DNA of 64,000 bases from Thermoplasmatota archaeon (lineage in GTDB: Archaea > Thermoplasmatota > Thermoplasmata > UBA10834): the NCBI GenBank assembly GCA_018818785.1, contig JAHIRF010000009.1:62001-126000 (forward strand), in the 5' to 3' direction. Numbering within the stretch: the first letter of the stretch is position 1; each line of letters begins with the position of its first letter. A model generated the notes under the pieces. It searched no databases and was not told where the DNA came from. It was given only the letters and a program-made list of their open reading frames with translations. Both the position numbers and the translations under genes were made by a program. Shown piece by piece: positions 1-64,000 of the stretch.

Positions 1-369
1 TGGTACGTCGGTCGCGCGGACGATGTGATCAAGACCTCCGGCGAGAGGGTTGGTCCGTTCGAGGTCGAGAGCGCGCTCATCGAGCACCCGGCTGTAGCCG
101 AAGCCGGTGTCATCGGTAAGCCCGACCAGCTCAGGGGCAACATCATCAAGGCGTTCATCGTCCTGACCCCTGGCCACACCGAGAGCGACGAACTCAAGGT
201 CGAAATACAGAAGTTCGTGAAGACCAGGCTCGCGGGGCACGCGTACCCAAGGGAGATCGATGTCGTGAAGACGTTGCCGAAGACAAGAAGCGGCAAGATC
301 ATGAGGAGACTATTGCGTGCTAGAGAACTCGGTCTCCCGATCGGCGACACGTCCACCCTGGAAGACTAG
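1..369 (+). CDS. acs: Acetyl/acyl-CoA synthetase, C-terminal part (truncated by window edge)
   Basis: This is the 122-residue end of an AMP-forming acyl-CoA synthetase (ANL superfamily), open at the left edge of the window. The first visible residues, WYVGRADDVIKTSGERVGPF, are the hinge motif before the mobile C-terminal domain. The sequence PKTRSGKIMRRLLR near the end holds the conserved lysine that contacts the adenylate and is often regulated by acetylation. The family makes acetyl- or propionyl-CoA from the free acid, ATP and CoA. Substrate cannot be decided without the N-terminal domain, although the C-terminus is acetyl-CoA-synthetase-like. It ends in TAG and is followed by a strong hairpin. 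Confidence 0.9.
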   Translation, partial: WYVGRADDVIKTSGERVGPFEVESALIEHPAVAEAGVIGKPDQLRGNIIKAFIVLTPGHTESDELKVEIQKFVKTRLAGHAYPREIDVVKTLPKTRSGKIMRRLLRARELGLPIGDTSTLED

Positions 370-388
370 ATAAACCCATTTCTTTTCC

Positions 389-409
389 CGGAGGGGCTAT
401 GCCCCTCCG
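389..409. terminator. Strong GC-rich hairpin between acs and carbonic anhydrase
   Basis: The sequence forms a perfect 8-bp stem (CGGAGGGG at 389-396 with CCCCTCCG at 402-409) around a 5-base loop, and a T-rich stretch (TTTCTTTT) precedes it. It starts 20 bases after the acs stop and ends 33 bases before the carbonic anhydrase start. It could end acs transcription or be a structured leader of the next gene. The function is inferred from position only. Confidence 0.5.
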
Positions 410-442
410 AAATCAGCGTTCGACTAGTCCGAGGAGTGCGAC

Positions 443-1000
443 ATGGAACAATCGGAAGACGCGAAGAGGCGGTTGCAGGAAGGCAATTCGGTGTTCAGCA
501 AGTCTGCCGACCCGAACATGCTCGCTCGGCTCGCCGAGAAGCAGGAGCCGTTCGTTGCCATACTGGCCTGCTCTGATTCGCGGGTCGATCCTGTGAAGGT
601 GTTCAATCTATCCCTCGGAAGCGCGTTCGTCGTCAGGACTGCGGGCAACTGCGCGTCAGACCCGAGCGTGCTAGGGAGCCTTGAGTACGCAACTTCCCAT
701 CTGGGCGTGAAGGCCATAGTGGTGATGGGACACACAGACTGCGGGGCCATCAAAGCCTCCTGTGAGTGTTGCGACGTCGATAACTTGAAATCTGTCATGA
801 CCGACATGGAGTCTGCAAAGTCTGCTCTGAAAGGCCTGGAGGCAAAGGATCCGGACCAGGTTGCCCTCAGCAACGTCCGAGTGCAGATCAGTCGACTTCT
901 GTACTGCAGCCCCGTCATAGGCGATGCTGTCAGGACGGAGAAACTAGTCGTGTATGGCGCCATGTTCGATATACGGACTGGCGTTGTCAGGTTCATTTAA
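443..1000 (+). CDS. Beta-class carbonic anhydrase
   Basis: This 185-residue protein fits the beta-carbonic anhydrase family, zinc enzymes that interconvert CO2 and bicarbonate. The ligand set is visible: CSDSR (Cys43, with Asp45 and Arg47 as the catalytic dyad) and HTDC (His97, Cys100). The length suits the short prokaryotic and archaeal forms. A GAGGAG-like ribosome site lies just before the ATG. It sits between an acyl-CoA synthetase and a formate-type carrier and opposite a formate dehydrogenase operon. This suggests it handles CO2 released or consumed by formate oxidation or CO2 reduction, which is inference from context. Confidence 0.93.
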   Translation: MEQSEDAKRRLQEGNSVFSKSADPNMLARLAEKQEPFVAILACSDSRVDPVKVFNLSLGSAFVVRTAGNCASDPSVLGSLEYATSHLGVKAIVVMGHTDCGAIKASCECCDVDNLKSVMTDMESAKSALKGLEAKDPDQVALSNVRVQISRLLYCSPVIGDAVRTEKLVVYGAMFDIRTGVVRFI

Positions 1001-1039
1001 GATTCGGGATTACAGAGAATCGGATATTGGAGAGATAAG

Positions 1040-2305
1040 ATGGAAGCAAGTGAGAAGAATACAATGAACAGATGGCTGCCAGTCGTTGGTGCGCTATTGA
1101 TCCAACTCGCGCTCGGCGCCGTCTACGCGTTCTCGATATTCACAGGGCCCCTATCGGAAACCCTGGGTCATGCGAGAACTTCGTTCTACATACTTGGAAT
1201 ATTCGGGACCGCCATAGCAGTGTTCGCCATTACGATGATCGTTGCCGGGCGTCTCCAGGACAAGAGAGGCCCGAGAGTCGTCGCGACCTTGGGCGGACTG
1301 GTGTATGGTGCCGGCTATATCGTAGCCTCGTTCTTCACCGAGAACATAGCGATGCTGTACGTATCATACGGTATCATAGGTGGTATCGGTCTCGGATTGG
1401 GGTACGTCTGCCCACTCGCAGCGGTCGTCAAATGGTTCCCGGACAAGAAGGGACTCGTCAGCGGCATTGCAGTAGCGGGCTTCGGTGCAGGCGCCTTCAT
1501 ATTCACCCAAGTTGGCAAATACATCATCAACGCCTCGGACGATGGCCTGTCCAATGCGTTCCTGTATCTCGGACTCATATTCATCGCGATGGTTGTCGCC
1601 GGTGCCCAGTTGCTCAGGAATCCACCTGTGGGCTGGATGCCGAAGGGCTTCAACCCTGACTCGAAACACAATGGCCAGGTCGTTGATTACGATTGGCACG
1701 AGATGGTGAAGTCCAGGTCATTCATACTGCTGAACATGATGTTCCTGCTCTCTGCCACCGCTGGTCTGATGATGATCGGCAACGTGAGCAACGTTGCGGC
1801 GTATCTTGATCCGTCGAAGACGATGCTGGTGGTCGCGCAGGCTCCGACCATCGCAGGTGTGCTGGCACTCTTCAATGGCGCTGGCAGGATCGGCTGGGGC
1901 AAGGTATCCGACATTCTGGGCAGGAACAAGACGATGAGACTTGTGTTCTTGATACAGGCCCTGATACTGTTCGGCGCGGCCGCGTTCGTCTGGGCGAAGC
2001 CAGCTGGTGAGATGCTGCAGTTCATCGGGCTGACCGCGTTCGCATCGGCGATAGGGTTCACGTTCGGAGGTAATTTCGCTCTGTTCCCATCAGCCACGGC
2101 GGATTACTTCGGCACAAAGAACCTTGGAGTCAACTACGGACTTGTATTCACGGGCTATGGCGCTGCGGGTGTCCTTGGCTCGTTGATACCGTCACTACTC
2201 GCGGGTTCGGACGACGGCTTCACCTGGGTGTTCGTTGCAGTGGGTATCGCATCCCTTGTGACTTTCGCCATGGCCATGGTGATAAGGCCTCCGCAGAAGA
2301 AGTGA
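1040..2305 (+). CDS. MFS transporter, oxalate/formate antiporter (OFA) family
   Basis: This 421-residue polytopic membrane protein has about 12 hydrophobic segments. The N-terminal helix (LPVVGALLIQLALGAVYAFS) and the following SETLGHARTSFYILGIFG region are characteristic of OFA-family major facilitator carriers. The loop DKRGPRVVATLGG between helices 2 and 3 is the MFS signature. Family members exchange oxalate/formate or move other small monocarboxylates, so substrate is not proven by family alone. Its placement next to carbonic anhydrase and facing a formate dehydrogenase operon favours formate. A GGAGAG ribosome site precedes the ATG. A hairpin follows the stop codon. Confidence 0.88.
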   Translation: MEASEKNTMNRWLPVVGALLIQLALGAVYAFSIFTGPLSETLGHARTSFYILGIFGTAIAVFAITMIVAGRLQDKRGPRVVATLGGLVYGAGYIVASFFTENIAMLYVSYGIIGGIGLGLGYVCPLAAVVKWFPDKKGLVSGIAVAGFGAGAFIFTQVGKYIINASDDGLSNAFLYLGLIFIAMVVAGAQLLRNPPVGWMPKGFNPDSKHNGQVVDYDWHEMVKSRSFILLNMMFLLSATAGLMMIGNVSNVAAYLDPSKTMLVVAQAPTIAGVLALFNGAGRIGWGKVSDILGRNKTMRLVFLIQALILFGAAAFVWAKPAGEMLQFIGLTAFASAIGFTFGGNFALFPSATADYFGTKNLGVNYGLVFTGYGAAGVLGSLIPSLLAGSDDGFTWVFVAVGIASLVTFAMAMVIRPPQKK

Positions 2306-2320
2306 AACCCCAAGAAACTT

Positions 2321-2350
2321 TGGCGGGCGCGCGAGTGCGCGCATCCGCCA
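2321..2350. terminator. Bidirectional hairpin between convergent OFA carrier and fdhA
   Basis: A long inverted repeat lies in the 47-base gap between two converging genes. TGGCGG (2321-2326) plus GCGCGC (2327-2332) pair with GCGCGC (2337-2342) and CCGCCA (2345-2350), with a GAGT loop and a two-base bulge. The symmetry and position suggest it ends transcription from both sides. There is no strong T-tract, so this is inferred. Confidence 0.55.
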
Positions 2351-2352
2351 CT

Positions 2353-4389
2353 TCACGCTTTTTCCAACTGCGCCGCGCAGACCTTGAACTCAGGTATCTT
2401 TGCGACGGGGTCCAGAGCTGGGTTGGTGAGTCTGTTCGCAGCGGCTTCAGCGTAATGGAACGGTATGAAGATCACACCAGGCATTATCCATCCGGTGACC
2501 CTGGCCTTGAGCGATATCTCTCCCCTCCTTGAGGAGACCCTCACGCGACCGCCGTCCGATATGCCCAACCTCTTCGCATCGGTGGTGTTCACCTCGACAT
2601 ATGGTTCAGGCGCCTCACGCTCCAGTTTCGGGGACCTCCTGGTCATCGTTCCCGTGTGGAATTGGAACAGGTTCCTGCCAGTGGTGAGTATGAACGGATA
2701 CTCCTCCGAGGTCTGCTCCGCAGGCGGTGCGTGGTCTACGGGCACTAGCACCCCCTTCCCGATCTTGAACCCGCCGACATGCAACACCGGCGTACCTTTG
2801 TGATCCTTGGATGGACACGGCCATCTGAGGACCTCTCTGTCTGCCCTCGCATGGCTTATTCCACCGTACGGGGGCGCTAGCCTCGCCATCTCATCCATTA
2901 TCTCTGAAGGGGACGAGAAGTCGAAACCAGACGCGCCGAGCCTTCTTCCGAGTTCGCACGCTATCTGCCAGTCGGGCCTGGCCTCCCCCGGTGGGTCTAT
3001 CGCCTTATGTACCGGTCTGATGGCCCTATCGGTCGATGTGAAAGTCCCATCCTTTTCGGCGTAGCATGCACCAGCGAGGACTACATGCGCCAATTTCGTG
3101 GTGGCCGTTGGGAATATCTCCGTCACAGCTAGGAACTCGAGCTCTTTGATGGCTTCCTCTACATGGGCGATGTCCGGGTCTGAGAGCATCGGGTTCTCGC
3201 CGAATATGATCATGGCCTTGACCTTCCCTATCAGCGCGTCCTTGAATGCGCATGTCAGGGTCGTGCCCTTGTTCGGTGGGAGCGGCTTGCCCCAGGCGGC
3301 TTCGAATTTCTTCCTCGCGTCAGCATCCTCTACCTTCTGATAACCGGGGAATAGGTCTGGGAGGCCACCAGCATCGCATGCGCCCTGGACGTTGCACTGC
3401 CCCCTCAACGGATTCACGCCTGTCGACTCTCTGCCTACATTGCCAGTGACCATGGCGAGGTTCGCGAGCGCGCGAACGATATTCGTACCATTGGTATGCT
3501 GCGTGACGCCCATCGCGTAAGCGATCATAGCGCGCTCAGCACTCGCATACGTGCGCGCTGCGTCGATGAGCCTCTCCTTGGGTATGCTGGTGATCTCCTC
3601 GACCCTCTCAGGTGTGTAAGGCTGGACGATCCTCTTCAGGTCCTCGAAGCCAGATGTATGGTCCTTGATGAACCCCTCGTCGTGGAGTCCTTCGTCTATG
3701 ATGATCTTGATCATGCCATTGATCCATGCGATGTCAGTGCCTGGCTTCTGGCGGATACTGCTGTATGCGATCCTCGATAAGGGGGTGTCCCTCGGATCCA
3801 CTACGACTATCTTGGCGCCCTTGTCCTGTGCGCGCAGTATGCGGGCGCCTATCAGCGGATGCGCTTCGAGCGTGTTCGACCCCGTCACGAGCACGCAGTC
3901 CGCATCCTCGAACTCTGGTATGGTGTTGGTCATCGCGCCGCTTCCGAAGGACATCAGCAGGCCGGCGACCGTCGACGCATGGCAGAGCCTCGCGCAGTGG
4001 TCGACGTTGTTCGTACCGATGGCTGCCCGGGCTAGCTTCTGGAACAGGTAGTTCTCCTCATTCGTGCACTTGGCTGACGCGAGCACTATGACCGAATCAG
4101 GTCCGTGTTCTGCCGTGATCCTCTTTATCTCGGAAACGACCTTGTCCAGTGCTTCGTCCCAGGTCGCCTTCCTGAGCTGCCCATCCTCTCTTACCATCGG
4201 GTGGGTTAGCCTGTCGGGGTGCTGCACGAACGCGTGGGCGTTGTACCCTTTGATACAGAGCTTGCCCTGACTGATCTCATCCGTCTTGCACGGGACTACC
4301 CCTACGAGCCGTCCATCGACGACCTGCAAATAGAACCTGCAGCCAGTTCCGCAGTAGGGGCACGTGGTCAGTACGTGATCAACATGCAT
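2353..4389 (-). CDS. fdhA: Formate dehydrogenase catalytic subunit (molybdopterin oxidoreductase)
   Basis: A molybdopterin bis-MGD oxidoreductase of about 678 residues. The N-terminus binds one [4Fe-4S] cluster (CPYCGTGC at residues 10-17, with the fourth Cys at 45). The active-site segment VDHCARLCHAST places Cys136 where many formate dehydrogenases have selenocysteine, followed by the conserved His137. The C-terminal dinucleotide-binding domain contains TTGRNLFQFHTGTMTRRS. It oxidises formate to CO2 or runs in reverse. It is the last gene of a tightly overlapping operon. Three in-frame ATGs cluster at the start. The one at 4389 lies 9 bases after GGAGG and was chosen; 4398 and 4395 are too close to the ribosome site. 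Confidence 0.93.
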   Translation of the reverse strand: MHVDHVLTTCPYCGTGCRFYLQVVDGRLVGVVPCKTDEISQGKLCIKGYNAHAFVQHPDRLTHPMVREDGQLRKATWDEALDKVVSEIKRITAEHGPDSVIVLASAKCTNEENYLFQKLARAAIGTNNVDHCARLCHASTVAGLLMSFGSGAMTNTIPEFEDADCVLVTGSNTLEAHPLIGARILRAQDKGAKIVVVDPRDTPLSRIAYSSIRQKPGTDIAWINGMIKIIIDEGLHDEGFIKDHTSGFEDLKRIVQPYTPERVEEITSIPKERLIDAARTYASAERAMIAYAMGVTQHTNGTNIVRALANLAMVTGNVGRESTGVNPLRGQCNVQGACDAGGLPDLFPGYQKVEDADARKKFEAAWGKPLPPNKGTTLTCAFKDALIGKVKAMIIFGENPMLSDPDIAHVEEAIKELEFLAVTEIFPTATTKLAHVVLAGACYAEKDGTFTSTDRAIRPVHKAIDPPGEARPDWQIACELGRRLGASGFDFSSPSEIMDEMARLAPPYGGISHARADREVLRWPCPSKDHKGTPVLHVGGFKIGKGVLVPVDHAPPAEQTSEEYPFILTTGRNLFQFHTGTMTRRSPKLEREAPEPYVEVNTTDAKRLGISDGGRVRVSSRRGEISLKARVTGWIMPGVIFIPFHYAEAAANRLTNPALDPVAKIPEFKVCAAQLEKA

Positions 4390-5179
4390 GGCCATCATCC
4401 TCCAGCGGTTGATCGTCCAATGTAGTCAACAGCGGACTCTTCTTCTCTGCGTCCCCTGAACCGTAGTCGAACATGTTCTTCATGTCCCTGTTGACCATCT
4501 TCCTGAGGGTGAGTAGCGGTATATCTACAGGGCACGAGCGTTCGCACTCACCGCACTCGACGCACTTGTCCGCTAGGTGGAATGACCTGATCAGGTGGAA
4601 CGCGAGTTCGGGGGGTATGCCCTCTTTTGGCGTGTAAGTTCTCTCCTCGAGCACACAATCGTCGCAGAAGCAGACGGGACAGTTCAGGGTGCACCCGAAG
4701 CACTTGTTACACTTCCTGAACTGGCGCATCCAGAATGCCGCACGTTGCTCAATGGTCATCGAGCCGAGCTCTATGGCGAGCGCATCCTCGGGACATGGTT
4801 CGGCAGCCTCTCCGATATCCACCTTGCTGGGCACGCAGTCGGAGCACCTGCATGCCTGGATCTGCTCCTTCGAGCATGCGAGTCCTATCCTGACCATGCT
4901 CGCATCATCCACGATGCCCCTCTTCGCGAGCTCGATCAGAGCTTTCTCGTCGCATCTCCTGCATAGGATGGCCACCTTTGCTTTTCCAATGAACGGGAGC
5001 AAGTTGGTCAGGATGGCGACGAGCTGGTAGGGCACGTCAATCCTGGCGTCGCCGGGGTCCTGGCCCTTGCTGATGATGACTGGCCCGACATTTCCCTGAT
5101 TCTCTGCCATCATGAGGAGGATGTCTGCGCCGCGCTCGTCGAAGGCTATCCTTGCGAGCCTTCTTCCGAGATCGTTCAC
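4379..5179 (-). CDS. fdhB: Formate dehydrogenase beta-like iron-sulfur subunit
   Basis: This 266-residue Fe-S protein fits electron-transfer subunits that link FdhA to HdrA/MvhD. Cysteine groups are visible at residues 73-76 and 102-115 (CSKEQIQACRCSDC). A dense group runs CNKCFGCTLNCPVCFCDDC (157-175), and a classical ferredoxin motif CVECGECERSCP lies at 206-217. The start is GTG, overlapping the mvhD stop as GTGA, with GGGAGGTGA just upstream. The stop overlaps the fdhA start region. It is shorter than F420-dependent archaeal FdhB, and no clear F420-binding FrhB domain is seen. Electrons therefore probably pass to the Hdr module rather than to F420, which is inference. Confidence 0.8.
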   Translation of the reverse strand: MNDLGRRLARIAFDERGADILLMMAENQGNVGPVIISKGQDPGDARIDVPYQLVAILTNLLPFIGKAKVAILCRRCDEKALIELAKRGIVDDASMVRIGLACSKEQIQACRCSDCVPSKVDIGEAAEPCPEDALAIELGSMTIEQRAAFWMRQFRKCNKCFGCTLNCPVCFCDDCVLEERTYTPKEGIPPELAFHLIRSFHLADKCVECGECERSCPVDIPLLTLRKMVNRDMKNMFDYGSGDAEKKSPLLTTLDDQPLEDDGHAC

Positions 5180-5595
5180 ATATTCACCTCCCTTTGTGGG
5201 TTGGGACCGAGGGTCTTGATTTCGGCAACGAATTCGATTATGACCTGCTGGAACTTCTCCCCCTCGGCCGCGCTGACCCAATCGAGCCTGACGCGCCTGT
5301 CGTCTATGCCCACATCATGGAGGATCTTCTTAGTGACAGGTATGCGCTTCGCAGTCCTGTGATTGCCGGTGAGATAGTGGCAGTCTCCTATGTGGCAACC
5401 TAGCACAAGGACGCCGTCGACGCCCTGCGAAATCGCCTTGAAGACGTACTCGGGCTTCACGCTCGCGCTGCACATCACTCTGATGACATGCACGTTAGGC
5501 GGCATCTGGAGTCTGTTGACACCAGCTAGGTCTGCACCCGCGTACGAGCACCAGTTGCAGCAGAATGCCAGTATGGTCGGTTTGAACTCGGTCAT
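5176..5595 (-). CDS. mvhD: MvhD/FrhD-type electron-transfer subunit ([2Fe-2S])
   Basis: The 139-residue protein belongs to the MvhD/FrhD family (methyl-viologen hydrogenase delta subunit). These small proteins carry a [2Fe-2S] cluster and pass electrons from a hydrogenase or formate dehydrogenase to HdrA. Cysteines characteristic of the family are seen: FCCNWCSYAG (Cys12, 13, 16), MCSASV (Cys42) and GCHIGDCHY (Cys67, 72). It overlaps hdrA2 by ATGA and fdhB by GTGA, so translation of all three is probably coupled. GGAGG precedes the ATG. No hydrogenase gene is present nearby, so formate dehydrogenase is the likely donor. Confidence 0.93.
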   Translation of the reverse strand: MTEFKPTILAFCCNWCSYAGADLAGVNRLQMPPNVHVIRVMCSASVKPEYVFKAISQGVDGVLVLGCHIGDCHYLTGNHRTAKRIPVTKKILHDVGIDDRRVRLDWVSAAEGEKFQQVIIEFVAEIKTLGPNPQREVNM

Positions 5596-7286
5596 CTTGA
5601 TCCCTCCAGCGATGCCTTGACGAGCGCATCTATCATGGCACCGAGTTGGCCGCTCGTGAAACCCTTCTGGCTCACGGCGTCGTTATGACACGCGGCGACA
5701 CATGTACCACAACCCTTGCACTGTGCTTCATTCACCTTTGCCGCCCTGTTCCCATCCTGATCAACGATCTCTATCGCCTCGTATGGGCAAGCTAGCACGC
5801 AGTTCCCGCACGCCGCGCATTTCTCAGGGTCGACCTCGGCCGTGATAGCCTGTATGACTACCTTCCCCTCCTTGATCGGGATGGATGCCTTCGCTGCCGC
5901 GGCCATGCCCTGCCAGATGCACTCCCTGGCGTTCACAGGCCACCTGGCCGAGCCGCATATGAACACTCCGTCCGTCGCGAATTCCACTGGCCTGAGCTTG
6001 ACATGGGCCTCGAGGAAGAACCCGAACTTGTCCCTGGGTACCTTGAGTAGCTTGCCCGTGACTTCCGAATCGTCCGGAGGCAGCATTGGCACTGCTAGCA
6101 CGACCAGGTCTGCATCGAGACTGACGACCTCGTCAAGGGTCTCATCGTAGACGATGACATTGACTCTGTCCCCGTCACTTACGACTTCGGGAGGTCTCTC
6201 CAATCCGTACCTGAGGAACCTGACACCACTGTCCGAGGTCTCCTTGTACAGCTTCTCAGCGGCACTGCCGCTGCTCATGATGTCTCTGTGGATGACGCGT
6301 ATCCTTGAGTCAGGCGAGGCCTTTGAAAGAGCGAGTGCGTTCTTGAGTGTCACATTGCAGCAGACTCTGGAGCAATACTCTCTTCCCGGCTGCCTGCTCC
6401 CGACACAGGTGATGAACACGACCCTCTTCGGCTTCTCGCCCATAGCGAGTTTCCGCTCAAGCTCAAGTTGCGTGATGACCTGGGGATGTTCGCCAAAGCC
6501 ATACTCCCCCGTGGGAGCGAACTCTCTCGTGCCAGTAGCGACTATGATTGCGCCCGCTGGCACCTTTGTCGGCCCGTCGCACCCTTCTATGGTGACCTCG
6601 AAGCTGCCGATGAAGCCCTTGACATCCGAGACCCTCGCCTTCCTATGTATATGCGTCTTAGGAGACGCCTCGAGTTTCTGGACTACATCCTTTACCAATG
6701 TTCGGGCATGCCTGCCTTCGGGACCGATCGTCGTGATGTCGCACAGAAGTCCGCCCAGCCGGTCGGTCTGCTCCACCAGGTGCGTCTCGATGCCCTGCTC
6801 GACGAGGGAGGCAGCGGCGACCAGTCCTGAGATGCCTCCGCCGATGACGACTGCCGTGGGGATGACGCCTGCCTCGCTCTCGGTCTGCGGCTTGAGCAGA
6901 GCTGCCTTCGCGACTCCCATGGCCACGAGTTTCTTGGCTTTTTCAGTCGCCTCTTTCGGCTCCTTTGCGTGTATCCAAGAGCAATGCTCCCTGATGTTGA
7001 CAAACTCAAAGAGGTACTTGTTGATGCCTGCTTGCTCGCACGCACGTCTGAAGAGTGGCTCATGTGTCCTCGGAGTGCACGCGGCCACCACCACCCTATC
7101 TAATTTGTTCTCGGTTATGCTCCTCTTTATCGACCCCAGGCCCTCCTCGGAGCAAGAATAGAGGTTGTGCCCTGCGTGCGCGACCCACGGGAGGGTCTTT
7201 GCGTACTCGACGACCTCTTCGACATCGACCGCGGAGGCGATGTTGTGCCCGCAATGGCAGATGAACACGCCTATCCTGACCATCAT
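5592..7286 (-). CDS. hdrA: HdrA-family flavoprotein with N-terminal and ferredoxin domains (HdrA2-like)
   Basis: A 564-residue HdrA-type flavoprotein. Residues 1-130 form the HdrA N-terminal domain (FICHCGHNI, VAACTPRTHEPLFR, NIREHCSWIH). A dinucleotide-binding fold follows, with VVIGGGISGL near 146-155, then the CVGSRQPGREYCSRVCC segment. The C-terminus has two ferredoxin motifs, CAACGNCVLACP and CKGCGTCVAACH. HdrA is the site of flavin-based electron bifurcation in heterodisulfide reductases. It overlaps the upstream hdrA and downstream mvhD genes. With the preceding gene it makes a tandem pair reminiscent of QmoA/QmoB, but with MvhD as a separate protein. Confidence 0.92.
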   Translation of the reverse strand: MMVRIGVFICHCGHNIASAVDVEEVVEYAKTLPWVAHAGHNLYSCSEEGLGSIKRSITENKLDRVVVAACTPRTHEPLFRRACEQAGINKYLFEFVNIREHCSWIHAKEPKEATEKAKKLVAMGVAKAALLKPQTESEAGVIPTAVVIGGGISGLVAAASLVEQGIETHLVEQTDRLGGLLCDITTIGPEGRHARTLVKDVVQKLEASPKTHIHRKARVSDVKGFIGSFEVTIEGCDGPTKVPAGAIIVATGTREFAPTGEYGFGEHPQVITQLELERKLAMGEKPKRVVFITCVGSRQPGREYCSRVCCNVTLKNALALSKASPDSRIRVIHRDIMSSGSAAEKLYKETSDSGVRFLRYGLERPPEVVSDGDRVNVIVYDETLDEVVSLDADLVVLAVPMLPPDDSEVTGKLLKVPRDKFGFFLEAHVKLRPVEFATDGVFICGSARWPVNARECIWQGMAAAAKASIPIKEGKVVIQAITAEVDPEKCAACGNCVLACPYEAIEIVDQDGNRAAKVNEAQCKGCGTCVAACHNDAVSQKGFTSGQLGAMIDALVKASLEGSR

Positions 7287-8581
7287 CTGTCCCCCCCATC
7301 GACGAGTTCTGCGGCCCGTGCGGCCGCCGCTGACGCCTGAGATACGGAATCCGGAATGTCAATGGGGCCGCTGACGAAGCCGCATGCGAGCACTCCCTTC
7401 CTGGAAGTATCAACTGGTCTCGCCATGTCCGGCATGTCAATGAATCCGTCCTCATCCAGATCGATCCCGAGAATCTCGGCGAGTTTCCCGGCATCCTTCG
7501 AGGGTATGAGAGCCGGGCAAAGCACAAGCATGTCGAACTCCTCCGTTACAGATTCGCCTGACAGGCCGCTTGTCTCGTAGTTGACTAGGACCCCGTTCCC
7601 TCCGGCAGGCAATTGCACGTTGGCTGGTCGGGACCTGATGTACCTTACGCCGTAGTTCTGTTTCGCTCTCGACACGAACTCCTGGAAGCCCTTACCGGTG
7701 GCCCTCATGTCCATGTAAAATATGGTGGCTTCAAGACCTGGGGCGTGTTCTCTGGCGAGTATGGACTCCTTGGTCGCATACATGCAGCAGACGCTGCTGC
7801 AGTAACCGTGCATGTGAGCGTCTCTCGAACCCACGCATTGAATGAAAGCGAGCTTCTTCGGCTCCATATTGTCCGAATGTCTGGTCAGGTGACCTCCGGT
7901 CGGCCCGGATGCAGACAGTATCCTCTCAAGTTGGAGTGATGTGACCACGTCCTTGCAGACACCGAGGCCGTACTGGGACATTACGCTGGCATCCATCAAC
8001 TCAAAGCCGATGGCGACGATGATGCAAGCCGCATCGAGCTCCACGATCGAGTCCTCCTGCTCATAATCGATGGCGCCCGCCTGGCAGATCTTCTTGCATA
8101 CGCCACACTTCTTGCCCTGGATCGTGCGGCAGTGATCCCCGTCAATGGTGACCTTCCTTGGGACGGCCTGCGGGAACGGGAGGTAGACCGCTTTCCTCTT
8201 GACCAACCCCTCCTCAAACTCCCATGGCACCTTCACTGGACACTTCGCGATGCAGTCACCACAGCCAGTGCACTTCTTTACATCCACGTACCTGGCCTTC
8301 TCTTTTATAGTGACCTTGAATTCTGGGAAATTCCCGGATACCTCTTCGATCTCAGAATAAGCATGTAGCTTGATGTTCGCGTGATCAGCGCACATGATCA
8401 TCTTCGGGGACAAGATGCACATCGAGCAATCGTTAGTTGGAAAAGTCTTGTCAAGCTGTGCCATGTGGCCCCCGATGGACGGGCTCTTCTCCACGAGGTG
8501 CACCTCAAACCCTCTGTCTGCGAGGTCCAGGGATGCCTGTATTCCTGCTATCCCCCCACCTATGACCACCACACGCCTCAT
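7283..8581 (-). CDS. hdrA: HdrA-family flavoprotein, short form (first gene of the fdh-hdr operon)
   Basis: A 432-residue HdrA-like flavoprotein lacking the N-terminal HdrA domain and the C-terminal ferredoxin. It begins directly with the FAD motif VVVIGGGIAGIQ (residues 4-15), then TFPTNDCSMCILSPKM, the cysteine-rich segment typical of HdrA. One ferredoxin motif, CTGCGDCIAKCP, lies at 104-115. CRTIQGKKCGVCKKIC and CVGSRDAHMHGYCSSVCC follow. The ATG at 8581 was chosen because GGAGGAGGT lies upstream and the FAD motif follows at once. It overlaps hdrA2 by four bases. It probably forms a heteromeric flavin core with the next gene's product, which is inferred. Confidence 0.88.
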   Translation of the reverse strand: MRRVVVIGGGIAGIQASLDLADRGFEVHLVEKSPSIGGHMAQLDKTFPTNDCSMCILSPKMIMCADHANIKLHAYSEIEEVSGNFPEFKVTIKEKARYVDVKKCTGCGDCIAKCPVKVPWEFEEGLVKRKAVYLPFPQAVPRKVTIDGDHCRTIQGKKCGVCKKICQAGAIDYEQEDSIVELDAACIIVAIGFELMDASVMSQYGLGVCKDVVTSLQLERILSASGPTGGHLTRHSDNMEPKKLAFIQCVGSRDAHMHGYCSSVCCMYATKESILAREHAPGLEATIFYMDMRATGKGFQEFVSRAKQNYGVRYIRSRPANVQLPAGGNGVLVNYETSGLSGESVTEEFDMLVLCPALIPSKDAGKLAEILGIDLDEDGFIDMPDMARPVDTSRKGVLACGFVSGPIDIPDSVSQASAAAARAAELVDGGDR

Positions 8582-9026
8582 ATTCGACTCAACCTCCTCC
8601 AATCGAGAGCTCGGGTGCAATCACAACCCTCTGAGGCACTTCTGAGGAATGCGCGTTTCGTCTGGTGTGATGCTCTCGTTTTCAAACGGTAATACGAACT
8701 GGTAGTTAAGGCTTCTCTGAGGGAAGTGTACCGCCCTCTGGAATAGACCCGTGCCAGACCAGTTCGTCGCGTCCTTCCAGATAGGATCTCGCTGACCTCT
8801 CTGTTTGCCAGGACTTCACTCACCACCCTCTAGACAGGGCGGCGACTGCATTCTCAGCATTTATGATGCCGTCGCAGTCCCAGTCGAATGGCCTGCAGTC
8901 ATTCGGTTCGAACGCCCTCGTGGGCTGGCGACCAAGTTCCGACAATCATAGGTCCGCGTCTTTGTCCTCACGGGAAAAAGCTATATGCTAAACCACGTTC
9001 TGGAAAAGTGTTCGGAGGTCGGAGAC
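8582..9026. other. Intergenic region between divergent hdr operon and kptA
   Basis: About 445 bases with no convincing gene. The longest open frame (82 codons, minus strand) has no recognisable protein character and no ribosome site. The stretch must contain the promoter for the hdrA-fdhA operon, but no clear TATA box could be fixed for it. A T-loop-like GGTTCGAAC near 8905 has no pairing arms, so it is not a tRNA. Confidence 0.5.
8975..8990 (+). promoter_or_regulatory. Predicted TATA/BRE promoter of kptA
   Basis: The A-rich element GAAAAAGCTATATGCT looks like an archaeal BRE plus TATA box. It lies about 40 bases before the kptA ATG and leaves room for a short leader with the GGAGGTCGGAG ribosome site. 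It was identified by eye. Confidence 0.5.
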
Positions 9027-9794
9027 ATGATGAAGGAGTGCACGAACCACGGTTATTTCAGGGCGGAGTTCTGCCCTGTCTGCGGAGACGAGGGCCGGTT
9101 CCTGATGAACGACGAGGAACTGGACAGGCTGAGCAGGACCCTAGCTGGTGTGCTGAGGCACTTCCCAGAGAGATTCGATCTCCAAGTGGACAGGCAGGGC
9201 TTCGTGGACCTCAGAGGATTCGTGAACGCCATCCAGAGGAAGCAGAGGCGCTATCACTGGCTGCGCCCGCATCACATAATCGCGATCATAGAGACTGATG
9301 ACAAGGGTCGGTACGAGCATCGGGACGGCATGATAAGGGCCACTTACGCACATTCATTCGAGGTGGAGCTCGACGCCGATTCGATAGGAACACCCGACAA
9401 GCTCTACTATCCAATAACCCTCGAGGAGGCCGATATCGTATTGGAGGTCGGTCTGAAACCCTCGGACAGGAAGAAAGTCCACCTGAGCAAGACCGTCGGC
9501 GATGCGGTCAATGCGGGCAGGGTCAGGACTGAAGCCCCTATCATACTCGAGGTCGATTCCCATGCTGCGGCCGAGGACGGCATCGTAATCCAGAAGGCGG
9601 GGAAGACGGTATATCTCACCAACGATGTGCCACCTCAATATCTCAAGAAGATCGAGGTCGACCTGTCGGAGTACCCACCACTGGAATACCCCTCACTGGA
9701 ACACCCGCCACTGGAATCTACAGATGTCCGCGATGCTGATGAAGGCCCCGCGGATCCAGAAGACCCATCTCCTACCAAGGATGTCGAGGAATAG
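9027..9794 (+). CDS. kptA: RNA 2'-phosphotransferase (Tpt1/KptA family)
   Basis: This 255-residue protein belongs to the KptA/Tpt1 family, which moves a 2'-phosphate from RNA to NAD+ during tRNA splicing or RNA repair. An N-terminal zinc-knuckle-like region (Cys5, His8, Cys16, Cys19) precedes the core. Core motifs are LAGVLRHFP, VDRQGFVDLRGFVNAI, DDKGRYEHRDGMIRATYAHS and a C-terminal catalytic stretch. The final 45 or so residues are an acidic, proline-rich tail not usual in the family; it contains a threefold 15-base repeat. The ATG at 9027 follows GGAGGTCGGAG and was preferred to an upstream ATG at 8985, which overlaps the predicted TATA box. Confidence 0.9.
   Translation: MMKECTNHGYFRAEFCPVCGDEGRFLMNDEELDRLSRTLAGVLRHFPERFDLQVDRQGFVDLRGFVNAIQRKQRRYHWLRPHHIIAIIETDDKGRYEHRDGMIRATYAHSFEVELDADSIGTPDKLYYPITLEEADIVLEVGLKPSDRKKVHLSKTVGDAVNAGRVRTEAPIILEVDSHAAAEDGIVIQKAGKTVYLTNDVPPQYLKKIEVDLSEYPPLEYPSLEHPPLESTDVRDADEGPADPEDPSPTKDVEE
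9672..9716 (+). repeat. Three tandem 15-base units in the kptA tail
   Basis: Three imperfect copies of a 15-base unit ending CACTGGAA (9672-9686, 9687-9701, 9702-9716) encode the peptide repeat YPPLE/YPSLE/HPPLE. The repeat is in frame, so copy-number changes would keep the protein readable. It sits in the low-complexity tail outside the catalytic domain. Confidence 0.85.
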
Positions 9795-9878
9795 GTCCGT
9801 CAGATCCAGCAAGGCGCAGTCTATTTTCAGCCGACCCACCATAATGGATAAAAGGTGTCACGTCAGAGGATATGCTAG

Positions 9879-10733
9879 ATGTTCGTCGGCGCGGATGAGC
9901 TTTGGCTCGAGATGAGACAGGATTCTCTACCGTTGCACGTGCTCGGATATGAGTGGGACGGCTACAGACCGTCGCTGGTCTGTCTCGATCGGAGGAATGA
10001 CCGCATCGTGGAGCTGGACGCCCCTCGGTTGGATATGACCGTGAGCAAGTCGAAGACATGTGTGGGATACTTCGACGGTGACAGGCATATCAAATGCCCA
10101 AGCGGATCTCCGGTGACCAAGTTCTCTCAGTGCGAATCGTGTTCTGGCGAGTCGTTCCTCCCGTTCCAGGAATGCGTGTTCGAGCCTAGGTGCGAGGGAG
10201 AGGAATGTGACATCGAGTTCTGCAAGAGGGAGCATGTTCTCTACCTGGCGCTCTACAATACACGGTCGAAGATCGGGATGAGCTCCACCCGAAGGGTCGA
10301 GCGTCGATTGATCGAGCAGGGCGCCGATGCATTCTCCATAATAGGAAGTTACCCCAACAGGAGGAAAGCCAGGTCTGCGGAGAAGGATGTGTCCTCAAGA
10401 CTTGGGATCTCTCAGGGGATTCGTCAGAGGACTGTGTTGCAGGGTTTCTCCGACCCCGTCAATCATGATGCGATGGAGTGCGTGTACCGATCGATTGCCT
10501 CCTCGATCAAGAATTGTTTCGGTCTCTCGACCGAACCATTGACCTTTCTTGAAGGATATCCGATATCGCTGCCCCTGCAATCCCCCCCGGAACTCGTGGT
10601 GACCTCCGGCCGGCACAGGGGCAACCCTCTGGGGATCAAAGGGAAATGGCTGATATACGAGGATCGTGGGATAAAGGCAATGAGCCTCCAGGATCTAGTC
10701 GGCAGGTACCTGGCCATCGGACCAGATCCCTGA
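9879..10733 (+). CDS. DUF2797 family protein
   Basis: A 284-residue protein of the DUF2797 family, function unknown. The N-terminal half has a cysteine-rich zinc-binding-like region (KTCVGYF, IKCPSG, QCESCSG, FEPRCEGEECDIEFC). It is followed by HVLYLALYNTRSKIGMSS and RRLIEQGADAFSII, which resemble the GIY-YIG nuclease fold in spacing. No catalytic claim is made. GGATAAAAGG at 9846-9855 is a likely TATA box, so the gene may have its own promoter with a short leader. The family assignment is by recognition of the YLALYNTRSKIG...QGAD pattern. Confidence 0.75.
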   Translation: MFVGADELWLEMRQDSLPLHVLGYEWDGYRPSLVCLDRRNDRIVELDAPRLDMTVSKSKTCVGYFDGDRHIKCPSGSPVTKFSQCESCSGESFLPFQECVFEPRCEGEECDIEFCKREHVLYLALYNTRSKIGMSSTRRVERRLIEQGADAFSIIGSYPNRRKARSAEKDVSSRLGISQGIRQRTVLQGFSDPVNHDAMECVYRSIASSIKNCFGLSTEPLTFLEGYPISLPLQSPPELVVTSGRHRGNPLGIKGKWLIYEDRGIKAMSLQDLVGRYLAIGPDP

Positions 10734-10792
10734 TGACCTGGTTCAAAACTAAGAAATAGCCAATGGGCCATGGAGTCCATGGGATGGTTGGC

Positions 10793-11473
10793 ATGAAGAT
10801 TAAGTGGCTAAGTCATTCAGCGTTTCTGATAGAAGGCCGAGACAAGGTGCTGGTCGATCCGTTCCTGACGGGCAATCCGAAGGCTGTCATGAAGCCCGAG
10901 GAGGTTGACTGCGACATCATATGCGTCACTCACGGGCACGGTGACCATCTCGGTGATGCCGTGCCCATCGCACGAAGGACCGGAGCCGAGATCGTCTCCA
11001 TCGTCGAGATGTCCTCTTATCTCGAGAGATGTGAAGTCAAGAGCATCGGATTCAACCTGGGCGGAACCGTGAAGATCCGCGATACCAGCATCACGATGGT
11101 GCCTGCATTCCATTCTTCCAGCATAGGTGCTCCTGGACTGGAGTTCTCAGCGGCCATGGCCGTGGGACTCATCATAGATACCGGCAAGGTCATCTACCAC
11201 GCGGGGGACACCTGTGTGTTCGGAGACATGAAGCTTATCGGCGAGCTGTACAAACCCGAAATCGCTATGCTTCCGATCGGCGGTTTCTACACGATGGACC
11301 CTAAACAGGCCGCCCTTGCGGTGAAGTTGATAGGACCTAAGATGGTCATACCCATGCACTACGGAACCTGGCCTCTTGTCGAGCAGGACCCGGAAGAATT
11401 TGCGAAGTTGGTCAAGAAATCGTCCAAGGCGAAAGTGGCAATAATGCAACCTGGCGAAACCCTGGAAGTCTGA
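10793..11473 (+). CDS. UPF0173 metal-dependent hydrolase (metallo-beta-lactamase fold)
   Basis: A 226-residue protein that starts MKIKWLSHSAFLIEG, as in the UPF0173 group of metallo-beta-lactamase-fold hydrolases. The metal-binding motif HGHGDH lies at residues 47-52. Further candidate ligands are in VPAFHSS, YHAGDT and PMHYGTW. Physiological substrates of the group are not established. In-frame ATGs at 10784 and 10763 are alternative starts; 10793 matches the usual family N-terminus, while 10784 has a GGAG eight bases upstream. The next gene begins six bases after its stop, so co-transcription is likely. Confidence 0.88.
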   Translation: MKIKWLSHSAFLIEGRDKVLVDPFLTGNPKAVMKPEEVDCDIICVTHGHGDHLGDAVPIARRTGAEIVSIVEMSSYLERCEVKSIGFNLGGTVKIRDTSITMVPAFHSSSIGAPGLEFSAAMAVGLIIDTGKVIYHAGDTCVFGDMKLIGELYKPEIAMLPIGGFYTMDPKQAALAVKLIGPKMVIPMHYGTWPLVEQDPEEFAKLVKKSSKAKVAIMQPGETLEV

Positions 11474-11479
11474 TCTCGA

Positions 11480-12436
11480 ATGTCAAATGTATTCACTCCT
11501 GCCCAGATACGTGAACGACATGGTAGCATGTTCGCCAGACGGCTGATCACCATGGTGGACGAGCGCTCCAAACGGGCCAAGATAGTGGAGGAATGCTGTG
11601 CCCAGGGACCGGTCGAATGGGATGCGATCAATCGGCTCAGGGCAGGCGGCGTTGTCGATCATGTCGAGGTGCAGGGGACGACCCTGATAATGGATGTGCG
11701 GATAGGCGAGGGTGAGGTACGGTTCGGCCCGGCAGCGAAGGATACTGGCGGACAGGCGTTGAAATCCCTCTATGTTCGCGACGGCAAGGTGGAGACAACT
11801 TGGATGGGTCTCGCCGGAGCCAGCGTGGGCGTGGGTGCATGCCTTCCACAGGCCGAGGGCGTAGAGAAAGTGGAGTATCTGAGTGACGAGCAGGTAGGCG
11901 GTTCGCGCCAGGTGGAGATAAGGCTGACCACTCTTCCACATAGACGTCTGATAATCGGCATCGACGATACGGACACGAAGGACAAGGGTGCGACATGGGT
12001 CACTGGCCTTAATCTGGGCCGAGAGATGCCACATGGGCTCATGCTGACACATAAGATAGTCCAGCTCAACCCTCATGCTCCTCATAAGACAACAAATTGC
12101 GCCGCTACCGCTTTGGCCTTCGCTGTTCTTCCGGATGACATCGAGAGGACGATCGAATGGTGCCGGAAGTTCATATCTGAGAACACCTACTCCGACCAGA
12201 CCGTGATGACCGCCTTCGAGGGGCTGGACATACCATCATCTCTTGTCAGATTCGGGGCCCAGGCCAAGGATACAATATTATCTATACACGATGCGGAACA
12301 TGTGGCCGAGAAGACAGGTGTCAGGATCATAAAGGTGACAGGCGAACGCGGAGCGATAGGCGCGGTCGCCGCCATCGGTTGTTTCGATTTGGGCCTTTAC
12401 AGCGCTGGCCTTCCCGAAGATTTCGGACACACATAA
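11480..12436 (+). CDS. mmp11: Methanogenesis marker protein 11 (TiaS-related)
   Basis: A 318-residue protein with the layout of methanogenesis marker protein 11, a family related to tRNA(Ile2) agmatinylcytidine synthetase TiaS and otherwise found in methanogens. Recognisable segments are VTMVDE-like ITMVDERS near residue 24, MGLAGASVGVGACLPQAEGV (109-128), the signature IGIDDTDTKDKGATWV (159-174), and the following VQLNPHAPHKTTNCAATALA. The biochemical function is unknown; the TiaS-like IGIDDTD motif implies nucleotide binding. It lies in a mixed operon with an unrelated hydrolase, not near mcr genes. The assignment is from remembered family features and should be confirmed by profile search. 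Confidence 0.72.
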   Translation: MSNVFTPAQIRERHGSMFARRLITMVDERSKRAKIVEECCAQGPVEWDAINRLRAGGVVDHVEVQGTTLIMDVRIGEGEVRFGPAAKDTGGQALKSLYVRDGKVETTWMGLAGASVGVGACLPQAEGVEKVEYLSDEQVGGSRQVEIRLTTLPHRRLIIGIDDTDTKDKGATWVTGLNLGREMPHGLMLTHKIVQLNPHAPHKTTNCAATALAFAVLPDDIERTIEWCRKFISENTYSDQTVMTAFEGLDIPSSLVRFGAQAKDTILSIHDAEHVAEKTGVRIIKVTGERGAIGAVAAIGCFDLGLYSAGLPEDFGHT

Positions 12437-12446
12437 CTTTAATAAG
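12437..12446 (+). promoter_or_regulatory. Predicted TATA box of the cis-prenyltransferase gene
   Basis: CTTTAATAAG lies 29-38 bases before the ATG at 12475. No ribosome site lies between, which suggests a leaderless or near-leaderless transcript. It overlaps the stop codon of the upstream gene. Confidence 0.55.
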
Positions 12447-12474
12447 CCTCTTCTATAGAGTTGGTGCGAAACAC

Positions 12475-13257
12475 ATGACTGGCGAGATTTCGAGGGCAAT
12501 TTCAAGCACTGCCTATCAGACCTATGAGAAGCGTCTGCTGAAGGAGGTCATGTCCAGCCCGGTCCCGCATCATGTGGCGGTGATAATGGATGGTAACAGA
12601 CGTTACGCGCATGATGTCGGAATTCTGATCTCCGAAGGCCACGAGAAGGGCAAGGACAAGCTAGAGGAGATGCTCGAATGGTGTATGGATATCGGCATCA
12701 AGGTGCTCACCGTCTTTGCCTTCTCAACCGAGAATGTCAGCAGGGAAGAGGGTGAGATCGAGACACTGATGCGCATGTTCGTGCAGAACTTCAAAATGCT
12801 GGGCGATGATGACAGGGTGCATAAGAACAGGATACGGGTCAGGGTCATCGGTTCCCGGGACCTCCTGCCCGCGAACCTCAAGGAATCCATCGTGTATGCT
12901 GAGGAGAAGACTAAGGATTACGACAACTACTTCTTCAATATCGCAGTGGGATATGGCGGAAGGGAGGAGATCGTAGACGCGATCAAGAGCATGGCACGGG
13001 ACGTCAAGGACGGGAAGATCGCCGTGGATAGCATCGATTCAGAGTTGTTCTCGAGCTATCTATATACCGCAGAACTCCCCGACCCGGACCTCATCCTGAG
13101 GACATCTGGCGAGGAGCGGATATCCAATTTCCTGTTATGGCAGCTGGCATATTCAGAGCTATACTTCTCCGATGTGTACTGGCCTGGTTTCAGGAAGATC
13201 GACTTCCTTAGGGCCGTGAGATCATATCAGATGAGAGTGCGTCGATTCGGCAAATGA
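12475..13257 (+). CDS. uppS: Cis-prenyltransferase (undecaprenyl/polyprenyl diphosphate synthase)
   Basis: A 260-residue member of the UppS/DHDDS family, which condenses isopentenyl diphosphate units in cis to make the long polyprenyl (dolichol-type) carrier for glycan assembly. The catalytic motif HVAVIMDGNRRYA is at residues 33-45, with Asp39. Further family motifs are FAFSTENVSREEGEIE, VAVGYGGREEIVDA, DLILRTSGEERISNFLLWQ and YFSDVYWPGF. It starts at the ATG after the predicted TATA box without a ribosome site. The product would feed the glycosyltransferases encoded at 56-64 kb. Confidence 0.95.
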   Translation: MTGEISRAISSTAYQTYEKRLLKEVMSSPVPHHVAVIMDGNRRYAHDVGILISEGHEKGKDKLEEMLEWCMDIGIKVLTVFAFSTENVSREEGEIETLMRMFVQNFKMLGDDDRVHKNRIRVRVIGSRDLLPANLKESIVYAEEKTKDYDNYFFNIAVGYGGREEIVDAIKSMARDVKDGKIAVDSIDSELFSSYLYTAELPDPDLILRTSGEERISNFLLWQLAYSELYFSDVYWPGFRKIDFLRAVRSYQMRVRRFGK

Positions 13258-13305
13258 GCGTTTTCGCCGAATTTTGCACTATCAATCGTCGACAAATGTG
13301 TCGTT

Positions 13306-13376
13306 CATGTACGAAAACACATACATGCGCACGCTTTTTGCATGAATTCCGTTAGATTGAAGTACTCTATCAATCT
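13306..13376. promoter_or_regulatory. Two inverted repeats upstream of the Lrp-type regulator
   Basis: Two dyads lie in the 137-base gap before the regulator. CATGTA (13306-13311) pairs with TACATG (13322-13327) across 10 bases. AGATTGA (13354-13360) pairs with TCAATCT (13370-13376) across 9 bases, ending 18 bases before the ATG. Lrp-family proteins often bind such sites in front of their own genes, so autoregulation is plausible but inferred. Confidence 0.5.
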
Positions 13377-13394
13377 ACGGGACTCAGGGATCTG

Positions 13395-13913
13395 ATGAAC
13401 ACACTTCCGATGAGCCAGCACCCTTGCGAGATATTCGAGAGATGGAAGGGTCTGGATCTCAAGCTGCTTCCTATTGACAAGACCGACATACGCATCCTGT
13501 GCGAGCTTCGCGAGAACGCGAGGATGAGCAACTCTGAGATCGCCAAGAAGCTCGATGTCACAGAGGCCACGGTCAGAAGACGGATCAAGAACCTCATTGA
13601 CAAGGGCATAATCATGCGTTTCTCGATCCATATAGATTACAGGCTTATCGAGAACACTGTGAAGGCATATATCCATCTTAAGACCGTGACCGATAAGCTG
13701 GACAAGGTCGTCGACCATGTCGTCAACCATAACCGCGTGGTCGCCGTTTATCGCGTCACCGGCGAATACGACCTCCTCGTCGTGGCCCTCTTCGTCGGCA
13801 TGAGCGAGCTGCAGGAGTTCATTGACAATTTCCTGAAGATCGATGGCGTCAAGGAGACAGATACTCAGATAGTCATGAGTGCCCATAAGGGGGTTCCGTG
13901 GACGGGGATCTGA
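13395..13913 (+). CDS. Lrp/AsnC family transcriptional regulator
   Basis: A 172-residue regulator with the standard two-domain Lrp plan. A helix-turn-helix of the form DKTDIRILCELRENARMSN-SEIAKKLDVTEATVRRRIKNL spans about residues 29-70. A ligand-binding RAM/AsnC domain follows (VVAVYRVTGEYDLLVVALF, about 114-132). Archaeal relatives respond to amino acids or other small metabolites; the effector here is unknown. Two inverted repeats in front of the gene are candidate operators. It overlaps the downstream AlkD-like gene by 16 bases, so the two are translationally linked. Confidence 0.92.
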   Translation: MNTLPMSQHPCEIFERWKGLDLKLLPIDKTDIRILCELRENARMSNSEIAKKLDVTEATVRRRIKNLIDKGIIMRFSIHIDYRLIENTVKAYIHLKTVTDKLDKVVDHVVNHNRVVAVYRVTGEYDLLVVALFVGMSELQEFIDNFLKIDGVKETDTQIVMSAHKGVPWTGI

Positions 13914-14632
13914 GGTCGAGGTTCGAGTCAGTCGTTGAAAGACTGCGGTCGATGGAGAATCCTACTAATGTGGAGGGGATGGCCCGATTCGGGATATCCT
14001 CTCACAACACACTTGGCATCTCAGTGACCACTCTGAGGGCGATGGCGAGATCCATCCCGAAAGACCATGATCTTGCGATCGCTCTTTGGATGTCTGGGAT
14101 ACATGAGGCCCGGATACTCGCTTCCATTATCGACGAGCCGTCGATGGTCACGCGTGAGCAGACGATTTCATGGACATCTGATTTCGATTCGTGGGATATT
14201 TGCGACCAGGTTTGCAGCAACCTCTTCGATAAGACCCCGTTTGCTTATGAGATCGCGATGGAGTTCTCATCGTCAGAGCGAGAATACGTCAAGAGGGCGG
14301 GGTTCGTCATCATGGCGGCACTCTCCGTTCATGACAAGAATGCACCTGACGAATCATTCATGATGTTCCTTCCGGTCATCTTACGCGAGTCCCAGGACGA
14401 TAGGAATTTCGTCAAGAAGGCCGTAAATTGGGCTCTCCGGCAGATCGGCAAGCGCAACCTCAGGCTGAACGAGTTGGCGATCGAGATTGCAGAGGAGATC
14501 TCCGAATCGGACTCCCGACCCGCGAAATGGATCGCCTCGGACGCTCTCAGAGAACTGAGAAGTGAGGCCGTCCTCAGACGGCTCTCGATCAGAGAGCCTG
14601 CAAGGCGACCTGCACGACGTCCATCGTCTTGA
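13898..14632 (+). CDS. DNA alkylation repair enzyme, AlkD-like (HEAT-repeat)
   Basis: A 244-residue protein of the AlkD/DNA alkylation repair family, built from HEAT-like helical repeats. Family members are DNA glycosylases for bulky alkylated purines. Typical segments are GMARFGISSHNTLGISVTTLRAM-like (residues 28-50), HEARILASIIDEP, DFDSWDICDQVCSNLF and FVKKAVNWALRQIGKRN. It starts at GTG inside the end of the Lrp gene. The 3' end overlaps the convergent hdrD-like gene by 44 bases, and the last 15 residues are Arg/Pro-rich and may not be conserved. Confidence 0.85.
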   Translation: MDGDLRSRFESVVERLRSMENPTNVEGMARFGISSHNTLGISVTTLRAMARSIPKDHDLAIALWMSGIHEARILASIIDEPSMVTREQTISWTSDFDSWDICDQVCSNLFDKTPFAYEIAMEFSSSEREYVKRAGFVIMAALSVHDKNAPDESFMMFLPVILRESQDDRNFVKKAVNWALRQIGKRNLRLNELAIEIAEEISESDSRPAKWIASDALRELRSEAVLRRLSIREPARRPARRPSS

Positions 14633-15746
14633 TGTCCACGCCCGCCTTCTTGGCCCCTGCATTGAGATTCACCTGGCAGAATGGGCACGAGGTCACAATC
14701 AGCTCAGCACCCGCATCGACGGCTTCCTTGACTCTGTCGGCCGCGATGTTCTCTGCCATGTCGTTGAAGGCGGATTTGAATCCTCCGCCTGCGCCACAGC
14801 ACTGAGAATCTTCCTCCTCGTGCTTCATCACCACCAATTCCAGCCCAGGTATGGCCTTGAGGACGTTCCTGGGGGCATCGTACACCTTCGCGTGCCTTCC
14901 CAGATGGCACGGGTCGTGGTAAGCGACCTTCTTCTTGAACTCCTTGGTGAATTTGAGTTTGTTCTCTTTGATGAGCTTCTCCAGGTACTCTGAGATATGG
15001 TAGATCTTGAACGAAGGCTTCCCGACCATCTTCGGATAGTCGTTCTTCATCGTGTTGTAGCAGCCGGCGCATGCGGTGACCATCGTCTTCCAGCCGTGCC
15101 TCTCCATCTCCTGCACGTTGTGAGGCGCGATCTCTTGCATCACTGGTATCTTCTGCCCGGTCCTCAGGAGCGGCGACCCGCAGCACCATTCCTCTTCTCC
15201 CATGGTCGTGAACTTGATCCCTGCCTTGTCCATGAGCTTAGCGGTCGCGACAGCGAGTGGCTGCATTCTATACGCTTCAGTGCAACCTGTGAAGAAGACC
15301 ACCTCAGGGTCATCTGACAGCTTCACATCCTTCGGCAGCCATGCAGGCCGCTTCTCCTTAGGCTCATCATATGGGTTACGCTTCGCCAGGACCCTTTCCT
15401 TTATCTTCTTGTGGGCTTCCATCGGACCATGGCCTTGGTCGATCAGCCATTCCTTGACCTCCTCCCATAGCTTGGCGAAGTCTATCTCGACATGGCAGTT
15501 GTGTTCGCAGGCAGCGCATGAAGTGCATTGGAATATCCTCTCGACGAACTTCTCATCTATCTTCGGCTTCCGGCCGAGCAGTGTGTCCACTGGGGTCTTG
15601 TTCTTTATCTGTTTCAGGTAGAACACTTTGCCTCTTGGCGTGGCAGATTCCCAGCCGATTTGTTTATAGACTGGGCAGGTATCCCTGCAGTATCCGCATT
15701 GAAGGCATGCATCGAGGTCTTTTTCAATCTCTGAGAGCTTCCTCAT
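14589..15746 (-). CDS. hdrD: HdrD-like Fe-S oxidoreductase with two CCG domains
   Basis: A 385-residue soluble reductase subunit. The N-terminus has two ferredoxin motifs (CLQCGYCRDTCP at 14-25 and CTSCAACEHNCH at 74-85). Two CCG (cysteine-rich) domains follow: Cys155, CC188-189, Cys226/229, then Cys280, CC316-317 and TSCPFC. In HdrB/HdrD such domains hold the noncubane [4Fe-4S] clusters that reduce heterodisulfide. GlpC/LldE-like proteins share the fold, so the substrate is open. No hdrE, hdrB or hdrC lies nearby. It could be a terminal partner for the HdrA-MvhD-Fdh complex or the Fpo-like complex, which is inference. It overlaps the convergent AlkD-like gene. Confidence 0.82.
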   Translation of the reverse strand: MRKLSEIEKDLDACLQCGYCRDTCPVYKQIGWESATPRGKVFYLKQIKNKTPVDTLLGRKPKIDEKFVERIFQCTSCAACEHNCHVEIDFAKLWEEVKEWLIDQGHGPMEAHKKIKERVLAKRNPYDEPKEKRPAWLPKDVKLSDDPEVVFFTGCTEAYRMQPLAVATAKLMDKAGIKFTTMGEEEWCCGSPLLRTGQKIPVMQEIAPHNVQEMERHGWKTMVTACAGCYNTMKNDYPKMVGKPSFKIYHISEYLEKLIKENKLKFTKEFKKKVAYHDPCHLGRHAKVYDAPRNVLKAIPGLELVVMKHEEEDSQCCGAGGGFKSAFNDMAENIAADRVKEAVDAGAELIVTSCPFCQVNLNAGAKKAGVDIKTMDVVQVALQAL

Positions 15747-15761
15747 GAGTTGTCACCAGGT

Positions 15762-15776
15762 GAGCGTTTATCGCTC
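15762..15776. promoter_or_regulatory. Inverted repeat over the hdrD-like promoter
   Basis: GAGCG (15762-15766) and CGCTC (15772-15776) flank TTTAT, which reads ATAAA on the minus strand, a TATA-like core. The dyad lies 16-30 bases before the hdrD-like ATG. A regulator bound here would block the promoter. The site was found by eye. Confidence 0.4.
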
Positions 15777-15897
15777 CTCTATGATCCTCCCGCGATTTAG
15801 GCGCAGAATGATCCGTATGATACTGGCTCTCAGGATATCGTAGTCATTCATAAACCTAGCGCAGGATGTATGGAAGTGCTGAACCGTCCCTGCCTAT

Positions 15898-16623
15898 TCA
15901 TTTCTTCGAGGCACTTCTTTTCGAAGCCTGCTTATTAGCCCTGAGACGAATTTCAACATCCTTGTCGGGTTCGTAGCCTTTCAGGCTTCCAAGCATGCCC
16001 CTGATCGTGTCATCGACTATCTCGGACACGAAAGTGCCAGTCGCCATCCTCTTCCCTCCGACCAGTATCTCGACTCCTCTGGATGGCATTTCCCTGCAGT
16101 CCTTCATCCTGCGGCTTCCTTCTACTATGGCCCTCGCCAGTGAGTTGCAGTCCATGCCGCACTTGCCGCAGTCGAGCATCGGCAGTCTCTTGATCAGGCG
16201 CTCGAACGCGACCTCCTTTTCGACATAACCTACCAGGGCTGCCAGATCCGGGTTGCTCATGACGGTTCCCTTTCTGGGTTTTATATCCCCGACGGAGATC
16301 TTCGGATGTATGTCGGAATCCTTGAATCCCTCGAGTATTATCACATCTGGATCATGGCTGCACTTGAGGCCATCGATGATCTCGTAGCTGGACGATCCGG
16401 AATGTATGAAGAACACCGTCCCTTTCTTGGTGGAGAGGACGACAGGGTCGCTTCCGGCCCTCCAGTGCCTCCAGGTATCCTTACCCTCCTCGTCGATCTC
16501 ATCGTCAGTGTTGCTGTGCTTGACGGAGGCTACCTTGTATCCTTTCTGAACCAACTTCTTGACGAGTTTCTCCACTGTTATGGTCTTGCCTGAATCCTGA
16601 TAACCGTATATGTTCAGAATCAT
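15898..16623 (-). CDS. mobB: MobB-like molybdopterin cofactor GTPase with C-terminal Cys motif
   Basis: A 241-residue protein whose N-terminus is MobB: P-loop GYQDSGKT (residues 7-14), ASVKHSNTD, and DVIILEGFKDS. MobB assists formation of the guanine-dinucleotide form of molybdenum cofactor, which fits the formate dehydrogenase encoded 11 kb away. The C-terminal half adds LDCGKCGMDCNSLARAIVEG and a further Cys about 16 residues on. This spacing resembles the Fe-S domain of Rnf and corrinoid Fe-S proteins. The tail is lysine-rich. Presence of a cluster is inferred from spacing only. No overlap with neighbours. Confidence 0.83.
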   Translation of the reverse strand: MILNIYGYQDSGKTITVEKLVKKLVQKGYKVASVKHSNTDDEIDEEGKDTWRHWRAGSDPVVLSTKKGTVFFIHSGSSSYEIIDGLKCSHDPDVIILEGFKDSDIHPKISVGDIKPRKGTVMSNPDLAALVGYVEKEVAFERLIKRLPMLDCGKCGMDCNSLARAIVEGSRRMKDCREMPSRGVEILVGGKRMATGTFVSEIVDDTIRGMLGSLKGYEPDKDVEIRLRANKQASKRSASKK

Positions 16624-16668
16624 TGGATCGTCAATGGCATGTGCGATTCCGCTCTTATATCTTCAGCC

Positions 16669-18375
16669 TCACTTCTTCCTGAGGAGTGCGCTGACCATCC
16701 TTGGTATGCTAGCATAGATCGAGCTCTCGGACCAATCCAGTTCTTCCTTCTCGCACACCGTGGATTCGCTGAGCCGGGTCGCGACTTCCCTCAACGAATC
16801 GAGGTCGCTTCCACTTGCCTTGCCCTTTGCCACGATGGAGTCGATCCTGCGCATCATGTCCCTAGCGGCGATTATCCTGCGCTCGGTCCTATCGGCGACA
16901 TCTTCCTCTATCAGCCCCATCTCCCTCTTTATGAAGTTGAGGTTGAGTCCAGCCGAATATGTGGATTCGACGATCTGGTCCCTCGTCATCCATTGCGTCT
17001 CGTAGTTGAGGACGTACTTCCAGCTCGGTGTGGATGCCAGTCTCAGATGGTCCTCGAGCGTAGACGCGAATAGTTTGTATCCGAGTTTATCGGCGAATTC
17101 GAATGCGTTCCCTCCGGGGTCGAGGAATGGTGCCAATGGGCTGATGAATGGGAACACGTTCTGGCCTTTGAACTGATCGTAAAGCTTCCTGGTATATGCC
17201 ACGGTCCCATCGACTGAATCGCGCGTCTGCATCGGCAAGCCTATCATGTAGAATATATCGAATCGACCACAACCCGCCTTCATGAAGGCATCTATGGATC
17301 TCTCAAGCCCAAGCGTTGTATATGGCTTTCCCTGGGCCTTCCGGACTTGATCATCGTGAGTCTCGGGTGACATCTGGACATTGAACGATTCGATGCTCTT
17401 CCCGACATCTGCAGCGAACTCCTTGTCCGCGGGCGTGAAGAGCTCGATGATGACCTCGTTCTCTACGCGGCGTTCCTTTATCGCCTTGAGGAACTTCGAC
17501 GCGTAGGCCTTCCCTGGCTGTCTGATGTCTCCGACTATGAATGTGGCCCCTTTGATGTATTCCTCGGCCCTTGCGATGTCATCTGCGAGCAGGTCCGGTG
17601 ATCTATATGCGGGCTTGGTCCTTCCGAAGTTCCTGGCGAACGAATCGCACGATCCGGCGCAGTTGATGCAGTTATGGGTGCATCCCCTGACCGCCACCGC
17701 TATGGACATCGGGTTCTTCTTCCAGTTCTTGTATGGCATGTGCCCGTCCAGATCCCTGTACCTGAGGACCTTTCGGATCATCAATCCATAATCTATCTCG
17801 ATGTCGTCGAGAGTCTCCGGCACATTTGTGATGGGGTTGACCTTCGTGCTTCCCCCTCTCCTCCAAGTCAGGTTCGGGATCTCTTCGAGGGATTTCCTTG
17901 ATTCTAGAGCGGATATGAGCCTCTCAAGTGGCACCTCGGTGGAATCCCCTCTCAGGACGTAGTCCACCTCCGGGTGCTTCGCCATGAGCTCTTCGTGATA
18001 GTAAGATGAGCTGAACCCGCCCATCACCACCGGCCTGTCTGGATGATGCCTCTTGACCATCCTCGCCAGTTCCAACGCTCCTTGAACATGCGGCATCCAA
18101 TGCAGGTCGATTCCGAACATGCCCGCATCGATGGACTTCACGAACCTATCCGGGCTGAACCTGCTGGATGACAGCATCTTGTTTGCAATGTTGGCTATCC
18201 TGACCGAGTATCCCTTCGACTCGAGATGAGACGCCATCGTCGTGAAGCCGATCGGATACATTTCGAACACCGGCGTCGAAGGTATCAGGTCGCTCACTGG
18301 ACCCAGCAACATGGTCTTCTTTCGAAAATCCATCACGCTTGGCGGATGGAGCAAAACGAGGTCCGGTCTCGACAT
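16669..18375 (-). CDS. B12-binding-domain/radical SAM protein
   Basis: A 568-residue protein combining an N-terminal cobalamin-binding-like domain (about residues 5-160) with a radical SAM core. The cluster motif is RGCTHNCINCAGSC (Cys232, 236, 239), with an extra Cys at 243. It resembles the family named after Thermoplasma acidophilum Ta0216, whose reaction is not known. The ATG at 18375 was chosen because TATGTATTTAGTAC, a TATA-like element, lies about 25-35 bases upstream. An in-frame ATG at 18417 would place the promoter inside the gene. It is divergent from the GOLD-like membrane protein. Confidence 0.85.
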   Translation of the reverse strand: MSRPDLVLLHPPSVMDFRKKTMLLGPVSDLIPSTPVFEMYPIGFTTMASHLESKGYSVRIANIANKMLSSSRFSPDRFVKSIDAGMFGIDLHWMPHVQGALELARMVKRHHPDRPVVMGGFSSSYYHEELMAKHPEVDYVLRGDSTEVPLERLISALESRKSLEEIPNLTWRRGGSTKVNPITNVPETLDDIEIDYGLMIRKVLRYRDLDGHMPYKNWKKNPMSIAVAVRGCTHNCINCAGSCDSFARNFGRTKPAYRSPDLLADDIARAEEYIKGATFIVGDIRQPGKAYASKFLKAIKERRVENEVIIELFTPADKEFAADVGKSIESFNVQMSPETHDDQVRKAQGKPYTTLGLERSIDAFMKAGCGRFDIFYMIGLPMQTRDSVDGTVAYTRKLYDQFKGQNVFPFISPLAPFLDPGGNAFEFADKLGYKLFASTLEDHLRLASTPSWKYVLNYETQWMTRDQIVESTYSAGLNLNFIKREMGLIEEDVADRTERRIIAARDMMRRIDSIVAKGKASGSDLDSLREVATRLSESTVCEKEELDWSESSIYASIPRMVSALLRKK

Positions 18376-18398
18376 CTCGGTCGAAGATTGTGACGGCC

Positions 18399-18460
18399 GT
18401 ACTAAATACATATCCAACTACTGCATGAAATGTGGATAGTCGGGACTATAATGCTAAATA
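18399..18460. promoter_or_regulatory. Divergent promoter region with two TATA-like boxes
   Basis: On the minus strand TATGTATTTAGTAC (about 18399-18412) precedes the radical SAM start by about 25-35 bases. On the plus strand TATAATGCTAAATATC (about 18448-18463) precedes the membrane protein start at 18493 by about 30. TATCCA and TGGATA form a spaced dyad between them, of uncertain meaning. Confidence 0.45.
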
Positions 18461-18492
18461 TCTGTTTATTCGATGGCAGTCGGGGATATATC

Positions 18493-19092
18493 ATGAAACT
18501 TGCTTCGATCTTGGCCTGCTCGATATTTGCGGTTATGATGCTGATGTTCGCATCGACCGGGACGAACGCCAACGCTGACATAGTCATCCAGCCTGGATTT
18601 GAACATAGCCACGACACCCATGTCACTGCTGGGGAAACGATCACATACTTCTGGTTCGCAGATGCTGACCTTCATTTCACTATCCGCTCGCCGACTGGAA
18701 CCACCCTGCTGGATGAAGTGTCAAGGTCTGATGCCGGATCCATAGATGCTACGGTGACCGGGGATTATACCTTCACTTGGGCGAATGAGGGGGCATCAAC
18801 GGCGAATCTGGATTTCACCGTCAACATGTTTGATGGGTTCGAGACTGTTGAGGACGCTGCATGGTCATTCCTCATTATTGGGATCATCATCGTTGTCATC
18901 ATTGTGGCCATCGTTATCATCCTACTGGTCGTCCTTCTAGATGGTAAGAAGAAAGAGACGCAGCCGGCAGGCCCTTGTACTGCGCCTTTAGTCGCTCAGC
19001 CAGCGGGTGCCAGTGGCATATGTCCGACTTGCGGTTCGGCCATGGCTTCGGACACATCATTCTGCGCACGGTGCGGAACCCGGATCCGTTAG
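18493..19092 (+). CDS. Secreted/membrane-anchored protein with GOLD-like domain and zinc ribbon
   Basis: A 199-residue protein of unknown function. Residues 1-28 form a signal peptide. Residues 29-112 are beta-rich and resemble a GOLD/p24 lumenal domain (GETITYFWFADADLHFTIRS, then TGDYTFTWANEG). A single transmembrane helix spans about 126-149, with a basic KKK stop-transfer. The cytoplasmic tail ends in a zinc ribbon (CPTCGS at 177-182, CARCGT at 191-196). The order is exterior domain, membrane, cytoplasmic zinc ribbon. The GOLD resemblance is by pattern only and needs structure-based comparison. It has its own TATA-like promoter and is followed by the complex I operon. Confidence 0.7.
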   Translation: MKLASILACSIFAVMMLMFASTGTNANADIVIQPGFEHSHDTHVTAGETITYFWFADADLHFTIRSPTGTTLLDEVSRSDAGSIDATVTGDYTFTWANEGASTANLDFTVNMFDGFETVEDAAWSFLIIGIIIVVIIVAIVIILLVVLLDGKKKETQPAGPCTAPLVAQPAGASGICPTCGSAMASDTSFCARCGTRIR

Positions 19093-19227
19093 ACGTCTCG
19101 TCACTTAATCGGACCCGAAAACCTCTTTCATCTAATTCTCCGCCTCTTATCTGCTGCAAATGCACGGAGTAATTGAATAAAATTCGATACTGACGCCCCA
19201 CAATCTAAGAACCGTACACTGAAAACG

Positions 19228-19238
19228 CTTAATACTTT
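19228..19238 (+). promoter_or_regulatory. Predicted TATA box of the complex I operon
   Basis: GCTTAATACTT lies about 20-29 bases before the nuoA ATG with no clear ribosome site. A leaderless first cistron is implied. It is probably the promoter for the 10-kb operon. Confidence 0.55.
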
Positions 19239-19256
19239 GATGCGAATCCGAGGGCG

Positions 19257-19616
19257 ATGCTCGCAGAGGACTATATGGGGGTCGCTGCATTCGCGGTCAT
19301 AGCGATTCTGTTTCCTGCCCTAGTCTTCCTCTTGTCGCGTTATCTCAGGCCAGACAAGAAGGATCCGCGAGGTGCCACTACATACGAATGCGGTGAGGTG
19401 CCGATTGGCCATGCACAGATACAGTTCCATTTCCAGTATTACATGTACGCCATCCTTTTCGTCGCCTTCGATCTGGTCACGGTATTCGTGCTCATGTGGG
19501 CCTTCGTTTTCGCCGACCTGAGTGATATGGCCAAGTTCTCGATGCTGGCTTTCCTAGGTATACTTCTCGTAGGTGTCGTTTACGCTCTCAAGAAGGAGGA
19601 GATTATCTGGATCTGA
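19257..19616 (+). CDS. fpoA: Complex I subunit A (FpoA/NuoA)
   Basis: A 119-residue membrane subunit of the Fpo/Nuo complex with three transmembrane helices. Family marks are the loop YLRPDKKDPRGATTYECGEVP between helices 1 and 2, with the conserved Cys, and HFQYYMYAILFVAFDLVTVF in helix 2. Subunit A helps form the quinone-chamber loop at the membrane/hydrophilic-arm junction. It is the first gene of a 12-gene operon with very short spacings. Confidence 0.95.
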   Translation: MLAEDYMGVAAFAVIAILFPALVFLLSRYLRPDKKDPRGATTYECGEVPIGHAQIQFHFQYYMYAILFVAFDLVTVFVLMWAFVFADLSDMAKFSMLAFLGILLVGVVYALKKEEIIWI

Positions 19617-19648
19617 ACAATGGGGACAGACCTTCCGTTGGCCAGGTC

Positions 19649-20185
19649 ATGATGTTTCGCTCGAAGGATTTTCTCAAATGGTCCGATGAGACGATCGAGG
19701 TCGTCCTGAAGAAGACACCCGTCGGTGGCGCCCTGGACCTATTGTTGAAGGATTTCTTCAACTGGGCCACAAGGAACTCCATCTATCCGCTTCATTTCGG
19801 TATCATGTGTTGTGCCTTGGAGATGGCCGTCGCTTCGGCACCGAGGTTCGACGCTCAGAGGATGGGGGTCATCTACAGATCGACACCCCGTCAGTGCGAT
19901 GTGCTCTTGGTCAATGGCCCCGTGAGCAAGAAGTTGAAGCCCGTCCTAAGGCGGCTATACGATCAGATGCCTGGGCCCAAGTGGGTCATCGCCATGGGTG
20001 AGTGCGCGATATCCGGCGGACCGTTCTGGGAGAGTTACAATGTAGTCCCTGGCGTGGACGCTTTCATCCCAGTCGACATTTACATACCCGGATGCCCGGC
20101 CAGGCCCGAGGCGTTGATCGACGGGTTCTTGAAATTGCAGAAGATGATCTTGGAGAACAAGCGCGGCCTTCTTACGGGCCGATGA
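19649..20185 (+). CDS. fpoB: Complex I subunit B (FpoB/NuoB), N2 cluster
   Basis: A 178-residue hydrophilic subunit that binds the terminal [4Fe-4S] cluster N2, which hands electrons to the lipid carrier. The ligands are visible: tandem Cys54-Cys55 in GIMCCALEM, Cys119 in AMGECAISGG and Cys149 in IYIPGCPARPE. The length and motif order are standard. It lies 32 bases after fpoA. Since an intact N2 site and the quinone-site residues of subunit D are kept, a membrane electron acceptor is expected. Confidence 0.96.
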   Translation: MMFRSKDFLKWSDETIEVVLKKTPVGGALDLLLKDFFNWATRNSIYPLHFGIMCCALEMAVASAPRFDAQRMGVIYRSTPRQCDVLLVNGPVSKKLKPVLRRLYDQMPGPKWVIAMGECAISGGPFWESYNVVPGVDAFIPVDIYIPGCPARPEALIDGFLKLQKMILENKRGLLTGR

Positions 20186-20210
20186 TATGGAAGACTACAG
20201 GGGATCATGT

Positions 20211-20720
20211 ATGAGGGAAGGGGGACGAAGCAACCAGGATCCTACGGGGAACATCGAGAGAGCCCCGTTGACGATAGGCGAGGACCCTGAGGAGCATGTG
20301 CTCCGGACGATCAATGACGAGTTCGGCAAGTCGGTCGAGGGATCTGAGAGGGTCAGGGCTGGACTCATACGCGCCAGGCTCGCTCGCGACAGTCTCTATG
20401 ATGCATGCAAACTCCTGAGAGACGACCTTGGATTCGAACACCTGTCGATGATATCCGCGGTCGACTACCCTGACAGGTTCGAGATAGTCTATCACATCAA
20501 TTCCTATCAATCGAATATCATGCTGGAGCTCATCGTGAAGCTACCCAAGGACGACCCGACGGTCGATTCCATATCATCGATATGGGGCGGGGCCAATTGG
20601 AACGAGAGGGAATCGTACGATCTGATGGGCATAGTGTTCAATGACCATCCGAAGCTGGAAAGGATACTGTTGCCGAAGGATACAATGTACCACCCACTGC
20701 GCAAGGATTTCAGGATGTGA
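20211..20720 (+). CDS. fpoC: Complex I subunit C (FpoC/NuoC, 30-kDa)
   Basis: A 169-residue hydrophilic subunit of the 30-kDa family. Recognised segments are HLSMISAVDYPDRFEIVYHI, IWGGANWNERESYDLMGIVF and the C-terminal HPLRKDFRM. It has no cofactor and stabilises the connecting module with subunit D, which follows separately rather than fused. An ATG at 20187 is an alternative start; 20211 was preferred because AGGGG lies seven bases upstream. The first 30 residues are not conserved. Confidence 0.93.
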   Translation: MREGGRSNQDPTGNIERAPLTIGEDPEEHVLRTINDEFGKSVEGSERVRAGLIRARLARDSLYDACKLLRDDLGFEHLSMISAVDYPDRFEIVYHINSYQSNIMLELIVKLPKDDPTVDSISSIWGGANWNERESYDLMGIVFNDHPKLERILLPKDTMYHPLRKDFRM

Positions 20721-20726
20721 TCATGG

Positions 20727-21809
20727 ATGGCCGAAATGTGGATCAACATGGGACCGCAGCACCCTATGACGCATGGTCTGTGGAACCTCCGCGTCAAGGT
20801 GGATGGAGAGACCATCGTAGACGCGGAACCCGAGGTCGGCTATCTCCACCGCGGCATCGAGAAGATCTGCGAGAACAGGACATATCCGCAGATAATCCCG
20901 CTCGCGGACAGGCTCTGCTATGGTTCCTCGCTCACCTGGAGTCACCTGTACTGTATGACAGTTGAGGACCTGATGGGGGTCGAGGTCCCTGAGAGGGCCG
21001 AGTACATCCGGGTGGTAACCCTTGAGATGCAGAGGCTCGCCTCCCATCTCATGTGGCTCGCGGCGTATGCCGTGGACCTCGGGATGATGGCCGGATTCAT
21101 CTACTCGATGAGGGACAGGGAGGTCCTCGTTGACCTTCTCCAGAGCCTTTCGGGTTCGCGGTTGACATATAACTATCCTCGTATAGGCGGTGTCGCGCAC
21201 GACCTCCCACCGAACTGGGACAGGGAGGCGTTGCGTGCATGCAATTACATCGAAACTCGTCTGAAGGAATACGAGGACCTGTACGAGGGTTCGAAGATAT
21301 TCATGATGAGGAACGTCGATGTCGGCCTCCTCACGAAGGAAGATGCTCTCGACCTAGGCGTCACTGGCCCACCTTTGAGGGCGAGCGGCGTGAGGTACGA
21401 TATGCGCAAGGACCGACCCTATTCCGTTTACTCTGATCTCGATTTCGAGGTCTGCTCGCGGCCTGAAGGTGACTGCTTCGCACGATATCGCGTAAGAATC
21501 GATGAGATGTGGGAGAGCTGTAAGATCATCAGACAGGCGATACAGCGCATGCCAAAAGGCAAATGGCGCACAGTCGCTCCGAGGAACGCACCCGTAGGCA
21601 CCGGCTTGGGCAGGGTCGAGGATCCCCGAGGCGAAGGGATGATGTATGTCGTCGGAGACGGTTCGGACAAGCCGTATCGCCTCAAGATCCGTAGCCCCAT
21701 CTTCATAACCGTATCCGCCGCCCCTAGTATGCTGGTAGGCTACAAGATGGCCGATGTCGTGGCCATAATGGGTGGATTGGACATGTGCATCGGGGAGTGT
21801 GACAGGTGA
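20727..21809 (+). CDS. fpoD: Complex I subunit D (FpoD/NuoD, 49-kDa)
   Basis: A 360-residue subunit related to the large subunit of [NiFe] hydrogenases, without the nickel-binding cysteines. With subunit B it forms the site where electrons reach the lipid carrier. Conserved features are GPQHPMTHG near the N-terminus (His12, His16), EVGYLHRGIEK and a Tyr (Tyr65 in DRLCYGSS) at the position of the quinone-binding Tyr. Others are YNYPRIGGVAHDLP, and C-terminal VSAAPSMLVGYKMADVVAIMGGLDMCIGECDR, which closes the fold. The retained His and Tyr argue for a quinone-type acceptor. It is followed four bases later by fpoH. Confidence 0.95.
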   Translation: MAEMWINMGPQHPMTHGLWNLRVKVDGETIVDAEPEVGYLHRGIEKICENRTYPQIIPLADRLCYGSSLTWSHLYCMTVEDLMGVEVPERAEYIRVVTLEMQRLASHLMWLAAYAVDLGMMAGFIYSMRDREVLVDLLQSLSGSRLTYNYPRIGGVAHDLPPNWDREALRACNYIETRLKEYEDLYEGSKIFMMRNVDVGLLTKEDALDLGVTGPPLRASGVRYDMRKDRPYSVYSDLDFEVCSRPEGDCFARYRVRIDEMWESCKIIRQAIQRMPKGKWRTVAPRNAPVGTGLGRVEDPRGEGMMYVVGDGSDKPYRLKIRSPIFITVSAAPSMLVGYKMADVVAIMGGLDMCIGECDR

Positions 21810-21813
21810 GACC

Positions 21814-22947
21814 ATGAACCTCTTCCAATTCTGCAATGGCATCATCGTATGGCTCGTGGAACTGGTCAACAACCTGTGGTACTGGCTCGGGGATGTGCTT
21901 CCGTGGTACTTCGGTGATTTCTTCACTGGCATCGGTGACTTCGCAGGATCCCACGGTCACATCGTGGTGATGACTATAGTGCTGGAATCGCTCATGGTCA
22001 TCATTGTCGCGCTCATCAACGTCCTCAACTTCATATGGTTGGATAGAAAGCTCAGCGGCCGGATATTCGACTTCTACGGTCCATACTATGTGGGTTACAG
22101 AATCGGTGGCTGGCTACAGAACCTCGCGGACGGCATGAAGCTTTTCGTCAAGGAGATAATCGTCCCCGCCAAGGCTGACAAGCTCGGGTTCCTTCTCGCT
22201 CCAGTCATATTCGTGGGCTCTTCCTTCCTCATCCTCGCGACGATACCATTGAGCCCCAACTTCGGCATAGCGACCAACGAATCCGGAGAGTTCGTGACTG
22301 CTGGAGTGCTCTTCGCGTTCGCTGCGTTCGCGATAGCGCCGTTCTCCATTCTGCTCGCAGGCTGGTCTTCCAACAACAAGTTCACGCTGATAGGTGGGAT
22401 GAGGTCCGCCGCTCAGATGATGAGCTATGAGATCCCACTATTGCTGACAGTCGCCAGCGTGGTCCTGCTCGCAGGAAGTTTCAGTTTCGTGGGGATAGTC
22501 GATGCGCAGCATGACATATGGTTCGCGATACCCCTGTTCATCGGCTTGGTCGTATTCCTCGTCTGCATAGCCGCTGAGGTGGAGGTGACCCCGTTCGATC
22601 TGCCCGAGGCCGAGGCAGAACTCGTCGAGGGATGGACCACAGAATACAGCGGGATGCGCTTCGGATTATTCATGATGACATCATATCTTCGCGGATACGC
22701 CGGTGGCGCGCTGGCTACTGCACTGTTTCTGGGAGGATGGCAGGGGCCATCCCTGATACCGGACGAGATATGGTTCCTGATCAAGGCTTACACCGTGTTC
22801 GTAGTCATCGAATGGATGAGATGGTCCCTTCCAAGGGTCCGTGTCGACCAGATATTGGAGCTCGGCTGGAAGCGACTCCTGCCACTGGCCGTCCTCAACC
22901 TGCTCATAGCAGCGACATTCAAGACGATGGGGTGGTTCAGTGGTTAG
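21814..22947 (+). CDS. fpoH: Complex I subunit H (FpoH/NuoH)
   Basis: A 377-residue membrane subunit with about eight to nine helices that contributes the lipid-carrier entry channel. Family marks are WLDRKLSGRI, YRIGGWLQNLADGMKLFVKE and EVEVTPFDLPEAEAELVEG. The start at 21814 gives a normal N-terminus and a four-base gap from fpoD; an in-frame ATG 42 bases upstream overlaps fpoD. The N-terminus is aromatic and longer than in bacterial NuoH. It overlaps the GTG start of fpoI. Confidence 0.94.
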   Translation: MNLFQFCNGIIVWLVELVNNLWYWLGDVLPWYFGDFFTGIGDFAGSHGHIVVMTIVLESLMVIIVALINVLNFIWLDRKLSGRIFDFYGPYYVGYRIGGWLQNLADGMKLFVKEIIVPAKADKLGFLLAPVIFVGSSFLILATIPLSPNFGIATNESGEFVTAGVLFAFAAFAIAPFSILLAGWSSNNKFTLIGGMRSAAQMMSYEIPLLLTVASVVLLAGSFSFVGIVDAQHDIWFAIPLFIGLVVFLVCIAAEVEVTPFDLPEAEAELVEGWTTEYSGMRFGLFMMTSYLRGYAGGALATALFLGGWQGPSLIPDEIWFLIKAYTVFVVIEWMRWSLPRVRVDQILELGWKRLLPLAVLNLLIAATFKTMGWFSG

Positions 22948-23851
22948 AGAGCGAGGCAAGGTGAGCTTCTTCGGATATGTCGTGAGGCCGATGATGCGCA
23001 CTGGCCGTCAGTTCGTGCGCTCGCTCATACTCGGCAGGCCCAATACCGTTCTCTATCCTCATGAGAAACTGGTGTTGCCTCAGGTATACAGAGGGAAACA
23101 CACTCTTGATTTCAAGAAGTGCATCGGTTGCGGAAACTGTCTCAATATCTGTCCAAACGAATGCATGTGGCTAGAGAAGATTGAAGATCCTGAACTCGGA
23201 AAGATCGAAAGGCCTGGTGTCGATCTAGGCAGATGCCTCTTCTGTGGCTTCTGTGCTGAAGTATGTCCTACGGTCGCGCTGCACTTGACGACCGAATTCG
23301 AGTTGGCCGACCGCGAGAGGGAGAGCTTCGTCCTCAGTCCGAAGGACATTCGCGACGATGCATTCGCTTCCACATTCAAGGAGGAGCGCCAGTCGCGCAA
23401 GCTGCCGTATCTTGATTTGTCTAAGTGCACCAGCTGCGAGAAGTGCGCGGAAGAATGCCCCGAGATGTGCATAGCCATGATGCCAATCGAGAAGGTCGAC
23501 AAGAAGAAGCCCGAGATCAACCTCGCCAAATGCACATCATGTGAGAAGTGTATCACCGCGTGTCCTGAGAATGCGCTCGTGTCGACCGAGGTATACGAAT
23601 CATATTTCGAGACGCCGGAACCGAGATTGCTGCTGTCCAAGTGCACGGGTTGTTCCGCATGTGCGCGCGCGTGCCCCACAGATGCCATTTACATGATGGA
23701 GATGCCTGGGAGCGAGAAGACTCTCAAGGATGGCAAGAAAGGGAAGCCTAAGAAACGGGCGGTATTCGTGTTCGAGAAATGCGTCGGCTGTGGTCGATGT
23801 TTCAAAGCATGTAAGTTCGGAGCGATCGAGATGCCGGGGGTGAAGAAGTGA
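22940..23851 (+). CDS. fpoI: Complex I subunit I (FpoI/NuoI) extended to six [4Fe-4S] motifs
   Basis: A 303-residue Fe-S subunit, about twice the usual length. Residues 1-120 are a normal NuoI with two ferredoxin motifs (Cys61/64/67/71 and 99/102/105/109). The extra C-terminal half adds four more: CTSCEKCAEECP (163-174), CTSCEKCITACP (198-209), CTGCSACARACP (235-246) and CVGCGRCFKACK (281-292). A lysine-rich linker (about 260-273) precedes the last. The operon lacks the NADH (NuoEFG) and F420 (FpoF) input subunits. The extension may therefore receive electrons directly from ferredoxin, which is inference. It starts at GTG, overlapping fpoH, and its end overlaps fpoJ1. Confidence 0.93.
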   Translation: MVRERGKVSFFGYVVRPMMRTGRQFVRSLILGRPNTVLYPHEKLVLPQVYRGKHTLDFKKCIGCGNCLNICPNECMWLEKIEDPELGKIERPGVDLGRCLFCGFCAEVCPTVALHLTTEFELADRERESFVLSPKDIRDDAFASTFKEERQSRKLPYLDLSKCTSCEKCAEECPEMCIAMMPIEKVDKKKPEINLAKCTSCEKCITACPENALVSTEVYESYFETPEPRLLLSKCTGCSACARACPTDAIYMMEMPGSEKTLKDGKKGKPKKRAVFVFEKCVGCGRCFKACKFGAIEMPGVKK

Positions 23852-24108
23852 CCTGGGAGCTGTTCATATTCCTGTTCCTTGCCGCGTCAGCGTTGATATC
23901 TGCTCTTCTTGTGGTGAGAGCCAGGGAGATAATCCATGGAGTAGTGGCACTGGCCACCTGCTTCATTGCCGTGGCTTGTATGTATATCATGCTTAATGCC
24001 GAATTCGTCGCGATCGTTCAGATACTCGTATATGTAGGCGCAATCGTAGTCGTCATCCTGTTCGGAATAATGCTGACCAAGCGCGAGATAATGGAGAGTG
24101 GTGACTGA
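23848..24108 (+). CDS. fpoJ: Complex I subunit J, N-terminal half (FpoJ1)
   Basis: An 86-residue membrane protein matching the first three helices of NuoJ, including the conserved VEFxxxxQILVYVGAIVVVILFGIML-type helix 3 that takes part in conformational coupling. NuoJ is split into two genes here, as in some archaeal Fpo operons. The GTG start overlaps the fpoI stop, and the stop overlaps the next ATG, so translation is coupled. The split is clean, with a stop and start at the junction, so it does not look like a damaging frameshift. Confidence 0.92.
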   Translation: MTWELFIFLFLAASALISALLVVRAREIIHGVVALATCFIAVACMYIMLNAEFVAIVQILVYVGAIVVVILFGIMLTKREIMESGD

Positions 24109-24353
24109 TGAAGCTCAACACGATCATCAAGGGCTCGTCTCTGCTCCTGCTCGCGTTGCTCTTCGTGCTGGTCGTGACAGGCGTGTCGTGGCCCGAGGGT
24201 GATATGGATGCTGTGACGAACGAGGACGTCGCGTGGTTGATGTTCGGGACGGACAACTCGAGCGGGTACGCCCTCATCGTCCTGATGATTGGCGTGCTCC
24301 TATTCGTCGCGTTGCTGGGCGGGATCTTTCTTGCAAAGGAGGAGAAGGAATGA
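24108..24353 (+). CDS. fpoJ: Complex I subunit J, C-terminal half (FpoJ2)
   Basis: An 81-residue protein with two predicted helices (about 10-27 and 54-75) separated by an exterior acidic loop. This is the layout of the end of NuoJ. It begins one base before the fpoJ1 stop codon ends and overlaps the fpoK start by four bases. Sequence identity in this half is weak across the family, so the call rests mainly on gene order between J1 and K. Confidence 0.85.
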   Translation: MKLNTIIKGSSLLLLALLFVLVVTGVSWPEGDMDAVTNEDVAWLMFGTDNSSGYALIVLMIGVLLFVALLGGIFLAKEEKE

Positions 24354-24670
24354 TCCCAATCGAGTACTGGCTCATATTCAGCTCGCTCCTGTTCGTCATT
24401 GGTGCGTATGGCGTCGTGTCTCGGAAGAACGCGATCGTCGTACTCATGTGCATAGAGATAATGCTCAACGCGGCAAACATTAACCTCGTGATGTTCAGCA
24501 GTTATCATAGCGTCCTGCACACGGTCCCAGACGCGACCGGTCAGGTGTTCGCGCTGTTCTCAATAGCCATAGCGGCCGCCGAGGTCGCGGTGGGTCTGGC
24601 TATCATACTATCGGTTTACAGAAGGTATCAGACGATCGATGTCGACAAGATAAACATCCTGAGGTGGTAG
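24350..24670 (+). CDS. fpoK: Complex I subunit K (FpoK/NuoK)
   Basis: A 106-residue membrane subunit with three helices. It shows the conserved membrane glutamates of the proton path: Glu in VLMCIEIMLNAANINLV and Glu in IAIAAAEVAVGLAI. The ATG follows GGAGAAGG and overlaps the fpoJ2 stop. It ends in TAG two bases before the fpoL GTG. The length is normal for the family. Confidence 0.95.
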   Translation: MIPIEYWLIFSSLLFVIGAYGVVSRKNAIVVLMCIEIMLNAANINLVMFSSYHSVLHTVPDATGQVFALFSIAIAAAEVAVGLAIILSVYRRYQTIDVDKINILRW

Positions 24671-24671
24671 A

Positions 24672-26630
24672 GTGCTAGAGTATGCGTGGCTGATCCCAGT
24701 CTTCCCGTTCGTGGCGTTCCTACTCATAGCGCTGTTGCCGAAACGCACGCTCTGGTGGGAATCGGGTGCGGTCTACGCCATCGCAGGCACACTGTGCTCG
24801 TTGGTGCTCTCCATGCTGGTCGTTTGGAGCGTCCTGAACGGTGAGACCCTCACGACGGATACGCCCAAGTTCAAGTGGCTGGAAGTGGGGGACTTCTCTC
24901 TTGAGTTCGGCGTGTGGATAGACCAGTTGACCGCGCTCATGCTAGTGGTCGTTTCCATAGTCGGCACCCTTGTCGTGGTCTACTCCGGCGGTTACATGCG
25001 CGAAGAAGGGGAGGGCAGGAGACGCTACTACGCCGAGATAACCCTCTTCATATCGGTGATGTTCGGTCTGGTGATATCCGACAACTATCTCCAGATGTTC
25101 ATATTCTGGGAGCTTGTCGGTCTTTGCTCATACCTGCTCATAGGTTTCTGGTACGAGAAACCGTCCGCAGCCAGTGCTGCCAAGCGGGCTTTCATAGTCA
25201 CCCGCGTGGGAGATATAATGTTCATGGCGGGCATCATAATCCTGTTCAAGTATGTGGGGAGCCTCGACTTCGAGACGCTCTTCTCAGAATCCGCTGCCGT
25301 CGCGGTACCTACTGACATGATGATACTCGCCACTGCGCTGATATTCGGTGGAGCCATAGGAAAGAGCGCACAATTCCCTCTGCACGAATGGTTGCCGGAT
25401 GCTATGGAGGGCCCGACAACGGTATCGGCCCTCATTCATGCGGCCACGATGGTCAAGGCAGGGGTGTATCTCGTGGCGAGATCGTATCCGCTGCTCATAC
25501 ATGCCCCTGAGAGCCTGCTGTTCGTAGCAGTCATCGGCGGCGTGACCGCGATACTGGCCGCGACAGTCGCTTTGGCGGCGAACGATATCAAACGCGTTCT
25601 GGCATACAGCACCATCAGCCAGCTCGGATACATGATCCTCGGGCTGGGAGCCGGCGGTTATCTGGTGATATATGCGAATTCCCCTGGAGGATATGCGGCT
25701 GCGACATTCCACCTGATGAACCATGCGTTCTTCAAAGCCCTCCTGTTCCTTTGCGCCGGAAGCGTGATACACGCGATAGGCACGAACGACATGCGACTCA
25801 TGGGTGGTTTAGGCAAGAAGATGAAGATCACATCGCTCACGATGCTGATCGGAGCGTTAGCCATATCGGGCATACCGCCGTTCTCTGGTTTCTGGAGCAA
25901 GGACGAGGTGCTGGCTGCCGTATGGCACGCCGGGGAGTTCGATTCCGTCTTCTTCCTGCTTTGGCTGATGGGCATAGTCACCGCGTTCATGACTGCCTTC
26001 TACATGTTCCGAATGTGGTTCATGACTTTCGCGGGGGAGCCTCGGTCCGAATACCACGCGCACGAATCGCCCAGGATAATGACTGTTCCGTTGATGATAC
26101 TTGCAGGCTTGGCCATGACATCCGGATTCGTTCTGTTCATCGGTGACGGATTCAAGGGATTCATGGAATCGTCGATCGAAGGACTGTTGCACGGTGCGGA
26201 GCACGAGTCACTGGTCGACATCGCGGCCGAGATATTCACCGATCCGCTGACCTATGTATCACTTACCCTCGCTGTCGTTGGGATAATGCTTGCGAGGAAG
26301 ATCTACCTCACTCCGGGATTCGACCGGAGCATGTTCTCCCGCGGATTCAATGGCAAGCTTCAGCGCGCTCTCGAGAACAGATGGTACATCAGCAAGTTCT
26401 ACGACGACTTCGCTGTGAAAGTGGTCTATGGCCTGTCGTTGATCGCAGACAAGTTCGACAGATATGTTATAGATGGCCTGGTGAACGGATTCGCGTTCCT
26501 GGGTGGCAATACCGGAAACTTCATCAGACGGCTGCAGGACGGCAACGTGCAGCGCTACGCGAGTCTCATATTGGTTGGTATCTGCCTGCTGTTGATACTC
26601 GTTCTATACATATTGCCATGGGGTGGGTGA
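24672..26630 (+). CDS. fpoL: Complex I subunit L (FpoL/NuoL), antiporter-like
   Basis: A 652-residue antiporter-like subunit, one of the three ion-pumping subunits. Conserved stretches are FWELVGLCSYLLIGFWYEKP, the lysine and histidine helices AQFPLHEWLPDAMEGPTTVSALIHAATMVKAGVYL-type (about residues 235-270), and LNDIKRVLAYST-like ANDIKRVLAYSTISQLGYM. The long C-terminal amphipathic helix and last transmembrane helix are present (about 540-652). It starts at GTG. Adjacent subunits M and N complete the set. Confidence 0.95.
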   Translation: MLEYAWLIPVFPFVAFLLIALLPKRTLWWESGAVYAIAGTLCSLVLSMLVVWSVLNGETLTTDTPKFKWLEVGDFSLEFGVWIDQLTALMLVVVSIVGTLVVVYSGGYMREEGEGRRRYYAEITLFISVMFGLVISDNYLQMFIFWELVGLCSYLLIGFWYEKPSAASAAKRAFIVTRVGDIMFMAGIIILFKYVGSLDFETLFSESAAVAVPTDMMILATALIFGGAIGKSAQFPLHEWLPDAMEGPTTVSALIHAATMVKAGVYLVARSYPLLIHAPESLLFVAVIGGVTAILAATVALAANDIKRVLAYSTISQLGYMILGLGAGGYLVIYANSPGGYAAATFHLMNHAFFKALLFLCAGSVIHAIGTNDMRLMGGLGKKMKITSLTMLIGALAISGIPPFSGFWSKDEVLAAVWHAGEFDSVFFLLWLMGIVTAFMTAFYMFRMWFMTFAGEPRSEYHAHESPRIMTVPLMILAGLAMTSGFVLFIGDGFKGFMESSIEGLLHGAEHESLVDIAAEIFTDPLTYVSLTLAVVGIMLARKIYLTPGFDRSMFSRGFNGKLQRALENRWYISKFYDDFAVKVVYGLSLIADKFDRYVIDGLVNGFAFLGGNTGNFIRRLQDGNVQRYASLILVGICLLLILVLYILPWGG

Positions 26631-26636
26631 TTGACG

Positions 26637-28142
26637 ATGCTCGAAGGTGTGCCTGTGCTTTCTCTGACAATACTCATTCCTCTCATCGGAGCGTTCATCA
26701 CGTTCTCGCTGGGCAAGTATGGGAAGTATGCGAAGTACATCGCCCTCGCCTTCTCGGTCGGGGCGCTGCTACTGTCGTTGTTGATCGCATATGAGTTCGC
26801 CACCGATCCCTCGCCGTCAGCGACTGGCTATCATTCCGATTATCAGTTCTACGAGGAACATGCATGGATCAGCACGCTCGGGATCAACTATATCGTGGGT
26901 CTGGATGGCATCAGCCTTCCGCTGTTCGTTCTAACGACCCTTCTTTGCACGCTATCCATCATATTCTCCTGGGATACTGAGAAGCGCCCGAAGGAATACT
27001 TCGGTCTCATGCTCATTCTTGAGGTCGGAGTCCTTGGCGTTTTCGTTTCCTTGGACTACTTCATGTTCTACGTGTTCTGGGAGGTCGTTCTGATACCGAT
27101 GTACTTCATGATCGGTATCTGGGGCGGTCCGAGGAAGGACTATGCTGCGATCAAGTTCTTCATCTACACGCATGTCGCGAGCCTGGCATTGCTCATCGCC
27201 ATCATGGCGATGTATTTTGAGGCTGGTCTGCAGACCTTCAGCATGGAAGCGATAGCGGGCGTAAGCGTGGACTTTGCCAAGGGTGTGCAGGTGGCCATCT
27301 TCGCTGCGATGTTCTTCGGGTTCGGTGTGAAGCTCCCAATGGTTCCGTTCCACACATGGCTTCCTGACGCACATGTCGAAGCGCCAACTGCGGGGAGCGT
27401 GCTGCTAGCCGGCTTGTTGCTCAAGATGGGTGGATACGGGATCATCAGGGTCGCGATGACCTCCCTGCCTCAAGGCGCTGATAGCCTTTCCGTGCTCATG
27501 GCCGTCATGGGTGTCGTGAGCATCATCTACGGTGCAATATTGTGTCTGGCACAGACCGATTTGAAGAAGATGGTCGCATATTCGTCGATAAGCCATATGG
27601 GCTTCGTTTTGCTGGGCTTCGCCACTCTGGGTGAGGTCGGCATCGTCGCGGGAGTCTTCCAGATGTTCGCCCACGGTCTCGTAACTGCTGTGTTGTTCAT
27701 GATGTGCGGCGTTGTGCAGCACAAATGTGGGACGCGATTGATTCCGCAACTGGGCGGACTGGCCAAGAGGATGCCGATCGCGGCGGCGATGATTACCATC
27801 GGATTCCTCGCATCACTTGGCTTGCCTGGTCTAGTCAGCTTTGCAGCGGAGTTCATGGTGTTATACGCGACTTTCGCGAAATGGTCGATGTGGGTGTTCG
27901 TTCCGATAATAGCTGTCGCAATCACGGCTGCCTACTATCTGTGGGCGTTGCAGAAGTCCATGTTCGGGCCGATGACAGACAAGATCGACACATCCCACCT
28001 GAAAGATGTCACATGGTACGAAGGAGTACCCGTCGCCATACTGATAGTCCTGATCGCGGTCTTCGGGGTCTTCCCGTCATTGATATTCTCGAAGATCACG
28101 CCCGCTGTAGAGATCCTTCTAAGGCTGTATGGAGGTGGATGA
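26637..28142 (+). CDS. fpoM: Complex I subunit M (FpoM/NuoM), antiporter-like
   Basis: An antiporter-like subunit of about 501 residues. Typical segments are FYVFWEVVLIPMYFMIGIWGG with the conserved Glu, VPFHTWLPDAHVEAPTAGSV, LLKMGGYGIIRV, and LAQTDLKKMVAYSSISHMGF. The ATG at 26637 lies six bases after GGGTGGGTGA. A TTG at 26631 in the same frame is an alternative start. The end overlaps the ribosome site of fpoN. Confidence 0.95.
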   Translation: MLEGVPVLSLTILIPLIGAFITFSLGKYGKYAKYIALAFSVGALLLSLLIAYEFATDPSPSATGYHSDYQFYEEHAWISTLGINYIVGLDGISLPLFVLTTLLCTLSIIFSWDTEKRPKEYFGLMLILEVGVLGVFVSLDYFMFYVFWEVVLIPMYFMIGIWGGPRKDYAAIKFFIYTHVASLALLIAIMAMYFEAGLQTFSMEAIAGVSVDFAKGVQVAIFAAMFFGFGVKLPMVPFHTWLPDAHVEAPTAGSVLLAGLLLKMGGYGIIRVAMTSLPQGADSLSVLMAVMGVVSIIYGAILCLAQTDLKKMVAYSSISHMGFVLLGFATLGEVGIVAGVFQMFAHGLVTAVLFMMCGVVQHKCGTRLIPQLGGLAKRMPIAAAMITIGFLASLGLPGLVSFAAEFMVLYATFAKWSMWVFVPIIAVAITAAYYLWALQKSMFGPMTDKIDTSHLKDVTWYEGVPVAILIVLIAVFGVFPSLIFSKITPAVEILLRLYGGG

Positions 28143-28143
28143 T

Positions 28144-29631
28144 TTGGAGATACTGAATACCCTGGAGCCGTTCCTTCCGCAGCTCCTGCTGATACTATTT
28201 GCGACCCTGATGCCCGGGCTTGATTACCTGTTCAAGGACAAGAGGATCGTGGCTTTCGCGTCACTGATACCGCTGATCGCCATCATGGGTGCGGTCGTGA
28301 CTTGGCTCTTCACGGACTCTTGGACACCCCCGGGCAGCAGCATCGCCCTCGTGGAGATCAATCTGTTCTCCGGGCTGTTCATGCTGGTCTTCCTGGCCGT
28401 CGGCATCATTGTCGTACTCACCTCGATGGATTTCGTTAGGACTGATAAGAACCAGGGAGAATACTATGCCTTGATACTCCTTGCGATCGCAGGTATGACT
28501 CTGGTGGCCAGCGCAGCCGACCTGTTCGTCATATTCGTGGGCTTGGAGATCGCTGGGATATCCTCGTTCGCCCTGTCTGGATTCAGAAAGCACGAGAAAC
28601 GTTCTGCCGAGGCCGCCACGAAATATTTCATAATCGGTGGTTTCTCGTCCGCACTCACGCTGTTCGCGATATCTCTGTTCTATGGCATCGCCGGCACGAC
28701 GAACATATCCGCTATGGGTGCCGCGATGGATGCATCCTTCACCTCTTTCGAAGGTTCTGAATCGTTCGCATTGCTCGCCACTGTGCTCGTCCTGGCAGGC
28801 TTCGGTTTCAAGGTGGCGCTCGTGCCCTTCCACATGTGGGCGCCCGATGTGTACGAGGGTGCGCCGACACCGATATCCGGTCTGCTCGCAGCCGCATCCA
28901 AGAAGATGGGTTTCGCCGCGTTCTTCAAGGTGTTCCTGATCGGCTTGATAGTCACGAAATCAGATTGGGACATCGCGATTGCGATACTGGCTATCATAAC
29001 GATGACCGTGGGCAACCTGATCGCTGTGTCGCAGACGAACATCAAGCGCATGCTAGCATATTCGTCGGTCGCTCAGGCAGGATACATCCTCATCGCGCTC
29101 CCGGTCGGCACGCAGTATGCTGTCGCGGGTGCGTTATTCCATATCCTGACGCATGCGTTCATGAAATCCGGGGCGTTCATGGTCGTTGCCGGCATGGCGT
29201 CTTGTGCGATAGGGGAGAAATTGGACGATTTCAAAGGCCTAGGCAAACGCTCCCCGTTCCTCGCGATCTCCATGACGTTGTTCCTATTCTCTCTGGCGGG
29301 CATACCACCTCTCGCGGGATTCGCCAGTAAGTTCGTGCTGTTCTCGTCCGCCGTGTACGGCTCGAGTGACCCCGGACCGAGCTGGTTGATCTGGCTTGCG
29401 GTCGCTGCGGTCCTGAACAGCGCGTTGTCCCTGTACTATTATGCGCGCGTGATCAAGTACATGTACATGGAGAAGGGGTCGGAGGCGAAGGTCAAGGTGC
29501 CGAGATCCACTACGGCTGCAATCGCTATATCGCTCGCCATGACTATCGTGCTAGGCGTATACTTCGACGCGGTTATGGATCTCTGCCTACGGGCAGCAGA
29601 GGCATTCAGCAACCTGCCGATAGGGTTCTGA
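28144..29631 (+). CDS. fpoN: Complex I subunit N (FpoN/NuoN), antiporter-like
   Basis: A third antiporter-like subunit of about 495 residues and the last gene of the operon. Family marks are DLFVIFVGLEIAGISSFALSG, VALVPFHMWAPDVYEGAPTP, SQTNIKRMLAYSSVAQAGY and LAGIPPLAGFASKF. A TTG at 28144 was preferred because GGAGGT lies seven bases upstream, inside the fpoM end. An ATG at 28129 in the same frame lacks a ribosome site. No fpoO or fpoF follows; the next gene is on the other strand. Confidence 0.94.
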   Translation: MEILNTLEPFLPQLLLILFATLMPGLDYLFKDKRIVAFASLIPLIAIMGAVVTWLFTDSWTPPGSSIALVEINLFSGLFMLVFLAVGIIVVLTSMDFVRTDKNQGEYYALILLAIAGMTLVASAADLFVIFVGLEIAGISSFALSGFRKHEKRSAEAATKYFIIGGFSSALTLFAISLFYGIAGTTNISAMGAAMDASFTSFEGSESFALLATVLVLAGFGFKVALVPFHMWAPDVYEGAPTPISGLLAAASKKMGFAAFFKVFLIGLIVTKSDWDIAIAILAIITMTVGNLIAVSQTNIKRMLAYSSVAQAGYILIALPVGTQYAVAGALFHILTHAFMKSGAFMVVAGMASCAIGEKLDDFKGLGKRSPFLAISMTLFLFSLAGIPPLAGFASKFVLFSSAVYGSSDPGPSWLIWLAVAAVLNSALSLYYYARVIKYMYMEKGSEAKVKVPRSTTAAIAISLAMTIVLGVYFDAVMDLCLRAAEAFSNLPIGF

Positions 29632-29651
29632 TACTGACCCGTTCTCCTTGC

Positions 29652-30584
29652 TCACAGGAATCCTGCAGCTATTATGCCAGCAGAGAGCAACAGCCCTGTG
29701 ATGAGGTGTATCTGTATTGTCATCGCTTGTGCAGGGACCAGTTCTCTCACGGCCTCACACTTCTCACGCACAATCTTGATTGCCTTCAACGCAATGGGCA
29801 AGGGTGCAAGCGCGATTAGCGCGTACAGCGGGTACACGTTCAGCAATAGCAATGCCACGATCATAGCAAAGGCTGCGACCATGATCCCGACGTACCATGA
29901 CGCTGCCTTGGCCAGCCCCATCCTGACGACCCAATGGTTCTTACCTGCGGTTCCATCTGATTCTCTGTCCGGGAACTGATTGATGAACAGCACTAGCCCG
30001 ATGAATAGTCCTACGGGGACTCCTGCAAGGAAGACCGGGACGCTGAATGTCTGGGTCTGGACCAGATAGGCGCCCTCCACTATCAATGGACCGAAACCCA
30101 ATCCTAGCGCGACCTCCCCTACGCCTTTCGCGGCAAGCCCCGACCTCGGTATCGTGTAGAAATATCCGAATCCTATGCCCACGATTCCAAGCGGAATAAC
30201 GAGCCATGTGGTAGCATAAGCGAGATAGAATCCGATGGCCGCGCATCCGCCGAACATAAGCATCGAGGCGATGTACACCTCTTTCGGGGTGAGCACGCCT
30301 TCTACAAGAAACGGGCTTCCTCCGTTGAACGGGGTCCTGTTCTTATTGTATATGTCCGTCCCGCTCTTGTAGTCAAAGTAATCATTGATGACGTTGGTTG
30401 CTGCGTGAGCGAGAATGACACCTAAGGTTACGAGGCCGAAGAGTATGGCGTCAAAACTCTCTTCGGATTGCCATGCGATGGCCGTTCCAAGTATCGCAGG
30501 TATTATCGCGGCCGTAAAGAACGGCACTCGCAGTTCCGCGATCCATATCTTGAGTTTGGATGGTTTCCCGCTGGATTCGTTCAT
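29652..30584 (-). CDS. menA: MenA/UbiA-family prenyltransferase
   Basis: A 310-residue membrane prenyltransferase with about nine helices. The first aspartate motif is NVINDYFDYKSGTD, the second NQFPDRESD, and a MenA-like NRTPFNGGSPFLVEGVLTP loop lies between. MenA attaches a polyprenyl chain to 1,4-dihydroxy-2-naphthoate; the family also includes other aromatic acceptors. It is convergent with the complex I operon (20-base gap) and divergent from a polyprenyl synthase. A TATA-like TTATTTATAT lies about 32-41 bases upstream of the ATG. Acceptor identity is not determined by the sequence; menaquinone-like or methanophenazine-like rings are both possible. Confidence 0.9.
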   Translation of the reverse strand: MNESSGKPSKLKIWIAELRVPFFTAAIIPAILGTAIAWQSEESFDAILFGLVTLGVILAHAATNVINDYFDYKSGTDIYNKNRTPFNGGSPFLVEGVLTPKEVYIASMLMFGGCAAIGFYLAYATTWLVIPLGIVGIGFGYFYTIPRSGLAAKGVGEVALGLGFGPLIVEGAYLVQTQTFSVPVFLAGVPVGLFIGLVLFINQFPDRESDGTAGKNHWVVRMGLAKAASWYVGIMVAAFAMIVALLLLNVYPLYALIALAPLPIALKAIKIVREKCEAVRELVPAQAMTIQIHLITGLLLSAGIIAAGFL

Positions 30585-30615
30585 GAGATTTCGATATGCA
30601 ACTGGTCAAACTTGG

Positions 30616-30625
30616 ATATAAATAA
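30616..30625 (-). promoter_or_regulatory. Predicted TATA box of the MenA/UbiA-like gene
   Basis: TTATTTATAT on the minus strand lies about 32-41 bases before the ATG. It implies a very short leader. It is in the divergent region shared with the polyprenyl synthase gene. Confidence 0.55.
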
Positions 30626-30705
30626 TGCGGGTAATCCAACGCCTTCTGGCTATCATCTGCTAACAAGAGCCAGCAACCACTAGGGTTAAGTAGAGATTGG
30701 GGCAT

Positions 30706-31689
30706 ATGCGAATATTGATGAGTCCATCCCCTTGGGATTTTGGCATCTCTAAGGAGCTTAGCTTAGTCGATGAGAAGCTCCGCCAGATGGTCGCTTCTGG
30801 CGAGAAGAGTCTCACCGAGGCCGCGTTGCACGTGATTGATGCCGGTGGAAAGCGCCTCCGGCCAACCGTGACGATACTGTCATTCAAGAGCCTAGGCGGA
30901 GAGGATGTTCAGAAGATTGCCGATATCGCAGCTGCCTTCGAGCTCATACACTCTGCGACGCTAATCCATGACGATATTAATGATGGCGGGCTTGCTAGGC
31001 GAGGTCGCGAGACGGTCTACAAGAAGTACGGGTTACATAACGCGATCGTTACAGGGGATTTCCTTTTCGTGAAAGCCTTCTCTCTAGGAGGGCTGTTCGA
31101 CAAGAATGTTGTCCAGACAACTGCGGATGCGTGTGCGAAACTCGCCGAAGGCGAGATACTTCAGAATAGATATAGGCACACTCAGAACATGACCGTGGAC
31201 ATCTACCTGAAGGTGATGGAGCGCAAGACTGCGGAACCCTTGAGGGCGGGCGCGATGGTCGGGGCCTACCTGGCCGGTGGGACTCTCGAAGACATCAACA
31301 ATCTGGCGAGCTATGGCCTCAATATGGGTATCGCATTCCAGATCGCTGATGATATCCTGGATTTCGTTGGTGATGAGAAGCGTACTGGCAAACCCGTCGG
31401 GATGGATCTTAAAGAGGGGTATCTGACCCTGCCATCACTATTGGCCATGAAGGATTCGGAGACTGCTCGCAAAGAGATACTCGAACTGGTCAAGATGGAT
31501 GACCCGTCTGCCGAGAAGGTCAGACATTGTATCGATCTGGTCGTGGAATCCGGGGCGATGGATAAGGCGAAGGGTATGGGCGAATATTATGCCCTTGAGG
31601 CGTTGCAGCACCTGGGTTCCCTGCCCGACACCAAATACAGCAGATCCCTGAGAGAGCTCGTTAATAGTGTCTTGAACAGAGATTCGTAG
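30706..31689 (+). CDS. Trans-polyprenyl diphosphate synthase (long-chain type)
   Basis: A 327-residue all-trans prenyl diphosphate synthase. The first Asp-rich motif is LIHDDIND, the second FQIADDILDFVGDE, with GGKRLRPTVTIL near the N-terminus. The fifth residue before the first motif is Ala (in SATLIHDD). That small residue permits chains longer than C15-C20 and is common in hexaprenyl- to octaprenyl-type enzymes. The product length is inferred, not shown. ATG codons at 30706 and 30718 and a TTG at 30697 are all possible starts. The gene is followed 11 bases later by a UbiE-like methyltransferase. Confidence 0.92.
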   Translation: MRILMSPSPWDFGISKELSLVDEKLRQMVASGEKSLTEAALHVIDAGGKRLRPTVTILSFKSLGGEDVQKIADIAAAFELIHSATLIHDDINDGGLARRGRETVYKKYGLHNAIVTGDFLFVKAFSLGGLFDKNVVQTTADACAKLAEGEILQNRYRHTQNMTVDIYLKVMERKTAEPLRAGAMVGAYLAGGTLEDINNLASYGLNMGIAFQIADDILDFVGDEKRTGKPVGMDLKEGYLTLPSLLAMKDSETARKEILELVKMDDPSAEKVRHCIDLVVESGAMDKAKGMGEYYALEALQHLGSLPDTKYSRSLRELVNSVLNRDS

Positions 31690-31700
31690 GTGACTCGATT

Positions 31701-32429
31701 ATGATGGATGCTAATGGTATGTCCGGGAGACATTGGACGGAGGTCGTTGAGGCGCTCGAGGAGATTGCCCCAGACTATGATCGAGTGAACCAGTTGATCA
31801 CATTCGGACTCGCTGATAGATGGCGCCGAGAAGTGGCCGCGTACGCAGAGCCCGATGATGTTGTCCTAGAGGTAGGCTCTGGACCGGGCTCTTTCGCCAG
31901 ACATCTAATCTCCAAATCGATATATTGCATCGAACCATCCGGCGAACTCGCGAACTATTCGAAGGAGCTGCTGGATCAGAATCGCATACAATTGGTTAGG
32001 GCGGTGGGCGAGAAGATACCGATGGCGGATCAGAGCGTTGATAAGGTGTTCTGCGTATTCTCATTCAGAGATTTCTTCGACAAGGGTGAGGGGATCTCCG
32101 AGATCCACAGGGTTCTGAAAGCAGGAGGCGAGGTTCGCATAGTGGATGTCGCGAAGCCGCCACCAGGGCCGCTCGCGAAGTTGCTTGATATGCATGTCAA
32201 GCACATCGTCCCGAGGCTCGCCAGGATAGCTGTGAATCCTGCGTCATACCATCGGCTGAAGCGAGACCCTTACATGACTTTCGTGGACACTTACAAGGCA
32301 TTCGGATTCACATCGATCTATGAGAACCTCCTATCCCAACAGGGTTTCTCAGAGGTCAAGACTGAGTTCCTCAAGATGAAGGGTGCCACGATGACCAGGG
32401 GGAAGAAACCTTGGACGTCGACGTCCTGA
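31701..32429 (+). CDS. UbiE/MenG-like SAM methyltransferase
   Basis: A 242-residue class I methyltransferase resembling UbiE/MenG, which C-methylates the ring of quinones. The N-terminal stretch IAPDYDRVNQLITFGLADRW is close to the family signature YDxxNxxxSxGxxxxW. The SAM-binding motif is VVLEVGSGPGSFARHL, and RVLKAGGEVRIVDVAKPP follows. It overlaps the GGR-family gene by 19 bases. Neighbouring prenyl synthase and MenA-like genes support ring methylation of a prenylated electron carrier. The exact substrate is unknown. Confidence 0.85.
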   Translation: MMDANGMSGRHWTEVVEALEEIAPDYDRVNQLITFGLADRWRREVAAYAEPDDVVLEVGSGPGSFARHLISKSIYCIEPSGELANYSKELLDQNRIQLVRAVGEKIPMADQSVDKVFCVFSFRDFFDKGEGISEIHRVLKAGGEVRIVDVAKPPPGPLAKLLDMHVKHIVPRLARIAVNPASYHRLKRDPYMTFVDTYKAFGFTSIYENLLSQQGFSEVKTEFLKMKGATMTRGKKPWTSTS

Positions 32430-33487
32430 TAGTCGGTGCAGGTCCAGCAGGGAGCACGACCGCGAGGTTCTGTGCGTCCGAGGGCATCGACGTTTTAATG
32501 ATCGATAGGCGGCGGGAGATAGGCTATCCTGTGCAATGTGGAGAGCTTCTTCCAGACACTGATGAGATGTACACGATATTCCCCGAAGGTCAGGATCTCA
32601 AGGAACTCTTCACACTACCATCGCACCTGATCCAAAGAACGTGCGACAATATTGACCTCATATCACCTGGTGGAAAGACATACAGATGCGAATTCAAGTC
32701 ACATGTCCTCGATAGGCGGTTCTTCGACAAGCACCTGGTCGATTTGGCCATCAACGCAGGATCTCGACTTAGCATGGATTCGTCCCTGCTGTCCCTGGAG
32801 AACGGCATCGCACGGACGACCCTGGGGAACATCAAGGCGAAGGTGATAGTTGGCGCGGATGGTCCCAACTCGAAGACTATGAGACAGACGGGCATGGACG
32901 ATTCCCGCATGAACTATCCTGCGGTGACCTGTCAGGCGAAGGGTTCGTTCGAGCCGGTTGTCAAGATGTACTTCGGTAGTGTCGCTCCGGGTGGGTATGG
33001 ATGGATAATCCCGAAGGCCAGTGGTGCGAATATCGGGATCGGGTTCAACCCCCGCATCTTCAAGGGCCGCCCGCGGACGGTCTTCGACAAATTCATGGCA
33101 ACTATGGATTGCGAATATGGGGACCTCACGATGGGTCTGGTCCCTATGTCCGGACCTGCCTCATCCACTGTACGAGAGAATGTATTGCTGGTTGGCGACG
33201 CTGCGGGGCAGGTGATGGCGACGAACGGCGGGGGCATTCCGACGGCGATGATAGCTGGAAGGATTGCCGGCAAGACGATCGCTGAACACTTGGCCGGGAA
33301 ATGCTCTCTTTCAGTATATGAGAAGCGATGGCGAGAAGTGATGGAGAAACCATTGCGGACCGCTCTGTCCACTAGGCGATTGGCAGACATATTCTTCTTG
33401 AACGACCGGCTCCTTGGGATGTCCATGCGTATATTGGGACGGAGAGGTCTCGACCGCGCGATTCGATGCAAGAGGATATTATTCTAG
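32411..33487 (+). CDS. Geranylgeranyl reductase family flavoprotein
   Basis: A 358-residue FAD-dependent GGR-family protein. It begins with the FAD motif VDVLIVGAGPAGSTTARF, then PVQCGE near residue 44, and ends the FAD domain with NVLLVGDAAGQVMATNGGGI. The family saturates isoprenoid double bonds, either in archaeal lipid chains or in the side chain of respiratory carriers. Its place after UbiE-like and prenyl-synthase genes favours the second, but lipid reduction cannot be excluded. The TTG start overlaps the previous gene by 19 bases and follows AGGGGGAAG. Confidence 0.88.
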   Translation: MDVDVLIVGAGPAGSTTARFCASEGIDVLMIDRRREIGYPVQCGELLPDTDEMYTIFPEGQDLKELFTLPSHLIQRTCDNIDLISPGGKTYRCEFKSHVLDRRFFDKHLVDLAINAGSRLSMDSSLLSLENGIARTTLGNIKAKVIVGADGPNSKTMRQTGMDDSRMNYPAVTCQAKGSFEPVVKMYFGSVAPGGYGWIIPKASGANIGIGFNPRIFKGRPRTVFDKFMATMDCEYGDLTMGLVPMSGPASSTVRENVLLVGDAAGQVMATNGGGIPTAMIAGRIAGKTIAEHLAGKCSLSVYEKRWREVMEKPLRTALSTRRLADIFFLNDRLLGMSMRILGRRGLDRAIRCKRILF

Positions 33488-33510
33488 AGTCTGGAGCCGG
33501 GTCCGAGTCA

Positions 33511-34002
33511 TCAACGCTTCGTCCGTGGTTTCCTCTTCCTTGCAGATTTGGTGCCGCTTCCGCATATGTCGCAGACACTGACATTCGATTCGAAGATCTT
33601 CCCGCAACCGATGCATCTTGCTTCCCAATGCCAAACGCTTGTGATGCCTCTCTGGTCGAGTCCTCGGCAAGGCACTCCGAGCTCGGCCGCAGTGTTCTGG
33701 ATGGAGTAATCATCGGTAACCAATTGATAGCCAGTCTCGTGGGCCAGGGCCAACACCTCGATGTCCGTGTCAGAAAGCCTGGAAATATCGCCGGTCACCC
33801 TGGCTGCCAGCTGCACCTTTTCGATGTGCTTCTCTTCCGGGGAGTATACCCTAATTTTTGATGCCAGAAGGAATTCCAGGCGTGGACCCATTCCTTCCCT
33901 CTCCAACTCTCTGACGACTCCTGGGGAGATGATCAGTTCATATCCATCGGGAAGGTCTTTGCCGTAGTATAGTGCAGATGTATCCAGTACAAGACCCTTC
34001 AT
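33511..34002 (-). CDS. nob1: rRNA maturation endonuclease Nob1 (PIN domain + zinc ribbon)
   Basis: A 163-residue protein with an N-terminal PIN nuclease domain (VLDTSALYYGKDL, LSDTDIEVLALAHE, LVTDDYSIQNTA supply the acidic residues) and a C-terminal zinc ribbon (CIGCGKIF and CDICGS). Nob1 cuts the 3' end of 16S rRNA during small-subunit assembly. The basic tail (KSARKRKPRTKR) suits RNA binding. It is the last gene of a three-gene group with the ThiI-like and E1-like genes, 6 bases after the ThiI-like stop. Confidence 0.93.
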   Translation of the reverse strand: MKGLVLDTSALYYGKDLPDGYELIISPGVVRELEREGMGPRLEFLLASKIRVYSPEEKHIEKVQLAARVTGDISRLSDTDIEVLALAHETGYQLVTDDYSIQNTAAELGVPCRGLDQRGITSVWHWEARCIGCGKIFESNVSVCDICGSGTKSARKRKPRTKR

Positions 34003-34008
34003 TACATC

Positions 34009-34638
34009 TCACTCCAATATCCCATATGCGCCCCTTGCCTCCAGCTCCACCAGCCGCTCGATGTCCACCTTTCCTTCTTCTTCGAGGGTGGGCTTCAGCT
34101 TGCTATATGTGGATGGCTTGTTCGGAGCGACCGCACAACATGATCCCGGAAGGATTGATATCTCATAAGTCCCGATCTCCTTGGCGATCCGCTCGATCTC
34201 GATTTTATCATAACCTATCAGTGGTCTTAGAATCGGCAGTGAAGTCGCGTTCTCCTCAACGAGGATGTTTGCTAGGGTCTGGGATGCCACCTGTCCCATG
34301 GACTCTCCCGTTATGATGAAACCCGCATCGTGCTCCGCCGCCAACCTCTCCGCAACCCTCAGCATTGTCCGTCTGCAGAGGACGCACTGGATATTGCTCC
34401 TGCAGTTCCTCGCGATCTCCGACTGCGTTGGACCGTGAGGAACCATCAACTTGGCATGATTCTTCCCTGTGACCTTGTCCAGCTGTATCATCAGCGCCTT
34501 GGCCTTGTCTATCTCCGCATCGCTTGTGAACGGTCTGTTGTCGAAATGCACGAGGACGAGGTCCATCCCCTGTCCTGCTATCAGGTATGCCGCTACGGGA
34601 GAATCTATGCCTCCTGACAGCAGAACGATGCCTTTCAA
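34009..34638 (-). CDS. ThiI-like PP-loop sulfurtransferase lacking THUMP domain
   Basis: A 209-residue adenylating sulfur-transfer protein matching the catalytic half of ThiI, which makes 4-thiouridine in tRNA. The PP-loop is LLSGGIDSPVAAYL (residues 6-19). CVLCRRTMLR (Cys85, Cys88) and GSCC (Cys167-168) match cysteines used by archaeal ThiI lacking rhodanese domains, where a Fe-S cluster is proposed. The N-terminal ferredoxin-like and THUMP RNA-binding domains of full ThiI are absent, so the protein would need a partner to hold tRNA or has another substrate. It follows an E1-like activating enzyme gene. Confidence 0.85.
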   Translation of the reverse strand: MKGIVLLSGGIDSPVAAYLIAGQGMDLVLVHFDNRPFTSDAEIDKAKALMIQLDKVTGKNHAKLMVPHGPTQSEIARNCRSNIQCVLCRRTMLRVAERLAAEHDAGFIITGESMGQVASQTLANILVEENATSLPILRPLIGYDKIEIERIAKEIGTYEISILPGSCCAVAPNKPSTYSKLKPTLEEEGKVDIERLVELEARGAYGILE

Positions 34639-34650
34639 TGGATCACCGAC

Positions 34651-35409
34651 CTACTTCCTGCTCGACGCAGTGAGATATTCATAGTTGTGCCTTCCGCAAC
34701 ACTCGCAATCAGGGTTCTTCTTCAGTCTTATCTTCTGGATCTCTTGGTTCCAGATGTCTAGTATCATGAGTTCCTCTGTATGGTCCTTGTGCATCATTAT
34801 CTTGAACGCCTCTGTGACTTCCATGGCTGCAACGACTCCTGGCAGTGTGTTTGCTATGCCGATGGTATCGCATGTCGGTAGCTCTCCTGGGGCGGGCAGT
34901 TTCGGGAAAGCGCATCTGAGGCAGGGACCATCACCTTTTACGACCAGGACCATCCCGCTGACTCCGACAACGCCCCCATATATCCACGGGACACCATTCT
35001 TCACGCACACATCATTGACCAGAAACCTGGTCTCCATGTTATCTGTGCCATCTACCACAACTGAAGCTCCGAGAATGATCTTCTCCGCATTGTTCGAATT
35101 GATCTCGGTATGCATGCCCCTGATTTCTATGGTTGAGTTGATCTTCTTCAGATGCTCGACGGCCACATGTGCCTTGGGCCTGCCGACATCCGCTTCCTCG
35201 AACATCGTCTGCCTCTGCAGGTTGGTGGTGTCAACGACATCCCTGTCGACGACGCTCACGCTGCCGACACCCGCTCTCACGAGGTACGACGATGAATGAG
35301 TCCCGAGGGCGCCACAACCGATGACAACAGCCTTCGAATGGGCCAATCTCTTCTGGCCTTCTGCCCCTATCTCCGGGAGCAGTATCTGCCTGGAATATCT
35401 GTCTTCCAT
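34651..35409 (-). CDS. E1-like adenylyltransferase (MoeB/ThiF/UbaA family)
   Basis: A 252-residue activating enzyme that adenylates the C-terminus of ubiquitin-like sulfur carriers. The nucleotide motif is VVIGCGALGTHSSSYLVRAGVG, with conserved DNMETR and zinc cysteines CLRC and CECC at the C-terminal side. Archaeal members (UbaA) serve both tRNA thiolation/molybdopterin synthesis and protein sampylation. The neighbouring ThiI-like gene supports a sulfur-transfer role; the molybdenum-dependent FdhA elsewhere supports a cofactor role. The start codon directly abuts a perfect inverted repeat. Confidence 0.9.
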   Translation of the reverse strand: MEDRYSRQILLPEIGAEGQKRLAHSKAVVIGCGALGTHSSSYLVRAGVGSVSVVDRDVVDTTNLQRQTMFEEADVGRPKAHVAVEHLKKINSTIEIRGMHTEINSNNAEKIILGASVVVDGTDNMETRFLVNDVCVKNGVPWIYGGVVGVSGMVLVVKGDGPCLRCAFPKLPAPGELPTCDTIGIANTLPGVVAAMEVTEAFKIMMHKDHTEELMILDIWNQEIQKIRLKKNPDCECCGRHNYEYLTASSRK

Positions 35410-35434
35410 GGTCCAGGATGAGATGGCCTGGACC
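35410..35434. promoter_or_regulatory. Perfect inverted repeat abutting the E1-like start codon
   Basis: GGTCCAGG (35410-35417) and CCTGGACC (35427-35434) are perfect complements separated by nine bases. The dyad ends one base before the ATG at 35409, and no ribosome site is visible between. It may be an operator over the transcription start or a leader hairpin affecting translation. Confidence 0.6.
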
Positions 35435-35494
35435 CGTATTAATTGCTTTCACTGCCAGATCGGAACGCTGATGCATGCCATTCTGGCTGCATCA

Positions 35495-36709
35495 TCAGAC
35501 GAACCTGTATGCCATCGTGAATCGATCCCTGAATTCCCTGACCTGCTTCTTCATGTTCTTGCCTCTTGCGGCATCCATGAAGATGTCTGCCAGTTCAGGC
35601 ATATGTTTCTCCTTCAGGCCTAGCCTGGTGACCTCTGCCGTTCCCAGCCTTCCCACTGAATCGATTATGAGGTTGGATGTCTCCAATCGTACTGAGAGGT
35701 CGTTCATGCTCATTCCGAAAGCCTCGGTCGCCTTCTGCTGGTCGATGAGCAATTGGTGCGATTCCGAGAATCCAAGGTCTTCGAACATGAGTGGAAATCC
35801 TCTCCCGTACAGTTCCTTTCCGAAACGCTTGGAGTTCTTGACCACCTGTTTGGCATACTGGGGTCCGAACCTCTTCATTTCCAGCAGGGCCTGTCCGAGT
35901 GCCGCGACCCTGTTCCAGTGCACGTTATCGACTATCCTCCATGTGAGGTTCTTACGGACATTCGCATCCATTTCCTTGCTGTTGGTCACAATGAGCCCTC
36001 CCTGTGGTCCGAAGAAGCTCTTATGGGTCGAGCCGAAGAGCGCATCCGCCCCTTCCCTGAGCGGATTCTGAAACTGCCCTCCGGCTATCAATCCGAGCAC
36101 ATGGGACCCGTCATAGACCAGTTTCGAGCCCGCGCTCCTGCACGCCTCCTTGATAGGTTTCATATCATACGGAAACAGGATGAACGATGCGCCGAGAATG
36201 ACCAGTTGAGGTTTGACCTTCTTGATCTCCCGTGCGACGGTTGCCGGGTCCAGGTTCTGTCTGGTTGCATCGAATGGCAGCGAATGCGCGTTCAAACCGA
36301 ATATGTCGGGGATGTACGCCTGCCCGTATCCATCATATCCTCCCACCTCGACGGGTATCGCGGACATGGTGTCCCCCCTCTTCGTGGTGGATGCAATGAC
36401 TATCATGGCGGCTATGTGCCCTGCCAGTGGCTGCACGCAGGCGTGCTCGGATCCGAACACTTCGCAGGCCGCCTCCTCGCATTTCAGCTCGACCTCTGTC
36501 GTGATCCTGGTCCCTCGGTATGAGTTCTCCACATAAGCGCCCGCAAACTCCGCGTTCACCGGTAGGGTATACCTGTGACCGAAATCAGAGGCGAGGAGTG
36601 CCCTTACCTGTGGACTAGCCATGTTCTCCGATGGGAGTAGATTGATCGATTCTTCCAGGCGCCAGTGCTCCTGCTCCCTCATCCTGTCTAGAAAGTAAGA
36701 ACTCTTCAT
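35495..36709 (-). CDS. glyA: Serine hydroxymethyltransferase (divergent archaeal form)
   Basis: A 404-residue PLP enzyme of the SHMT family, which swaps serine and glycine with a C1 carrier (folate or tetrahydromethanopterin). LLPSENMASPQV near the N-terminus, LVYDGSHVLGLIAGG, and the PLP-lysine motif GSTHKSFFGPQGG (Lys230) are clear. The N-terminal lid (FGHRYTLPVNAEFAGAYVEN) differs from the bacterial YAEGYPG pattern, so it belongs to a divergent branch. The pterin specificity is not readable. Confidence 0.9.
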   Translation of the reverse strand: MKSSYFLDRMREQEHWRLEESINLLPSENMASPQVRALLASDFGHRYTLPVNAEFAGAYVENSYRGTRITTEVELKCEEAACEVFGSEHACVQPLAGHIAAMIVIASTTKRGDTMSAIPVEVGGYDGYGQAYIPDIFGLNAHSLPFDATRQNLDPATVAREIKKVKPQLVILGASFILFPYDMKPIKEACRSAGSKLVYDGSHVLGLIAGGQFQNPLREGADALFGSTHKSFFGPQGGLIVTNSKEMDANVRKNLTWRIVDNVHWNRVAALGQALLEMKRFGPQYAKQVVKNSKRFGKELYGRGFPLMFEDLGFSESHQLLIDQQKATEAFGMSMNDLSVRLETSNLIIDSVGRLGTAEVTRLGLKEKHMPELADIFMDAARGKNMKKQVREFRDRFTMAYRFV

Positions 36710-36759
36710 GACGACACGGACCCCTATACGCTGGCCATGTTTATCGATTTGTCGTCTGT

Positions 36760-36942
36760 TCAGTTGTAGATCTGGAACTTGCTGTCGTTCCCTGAGAATG
36801 CAGGGAACTCCTGCTCATCGTCATCGTAGTCCTCTTCCATGACCACATTGACCAGCACGTTCACGATCTCTCTAAGTTGTTTCAGGTCGTCCCTAAGGTG
36901 CGCGATCTCAGCAAGCAATTTCTTTTCATCACTGTTCGTCAA
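36760..36942 (-). CDS. Small acidic coiled-coil protein, unknown
   Basis: About 60 residues. The N-terminal part is a heptad-rich helix (EKKLLAEIAHLRDDLKQLRE) followed by a hydrophobic segment and an acidic tail (EEDYDDDEQEFP). A TTG start at 36942 is preferred, with GGGGGG five bases upstream; a longer GTG start at 36975 lacks one. It lies after csl4 in the same direction, 37 bases beyond its stop. No function is recognised. The helix could be a protein-interaction strip. Confidence 0.6.
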   Translation of the reverse strand: MTNSDEKKLLAEIAHLRDDLKQLREIVNVLVNVVMEEDYDDDEQEFPAFSGNDSKFQIYN

Positions 36943-36979
36943 TGCGGCCCCCCTATTCTTTGAATCTGCAACCACTTAT

Positions 36980-37567
36980 CTAGTGTTTTGGTTTCGCCAG
37001 TTCGAATTCCCTGTAATCGTCAGCCAGCTTGCGCCTCTCATCGTGTTCGCAACGGGTACACCACAGGTCCCTGCCCTTGCGTTCCAAAGGCGTTCTGCAG
37101 ACAGTGCAAAGCGCTCGTATGACTCCGAAATGAGGTCCTGAGGTCGTCAGTTGAACGGAAGGTTCTGCCTGTATCACCTGGGCTCTGACGAGGTCCCCTG
37201 CCCTGAGAAGGTCGCCTGCATCCTCGACATAGGATGACGCGATCTTGGAAACATGGACTGATGCCAGGGTCTCGCTGGAGATCGACCTCTTCTTTCCCTC
37301 CTGTGCGACGACTGAACATATGGCCATCGCGGGTTTGGTGTCAGTGACGTCTGCAAATACGACATCCCCATCCATGAGCACGATGGGTGGGTTCTCGAGT
37401 ATCACCCTAGCGGTCTTCTCGCTCATGTCCAGGTCGAGTTCGCCGACGGCGCTCGCATAGATCCTGCCATCAGCTTCGTAGGTGCCCTCACCCGATATGT
37501 ATTCCTCTGCAATAGCGACTTCGTCTCCCGGTAGTACTTTTCGGCCAGTTCGTGACAGATAGATCAC
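36980..37567 (-). CDS. csl4: Exosome subunit Csl4
   Basis: A 195-residue RNA exosome cap protein. The N-terminus has the Csl4 beta domain (KVLPGDEVAIAEEYISGEGTY), a central S1-like RNA-binding domain spans about residues 60-145, and a C-terminal zinc ribbon is formed by CTVCRTPL and CTRCEHDE. Csl4 helps recruit RNA to the phosphorolytic ring. It starts at GTG one base after the METTL5-like stop codon, so the two are translated together. Rrp4/Rrp41 genes are not in the window. Confidence 0.93.
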   Translation of the reverse strand: MIYLSRTGRKVLPGDEVAIAEEYISGEGTYEADGRIYASAVGELDLDMSEKTARVILENPPIVLMDGDVVFADVTDTKPAMAICSVVAQEGKKRSISSETLASVHVSKIASSYVEDAGDLLRAGDLVRAQVIQAEPSVQLTTSGPHFGVIRALCTVCRTPLERKGRDLWCTRCEHDERRKLADDYREFELAKPKH

Positions 37568-38170
37568 CTATCTTTCAAACCTCAACAGAACGACTGGAAT
37601 CGTCTCGTTAGCCTTTCTGTGAAACTCAAACGCATATGGAATCTCGAATTTATACCTTTTTATAGGTTCGCATGTTCCCCCGAGGCTCCTGACCATGTCT
37701 GCCACGAATGGGCCAGTGCCTTCGTTATGCAGTGAATACACCCTAGGGGCCAGTTCGATGGATTTCTTGATGAATTCTCTATCGGCATGCTTGTTCTGAG
37801 ACCCGAATGGCGGATTCTGTACAACGGTGTCGAATTCGCCGGACAGTGTGGATACAGCTCCCTCAGTGAGTTCAACCTCCAGAAAGAGTGTCTCCGCGTT
37901 CTCCCTGGCAACCTTGACGGCCAACGGGTCGATGTCGATCCCGACCGACCTCTTCGCTCCGAGGAGCTTCGCGCCCAGGCAGAATATACCGTTCCCGCAG
38001 CCAAGGTCTGCCACGGTCCTATTGCAGATGTCCCCAGCAGACACGGCCTCCCACAATATATCTGCTGCCAGAGTCGCCGGGGTAGGGTACTGCTCGAGCC
38101 TCGGGGTGCGTGATTCCAGGGGTTTCAGTTTTTGAAGGGTAATCTCCAGCCTTCGCTTCTTGAGGAGCAT
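37568..38170 (-). CDS. METTL5-like RNA methyltransferase
   Basis: A 200-residue class I methyltransferase close to the METTL5 family of N6-adenine rRNA methylases. Marks are LEQYPTPATLAADILW, VADLGCGNGIFCLGAKLLGA, GIDIDPLAVKVA and the catalytic NPPFGSQNKHADREF. In eukaryotes METTL5 modifies 18S rRNA; archaeal homologues are thought to act similarly. It is directly upstream of csl4 and 22 bases downstream of the Ras-like GTPase. Confidence 0.88.
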   Translation of the reverse strand: MLLKKRRLEITLQKLKPLESRTPRLEQYPTPATLAADILWEAVSAGDICNRTVADLGCGNGIFCLGAKLLGAKRSVGIDIDPLAVKVARENAETLFLEVELTEGAVSTLSGEFDTVVQNPPFGSQNKHADREFIKKSIELAPRVYSLHNEGTGPFVADMVRSLGGTCEPIKRYKFEIPYAFEFHRKANETIPVVLLRFER

Positions 38171-38192
38171 CTGACCACGACCGAGCCTATCT

Positions 38193-39008
38193 CTATTTGG
38201 CCTCGTCGATCATCTTCCATCTTCGCAGCTTGTTCACTTCAGAGACGTCCCGTCCGTGGATGTCTCGCTCGACATCTGAAAGGTATTCTATGGCCATCAG
38301 CAAGCTGTCCTTGGATGGTTTCTGTATGTTGACTTTGGCCTTGCTGAAATCCCTGTCCACTATCTCCATCGCGCGGCCAGTATCGCCATATTGCTCGCAG
38401 AAATCGGACACTATCTCATCAACCGCCTGGGCGAGGGAGCCGCCTTCGAACAGGGCTTTCTTCTCGACATATTCGCCGGATATCATCATATCCCCGATCT
38501 TCCTGAACGCATCCTCGACGCTCGTTCCGATCTTCGCGCTGCTGAATATGACTGGCATCTCCATCTTCTCTGCAATCTTCGTGAGCTGTTCCTTGGTGGT
38601 CGAATCTGGCCCTGCAAGGTCGGTCTTGTTGCCCACGAACACTATCGGTATGGTTCCCAGAATGTCCCAAACCTCAGGAAGCCAGAACTGCTCCACCGAC
38701 TCGACCGTCGCTGGTCTGCTGAGGTCGCAGGCGATGACGATCCCGTGGGACCCGCTCATCCCTTGAGCCCTCATCTTCTTGTAGTCCTTCTGGCCGAGGA
38801 TGTCCCATATCATGAGGGTGAGATAGACTGTCTTGTCCGGATGCTTGAACACGATGTCCCTCTTGCTGACCTTGGTCCCGATGGTGGCGATGTATTTGTC
38901 GTCAAATACATCTATCACGAATCGTCGGATCAGAGAAGTCTTGCCCACTCCAGAATCGCCGATCAGTCCTATCTTCTTGATGTATCGTTTTGATTGAATT
39001 ATGCCCAA
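38193..39008 (-). CDS. Ras/Rab-like small GTPase with C-terminal extension
   Basis: A 271-residue protein with a complete small-GTPase domain: G1 GDSGVGKTS (17-25), G2 Thr in TIGTKV (42-47), G3 WDILGQ (68-73, with Gln at the Ras Gln61 position), G4 NKTD (127-130) and G5 SSAK (156-159). About 90 C-terminal residues are helical with no lipidation motif. It resembles archaeal Ras-superfamily GTPases of unknown role. TTG at 39008 was chosen because GATTTAATCC lies about 20 bases upstream and GGTGG six bases before; longer starts would place the promoter within the gene. It is divergent from a coiled-coil protein. Confidence 0.85.
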   Translation of the reverse strand: MGIIQSKRYIKKIGLIGDSGVGKTSLIRRFVIDVFDDKYIATIGTKVSKRDIVFKHPDKTVYLTLMIWDILGQKDYKKMRAQGMSGSHGIVIACDLSRPATVESVEQFWLPEVWDILGTIPIVFVGNKTDLAGPDSTTKEQLTKIAEKMEMPVIFSSAKIGTSVEDAFRKIGDMMISGEYVEKKALFEGGSLAQAVDEIVSDFCEQYGDTGRAMEIVDRDFSKAKVNIQKPSKDSLLMAIEYLSDVERDIHGRDVSEVNKLRRWKMIDEAK

Positions 39009-39025
39009 GCGACCACCGACCCGTG

Positions 39026-39035
39026 GGATTAAATC
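39026..39035 (-). promoter_or_regulatory. Predicted TATA box of the GTPase gene
   Basis: GATTTAATCC on the minus strand lies about 18-27 bases before the TTG start. It supports that start and a near-leaderless transcript. Confidence 0.5.
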
Positions 39036-39090
39036 ATCTGAAGGATGGGGACTTCCGTCTAATCCTCCCAGTGAGAACATCCGATGTGAA

Positions 39091-39119
39091 GCGCGATACA
39101 TAATATTTTCCCATCGCGC
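39091..39119. promoter_or_regulatory. Inverted repeat in the GTPase/coiled-coil divergent region
   Basis: GCGCGAT (39091-39097) and ATCGCGC (39113-39119) enclose an AT-rich loop ACATAATATTTTCCC. The element sits between two divergent genes. A loop with TATA character inside GC-rich arms suggests a regulatory site; no regulator is identified. Confidence 0.45.
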
Positions 39120-39252
39120 GATAAAAGATGAGTAGCTGTCAGTGTCGAATCACCGATTCACGTGCCTATCGCAGGTTGTTCGCAGAGGAGCGAATCAGTC
39201 CCGGGTATATGAAAAAGCTCATTATGGCTTACCTACCTTACGCGATACGCAG

Positions 39253-40305
39253 ATGGACGATTTATCCGATAGAGCCCGCCTCCCCTCAAAGAAGGCCCTT
39301 GAGAACTATTCAAGCGCCTATATCGGCGCCTACATGAACGCCGTCGAACGAGAGAAGCCAGAGCATGTGCCTTCACTCGCCCGCAACTCTCCGTACGAGA
39401 TCGAGGCATGCATGATGCCAAATCATTCGTTCGTCATGCTATTCGAGCGGGCAGACAAGCAGAGCATAATCGTGCACGAGAAGGACTGGCATTATGTCGA
39501 GAGCAAAGTGATGTCTGGCGTTTCTCATCTGGTGACGGTCTATGCTCACGAGGGACCGACAGTCGCCGATGCGATTGCCAAGGGGAAGAAGGACGCGGTC
39601 CGTGACATACGCGCCCTTGAGGATTCCAATGTTGCCAAGGCGATAGTCCAGCTCGAGAAGATACTCGAGGAACTGAGCAACATTGAGAAGGGGAACAAGA
39701 GCATACTCAAGATTGCGGACATGCAGCTTTCTAAGCTGCAGCCGATCAAGAACGCCATAAGGAACGCGGGTCCTGAGATCGATATGGTCGGCATGATCGA
39801 TGCTCTCAGGAACTACCCGACGACCCCGGTCGAAATCAATATCGATCTCAAGGAGAAGGAACTGCTAGAGTCTATTTGCAGGGACCTTGGGGACTTGTCT
39901 GACATCATAAGACGTGTCGAAGTCCAGGACCAGAAGGTGGAGCAGCTCGAGCAGGCAATAACGAAAGGACTCACGGAGTTCCATACTGTGGTGGACGAGA
40001 AGGTCGGGAAAGGCCTCGCGGTCGTATTGTCCTCCTCAGACAGGAAGATCGACAAGGGATTCGATGAACTCCAGAACCAGATCAATTCGCTGAAGACCGA
40101 GAACGTTCCAACCGACCTCGAAGATCGCCTGAAAGGGCTCGAGGACGCGCTCTTGGACCTTAAGGATAGACCGGATGTCGCGAAGGAGATAGTTCTCGCA
40201 GTCGCGGACATAAGGGACAATATCAATAGGATGAATGGACGCGTGACGAAGATTGAGCAGTTCCTCGTCCATCTGACAAAACACCGTGTGGCTCCGAAGC
40301 AATGA
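39253..40305 (+). CDS. Coiled-coil protein divergent from the GTPase, unknown
   Basis: About 350 residues. Residues 1-110 are globular (SPYEIEACMMPNHSFVMLFERA and SIIVHEKDWHYVES) with no family recognised. From about 125 to the end it is almost entirely helical with heptad-like spacing, including DLSDIIRRVEVQDQKVEQLE and LEDRLKGLEDALLDLKDRPD. There is no membrane segment. The ATG at 39253 was chosen since a TATA-like GGTATATGAAA lies about 40 bases upstream; an in-frame ATG at 39142 gives a basic, unlikely N-terminus. The shared divergent region suggests a link with the GTPase, perhaps as scaffold or effector. Confidence 0.7.
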   Translation: MDDLSDRARLPSKKALENYSSAYIGAYMNAVEREKPEHVPSLARNSPYEIEACMMPNHSFVMLFERADKQSIIVHEKDWHYVESKVMSGVSHLVTVYAHEGPTVADAIAKGKKDAVRDIRALEDSNVAKAIVQLEKILEELSNIEKGNKSILKIADMQLSKLQPIKNAIRNAGPEIDMVGMIDALRNYPTTPVEINIDLKEKELLESICRDLGDLSDIIRRVEVQDQKVEQLEQAITKGLTEFHTVVDEKVGKGLAVVLSSSDRKIDKGFDELQNQINSLKTENVPTDLEDRLKGLEDALLDLKDRPDVAKEIVLAVADIRDNINRMNGRVTKIEQFLVHLTKHRVAPKQ

Positions 40306-40331
40306 ATCGATTCCATATGAGCTGCTGTCTT

Positions 40332-40859
40332 CTAACCATGGACTTCTCTGATTGTCGCTGATGTCATCTTTGCCACTTCGAAACTCACGGTCTCTCCGAC
40401 TATCAATGAGTTGAATTCCGTCCTCTTGACTGAATATGCCAAGAGTTCTCCGGGTTCGACATGGTTCACAGGATCCTCCGAGATGACTCGGATGTCTGCG
40501 AGGTAGTTGATCTCAGAGTATCCTAGATTCAACATCTCCTGCTCCATCGCCTGGGTAACGGTGATGTTGGCATCGTTATCCTTGAAGATCGGTTCCAGTG
40601 CGGGGTCTCTTATGTCAACGTCACCCAATGTGAAGACGACAAGGGTGTACTCGACATTGTCCTTGGTTCCTATGATCGTTTTGTGATCAACGGTGCCTTC
40701 GACAGTCACGGTGGAGAATGCGATGACATATGCTACCATGATAACCAGGATGACGACGGAGACGACTGCAGCGATGCTCCAAATGCTCTTCTTGCGGAAG
40801 ACGCCCACTATCTCAATTCCTCGTATGCTGATTGTCATTACCTTCTTTATCTTTTGCAT
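40332..40859 (-). CDS. Single-pass membrane protein, unknown
   Basis: About 175 residues, no family recognised. One transmembrane helix lies near the N-terminus (SIAAVVSVVILVIMVAYVIAF), preceded by a basic segment, so the remaining 125 residues are probably outside. The exterior part is beta-rich with many acidic residues. Alternative starts lie at 40895 and at the ATG of MTISIRG. No operon partner is evident; the neighbours are convergent or distant. Confidence 0.6.
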   Translation of the reverse strand: MQKIKKVMTISIRGIEIVGVFRKKSIWSIAAVVSVVILVIMVAYVIAFSTVTVEGTVDHKTIIGTKDNVEYTLVVFTLGDVDIRDPALEPIFKDNDANITVTQAMEQEMLNLGYSEINYLADIRVISEDPVNHVEPGELLAYSVKRTEFNSLIVGETVSFEVAKMTSATIREVHG

Positions 40860-41415
40860 TTCCTTTTCATTAATTGCCAGAGGTCGGTGCATCAATTGTG
40901 ATTATGATGCTCGGAGCGCGTAGCATTTGGAATTGCGATTTTTGTCTCCGGACGTACGCACCCCGTAGCCTTGATTGATGGACATTGACGATGGCAGTCC
41001 TTGAATTGGCAGGGGCACTGCTATCATCCTCATTGTTGTCGCAACGATGTCCATCTTCGTTCTGATGCGTCGCATAGGATGGATCGTGACTCGGAATAGA
41101 CCAAATTCGTGGTTTTCAAATCGAATGAGAAACCACCGATCAAACTCATTCTCCTATCTGCTTGTGTGGAAATCGATTAGGCGATTACACGCCGATTACC
41201 TTGATACTCGTCATTGCGTCTTTTCGAGACTCACGGAAGTATTATATCCATGCATCCAGGTTTGGTATCTGGCCTAAGGCCAGGAGGTTCCCGGAAGATG
41301 ATGCCAGATATTGTGTATTCAGTAGCGCCGGGGACCGCATGATTTTGAGCCGAGTTCCCGGTGTTCGACGACAACGAGCTAGCTTTGCGAACGTCCAAAT
41401 CACGCATAGAATACC
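40860..41415. other. Gene-poor stretch before the RIO kinase gene
   Basis: About 555 bases without a supported gene. A plus-strand open frame near 41047-41277 encodes one hydrophobic helix followed by Arg/Ser-rich sequence. It is preceded by a stop codon and has no ribosome site. It may be the remains of a membrane-protein gene or chance. No inverted repeats marking a mobile element were seen. Confidence 0.45.
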
Positions 41416-42156
41416 ATGCCAAATACACCATATCTTGACAACAGCGTCGCATGGCGCATCAAGTCGGGAACCCTGGAATTCAAGGAAGCAGGGTACGGAT
41501 CCACAGTGGAGACTATCCTCACCTCTGGATTGGCCACGGATGTGATCGGCCTTATCAGTGCTGGGAAGGAAGCGGACGTCTACCTGGGGACATATCATGA
41601 CGCTCCGATTGCGATCAAAGTCTATCGCCTCTACCGCACATCGCATAGAGGCGGTGGCCCGATAAAGCTGGACAGCACCGGTTGGATGGCTGCCCTAGAG
41701 TTCGAACTCATGAGGCAGGCCTGGAAAGGAGGGGTCCGCGTGCCCGCGCCCGCACGGAGGGTCGAGAACATGTTCTCTCTCAGGTATCTTGGCGATGAGC
41801 AAGGTCCATCGCCACGGCTTCAAGAGATTGAATTGTCTCAACCGGAATCGTTCCTACGGACAATCCTTCAAGGCGTAGAAGATCTCGCCAGTGCGGGAGT
41901 CGTCCATACCGATCTCAGCGCGTACAATATACTCGTCCATGCAGGCGAGCCATGGTTCATCGACTTCTCGGAAGCGCTGCGGGTCGACCGCACAGGTGAC
42001 GTGCCTTGGATGCGTCTGGAGCAGGCAAGGAAGGCTCTCGAGAGCGGCTTCTTTGCGCTTCAGAAGTACTTCAACAGGTACGGACTCTCTATCGATGCCG
42101 AGACCCGCGCGTCGCAGATCGTGGACCGACTTGACAAGCACGGCGTGCTACGCTGA
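41416..42156 (+). CDS. rio1: RIO1-type serine/threonine kinase
   Basis: A 246-residue atypical kinase of the RIO family, involved in late small-subunit ribosome maturation. Motifs in order are ISAGKEADVYLG (48-59, nucleotide loop), AIKVYR with Lys68, catalytic VVHTDLSAYNILV (Asp166, Asn171) and metal-binding FIDFSEAL (Asp183). The GKEADVY form and lack of an N-terminal winged helix point to RIO1 rather than RIO2. The start region has no strong ribosome site. Confidence 0.92.
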   Translation: MPNTPYLDNSVAWRIKSGTLEFKEAGYGSTVETILTSGLATDVIGLISAGKEADVYLGTYHDAPIAIKVYRLYRTSHRGGGPIKLDSTGWMAALEFELMRQAWKGGVRVPAPARRVENMFSLRYLGDEQGPSPRLQEIELSQPESFLRTILQGVEDLASAGVVHTDLSAYNILVHAGEPWFIDFSEALRVDRTGDVPWMRLEQARKALESGFFALQKYFNRYGLSIDAETRASQIVDRLDKHGVLR

Positions 42157-42246
42157 GCACGAAGACGCTTGTCGTTGCGCTGAATTACCGGAGGTGCTCG
42201 TCGCTCAATAGCTGCTCAGATCAAGAAATATCGAGTAGGGCTGATG

Positions 42247-42319
42247 TGGGCCCAACCGGATTTGAACCGGTGATCTGCGCTGTGTGAGAGCGCCGTCATA
42301 ACCGCTAGACCATGGGCCC
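42247..42319 (-). tRNA. tRNA-Val (anticodon CAC)
   Basis: The minus strand folds as a 73-base tRNA. The acceptor stem GGGCCCA pairs with TGGGCCC and the discriminator base is A. The D-stem is GTC/GAC. The anticodon stem GCGCT/AGCGC holds the loop CTCACAC with anticodon CAC. The T-stem ACCGG/CCGGT holds TTCAAAT. It has no intron and no encoded CCA. An ATATTAAA element about 38 bases upstream is a likely TATA box. Confidence 0.96.
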
Positions 42320-42428
42320 TTTATGGCCTGTTCCGGCCGATGTATGCTGCATCTGTTTAATATTCTTTTGGCGCCAGGGTTCGTCATCATTTTATGGGTC
42401 TGATGGAGATACCGTTGATTGACCTAGC

Positions 42429-43409
42429 ATGAGAATCAACACCGCGGCCGGAAGAGAGGATCTGCGCGCACTTTGGATGGAAGGCGAAGTCGTGAAGATG
42501 ATCGATCAACGCATCCTCCCCAAGAAGCTCAGAGTGATTACGATCAAGAACTATCAGGAGATGGCCGAAGCAATTTCCAATATGACTGTCAGAGGAGCTC
42601 CGGCGATTGGTGCGGCTGCAGCATACGGGATGGCGCTTGCCTGGAAGGCGGGTGATGACCTGAACGTTGCAGCGAAGACGATAAAGACGACGCGTCCAAC
42701 TGCATTCGATCTGTTCTACGCCGTTGACCTGATGCTATCAAAGCGAGAGGGCGACTTGATGAAGGAATCTGAGCTGTATGCCGAAGGCATAATTGCCATG
42801 TGCAGGACGATAGGTGAGCATGGCGCATCACTGATCAAGGATGGGATGAGGCTGCTTACTCACTGCAACGCGGGCGCTCTCGCGACCGTTGATTTCGGCA
42901 CCGCTCTGGCACCCATGAGGGTTGCGCACAGGGCAGGGAAGAAATTCTTCGTCTACGTTGATGAGACTAGGCCTAGACTGCAAGGCGCAAAACTCACCTC
43001 CTGGGAACTCCTGAATGAAGGGATCGAACATGCCATCATTGCAGACAATGCAGCTGGATATTATATGAAAGCCGGAAAGATCAGCATGATCATCGTTGGC
43101 GCGGACAGGATTGCAGTTAATGGTGATTTCGCAAACAAGATCGGAACCTACGAGAAGGCGGTGCTAGCCAAGGAGAACGGCATACCGTTCTATGTCGCGG
43201 CTCCTATCTCCACTTTCGATAAATCATTGAAGGGGGAGGGAGATATCGTCATCGAGGAGCGTTCTCCAAACGAAGTGCTTCTTATTGACGACGTCGAGAT
43301 CGCCCCCAAGGGGGCGAAGGCGTTGAACCCTGCCTTCGATGTAACACCCGCGAAATATGTGACGGGATTCATAACTGAGAAAGGGATCCTTGCTCCAGGT
43401 GCATTCTGA
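42429..43409 (+). CDS. mtnA: S-methyl-5-thioribose-1-phosphate isomerase (MtnA/aIF2B-like)
   Basis: A 326-residue member of the MtnA/eIF2B family. The catalytic signature of the isomerase is present: RGAPAIG (55-61), THCNAGALAT with Cys146, and VGADRIAVNGDFANKIGT with Asp226. This separates it from the non-enzymatic aIF2B regulators. It converts methylthioribose-1-phosphate to methylthioribulose-1-phosphate in methylthioadenosine salvage, and related enzymes act on 5-deoxyribose-1-phosphate. The convergent neighbour encodes a nucleoside phosphorylase, which could supply the substrate. Confidence 0.94.
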   Translation: MRINTAAGREDLRALWMEGEVVKMIDQRILPKKLRVITIKNYQEMAEAISNMTVRGAPAIGAAAAYGMALAWKAGDDLNVAAKTIKTTRPTAFDLFYAVDLMLSKREGDLMKESELYAEGIIAMCRTIGEHGASLIKDGMRLLTHCNAGALATVDFGTALAPMRVAHRAGKKFFVYVDETRPRLQGAKLTSWELLNEGIEHAIIADNAAGYYMKAGKISMIIVGADRIAVNGDFANKIGTYEKAVLAKENGIPFYVAAPISTFDKSLKGEGDIVIEERSPNEVLLIDDVEIAPKGAKALNPAFDVTPAKYVTGFITEKGILAPGAF

Positions 43410-43435
43410 GATGTCGATGCATATCGCCTGACTCT

Positions 43436-44287
43436 CTATTCATCTGATAGGAATCCTTTCAGTACCTGGCATGCAGAATTGATGGATTTCTTCAGATGAT
43501 CAGTGTCGAATCCTTCCGACCATTCGTCTCTGAATACTTCATCTGATATCACAATTAACGAAACGAAATCTACTTTCCTGAATGTGGATATCGCCATGAG
43601 TGCTGTGCACTCCATATCGACCGCCACTGCTCCGGCTTTCTGGTAATCCTGAACCTTCGTGATCGATTCTCTGAAGGGGGCGTCGGTCGACCAGATACCT
43701 CCTTCCGAGTATGCGATATCTCCCAGGGCCGCTTTCAGTTCTGCAAGAGTCTCGTGCGAGGGTTTGACGGGATGCCCTGGCGGGAGATAATGATAGGAGG
43801 TTCCTTCTTCCCTGATTCCCCATGTTGGAACGACCAGGTCACCGATTCTGCATCTTGGTGTGATCGAGCCAGCAAGCCCTATCATGATGATTCGTCTTAT
43901 TCCTGATGCGATCAGTTCCTCCAATAACATCCCTGCAGTTGGCGCCCCGATTGCAGATCTGTAGACGATGATCCCGTTCCTGATTCTTCCGTCCACTGCG
44001 CCATCCAGTGTCGGAGCAGATGGTGCATCGTTCATATCCAGGACGTTCAGAATGGTTTCGAAAAGAGTTTCGGTGAATGACATTATTGCAGTCCGAATGT
44101 CTAGAGGCTTCGCGAGCATTTCCGGTCTTATGACCTCCTTTTCGCAAGCGTGCCATGTATCCATTCCAAGATGATCGAACTCTCTAGACAATTTCGAAAC
44201 ACCCAAAATATGGATGCCTGATGGGTTGATAATGATTTCTCGGATGTTCTCCTTTGCATGGTCTATGGCCAGAGTATCCGTCCCCAA
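43436..44287 (-). CDS. Nucleoside phosphorylase (PNP/UDP family)
   Basis: A nucleoside phosphorylase of up to 283 residues. Phosphate- and base-site segments are YRSAIGAPTAGMLLEELIASG, IMIGLAGSITPRCRIGDLVVP, and AVAVDMECTALMAI, where the Met-Glu pair binds the ribose. Next to mtnA, a role in splitting methylthioadenosine or 5'-deoxyadenosine is attractive, though the family also uses uridine and purine nucleosides. The start is unsure: TTG 44287 is the longest form, but a TATA-like GCTAAAAAGCC 3-13 bases upstream of it favours a later start such as TTG 44206 or ATG 44164. Confidence 0.82.
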   Translation of the reverse strand: MGTDTLAIDHAKENIREIIINPSGIHILGVSKLSREFDHLGMDTWHACEKEVIRPEMLAKPLDIRTAIMSFTETLFETILNVLDMNDAPSAPTLDGAVDGRIRNGIIVYRSAIGAPTAGMLLEELIASGIRRIIMIGLAGSITPRCRIGDLVVPTWGIREEGTSYHYLPPGHPVKPSHETLAELKAALGDIAYSEGGIWSTDAPFRESITKVQDYQKAGAVAVDMECTALMAISTFRKVDFVSLIVISDEVFRDEWSEGFDTDHLKKSINSACQVLKGFLSDE

Positions 44288-44322
44288 TAGGCTTTTTAGC
44301 TGAGTGTCGGATATGGGCAGAG

Positions 44323-45369
44323 ATGATCCTCGTCACTAAGTGGTTCGGCAGCTTCCTATGTGATGATGGCAAGGTCAGGAAAGCCGCGCTCTTCCCTAAG
44401 GACTCTGCCGAGGTAGCTTCCAGGCTTGGAAGGATAATGAAAGGAGAAATCCTCGACGAAGAGATTGGACTAGCCTCATCCGCGAAACAGGTTGCAGACC
44501 GTAGACTATCCGATTTCGGCAAGGTCGTCAAGCTCGATTCATCTTTCATAAAGCCGGAGAGCTACGGATTCACTATCGATATCTATCGCGAGGCGACTAT
44601 AATTCTGGCCAAAGACTCTGTCAGGAGCAGCATCGGACCGGATGTTCACCTAGGACAGGCGGTGCGGGCATATGATGATCTGGTTTTCACGACGAATATC
44701 CTCTCTGAGCGATTGCGTGAATGGTATGGCCTCCACTTCCCTGAACTGGAGGTCGTGATGAGCGGGGATGCGTACCCGAAGGCAATCGCCGAGCATGGTT
44801 CAAGACATGATATCATGAGCGCGCTCAAACTCGGAATGGACTCCATCGGATCCGAGATAGCGCCACAAGATCTTGAATCATTGAAGGTGCTGGCCAATGC
44901 GCTGGTGGAGTCTTATTCCGCGAGGGCGAAGATGGAGAGGTATGTCGAGGCCAGGATGCGCGAAGTGGCTCCGAACATATCTGCTCTGGTGGGTCCGGTT
45001 ATCGGTGCTAGGCTGATCATGCTATCAGGGAGTCTTATGAGGCTAGCCTCGTTCCCCTCGAGCACTGTCCAGCTACTCGGCGCTGAAAAAGCCATGTTCA
45101 GACATCTCAAGAAGGGGAGCGCACCTCCTAAGCATGGAGTCCTCTTTCAGCATCCTCTCGTCCATAACGCTCCTGTATGGCAACGTGGGGCCATTGCTAG
45201 AGTCATTGCAGCCAAGGCCTGTCTCGCAGCCAGAGCGGACGCATATTCGAAGAGTGATATCTCGTCAATACTCAAGGAGCAGCTGGATAAGCGGATCGCT
45301 GAGATAAGGAAACAGCACGCAGCACCCCCTAAGAAGAAGCCAGCCAAAGTCAGACGGGGTCGACGCTGA
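44323..45369 (+). CDS. nop5: Nop5 (Nop56/58), C/D-box sRNP core protein
   Basis: A 348-residue scaffold protein of the C/D-box RNP that guides 2'-O-methylation of rRNA and tRNA. The start MILVTKWFGSFLCDDGKV is family-typical. Residues about 170-240 form a coiled coil. The Nop domain shows VGPVIGARLIMLSGSLMRLA and STVQLLGAEKAMFRHLK, then HPLVHNAP. The lysine/arginine tail is usual. In most archaea the gene is followed by fibrillarin; here aIF5A follows instead. An upstream in-frame ATG at 44254 would overlap the divergent gene. Confidence 0.94.
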   Translation: MILVTKWFGSFLCDDGKVRKAALFPKDSAEVASRLGRIMKGEILDEEIGLASSAKQVADRRLSDFGKVVKLDSSFIKPESYGFTIDIYREATIILAKDSVRSSIGPDVHLGQAVRAYDDLVFTTNILSERLREWYGLHFPELEVVMSGDAYPKAIAEHGSRHDIMSALKLGMDSIGSEIAPQDLESLKVLANALVESYSARAKMERYVEARMREVAPNISALVGPVIGARLIMLSGSLMRLASFPSSTVQLLGAEKAMFRHLKKGSAPPKHGVLFQHPLVHNAPVWQRGAIARVIAAKACLAARADAYSKSDISSILKEQLDKRIAEIRKQHAAPPKKKPAKVRRGRR

Positions 45370-45377
45370 CACACAAG

Positions 45378-45389
45378 TATTTTAAATAC
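45378..45389 (+). promoter_or_regulatory. Predicted TATA box of the aIF5A gene
   Basis: TATTTTAAATAC lies about 32-43 bases before the ATG at 45421, in the 51-base gap after nop5. It is one of the clearest TATA boxes in the window, fitting a highly expressed translation factor. Confidence 0.6.
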
Positions 45390-45420
45390 CCGAGGTTTAC
45401 GGTCTGATGAAGTGGTATCC

Positions 45421-45810
45421 ATGGCATGGGAGCAAGCAGAAGTCAGAACCCTGAAAGAGGGACGGTATCTCAACATCGAGGACGAACCCTGCAAGATCGT
45501 GAGCATCTCGACTTCCAAGCCAGGGAAACACGGCGAGGCCAAGGCCCGTATCGAGGCCATAGGGATTTTCGACGGTAACAAGCGATCGGTGGTCTACCCC
45601 GTCAAGCACAAGGTTCAGGTGCCAATGATCGACAAGAGACAAGCTCAGATAGTCTCGGTGCTAGGGGGTGCAGAGGTGCAGTTGATGGACCTCGAGACCT
45701 ACGAGATGTTCACGCTCCCCATACCCGACGAACTGAAGGATTCTCTGCAGCCGGGCGAAGATATCCTGTACCTTATCGCTATGGGACGAAAGAAGATAAC
45801 TAAGGTGTGA
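45421..45810 (+). CDS. eif5A: Translation factor aIF5A
   Basis: A 129-residue aIF5A, the translation factor that eases peptide-bond formation at difficult sequences such as polyproline. The hypusination loop [17 protein letters not shown] places the modified lysine at Lys36. The N-terminal SH3-like and C-terminal OB domains are of normal length. The downstream gene is an agmatinase whose start overlaps the aIF5A stop. In archaea the modification can proceed through an agmatine-derived intermediate, so the pairing looks functional. Confidence 0.96.
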
Positions 45811-46673
45811 TGATGCCCAGCCGCGGGATGCTGAGGTTCGCGGATGCGGGTGATGGATACGATGAGTCTGAATTCGTTGTCCTAGGTATCCCTTTTGATC
45901 GCACGACGACTTTCAGGAGCGGCGCGCGGTTCGCGCCCACGACCATACGAGAGGCGTCCTCTAATTTTGAAATGACCATGTTCGAGCACGACTTCACCTT
46001 CGACGATGTGAAGTTCCACGATGCTGGCGACTTGTATGAGGAGGGCACAGTCGATGATATGGTGGTTTCCATCGAGGAAGAGGCCAAGAAGATGATTTCC
46101 TCTGGCAAGTTCCTGATATCTGTCGGTGGGGAACATTCAGTGTCTCCGCCGATCGTGAGAGCACATGGCCGTGAGATCTCTGTTATAACGATCGATGCCC
46201 ACCTTGATTACCGGGATGAATATCAGGGATTGAGGAACAGCCATGCCTGCGCGCACAAGCGAATCGAGGACATCGTGGGCAAGGGAAATGTGTTCGCCTT
46301 CGGTGTCCGTTCCATATCCGAGAGTGAGGATAAGGATGAGGCGTTATATGCTGACGCATTCCGGATCCACAGGGAAGGCGTTGCCAAGGTATTCGATGAG
46401 ATGCTAGCCAAATTGAAGCATCAGCCGGTGTATCTATCGGTCGATATAGACGGCATCGATCCATCGTTCGCTCCTGGCACAGGAACACCTGAGCCGTTCG
46501 GAATCACTCCGTGGGATGTCAAGTACGTCATCAACAAGCTCGGTGAACGCCTGATAGGTTTCGATGTGGTGGAGGTCTGTCCTCCGTATGACAACGGAAA
46601 CACATCGATATTGGCGGCCAGACTAATCCGAGAAGTCGTTGCCGTCAAATGGATGGCCACGCACAAGAAGTGA
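45810..46673 (+). CDS. speB: Agmatinase (ureohydrolase)
   Basis: A 287-residue ureohydrolase with the two-metal motifs ISVGGEHSVS (His109), TIDAHLDYRDEY (Asp129, His131, Asp133) and SVDIDGIDPSFAPGTGTPEP. The last motif fits agmatinase better than arginase. It releases urea from agmatine, giving putrescine. Overlap with the aIF5A gene suggests it may also remove the guanidino group from an agmatine-derived form of hypusine precursor, as reported for a haloarchaeal agmatinase-like protein. The latter is inferred here from context. Confidence 0.92.
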   Translation: MMPSRGMLRFADAGDGYDESEFVVLGIPFDRTTTFRSGARFAPTTIREASSNFEMTMFEHDFTFDDVKFHDAGDLYEEGTVDDMVVSIEEEAKKMISSGKFLISVGGEHSVSPPIVRAHGREISVITIDAHLDYRDEYQGLRNSHACAHKRIEDIVGKGNVFAFGVRSISESEDKDEALYADAFRIHREGVAKVFDEMLAKLKHQPVYLSVDIDGIDPSFAPGTGTPEPFGITPWDVKYVINKLGERLIGFDVVEVCPPYDNGNTSILAARLIREVVAVKWMATHKK

Positions 46674-46676
46674 GCC

Positions 46677-48056
46677 TCATTCTTTCAGGAGTCTCTCCAC
46701 TTCTGTCTTATAATCCTCTGCGAGCTTCTTCGCATCTTCCATCGTTGGTGCTTCCGAGAACACCCTGAATATCGGCTCCGTTCCGGAAGGTCTGACGAGT
46801 ACCCAGCTCTTCTTCGAGAATATCTTGACGCCATCCGTGGTGTCCAACCTATCTCCCTTCGCGGAAGCTGCCAGCTTGGACATGATCTCCTGCTTGCGAT
46901 CATTGGGACACTTGGTTTTGACCTTGTATTGCGAATACCATGGTATCTTATCCATCTGGTCCGAGAGTTTGCCATGATGGGCGACTATCTCCAGTATCTT
47001 TGCGCCGCTCATGGCACCGTCCCTGCAATGCTGGAGTTCGGGGAATATCAGTCCGCCATTCTCCTCTCCGCCGAAGACCGCATTGTGCTTGATCATCTCC
47101 CTGGCCACTATCGGAGAGCCGACCATCGTGTAAAGGATGTCGCCACCAGTCATCTTCGTGGCGTCTTCGACGCACATGGACGACCCCACGGATGTGACGA
47201 CCAATCCTCCCTTGTTCTTCTTGCATGCATGATATGCGCAGAGCGCCAGGCTCCTGTCTCCGTAGAGGTATCTTCCAGTATCGTCGATGAATATGGTTCT
47301 GTCAGCGTCTCCATCGTGGACGAACCCGAAATCGAATCCTCCTGCCTTGACGAGCCCGACGATGTCCTTCGTGTTCTCTGGAGTGGGCTCGCTGTTATGG
47401 CCAGGGAATGCTCCGTTCGGATCCGCATTCAGGGTGACATACTTGACCCCCAATCTCTCTAGCATCTTAGGGGTCACATTTGACGCGGCTCCATTGCTGC
47501 AGTCCACTGCGACCCTCAGTCCTGCCTTCCTGATGGCCTGTGCGTCTACGAGTCCGATGATGGCATCCAAATACTCGTCTATCGATGTCGTATATGGTCT
47601 AGTCACACCCAGACTGCTCCAATCTGCCCTCGCGAAGCTCTTGTCATGAAAGATCCGTTCGATCTTCTCCTCGTTCTGCCTGGCCATCTCGGTTCCATCT
47701 GGGTCTATACATTTTATGCCATTGAACTCCGGAGGGTTGTGCGAGGCCGTGATCATGATTCCTCCGGCCACTTTATTATTCTTAACTGCAAATTGAATTG
47801 TGGGCGTCGGAACTACCCCGCAGTCGAGCACGTCGCATCCTGTCGCCATGAGGCCAGCTGCGCATGCCGATTTTATCATCTGGCCAGATGCTCTGGCATC
47901 GGTGCCGATCATGACCGGCCCCCTCATGTACGTCCCAATCGCCTGTCCTAGTCTGAGGGCGAATGCGCTATCCATCTCGGATGTGTTGACCACGCCACGG
48001 ACGCCATTGGTTCCGAACAATCTCGGGGCTTCCATGTCCTTGGGTTGGGGTGTCAT
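46677..48056 (-). CDS. glmM: Phosphoglucosamine mutase / phosphomannomutase
   Basis: A 459-residue alpha-D-phosphohexomutase. The catalytic serine loop is TASHNPPEFNGIK, the metal loop DGDADR, the sugar loop GGEENGGLIFP and the phosphate-binding loop RPSGTEPIFRV. The opening LFGTNGVRGVVN is GlmM-like. It would provide glucosamine-1-phosphate for UDP-GlcNAc, the expected starting sugar for the glycan genes at 57-62 kb; mannose or glucose phosphate are alternatives. A TATA-like GCTTTTATCC lies about 28 bases upstream, so the transcript may be leaderless. Confidence 0.93.
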   Translation of the reverse strand: MTPQPKDMEAPRLFGTNGVRGVVNTSEMDSAFALRLGQAIGTYMRGPVMIGTDARASGQMIKSACAAGLMATGCDVLDCGVVPTPTIQFAVKNNKVAGGIMITASHNPPEFNGIKCIDPDGTEMARQNEEKIERIFHDKSFARADWSSLGVTRPYTTSIDEYLDAIIGLVDAQAIRKAGLRVAVDCSNGAASNVTPKMLERLGVKYVTLNADPNGAFPGHNSEPTPENTKDIVGLVKAGGFDFGFVHDGDADRTIFIDDTGRYLYGDRSLALCAYHACKKNKGGLVVTSVGSSMCVEDATKMTGGDILYTMVGSPIVAREMIKHNAVFGGEENGGLIFPELQHCRDGAMSGAKILEIVAHHGKLSDQMDKIPWYSQYKVKTKCPNDRKQEIMSKLAASAKGDRLDTTDGVKIFSKKSWVLVRPSGTEPIFRVFSEAPTMEDAKKLAEDYKTEVERLLKE

Positions 48057-48201
48057 TGTCCCACGATATTCGAGTTGAGGATAAAAGCTATTCCTATATG
48101 AACGAAATGCGTAATAATCGGTTGCTAGATGTCGTCATCTGCACGGTTCCGCAAGCCTTAATATGCAGATTCATATTGACTTGCATCAGGGGGCGGACTC
48201 G

Positions 48202-48831
48202 ATGGGATTTAAGGAATGGATTATTCCTCAAGAGAAGCACTTCTTTTGCCTGCTGGACCAACAGGCGAACGTTGTTCTTGAAGGGGCTGAAGCTCTCCTT
48301 GACATGGTCAAGGATTATAATGACATCGCTATGAAACGGGATCGGATGAAGGATATTGAGCACAAAGGAGACGACCTTGTGCATACGATCGCCGAGGCGC
48401 TCAACAAGACCTTCGTTACCCCCATCGACCATGATGATATGTCGAAGCTTGCTTCCAGACTCGATGATATCCTGGACTATATGGAGTCCGCAGCACACAG
48501 AATGTGGGCATATGAGATCAAGACAATTCCCCCCGAGATGGTCAAGCTCGCCGAGGTCGTGGTGAGCTCGGTTCGCGAGACCACTCATGCTGTTAAGGAT
48601 CTCAAGAACTTCAAACGGAGGAACGAGATCCTCCAGCACTGTATCGAGATAAACCGCTTGGAGAATGTCGGTGACGATATTACTCACACAGCCATTGCCA
48701 ATCTTTTCAAGACGAAGGATGTCCTGGAGATAATCAAGCTGAAAGAGATTTACGAACATCTCGAGATGGCCACAGACAAATGCGAAGATGCTGCAGATGT
48801 CATTAAGGACATCTTCATCAAGAATTCCTAG
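48202..48831 (+). CDS. DUF47/PhoU-like phosphate transport accessory protein
   Basis: A 209-residue all-helical protein of the DUF47 family related to PhoU. Such proteins accompany PiT carriers and probably regulate them. Two symmetrical helical repeats each carry an acidic, metal-binding-type motif: MKDIEHKGDDLVHTI and NRLENVGDDITHTA. The ATG at 48202 follows AGGGGG and a TATA-like CCTTAATATGC. An earlier in-frame ATG overlaps that TATA box. The next gene begins 10 bases after its stop. Confidence 0.92.
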   Translation: MGFKEWIIPQEKHFFCLLDQQANVVLEGAEALLDMVKDYNDIAMKRDRMKDIEHKGDDLVHTIAEALNKTFVTPIDHDDMSKLASRLDDILDYMESAAHRMWAYEIKTIPPEMVKLAEVVVSSVRETTHAVKDLKNFKRRNEILQHCIEINRLENVGDDITHTAIANLFKTKDVLEIIKLKEIYEHLEMATDKCEDAADVIKDIFIKNS

Positions 48832-48841
48832 GTGGGAATCG

Positions 48842-49858
48842 ATGGATCTTCTGGGACTCTCGACCCTTGGCTTGATAACAATCGCACTCACGCTGGCTTT
48901 CGAATTCGTCAACGGGTTCCATGATTCTGCGAATTCTATCGCCACTGTCGTGGCGACGAAAGTCCTGTCGCCGGTATATGCGGTTGCCCTTGCCGCGGCA
49001 TTCAATTTCCTCGGCATCTTCCTTGGCCTGGAGGTAGCTAAGACCATGGGGACAGGAATAATCGATACGGGTCTCCTGATGGACTATGGTGTTCCTCTGA
49101 TATTCTGCGCGATCATGGGGGCGATAATCTGGGACCTGATCACGTGGTGGTTCGGGATACCGACGTCCAGCAGCCACGCTCTCATCGGTGGTCTGGTCGG
49201 AGCCGGAGCCGCGGTATGGTTCATCGACGCGGTCGTTTGGACTAGTGTACTCAAAACAATCGCGTTCATTGTGATTTCCCCGATAGCTGGAATGGCGATT
49301 GCCTTCGGTCTCGCGGTTATTGTCATGAGAATCGCGAAGAGGGCGTCTCGTTCCCTAGTGAATAAATGGTTCAGGAAATTGCAGATTGGTTCCATGGCTT
49401 ATCTTTCCTTGACTCATGGGACAAACGACGCTCAGAAGGGTATGGGTATCATCGCCACTGTTATGATGCTCGAGGCTGGCACATTCGCGACCGGTTCGTT
49501 TGCAGTAGATGATTGGGTTAGATTGTCTTGCGGCGCAATGTTGGCACTGGGTACCTTCTTCGGCGGATGGAGGATCGTCAAGACGATGGCCACCAGAATA
49601 ACCAAACTCGACCCCTACCAGGGATTCTGCGCTGAGACGGGTGCGGCCACCATGCTGCTGATCACTGCGATATTCGGGATCCCTGTGAGCACAACACACA
49701 CTGCATCTGGCGCGATCATGGGTGTGGGTGCAACCAAACGCGCTTCAGCGGTCAGATGGGGTGTCGGAAGAAGGATCGTGATTGCGTGGATACTCACGAT
49801 ACCTGCATCGGCAACGATATCCGGGCTATTGTTCCTGAGCTATGTGTGGTTCTTCTGA
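48842..49858 (+). CDS. pit: PiT family inorganic phosphate transporter
   Basis: A 338-residue membrane carrier of the PiT family, which takes up phosphate with H+ or Na+. Both signature repeats are present: FEFVNGFHDSANSIATVVAT near the N-terminus and LTHGTNDAQKGMGIIA in the middle. Paired GIPTSSSHALIGG and GIPVSTTHTASGAIMG complete the inverted topology. About ten helices are predicted. It forms a two-gene operon with the PhoU-like gene. Confidence 0.95.
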   Translation: MDLLGLSTLGLITIALTLAFEFVNGFHDSANSIATVVATKVLSPVYAVALAAAFNFLGIFLGLEVAKTMGTGIIDTGLLMDYGVPLIFCAIMGAIIWDLITWWFGIPTSSSHALIGGLVGAGAAVWFIDAVVWTSVLKTIAFIVISPIAGMAIAFGLAVIVMRIAKRASRSLVNKWFRKLQIGSMAYLSLTHGTNDAQKGMGIIATVMMLEAGTFATGSFAVDDWVRLSCGAMLALGTFFGGWRIVKTMATRITKLDPYQGFCAETGAATMLLITAIFGIPVSTTHTASGAIMGVGATKRASAVRWGVGRRIVIAWILTIPASATISGLLFLSYVWFF

Positions 49859-49876
49859 TACGAATGCAATCGGAGT

Positions 49877-50851
49877 TCATTCTTCCGTTACATGGCTTAT
49901 GATCTTCGAAACGATCTCAGCGCCATCCGGGATCGTGACGCCTTCATCAATTATCGAACCGCGGATCTTGCTCTTCGACCCGATTCGTGCATCACAGTAG
50001 ATGACCGAGCCTTGGACATCTGAGAGCGGACCCACGACTGCGCGCTCAGATATGTACGAATCTGGACCGATTGTCGCCCCGGCTATCACTGCACCCTTCT
50101 CGACTACGACTGGGTGATTTATGACCGCTCCTTCGGTCACTGCCTCAGGTGATACGCTGCCCGTGGTACCCATCAAGATATTGAACGCGCCCAGCAGGTT
50201 CTCTCTTGTCCCGCAGTCGATCCAGTGCCCGTCGAACTTGAGTCCATACATGCCGTGGTCAAGCAGTTTCGGGAAGACTTCTCGTTCCATCGAGACAAAG
50301 CCCTCACCTATGTGGTCCAGCACCTCGTATTCGAGCGCATATGCTCCCGCATTGATCCAATCAGAAAATGCATCTTCCCTCTTCGGCTTCTCTTGGAATC
50401 TAGTTATCCTATTGTCTTCATCCAGCAAGGCGACGCCGAATGGGGATGGATCCTCGACCTGCCACAGCGAGATCGACGCGATCCCTCCTTTTTCCCTGTG
50501 GAACCGTAGGAACCCGTTGAGATCCAATGAGGATATCATGTCTCCGTTCAGAACCATGAACGGTCCATCGATGTACTCCTCAACGTTCTTCACGGCCCCA
50601 CCGGTGCCGAGCGGTTCAGGTTCGTCTACGAGTGTAATCTTGCGCTTCGGCCTGTTCTTCTCGAGATAATCTTGCATGGCCTCCTTCTTGTACCCCACAG
50701 GGATGATCACCTCGTCCACTTCATCGGGGAGGGAGTCCACCGCATGCATGATGAGTGGCTTACCCATCACTGGGACGAGTGGTTTTGGAATACGATATGT
50801 CAGGGGCCGCAGTCTAGTGCCAAGCCCTCCGACCAACAACACAGCTTTCAT
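49877..50851 (-). CDS. NDP-sugar pyrophosphorylase (nucleotidyltransferase with left-handed beta-helix)
   Basis: A 324-residue sugar-1-phosphate nucleotidyltransferase. The activating loop is LLVGGLGTRLRPLT, with EKPKREDAF and the metal Asp in VLNGDM. The C-terminal 90 residues are hexapeptide repeats (left-handed beta-helix), as in archaeal bifunctional GlmU-like and mannose-1-phosphate guanylyltransferases. The exact sugar is not set by these motifs. A TATA-like GATTTTATACATCC lies about 25-35 bases before the ATG. With glmM nearby, UDP-GlcNAc formation is a reasonable suggestion. Confidence 0.88.
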   Translation of the reverse strand: MKAVLLVGGLGTRLRPLTYRIPKPLVPVMGKPLIMHAVDSLPDEVDEVIIPVGYKKEAMQDYLEKNRPKRKITLVDEPEPLGTGGAVKNVEEYIDGPFMVLNGDMISSLDLNGFLRFHREKGGIASISLWQVEDPSPFGVALLDEDNRITRFQEKPKREDAFSDWINAGAYALEYEVLDHIGEGFVSMEREVFPKLLDHGMYGLKFDGHWIDCGTRENLLGAFNILMGTTGSVSPEAVTEGAVINHPVVVEKGAVIAGATIGPDSYISERAVVGPLSDVQGSVIYCDARIGSKSKIRGSIIDEGVTIPDGAEIVSKIISHVTEE

Positions 50852-50941
50852 GTCAGCCGTGGAACGACTTGGATGTATAAAATCATCTTCAGTGTCGGCG
50901 CATACGCTGAACCATCAATATCTGCAGAAACGTGCAGACCA

Positions 50942-51157
50942 TCACTTCGGGGCTATGCTGACGACGTTGTTCCCGCGGAGTATGACCGTTCCGAGTCTCT
51001 TCACCTGGTCACCGTTCGTCTCCTCGGTGTCGTCGAGAACCATGTTCAAGTAATCGTCGAATCCCATGAGGGTACCCTCAAGCGTCCTGCTGTCCTTGAG
51101 CAGGAGTGAGACTTTCTTGTTCATCGATTTCTCAAGCAAACTGAGCGGCATGACCAT
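50942..51157 (-). CDS. Sm-like archaeal protein (LSm)
   Basis: A 71-residue LSm protein that forms a ring binding U-rich RNA. The Sm1 motif is KKVSLLLKDSRTLEGTLMGFDDYLNMVLDD and the Sm2 motif LGTVILRGNNVVSI. The start is ATG 51157 or 51151; no ribosome site is seen. GCTTTAAGTGAC, about 35-45 bases upstream, may be the promoter. Confidence 0.95.
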   Translation of the reverse strand: MVMPLSLLEKSMNKKVSLLLKDSRTLEGTLMGFDDYLNMVLDDTEETNGDQVKRLGTVILRGNNVVSIAPK

Positions 51158-51245
51158 CAGAAATCACTGAACTCGCAATGTACACAGGTCACTTAAAGCT
51201 TTGTGTATCTGCGCTGCTGACACAGTTCGCTGAGCGGACTCGAAT

Positions 51246-51758
51246 TCAGGCCTTCTTAGCCTTCTTGGCGAGCTCTCCTTCGAACCAAGCCTTGACCTCG
51301 TCTCGGGACCGGGCATCTATTCCGAACGTCTCGATGAACTTCTTTGTCGTCGTGATCTCCAGGCTGTTCTTCCTCTTCCTCGTCTTGACGAGCCTGAGCT
51401 CCTCAAGCTTCTTCACATGGTCGTATATCTTGCTGCCTAGGAGATCGAAGAGCTTGCTCTGCAATACAGGTTGATAATATGCGATCAGGGATGCGGTCTT
51501 GAGGACGTCTTTCGGTATGTTCATATCCGCCAGTCTATATGCCAAGTCCTTGTACTCCTTCTTGACCTGCATCGAGTACTTCGGCCCCATCTTGGATATC
51601 TCAATCGCTCTGTCCGAATCGTTGTATTCTTCAGTGAGTTTCTGAAGTGCACCCCTTATCGTCCTGGCGTCAAGGCCGGATTTCTGGGATAGGTCCGTCA
51701 CTGTCACTGGTTTGCCGGCGGAGAAGAGCTCGGCTTCGATGATCCTCTCACTCTTCAC
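51246..51758 (-). CDS. scpB: Segregation and condensation protein B (ScpB)
   Basis: A 170-residue protein with two winged-helix domains that bridges ScpA and SMC. The N-terminal part is RIIEAELFSAGKPVTVTDLSQKSGLDAR, and ASLIAYYQPVLQSKLFDLLGSKIYDHVKKLEELRLV-type sequence covers the second domain. The GTG start at 51758 overlaps the scpA stop codon, so the proteins are co-translated. It is the last gene of smc-scpA-scpB. Confidence 0.93.
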   Translation of the reverse strand: MKSERIIEAELFSAGKPVTVTDLSQKSGLDARTIRGALQKLTEEYNDSDRAIEISKMGPKYSMQVKKEYKDLAYRLADMNIPKDVLKTASLIAYYQPVLQSKLFDLLGSKIYDHVKKLEELRLVKTRKRKNSLEITTTKKFIETFGIDARSRDEVKAWFEGELAKKAKKA

Positions 51759-52693
51759 TTGACCACCGACACATTCTGGACCGGGGCTTCGGGTACAGTC
51801 ACCGCGTCTTCGAGGTGGGCGATATCCCATGGTACCTTCGCTTCCACGAATATCATTCCGTATGGCACTTCTTCCTGCCAGATATTGATCTTCCCCATCT
51901 TCGCGAGGAAGAGCGCTGAGACGAACACGGTTATCCTGTCTTCCTTCCCCGCGGTGAACAGGTCGCCGACGGGTATCGGTCCGCTTCCGCATTTCTGCAG
52001 CCTGTCCCATACATTGGCGATGTCATCCTCGAGGCTCTCCTTGTGCGCCTTGTCGTCGAAGTCTGGCCTCCTGTACTTCTGCATGAACTTCGACAGTTCC
52101 TTGCGTATGTCGCTCTCCTGCTTGGCCTCCTCGAATGCGTCGAGCAGGTCGATGAGCGTCACAGGCCTGTCCGATTTGCGCCTGACCTTCTCGTCTATCG
52201 GCATCTCGTCGCTGTAGAGGAGTGCCTCGCCGGCGCCGAGCTCGAACGGGTCTACGAACAGGTCGAACCCTTCGGGCTCCCAACCATCGAACATGACCTC
52301 GACAGTCTCTGGTTTGTCTGCTCGCTGGAGCACGAGTTCCGACTGCATGCGAAGGATCTCCCATGCCATGTACACGAGCTTCCCCGCGATTATCAGGTTG
52401 ACCTCGTCCGCCTTCTTGATTCTGTTCATGTATAGTTTCGAGAACTCGATCAGGTTGATGTCCCATGGATTGAACTTCTGCTGGATCACGAGCTCGAAGA
52501 CGATGGAGACGCTTCTCTCGAACGGGTCTTCGGATGGGACGAGCGTGCCTTCCCTGATCTCCTCGACCGTGCGGACATAGCTTTCCATACGCTCCTCCCG
52601 CTGCTCCTGTATATCATCGTCGATTATAGATCTCTGAAACATCAGATGGTTCAGAACCTGTGCGCAATCCATCTCCGGTGCTGTCATGCTCAT
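51755..52693 (-). CDS. scpA: Segregation and condensation protein A (ScpA, kleisin)
   Basis: A 312-residue kleisin that closes the SMC ring. The conserved central block is IVFELVIQQKFNPWDINLIEFS, following SEDPFERSV, with the C-terminal winged helix (ITVFVSALFLAKMGKINIWQEE) that binds an SMC head. A long acidic insert in the middle (residues about 115-160) is lineage-specific. It overlaps smc upstream and scpB downstream by four bases each. Confidence 0.93.
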   Translation of the reverse strand: MSMTAPEMDCAQVLNHLMFQRSIIDDDIQEQREERMESYVRTVEEIREGTLVPSEDPFERSVSIVFELVIQQKFNPWDINLIEFSKLYMNRIKKADEVNLIIAGKLVYMAWEILRMQSELVLQRADKPETVEVMFDGWEPEGFDLFVDPFELGAGEALLYSDEMPIDEKVRRKSDRPVTLIDLLDAFEEAKQESDIRKELSKFMQKYRRPDFDDKAHKESLEDDIANVWDRLQKCGSGPIPVGDLFTAGKEDRITVFVSALFLAKMGKINIWQEEVPYGMIFVEAKVPWDIAHLEDAVTVPEAPVQNVSVVK

Positions 52694-55600
52694 GCGGCTT
52701 CCTCCTGTAATGGTGGTTGGTCTGCGGGTTCGGCAGGGTTGTCCGCCATGTCTCCGATGTTTGGCTTGAAGACGACCTCGGACATGCCGTCGCGTTGCAT
52801 CGTGACCCCTATGATGTGATCGGATTCCTTGAGCGTGACCTTGCGCAAGGATATCTGTATGAACTGAGCGTTCTTCGAGCTTCTCTTGACCGCTTTTGCG
52901 ACATTCTCTGCGTTGATCCCATCGAGGAACATGTCGACTTCGTCCAGCAGGTAGAACGGCGATGGCTCGTGCGCCTGTATCGCGAAGATGAAACTGAGCG
53001 CGGTGAGACTCTTCTCGCCTCCTGAGAGCGCGTGCATCCTGACGACCTTCTTATCCTTCGGCCTCGCCTTGATTATGAGTCCACCTGAGAGCGGGTCTTC
53101 CTCGTTCTCGAGGAGCAGTTCTGCGTCCCCTCCAGCGGAAAGCTCGGCGAAGGTCTTCTTGAAATTCTCGTTTATGCCACCGAATATCTTCAAGAATCCG
53201 ACCTTCTTCTTGTCGTTGAGTTCGGCCACGAGTTTCATCAGGTTGGAATTCTGTTTGTTCAGTTGGGATACCTCTTCCTTCAATTCTTCGTGTCTGAGCC
53301 TCTTCTCGTCGAACTCATCTATGGCTTTCAGATTGACGTTTCCGAGGGTGTTGATGGTCCTCTCGCTCTCGATGACGGTCGCCTTCAGGTCCTCCGTCGT
53401 CGGCAAGTCCTGAGGCAGCACGATGGATTCGTACTGTGCCAAGTCTGTTTGTGCGTCCAGCAGTCTCTTATCCATATCGGCGATCTTCGTTTGAAGACTG
53501 AGCACAATATCTCCGCAGGTCTGCGCTTTCATCAGCTGCTTCTCGATGCTCGACTCCGTATCCGTCTTCTTCTTGTAGAGGCTGTCGCGCTTGGTCCTCA
53601 GGGAATTGAGTTTATCCCCCATCGACCTCTCCATGTTCTGCAGAGCCTTGAGCTCGGTGTCGACCTGGACTTGCTTCTCCTGGCTCTCCTGATGCTTAGC
53701 TTTGAGCTCCTCTATCTTCTGGTTCGTAGTATCAAGCCCAGCCGTGAGCTCGTTCTTTCGACCAGTCACGAGCTCTATCTGCTTCCTGATCGTCTGTATC
53801 TCGGAGCTCAGTGCGCTCACTTCGCTGGATAATTCGAATATCTCGCTCTCGAGCTTCTTCAGCTTCTGTGAGAGTTCGTGCGGCGTGGCGTCCATGAGCT
53901 TCTTGTCCATGGCCTCTTTCTTCATCTTTATCTTCTGGGTCTCCTGAGCGAACCGGTCTATGTCGACATTGACCTTCTCGATGAGCCCGAGGCATTCTGT
54001 GAGTTCTCTACCCTTGACCTCGAGTTCATTCGCGATGGATGCGAGCTTCTGATCGAACTCCTTTTTCTTTGCCTGAAGCGTGCTGATCCTGATGCTCTCC
54101 CCGCTGTCCTTGGTGTTCGAGTCCCTTATCTGGCCTTCGAGTTCAGACAATCTGGTCTTGAGTTCCGCTAGCTCTCCTTGGATATTCTCTTGCGAATCGA
54201 TCGCGGCCCTCAGCTCTGTGGATTTCTTCTCCAGCTTGCTCTCCGATGCCGCGCCGAACTTCAGAAGGTTCCTGTCGAGGGTACCTCCGACCATCGCTCC
54301 GCTGGCCTCTGCGAGCTCCCCTTCGAGCGTGACGAGTCTGACGCCTCCCATGAGCTTCCGGGCATCGCCAAGGGTCTTGACGACTACGGTGTCTCCGAAG
54401 ACGAACCAGAACGCCGTCCTATATTTCTCATCGAACTTCACGAGGTCGATGGCGAATCCAAGACTCGAGTTGGCTGCCATGACCGCCTTCCCTCTGGGAC
54501 GTCCGTCCAGCATCTTGTTGAGTGGTAGGAAAGTAGCTCGCCCGAGCTTGTCCTTTTTCAAGTGACTTATGCACTGCGATGCGACCTCATCGTTGTCCAC
54601 GACTATCGATTGCATCCTATGACCTGCGGCGACATTCAATGCGGTTTCGTAATCTTCAGAGACATCCGCCAGCTCCGCGACCGTTCCGTGGATGCCCTTG
54701 ATGGAACCCCTGTCCCGACACTCCATCAGTGCGCTCGTGGCAGAGTTGTAGCCCTTCTTTATCAGGTCCTTGGCTTCCGCTTCCGCCTTTATCTGGTTGT
54801 ATTCCCTGGTAAGGCTCTTGATCGCGTTATCGAGGTCCTGGTACTGCTGGCTGAGTTTCTTCTCCTTGTTCCTGAGGGCATAGTACTCTTCCTGCTGCTT
54901 CTTGATTCCCTTGCCAGAGTTGAAAGTCTCGTCCTTCAGCTCTTTGAGCGACCATTCCGAATCCTTGAGTTCGAACTCATATGTCTTCTTGGTCTCCTCG
55001 ATGTTCGCGATGTCCAGCTTGAGACGTGATTCGCGCTCGGTCAATCTGTCCAGTTCGAGCTTGAGCGCGTGGTGCTTTTCGTCCATCGAAGTGACTTTGA
55101 CTGCGAGCTCCACCGTCTCCTTCTGGATGTTGCTCAATTCCGAGTCCGTCTTAGATACCATGTCCTTGTGAGAAGTCAATTCGTTCCTGTTGCTCTCAAG
55201 GGTCCCCGATTTCAACTTGTGATCCTCTTCCAGTGGGGCGAGCTTCTCCTCAAGGGCCGTGAGGTCCTTCCTCACAGCCTTTATGTCCTCGGTCTGGGCG
55301 ACCTTCACTTCCTCCAGTGATTCGGTCATTTCGGCAGTGTTATCCTGCGCATCCTTTGCACGTGCGAGTTCGATCCTGAGGCTGTCGATCCTCTCTTTGA
55401 TCTGCTTCGCCTCCTCGCCGCCTCTCTCCACAATCTCGTTCTCGATCGCGGTGAGGTCGTCAGCGATCTGGCGATGCTCGTCATGCAGTTCTCCCTTCTT
55501 CTCCTCGGCCTTTGCTTTCTCCGCGGTGTTCTTATCGACCTGTTCATGAAGGGATGCGATCTCCCTATCGACAGAGTCGCGGTGCTTCGTGGCCAGGGCA

Positions 55601-56295
55601 GCCTTGGCAAAAGCGAGCCTCTCGTGGATGTCCTTGTATTTGAGAGCCCCTTCACGGTCCTTCTCGAGCTGCTTCATCTGCTTCCTGATCTCGTCGAGTA
55701 TGATCGACAGGCGAGCGACATTCTCCTCCGCTACTCCCCGCTCCTTATCCGCGTTCTGGATGTCCTGGTCGAACTTCGTTATCCCCGCGATGTCATCCAG
55801 GATCCTCCTTCTCTCGAGATTGCTCATCTCGACGATCCTGGTGATGTCTCCCTGCTGAACGAAGTTGTAGCCGTCAGCACTTATCCTGGCGTTGGCCAGC
55901 AGACTATCGAATTCTCCCAGAGAGGATTTCCGGTCGTTGACATAGAAGTATGAGTAATATCCATCGGCGGATTCGGATACCCTCACGACTCTCGTGAGCT
56001 TCACGATGTTGGAGTCGATGGGTATCAACCGGTCCTCGTTGGAGAATATCAGGCTTACCTTGCATTCGGTTGCTGGTTTCTTATCCTTCCCACCGTTGAA
56101 TATGAGATCGGTGAGCTTGCCCGCCCTGATCACCCTTGAACTCTTTGGTCCAAGCACGAAGAGGATTGCATCAGTGACATTCGATTTCCCCGCACCGTTC
56201 GGACCCGTTACCGAGGTATAGCCGTGCAGAAGCGGAATCCTTGTCTTGCGAGCGAACGATTTGAAATTCTCGAGCTCTATCTCTTTCAGGTACAT
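52690..56295 (-). CDS. smc: Chromosome segregation ATPase SMC
   Basis: A 1201-residue SMC protein for chromosome folding. The N-terminal head has Walker A GPNGAGKSN (31-39). Long coiled coils flank a hinge at roughly 500-650 (GIHGTVAELADVSEDYETAL and VDNDEVASQCISHL). The C-terminal head has signature LSGGEKSLTALSFIFAIQ and Walker B FYLLDEVDMFLDGINAENV. The start at 56295 gives MYLKEIELENFKSF; a longer in-frame start adds non-conserved residues. It leads an overlapping operon with scpA and scpB. The 148-base upstream region carries an 18-base palindrome and two TATA-like boxes. Confidence 0.97.
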   Translation of the reverse strand: MYLKEIELENFKSFARKTRIPLLHGYTSVTGPNGAGKSNVTDAILFVLGPKSSRVIRAGKLTDLIFNGGKDKKPATECKVSLIFSNEDRLIPIDSNIVKLTRVVRVSESADGYYSYFYVNDRKSSLGEFDSLLANARISADGYNFVQQGDITRIVEMSNLERRRILDDIAGITKFDQDIQNADKERGVAEENVARLSIILDEIRKQMKQLEKDREGALKYKDIHERLAFAKAALATKHRDSVDREIASLHEQVDKNTAEKAKAEEKKGELHDEHRQIADDLTAIENEIVERGGEEAKQIKERIDSLRIELARAKDAQDNTAEMTESLEEVKVAQTEDIKAVRKDLTALEEKLAPLEEDHKLKSGTLESNRNELTSHKDMVSKTDSELSNIQKETVELAVKVTSMDEKHHALKLELDRLTERESRLKLDIANIEETKKTYEFELKDSEWSLKELKDETFNSGKGIKKQQEEYYALRNKEKKLSQQYQDLDNAIKSLTREYNQIKAEAEAKDLIKKGYNSATSALMECRDRGSIKGIHGTVAELADVSEDYETALNVAAGHRMQSIVVDNDEVASQCISHLKKDKLGRATFLPLNKMLDGRPRGKAVMAANSSLGFAIDLVKFDEKYRTAFWFVFGDTVVVKTLGDARKLMGGVRLVTLEGELAEASGAMVGGTLDRNLLKFGAASESKLEKKSTELRAAIDSQENIQGELAELKTRLSELEGQIRDSNTKDSGESIRISTLQAKKKEFDQKLASIANELEVKGRELTECLGLIEKVNVDIDRFAQETQKIKMKKEAMDKKLMDATPHELSQKLKKLESEIFELSSEVSALSSEIQTIRKQIELVTGRKNELTAGLDTTNQKIEELKAKHQESQEKQVQVDTELKALQNMERSMGDKLNSLRTKRDSLYKKKTDTESSIEKQLMKAQTCGDIVLSLQTKIADMDKRLLDAQTDLAQYESIVLPQDLPTTEDLKATVIESERTINTLGNVNLKAIDEFDEKRLRHEELKEEVSQLNKQNSNLMKLVAELNDKKKVGFLKIFGGINENFKKTFAELSAGGDAELLLENEEDPLSGGLIIKARPKDKKVVRMHALSGGEKSLTALSFIFAIQAHEPSPFYLLDEVDMFLDGINAENVAKAVKRSSKNAQFIQISLRKVTLKESDHIIGVTMQRDGMSEVVFKPNIGDMADNPAEPADQPPLQEEAA

Positions 56296-56380
56296 CGAGA
56301 TCGACTCCCATCCAGGACGAGAAAACAACCGTCGCTAACGCACTATGACGTCAGCTGTTCCCTGCATCCCATCCGATCTA

Positions 56381-56398
56381 GTCCGACATGTGTCGGAC
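56381..56398. promoter_or_regulatory. 18-base palindrome in the smc operon promoter
   Basis: GTCCGACA-TG-TGTCGGAC has two perfect 8-base arms and a two-base centre. On the minus strand it lies about 25-40 bases downstream of the TATA-like TATTATATAC (56421-56430), at the expected transcription start, and 85 bases before the smc ATG. The position suits a repressor operator. A separate 8-base palindrome TGACGTCA lies at 56346-56353. Confidence 0.65.
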
Positions 56399-56420
56399 AG
56401 GGAATAAAATGGGTTGCTGG

Positions 56421-56430
56421 GTATATAATA
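56421..56430 (-). promoter_or_regulatory. Predicted TATA box of the smc operon
   Basis: TATTATATAC on the minus strand is a strong TATA-like element. A second AT-rich element (ATTTTATTCC) lies at about 56401-56410, closer to the gene. Either would place transcription start at or just past the palindrome. Confidence 0.5.
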
Positions 56431-56443
56431 CTTGTTCCCTGAG

Positions 56444-57580
56444 TCACTGGTCAGTTCCAAGCAGAAGCCGGTAGACTGCTAGGAGTTCGTCCCTGCTTTT
56501 TGACCATGAGAGGTGCTTGTCGAAGTGATTCTTACCCTTCTCTCCCATCCCCTTGAGCCGTGCAGGATCCTTCATAGATTCCAGGACGGATCGCCTGAAA
56601 TCATCCCTGTTGTATCGGGTCACGACACCGCACCCGACGCTTTCGACGAGCCTCGCGATCTCGAGTCCTTCATTAGTCACGACTGGCTTGGCTAACGCCA
56701 TGGAATTCAGTATTTTGCCAGGAGTGCCGATGACATTGTTTGGGTTCCGGTGATCCATCATGGCCGCCACCAGATCGCTGGCCGCCGTCAGTCTGAGTGC
56801 CTCTTCCGCGCTGACGGAGCCTATGTAGACCACATTGCTCCTCTGCTTTGCCGCGTCCTTCACTCTGTCCTGCAAAGAGCCGCTACCCGCAATGAGCACC
56901 GTAACGCCATCCTCGGGGGCGAAGGCTTCGGCGAGCTCCTCCACGAATCTCCCTGGCTCGAGGGATCCGAGGTAACCGAGCACGAACCCTCCGATGCCAT
57001 ACTTGGCACGGATCGAAACGATCTCTTCCGCCGAGACTGGCGTGGCCTCCGGGCTGGTCCTTACTATCCTTGCGTTGTCACCTCTTCCTCGAGAGAGGAT
57101 GCCTGCGAGAGTCTCGCTCACAGTGACGACAGAATCCGCCTGCTTCACGAGCAAGTGCTCGAGCATCGACAGCGGTCGATACATAGGTCCCACTTCGTCC
57201 TTCACCATCGCGGAATACAACTCATGTCCATCGTAGATGAGTGGCTTTCCGGTCAACCGTGATATGCATAATCCGAGTGGAAGGGTGTCCAGATCATGAC
57301 TATGAATGAGATCGAACTGTAAGCTCCTCGATGCCCTGAGCGCAGCCATCCAATATCTCGGGAGACTGGAGACCATCCTCCATGCGGATCTGAATGGGCA
57401 TACAGGGCCGACCCTGATTATCTCGATGCCCTCCTCGTCGGTCATCTCGGTCTTTCCCGTGTCCCTGCCCCATGCAAGGACCTGGACGCGATATCCTGCG
57501 GCAACGAGAGTCCTGGCCTCGATCCTGACTCGGGGATCAGGTCTATACGGGTTCGCTAGGAGCATCAGGGTGGATGCCAT
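56444..57580 (-). CDS. Glycosyltransferase family 4
   Basis: A 378-residue GT-B fold glycosyltransferase. The N-terminal domain contains PYRPDPRVRIEARTLVAAGYRV and LIHSHDLDTLPLGLCISRL. The C-terminal GT1/GT4 domain has VLGYLGSLEPGRFVEELAEAF, VLIAGSGSLQDRV and the nucleotide-sugar site TPGKILNSMALAKPVVTNEGLEIARLVES-type sequence. The ATG directly abuts GGAGG, and a TATA-like ATTTTTATAG lies about 27 bases upstream, so a leaderless start is likely. The sugar and acceptor are unknown; neighbours suggest surface glycan assembly. Confidence 0.9.
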   Translation of the reverse strand: MASTLMLLANPYRPDPRVRIEARTLVAAGYRVQVLAWGRDTGKTEMTDEEGIEIIRVGPVCPFRSAWRMVSSLPRYWMAALRASRSLQFDLIHSHDLDTLPLGLCISRLTGKPLIYDGHELYSAMVKDEVGPMYRPLSMLEHLLVKQADSVVTVSETLAGILSRGRGDNARIVRTSPEATPVSAEEIVSIRAKYGIGGFVLGYLGSLEPGRFVEELAEAFAPEDGVTVLIAGSGSLQDRVKDAAKQRSNVVYIGSVSAEEALRLTAASDLVAAMMDHRNPNNVIGTPGKILNSMALAKPVVTNEGLEIARLVESVGCGVVTRYNRDDFRRSVLESMKDPARLKGMGEKGKNHFDKHLSWSKSRDELLAVYRLLLGTDQ

Positions 57581-57635
57581 CCTCCGGTGATTCGCCGAGC
57601 AGACTATAAAAATGCCCCTATGAGGGCAACGCTAC

Positions 57636-58583
57636 CTACAGCTTTACGGAGCGCCCCTCCCTCATCGAGGTCTTTGCGGCCTCTATCATCTCTACCGTCT
57701 TCACGCCAACGATGCCGCTGTTCTTGGTCTCCGCTTTCGGATTGGCGATTGATTTGACGAAATGCACAAGTTCGTCGCCGATCGTGTTGTTCCTATCGAT
57801 CCCGAGCTTGTATGTGTATCCGCTCTCGTAAACAGTGACTTCCTGGCCGACGGCATCTATGAGGGCGGACCTGTTCTCGCCCACCAACATGATCTGCCTG
57901 GTCTTCCTCGGCACGAGCCAGCTGACATTCGCGGTCGCGATCAGACCGTCCTTGAACTTGGAGGTGACATAGGCCGTCTCCTCGCCCTCTTCCCTCCTGA
58001 ACGGGCCTCCCACGCAGATGATCTCCTCTGGCCATTCCCCGAGGAGATAGTTCTGTATATCGAACATGTGCGGGGCCAGGTCGAAGAGCACATCCCTGTC
58101 CGGGAACGCTTTCTCGAGATTGACCCAGGTCATCTCCATGAGGAACAGTTTGCCGAAGAACTTCTGCTCGATCAATCGCCTTATCTCCGAGAGCGCGTTG
58201 TTGAACCTGAATATATGGCCGACGGACAGCATGAGCCCTTTCTTCTCGGCGAGGGCGACCAATTCCTTGCCATCCTTTGATGTTAGGGTTATCGGCTTCT
58301 CGACCAGTACGTGCTTACCCGCCTCAAGGGCGTCCTTACACACCTGGAAATGCAGCTTGTTCGGAGTGCAGATAGCCACCGCGTTCAGCCCATCCACCGC
58401 GAGGAGGTCTTTGTAGTTCTTGTACCCGGACTTCACGCCATACCTCTCGCTCGCGAAGGCCAGGTTCTTCTCGTCAAGATCGGATACCCCGATCACATTG
58501 ACATCCTCTACTTTGGTGAACTCATCCAGAATCTTCCTGCCCCAGTAACCTATTCCTATGACACCGACATTGTACTTTGTCAT
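57636..58583 (-). CDS. Gfo/Idh/MocA oxidoreductase (WbpB-like)
   Basis: A 315-residue NAD(P)-dependent sugar oxidoreductase. The Rossmann motif is VGVIGIGYWGRK (7-18), the EKP motif lies in HVLVEKPITL (Lys96), and a histidine-containing LFDLAPHMFDIQNYL follows. With the adjacent aminotransferase and acetyltransferase it matches WbpB, which oxidises C3 of UDP-GlcNAc-uronic acid before amination. The start at 58583 gives a normal N-terminus; an in-frame upstream start overlaps the aminotransferase gene. Third gene of a three-gene operon. Confidence 0.87.
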   Translation of the reverse strand: MTKYNVGVIGIGYWGRKILDEFTKVEDVNVIGVSDLDEKNLAFASERYGVKSGYKNYKDLLAVDGLNAVAICTPNKLHFQVCKDALEAGKHVLVEKPITLTSKDGKELVALAEKKGLMLSVGHIFRFNNALSEIRRLIEQKFFGKLFLMEMTWVNLEKAFPDRDVLFDLAPHMFDIQNYLLGEWPEEIICVGGPFRREEGEETAYVTSKFKDGLIATANVSWLVPRKTRQIMLVGENRSALIDAVGQEVTVYESGYTYKLGIDRNNTIGDELVHFVKSIANPKAETKNSGIVGVKTVEMIEAAKTSMREGRSVKL

Positions 58584-58593
58584 CTTTCTCAAC

Positions 58594-59682
58594 CTAACCG
58601 TAGAATCCCTTGATGTTCTCCACCACATACTTGATCTGTTCGTCTTTAATGTCGACGAACATGGGCATAGTAAGGACTTCCTTGCACAGTCTCTCAGTGA
58701 TTGGCAGCATGCCATCCTTGAACCCGTACATCTCCCTGTATATCGGCTGCAGGTGTATCGGGATCTCGTAGTGCACCCCGACTCCGATGCCCTTGGATTC
58801 CAAGTGTGCCTTGAGCTCGTTCCTCCTCTTCGTGAGCAACGAGTACTGGTGGTAGACTGGCTCGAAGTCATTGCTCGGCTGCAGCGGGAGCCTCAGGTCG
58901 CCGACTCCTTTCAGCATCTGATCGTACTTCTTGGCTATCTCCCGTCTCTTATCGTTCCACTGGTCAAGCAACTTCAATTGTTCGATACCCACCGCCGCGT
59001 TCGCGGTATTCAACCTGGCAGTGTATCCTATGATGTCGTGCTCGTACTGCCCTTTCCTGCCGCAGTGTCTGAGCTTCTTGGTGATCTCCGCGATCTTCGG
59101 GTCGTTCGTGGTGATCATCCCCCCGTCTCCACCGACATGCATGTTCTTTGTCGGGTAGAATGAGAAGCAACCCATGAGCCCGAGGGAACCTGCCCTTCTG
59201 CCCTTGTACCTTGCGCCATGCGCTTGACAGGCGTCCTCGACGACGACCGCATCATGCTTCTGCGCAATCTCATTGATCTCATCCATCTTCGCTGGATGGC
59301 CATAGAGGTGTACCGGGATGATGGCCTTGGTCTCCTTGTCCAGTCTGATCTTGGCTGGATCTAAGTTGAAGTCGACCGCGTCGACATCGCAGAACACCGG
59401 CTTCGCACCGAAAGCGACGAACGAATTCGAAGTGGCGACGAACGACATCGCAGATGTGAGGACCTTGTCACCAGACTTCACTCCCGCGGCCTGGAGGCCG
59501 AGCTGCAGAGCCGCTGTCCCTGACCCGAGGGCGATGGCGTGGTCGACGCCGCACATCTTTGCGAAAGCCTCCTCGAACTTGAACACGCTGTCTCCCAGCG
59601 TGAGTCTCTCCGTCCTGAGGGCGGTCGCGGCGGCTTCTATCATCTTCTCTGTCATGACTGGCTGCGCCTGCGGTACTTTCAT
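58594..59682 (-). CDS. DegT/DnrJ/EryC1/StrS sugar aminotransferase (WbpE-like)
   Basis: A 362-residue PLP-dependent nucleotide-sugar aminotransferase. The internal-aldimine lysine is Lys179 in GCFSFYPTKNMHVGGDGG, the PLP-ring Asp is in VVVEDACQAHGARY (Asp150), and GSGTAALQLGL binds phosphate. Fits WbpE, which adds the 3-amino group to the 3-keto sugar. The ATG overlaps the acetyltransferase stop by four bases and the gene lies ten bases before the oxidoreductase. Confidence 0.93.
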   Translation of the reverse strand: MKVPQAQPVMTEKMIEAAATALRTERLTLGDSVFKFEEAFAKMCGVDHAIALGSGTAALQLGLQAAGVKSGDKVLTSAMSFVATSNSFVAFGAKPVFCDVDAVDFNLDPAKIRLDKETKAIIPVHLYGHPAKMDEINEIAQKHDAVVVEDACQAHGARYKGRRAGSLGLMGCFSFYPTKNMHVGGDGGMITTNDPKIAEITKKLRHCGRKGQYEHDIIGYTARLNTANAAVGIEQLKLLDQWNDKRREIAKKYDQMLKGVGDLRLPLQPSNDFEPVYHQYSLLTKRRNELKAHLESKGIGVGVHYEIPIHLQPIYREMYGFKDGMLPITERLCKEVLTMPMFVDIKDEQIKYVVENIKGFYG

Positions 59683-60173
59683 TTCTTATTCCTCCCCGAA
59701 CATTTCTTGACCTTACTGACTGCCTTCTTCTTGATTATCTTGGCTGGTGATCCGACAACGACTGCGCCTTCAGGGACGTTCTTCGTCACAACGGCTCCTG
59801 CGCCCACAAGTGCGTTCTCGCCGATCGTGATGCCACAGATTATCGTGGCATTGGCTCCAATTGACGCACCCTTCTTGACGACTGTGGGCGTCACCTCCCA
59901 ATCCCCGACGGCCTTCGGCACTCGATCGTTTGTGAAACAAGCGTGTGGCCCGATGAACACCTCATCCTCTATCGTGACCCCTGATGGTATGAATGCGAAA
60001 GCCTCGATCTTGCATCTGTCACCGATTATGACGCCCTTCTGTATCTCCGCATATGCTGCGATCTTGCAGTCCCTGCCTATCTTGCATCCATAGAGGTTCA
60101 CGTAATCTCGTACGACCGTGCCTTCGCCGATATCGGCATCGTCTATCTTGTAATATTCAGCCAGGAGTCTCAT
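59679..60173 (-). CDS. Hexapeptide-repeat N-acetyltransferase (WbpD-like)
   Basis: A 164-residue left-handed beta-helix acyltransferase with repeated hexapeptides (IGEGTV, IGRDCK, IGDRCK, IGANAT, IGENAL). The segment FIGPHACFTNDRVPKAVGDWEVTPTVVKKGASIGANA is close to WbpD, which acetylates the 3-amino group of UDP-GlcNAc3NA. The basic tail is variable. It is the first gene of the trio, with TATA-like CCTTTATAGC about 35-45 bases and GGGGGAC just upstream. Confidence 0.9.
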   Translation of the reverse strand: MRLLAEYYKIDDADIGEGTVVRDYVNLYGCKIGRDCKIAAYAEIQKGVIIGDRCKIEAFAFIPSGVTIEDEVFIGPHACFTNDRVPKAVGDWEVTPTVVKKGASIGANATIICGITIGENALVGAGAVVTKNVPEGAVVVGSPAKIIKKKAVSKVKKCSGRNKK

Positions 60174-60240
60174 CGGGTCTTGTCCCCCATTCGAAATCCT
60201 ATGGCTGCTATAAAGGATTATTGAACAATACCTTGTGGAC

Positions 60241-60258
60241 CTACAGAAAACGCTGTAG
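60241..60258. terminator. Small hairpin after galU
   Basis: CTACAG (60241-60246) and CTGTAG (60253-60258) form a 6-bp stem with loop AAAACG, reading CGTTTT on the minus strand. It begins about 18 bases past the galU stop codon. It may help end galU transcription. The weak stem keeps confidence low. Confidence 0.35.
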
Positions 60259-60276
60259 TATTGCCTGGCCCTGTAT

Positions 60277-61131
60277 CTATCTGTTCTTCTTGTTGATAGT
60301 GAATCCGAGCTCGGATGAGATGTCCTTCCGTTCGCTGCTTAGCTCGACGATGGCCCTGATCCAGTCCGCCTTGCTGCCGATGTCGAACCTCCTTCCTGCG
60401 AACTTGAGCCCGTAGAGCCCTTTCTTGCGACACAGTAGTTTCATAGCATCCGTCAATTGATATTCGCCGTCCTTGCCAGGACCTATCTTCTCTAAGTATG
60501 TGAATATCTCCGGCTCGAAGACATATCTTCCTATTATCGCGAGGTCGGACGGCGCCTCCTCGGGCGAAGGTTTCTCGATGAGGTCTCTCACCTTGTAGAG
60601 CCCCTTCCGGACCTTCTTGCCATCTATGACGCCGTATCTGGATATCTTTGACTTGGGCACGCTCTCGACCCCGACGACGGACGACCTCATCTCTTCTTGG
60701 ACCTCAGCCAACTGACCTATGCATGGATGGTCGTTGATCACGATATCGTCACCGAGCATCACGGCGAATGGTTCGTTCCCCACATGCTTCTTGGCACACA
60801 GTATGGCATGGCCAAGCCCGAGCTGCTCCTTCTGCCTGATGTAGAATATGTCCGCCATGGAGGCGATCCTCTGCACCTCTTCGAGGGCCTCTGTGTTGCC
60901 GCTGTCCCTTAGCTTATGCTCCAATTCGTATGATCTGTCGAAATGATCCTCGATGGCCCTCTTTCCTCGGCCAGTGATGATGATCAGATCGGTCATGCCG
61001 GATGCGACCGCTTCCTCGACGACATACTGTATGGCTGGCTTGTCTACGACCGGCAACATCTCCTTCGGCTGTGCTTTCGTGGCCGGCAGGAACCTTATCC
61101 CCAATCCCGCGGCTGGTATGACGACCTTCAT
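60277..61131 (-). CDS. galU: UTP-glucose-1-phosphate uridylyltransferase (GalU)
   Basis: A 284-residue GalU. The start MKVVIPAAGLGIRFLPATKAQPKEMLPVV has the nucleotide loop with Arg. VMLGDDIV holds the metal Asp, EKPSPEEAPS the sugar site, and FDIGSKADWIRAIVE the C-terminal family motif. It forms UDP-glucose for the adjacent dehydrogenase or other transferases. A TATA-like CATTATATTG lies about 24-33 bases before the ATG; longer in-frame starts would span it. It is divergent from the dehydrogenase gene. Confidence 0.95.
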   Translation of the reverse strand: MKVVIPAAGLGIRFLPATKAQPKEMLPVVDKPAIQYVVEEAVASGMTDLIIITGRGKRAIEDHFDRSYELEHKLRDSGNTEALEEVQRIASMADIFYIRQKEQLGLGHAILCAKKHVGNEPFAVMLGDDIVINDHPCIGQLAEVQEEMRSSVVGVESVPKSKISRYGVIDGKKVRKGLYKVRDLIEKPSPEEAPSDLAIIGRYVFEPEIFTYLEKIGPGKDGEYQLTDAMKLLCRKKGLYGLKFAGRRFDIGSKADWIRAIVELSSERKDISSELGFTINKKNR

Positions 61132-61153
61132 CGCCCTTTTGAACGCCAGGTGA

Positions 61154-61202
61154 CAATATAATGATTTCCGGACTCGTGACCGCTTTCTGAAAGGATTTAT
61201 AC
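61154..61202. promoter_or_regulatory. Divergent galU / UDP-sugar dehydrogenase promoters
   Basis: The minus-strand CATTATATTG (61154-61163) serves galU and the plus-strand GGATTTATAC (61193-61202) serves the dehydrogenase. Each lies about 24-33 bases before its start codon. The 94-base region holds no other evident feature. Confidence 0.5.
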
Positions 61203-61225
61203 GGTAACAGTCGATTCGAGGCGCG

Positions 61226-62545
61226 ATGAAGATCTGCGTTGTCGGAGCCGGATATGTAGGCCTTGCCACTGGAGTCATGTTCGGCAAGCTCGGTCATGAT
61301 GTGATCTGCGCCGATATCGATGAAGCCCGGGTGAGAATGGTCAACTCTGGCAAGTCACCTTTCTACGAACCATCTCTCGAGAAGGAACTCGGCAAGCTCG
61401 TCAAGTCTGGAAAGTTGCGTGCAACGACGGACGCGCTTCAAGCAGCAGTCGATTCAGTATTCGTTTTCATATGCGTCCAGACGCCGTCTTTGCCGTCTGG
61501 GAGGATCAACATGACTCCTGTGAAATCCGCAGTCAGAACCATCTCCAAAGCACTTCGGCGGTCCGATGATTTCAAGGTGGTCGTGATGAAGAGCACCGTA
61601 GTGCCCTCTACGACGGATTCTGTGGTGAAACCGATACTCGAGTCCAGTTCTGGCAAGCTTGCCGGAACCGGTTTCGGGCTCTGCATGAACCCAGAGTTCC
61701 TCCAGGAGGGCAGCGCGTTGAAGGACAGCATGGAACCCTCCAGGATAGTAGTTGGGTCGATGGATAAACGCTCTGGCGACATGCTCATGAGGTTGTATTC
61801 CAAGATCAAGACTGATAAGATACGCACCGACCTTCGCACGGCGGAGATGATCAAGTACGCTTCGAATTCATTCCTCGCGACGAAGATATCCTACGCCAAC
61901 GAGATAGCCAATATGTGCGTCAGGTTCGGGATAGACTCGGATACAGTCCTCGTCGCCGCGGGCAAGGACCCTCGGATCGGCCCGCTCTTTCTGACGCCGG
62001 GGCTAGGCTACGGTGGGAGCTGTCTGCCGAAGGATGTGAAGGCCTTGAGGGACAAGGCCCGTCAGGAGGGGTATTCCTCCAAACTCCTGTCCGCACTCGT
62101 AGGGATCAATGAGCATCAGCCAGTGGAGGCAATCTGGCTGTTGGAGCGCGAGGTAGGCTCGATCCGGGGGATGCGCGTAGCGGTTTTGGGCTTGTCGTTC
62201 AAGGGTGGTGTAGACGATATACGGGAGACGAGGGCCGTATCGCTCATCACATCGTTATTGTCCAAGGGTGCCAGGGTCGTCGCTTACGATCCGATGGCTA
62301 TGCCCAACTTCATCAAGGTGATGCCGACGGTCGAATACGCCTCGTCGGCCGCGGAATGCCTCGCCGGAGCCGATGCGTGCATAGTGCAGGCTGACTGGTC
62401 GGATTTCCGTAAGCTGGGACGGAAGGAGTTTTCTAAGATGAAGTCCCCTGTGGTGGTGGATGGTAGGAGATGCCTGGACCCGAAGAAAGTGAAGGCCTCC
62501 GGTGCGAAGTATCTGGGGATTGGGTATGGATATGGACCTGTCTGA
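61226..62545 (+). CDS. UDP-glucose/UDP-GlcNAc 6-dehydrogenase
   Basis: A 439-residue UDP-sugar dehydrogenase (Ugd/WbpA/WecC superfamily). The NAD motif is VVGAGYVGLATG, the catalytic Cys266 is in GLGYGGSCLPKD, and the structural lysine and asparagine are in EMIKYASNSFLATKISYANE. The C-terminal domain holds VLGLSFKGGVDDIRETRA. It oxidises C6 of UDP-glucose or UDP-GlcNAc to the uronic acid. Proximity to WbpB/D/E-like genes favours UDP-GlcNAc, while adjacency to galU favours UDP-glucose; sequence alone does not settle this. Confidence 0.92.
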   Translation: MKICVVGAGYVGLATGVMFGKLGHDVICADIDEARVRMVNSGKSPFYEPSLEKELGKLVKSGKLRATTDALQAAVDSVFVFICVQTPSLPSGRINMTPVKSAVRTISKALRRSDDFKVVVMKSTVVPSTTDSVVKPILESSSGKLAGTGFGLCMNPEFLQEGSALKDSMEPSRIVVGSMDKRSGDMLMRLYSKIKTDKIRTDLRTAEMIKYASNSFLATKISYANEIANMCVRFGIDSDTVLVAAGKDPRIGPLFLTPGLGYGGSCLPKDVKALRDKARQEGYSSKLLSALVGINEHQPVEAIWLLEREVGSIRGMRVAVLGLSFKGGVDDIRETRAVSLITSLLSKGARVVAYDPMAMPNFIKVMPTVEYASSAAECLAGADACIVQADWSDFRKLGRKEFSKMKSPVVVDGRRCLDPKKVKASGAKYLGIGYGYGPV

Positions 62546-62606
62546 CCGCGTTCACAACTGGAAACCATAATAAGGTCCGAGCCAATTGCGAGGGCGTTGA
62601 TTTAGG

Positions 62607-63452
62607 ATGCTCATCAGTGTAGTCCTGAACCTGCTGAACGAGAAGCGGCACATAAGGGACCTCCTTGACAGCCTCGTTACGCAGGAAGGACCATTCGAGA
62701 TCGTCATAGTCGATGCGGGGAGCTGTGACGGCACTGTCGAGATAATCAAGAAGTATATGGCGAAGCACCCTGAGATCAGGTTATTTCACCATCCTGGGAC
62801 TCGCGGCGAGAGCACTAATTTCGGACTTGCCCAGACGAAAGGCGAAGCCATTGCCACTACCGGTGGTGATTGCATAGCCAACCCTTTCTGGCTCAATGAA
62901 ATGAGAAGATCACTCGCAGAGTTCGATATCGTGGCCGGAAAGGCGATAAACATAGGTTATCACGCGTTCGAAGATCTGGAACGCGTCGAACTCTATCACA
63001 ATGGCTTCGACGTGTCCTACCCGAGCGCGAACATGGCCTGGAAGAAGCTGGTGATGGACACGGTGAACGGATTCGATGAATGGTTCATCACTGCGGAGGA
63101 CATAGACCTGAACTTCAGAGCCGTCTCCTCCGGCTTCACCCTGGGTTACAATGATGATGCGATCATATACCATCGCACGAAGGGTAGTTTCATAGGTTTC
63201 TTCAAGCAGGCTTTCTGGAACGGCTGGGGTCGTAAGCAGCTAACCATGAAGTACGGCAACCTCTGGTCGAGTTACAAGCCCCAGCGCTTGTTCGAGACCT
63301 CGGTTTCCTTCTGGGCCCTCGCGCGCCTGGGCATCGCATTGCTCGGTTACCTGATGTGCAAGCTATTTGAGCACCCCCCGGAGTATATATCTGCACTGCA
63401 GGCAGAGAGAAAGAAGAGGAAACGGTCGAGCGTTATTTTCCCGGGGAGATGA
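62607..63452 (+). CDS. Glycosyltransferase family 2, membrane-associated
   Basis: A 281-residue GT-A fold transferase. The start MLISVVLNLLNEKRHI and IVDAGSCDGTVEII are family-typical. GGDCIANP stands for the DxD-type metal site, and ITAEDIDLNFRAVSSGF gives the catalytic ED motif. A hydrophobic C-terminal segment (ALARLGIALLGYLMCKLF) may associate with membrane. The basic tail is KKRKRSS. Donor and acceptor are unknown. The gene is followed closely by a dolichol-phosphate-sugar synthase-like gene. Confidence 0.88.
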   Translation: MLISVVLNLLNEKRHIRDLLDSLVTQEGPFEIVIVDAGSCDGTVEIIKKYMAKHPEIRLFHHPGTRGESTNFGLAQTKGEAIATTGGDCIANPFWLNEMRRSLAEFDIVAGKAINIGYHAFEDLERVELYHNGFDVSYPSANMAWKKLVMDTVNGFDEWFITAEDIDLNFRAVSSGFTLGYNDDAIIYHRTKGSFIGFFKQAFWNGWGRKQLTMKYGNLWSSYKPQRLFETSVSFWALARLGIALLGYLMCKLFEHPPEYISALQAERKKRKRSSVIFPGR

Positions 63453-63459
63453 TCAGTCC

Positions 63460-64000
63460 ATGACCGGAAAGATATCTGTCATCATCCCGACCATGAACGA
63501 GGAACGGAGCATCGGGCTGGTTCTGGACGAGATCAGATCCGCACTGGAAGGTGTAAGACCCTACGAGGTCTTGGTCGTCGACACAAACTCGAAGGACCGA
63601 ACCCGGGAGATAGCATCCGAGAAGGGCGCGATCGTCATCGACGAACCGAGACGCGGCTACGGCAGGGCTTACAAGACGGGGTTCGAAAAGGCATCTGGCG
63701 ATATCATCGCCACCTTGGATGCGGATATGACATACCCGGCTTCGGACATTCCTGGATTGAGCGATAAGCTGGAGCATGAGGACATCGACTTCATCACCAC
63801 CGACAGGTTCGCCCGCATGGAGACGGGGGCGATGAGCGGCATGCATCGATTCGGGAACAAGGTGCTCTCCGTCGCCATGAGACTCTTGTTCCGAGTGCGC
63901 GTCCACGACTCGCAGAGTGGTATGTGGATCTTCCGAAAGGAGATACTACCGCGTCTCGAGATAGAGAGCGACGGCATGGCGATGTCCGAGGAGATCAAGA
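63460..64000 (+). CDS. Glycosyltransferase family 2, dolichol-phosphate sugar synthase-like (truncated by window edge)
   Basis: A reading frame opens at ATG 63460, seven bases after the previous stop codon, and runs off the right edge (180 codons visible). It starts KISVIIPTMNEERSIGLVLD, then VLVVDTNSKDRTREIA and IIATLDADMTYPASDIPGL, which carries the DxD-type metal motif. RVHDSQSGMWIFRKEI follows, as in archaeal dolichyl-phosphate mannose or glucose synthases. Such enzymes load a sugar on a polyprenyl phosphate for glycosylation. The C-terminal region, including any membrane domain, is outside the window. Confidence 0.88.
   Translation, partial: MTGKISVIIPTMNEERSIGLVLDEIRSALEGVRPYEVLVVDTNSKDRTREIASEKGAIVIDEPRRGYGRAYKTGFEKASGDIIATLDADMTYPASDIPGLSDKLEHEDIDFITTDRFARMETGAMSGMHRFGNKVLSVAMRLLFRVRVHDSQSGMWIFRKEILPRLEIESDGMAMSEEIK

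Follow-up and report, generated by a model that had tools for sequence, protein, structure and literature searches.

A prenyltransferase gene block behind the Fpo-like complex of a Thermoplasmatota archaeon and its probable role in the synthesis of a redox lipid

Carrier use by Fpo-like complexes that lack FpoF has been a standing question since 2014, when ispA, ubiA, and ubiE of Methanomassiliicoccales were listed under 'liposoluble electron transporter synthesis' (Borrel et al. 2014; PMC4153887, Table 6). In that study, ubiA was annotated as a DHNA octaprenyltransferase, and an undetermined carrier was taken to accept electrons from Fpo (PMC4153887). The same question is raised by the window, i.e., the whole stretch of 64,000 nucleotides analyzed here, in which a UbiA-family prenyltransferase, a trans-polyprenyl diphosphate synthase (PPS), a UbiE-like methyltransferase, and a geranylgeranyl-reductase-family (GGR) flavoprotein are encoded directly behind an Fpo-like operon. 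The original prediction for this DNA was that the four genes form a cluster for a lipid electron carrier; the four-gene set is upheld by our analysis, and the idea itself is not new, having been published in 2014 for Methanomassiliicoccales (PMC4153887). The source genome (G000) comprises 1.97 Mb and is 94.5% complete, and its nearest named relatives are unclassified MAGs of the Thermoplasmata, UBA9653 among them. The lineage is apparently non-methanogenic, as judged from a search in which mcrA was found in none of the 21 genomes of the order, including G000, with clear matches in families f6 and f20. The features of the locus are the following.

14589-15746, minus strand: HdrD-like CCG/4Fe-4S protein, 385 aa (TfrB C-terminal-like, 255 bits)
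16669-18417, minus strand: TIGR04190 (Ta0216-family) B12-binding radical SAM protein, 582 aa (638 bits, cut-off 500; cluster motif CTHNCINC)
19257-29631, plus strand: Fpo-like complex I operon FpoABCDHIJ1J2KLMN (open reading frames and NCBIfam; FpoD 20727-21809, fpoN 28129-29631)
29652-30584, minus strand: MenA/UBIAD1-type UbiA-family prenyltransferase, 310 aa (Pfam UbiA 116 bits; motifs NDYFDYKSGTD and NQFPDRESDGTAGK)
30585-30696, no strand: divergent UbiA/PPS intergenic region, 112 bp
30697-31689, plus strand: long-chain-type trans-polyprenyl diphosphate synthase, 330 aa (Pfam polyprenyl_synt 229 bits)
31701-32429, plus strand: UbiE/MenG-like C-methyltransferase, 242 aa (Pfam Ubie_methyltran 74 bits)
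32411-33487, plus strand: GGR flavoprotein, 358 aa (Pfam GGR_cat 38 bits; motifs GAGPAG, PGGYGWIIP, and GDAAG)

Open reading frames for all four named gene families were thus found behind the Fpo-like operon, with outer coordinates 29652-33487 and family assignments according to Pfam and NCBIfam. PPS, UbiE, and GGR are packed in an operon-like manner, with an 11-bp gap between the first two and a 19-bp overlap between the last two. The UbiA gene is convergent with fpoN (20 bp between them) and divergent from PPS (112 bp between them) and therefore stands outside any single operon with the other three; the intergenic ATATAAAT, TATA-like by eye only, is located ~33 nt from the UbiA start. All congeners and the sister genera share the block at protein identities of roughly 50-80%, a recurrence that rules out a chance arrangement. 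Genera g1 and g3 have the order Fpo-UbiA-PPS-UbiE-GGR (GGR was not recognized in G016), while genus g2 and family f2 carry Fpo-PPS-(UbiE)-GGR with UbiA at another locus, and the genomes G024 and G054, from two families of methanogens, carry Fpo-PPS-GGR. The gene set is not fixed, since UbiE is variably absent (G020, G024, and G054 lack it in the cluster) and UbiA is displaced in g2 and f2. Some UbiA matching the window protein occurs in 20 of the 21 genomes of the order, several of those in g2 being of a more distant type, which indicates that UbiA was moved or replaced while PPS-UbiE-GGR remained beside Fpo. The UbiA of methanogen G024 is ~34% identical to that of the window.

The window UbiA scores 158 bits with its best MenA profile and 25 bits with the DGGGP synthase profile of NCBIfam. 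The profile of its family matches UBIAD1 (PDB 8djk) with an E-value of 3e-32, compared with 2e-7 for DGGGP synthase. Its alignment with E. coli MenA is full-length, at 27% identity, whereas only short pieces align with E. coli UbiA and with the DGGGP synthase of the genome, and the latter two proteins lie across a branch of moderate support (82/66) from the window UbiA in the UbiA tree. G000 encodes two UbiA proteins, the second of which adjoins the GGGP synthase gene at G000:C5:33.6 kb and scores 266 bits with the DGGGP synthase profile. An assignment of the window UbiA as a DGGGP synthase was rejected on the basis of its 25-bit score, the separate enzyme beside GGGP synthase, the UBIAD1 match, and the tree, and the MenA-type identity that had been predicted is upheld by the same evidence. 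At the family level, an assignment as MenA/UBIAD1-type is thus supported, with the protein remaining below the equivalog cut-off of TIGR00751 (98.7 vs 102.15 bits) and scoring 76-158 bits with the PRK06080 subgroups, whose cut-offs are 264-555, MenA still being the best-matching kind by far.

The PPS carries Ala five residues before DDIND (HSATLIHDDIND), as had been noted beforehand; Ala is also found at this position in E. coli IspB and Tyr in IspA. A targeted search returned two PPS in G000, and the second has Phe at -5, as expected for what would be a short-chain GGPP synthase. Ala also occurs in 34 of the 40 PPS that are linked to this UbiA in various phyla. That a small residue precedes the first Asp-rich motif at -5 supports the view that the window PPS is of the long-chain type; its scores are 238 bits with the HepT-type profile and 124 bits with that of the Methanosarcina geranylfarnesyl synthase, whose cut-off is 600. 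The UbiE-like protein, 28% identical to E. coli UbiE, scores 74.3 bits with PF01209 (cut-off 20.1) and 99.3 bits with TIGR01934 (cut-off 158.35). The GGR exceeds the cut-off of TIGR02032 (GG-red-SF; 212 vs 158.8 bits); three GGRs above the family cut-off are present in G000, and that of the window is distinct, with 24-32% identity to the others. These comparisons show UbiA, PPS, and GGR to be dedicated paralogues, apart from the archaeal-lipid set of the genome.

None of FpoF, FpoO, and NuoEFG is encoded within the Fpo-like operon. FpoD contains HPMTHG at position 12 and DRLCY at position 61, and its alignment with complex I chains reveals that the His of HPxxHG and the Tyr, i.e., residues lining the quinone pocket of complex I, are kept. 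The subunit set FpoABCDHIJKLMN together with these residues corresponds to an Fpo-like complex I with a putative quinone-type site. On the other flank of Fpo, the HdrD-like, MobB-like, and TIGR04190 B12-radical-SAM genes are conserved. The HdrD-like protein, which has 28-31% identity to HdrD-like proteins encoded beside UbiA in Thorarchaeota, is a candidate electron-transfer partner of Fpo or of the carrier.

We consider it likely that the four genes provide the late steps in a dedicated synthesis of a prenylated aromatic redox lipid, to which the Fpo-like complex would pass its electrons. The chain, long and all-trans, would come from PPS and be coupled to an aromatic ring by the MenA-type UbiA; UbiE would methylate the ring, and GGR would saturate part of the chain, while the TIGR04190 protein would modify the ring. 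The Fpo-like complex would then reduce the carrier at the site with the kept His and Tyr of FpoD, and the reduced carrier would be re-oxidized by a partner, e.g., the neighboring HdrD-like protein. The substrate, step order, redox role, and partner of this pathway are those that we infer. Counting against it are the scores of UbiA and UbiE, which fall under curated equivalog cut-offs, the orientation of UbiA, which is not co-directional with PPS-UbiE-GGR, the variable make-up of the gene set among genomes, and the failure to identify a ring-forming enzyme.

Besides the family-level gene identities, the dedicated paralogues, and the linkage to Fpo, the analysis yielded a further observation, namely that neither MqnA/D nor MenD is detected. 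The search employed targeted profiles for the futalosine pathway (MqnA/D, PF02621) and the Men pathway (MenD, PF16582); neither was detected in any of the 21 genomes of the order, G000 included, and controls behaved as expected. These genomes are mostly MAGs, so that the absences rest on genome numbers and not on any single genome. Both known menaquinone ring pathways appear to be absent from the order, an outcome that the original prediction had itself named as refuting it. Its claim that the four steps would suffice to finish a quinone thus depends on a ring of external or undescribed origin, which is either imported or made by an undescribed route. No report on Thermoplasmatota and futalosine was found among open-licence papers.

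The same UbiA subfamily extends far beyond the order. Relatives of the window UbiA that share 38-69% identity with it were identified by an alignment search across many phyla, in named genomes. Of the 67 loci outside the order, 28 have PPS within 4 kb of UbiA, 14 have GGR, and 4 have UbiE; HdrD-like genes are that close in 7, all of them in Thorarchaeota. An Omnitrophota locus (L118) contains an Rnf/Nqr-type operon (RnfC-type 278 bits and NqrF 301 bits, both above cut-off) followed by UbiA and PPS with few or no bases between, and PPS-UbiA lies near fpo genes in a Bathyarchaeota locus (L138). The UbiA neighbors in LCP-89 bacteria (f36, f47) were considered as ring enzymes and rejected, being TldD/PmbA proteases. 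Across 50 genomes with this UbiA, MqnA/D was matched in one (G075, weakly, at 42 bits with PF02621) and MenD in none; this is a co-occurrence and not a functional test, and these lineages may often lack menaquinone.

The B12-radical-SAM protein of the window is a full member of TIGR04190. Homologues with 44-50% identity are found in an operon with UbiA in Aerophobetes (L092, L112), Phycisphaerae (L091), and another bacterium (L115), and a second radical SAM gene accompanies the UbiA operon in three bacterial loci; in methanogen G054, the TIGR04190 gene adjoins PPS-GGR. The gene also lies between MqnA/E and MqnC in five genomes of the Thermoplasmatales genus g34. Among 30 loci of the order Thermoplasmatales, these five are the only ones with adjoining Mqn genes, so the link probably reflects one event, and a role of TIGR04190 as a general menaquinone gene was rejected on this ground. 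Most Thermoplasmatales have TIGR04190 without Mqn neighbors, which weakens the link to quinones. No GGGP synthase above cut-off was found in the Aerophobetes and Phycisphaerae genomes with the UbiA-TIGR04190 operon, which makes an archaeal-lipid role of the protein unlikely there. Based on genomic context, the TIGR04190 protein is predicted to modify the ring, e.g., by C-methylation.

A broader reading, which we put forward tentatively as a possibility, is that anaerobic archaea and bacteria without a detected menaquinone pathway form or modify the ring of a respiratory quinone-type lipid by an undescribed route, of which the MenA-like UbiA subfamily and, in part, TIGR04190 are the markers, and that this route supplies the carrier for FpoF-less Fpo and other ion-pumping complexes. 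The lineages named for it are Thermoplasmata, Thorarchaeota, and Bathyarchaeota among archaea, along with Omnitrophota, Aerophobetes, Phycisphaerae, and others. Somewhat doubtful is the counterpart in which 1,4-dihydroxy-2-naphthoate or a short quinone is scavenged from neighbors and the cell edits the side chain to yield ordinary menaquinone. Ring scavenging is a sub-case of the carrier reading, differing only in the source of the ring. The presence of MenA-type and UbiE-type enzymes with MqnA/D and MenD undetected is in its favor, and some Gram-positive bacteria that have menA-only genomes are known to be cross-fed with DHNA. However, it would need to hold for archaea and bacteria of many phyla, and the occurrence of TIGR04190, joined in three bacterial loci by the second radical SAM gene, in UbiA operons suggests endogenous ring chemistry.

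Electron transfer from Fpo directly to an HdrD-like subunit, with the four genes making an unrelated prenylated compound (pigment, antioxidant, or reduced polyprenol), would remove the need for a lipid carrier altogether. Such a direct model has been proposed for Methanomassiliicoccales (PMC7824343), and an HdrD-like gene is conserved by Fpo here. We regard it as unlikely given that the Fpo-PPS-GGR linkage is kept over order-level distances, that the same UbiA is linked elsewhere to Rnf/Nqr-type, Hdr-like, and Fpo genes, and that the quinone-pocket residues are kept in FpoD.

It is very improbable that the carrier is methanophenazine itself. The related Methanosarcina Fpo complex uses methanophenazine, and this molecule would be compatible with a C25 chain and with saturation of the GGR type. 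To our knowledge, its ring bears no C-methyl group, so UbiE would be unexplained; the PPS, moreover, scores far lower with the geranylfarnesyl synthase profile than with the HepT-type profile, and the order lacks mcrA. We know of no established ring-forming genes for methanophenazine. A second archaeal-type (DGGGP-like) lipid set made by UbiA-PPS-GGR, with TIGR04190 acting on tetraethers like the GDGT ring synthases, has little to commend it and is largely refuted: although the three are enzyme classes of archaeol synthesis and TIGR04190 occurs in most Thermoplasmatales, which make ringed GDGTs, G000 has its own DGGGP synthase by GGGP synthase, a Phe-type PPS, and other GGRs, TIGR04190 stands among MqnA/E/C genes in one genus, and GGGP synthase above the family cut-off is absent in 33 of the 47 bacteria with this UbiA. 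Also counting against it is the description of bacterial DGGGP synthases as close to those of TACK archaea (PMC7852524).

Should the proposed carrier be made without either known ring pathway, many anaerobic lineages, including Thorarchaeota, would be wrongly inferred from their genomes to have 'no quinone'. UbiA, PPS, UbiE, GGR, and TIGR04190 constitute a compact, expressible gene set with which to address the carrier question. The arrangement of the four genes in one block, GGR included, in a lineage lacking mcrA is apparently new, and no earlier report of the possible TIGR04190 link, the broad UbiA distribution, or the missing ring pathways was found among open-licence papers, in which TIGR04190/Ta0216 was not found mentioned by name or accession.

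Compared with the futalosine and Men pathways, prenylation, methylation, and chain saturation have counterparts here, whereas neither MqnA/D nor MenD was detected in the order. The window UbiA resembles MenA/UBIAD1 in its best NCBIfam and PDB profile matches, its full-length alignment with E. coli MenA, and its MenA-like second motif, but differs in falling below the equivalog cut-offs and in occurring in genomes without the ring genes tested. The methanophenazine system of Methanosarcina likewise connects an Fpo-type complex to a prenylated membrane carrier and an Hdr-type acceptor; however, Mcr is absent and a methyltransferase is present here. A close likeness is to Methanomassiliicoccales, which have Fpo without FpoF/FpoO along with ispA, a MenA-type ubiA, and ubiE, and in which PPS and GGR lie by Fpo in G024 and G054. 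In the published table, however, the accessions of ubiA and ubiE are distant from that of ispA, suggesting a separate locus, and GGR does not appear (PMC4153887), whereas in the window, from an order without mcrA, all four genes stand together in one block.

The FpoI subunit of the complex-I-like Fpo operon (22940-23851) is a protein of 303 aa with six 4Fe-4S motifs, where two are usual, which suggests an enlarged ferredoxin-type electron input. Consecutive genes at 2356-8620 encode a formate dehydrogenase alpha subunit, a subunit resembling MvhD, and a pair of HdrA-like proteins; the organism lacks mcrA, and this set may form an HdrA complex linked to formate. An HdrD-like CCG protein (14589-15746) adjoins Fpo, and in Thorarchaeota such proteins adjoin the UbiA-PPS-GGR set (prenyltransferase, polyprenyl diphosphate synthase, and reductase-family flavoprotein; loci L080, L096, L100, L103, L109, L111, and L123), with 28-31% identity between the window protein and its Thorarchaeota counterparts. 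A protein encoded at 11480-12433, adjoining UppS, matches 'methanogenesis marker 11' at 214 bits, below the cut-off of 256, in this genome lacking mcrA.

The PIN-domain and ThiI-like genes at 33511-34638 are kept behind GGR across the order, as well as in the methanogen G024, despite their unrelated function. Among bacteria, UbiA and PPS come directly after an Rnf/Nqr-type operon that includes an NqrF-like subunit in three Omnitrophota loci (L118, L127, and L133); neither MqnA/D nor MenD was found in the two of these genomes that were tested (L118 and L133). In LCP-89 and related bacteria, a TldD/PmbA-type protease gene pair lies immediately behind UbiA (L079, 5011-7815; L093; L120).

The TIGR04190 B12-radical-SAM gene (16669-18417) holds a conserved position beside Fpo and shares an operon with UbiA in several bacteria. 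Between these two genes, the Phycisphaerae locus L091 and the Aerophobetes loci L092 and L112 contain a second radical SAM gene (6478-7407 in L091), which resembles TIGR03961 (PTO1314) at 143 bits, below the cut-off of 306. In one Thermoplasmatales genus, the TIGR04190 gene is placed within an Mqn cluster.
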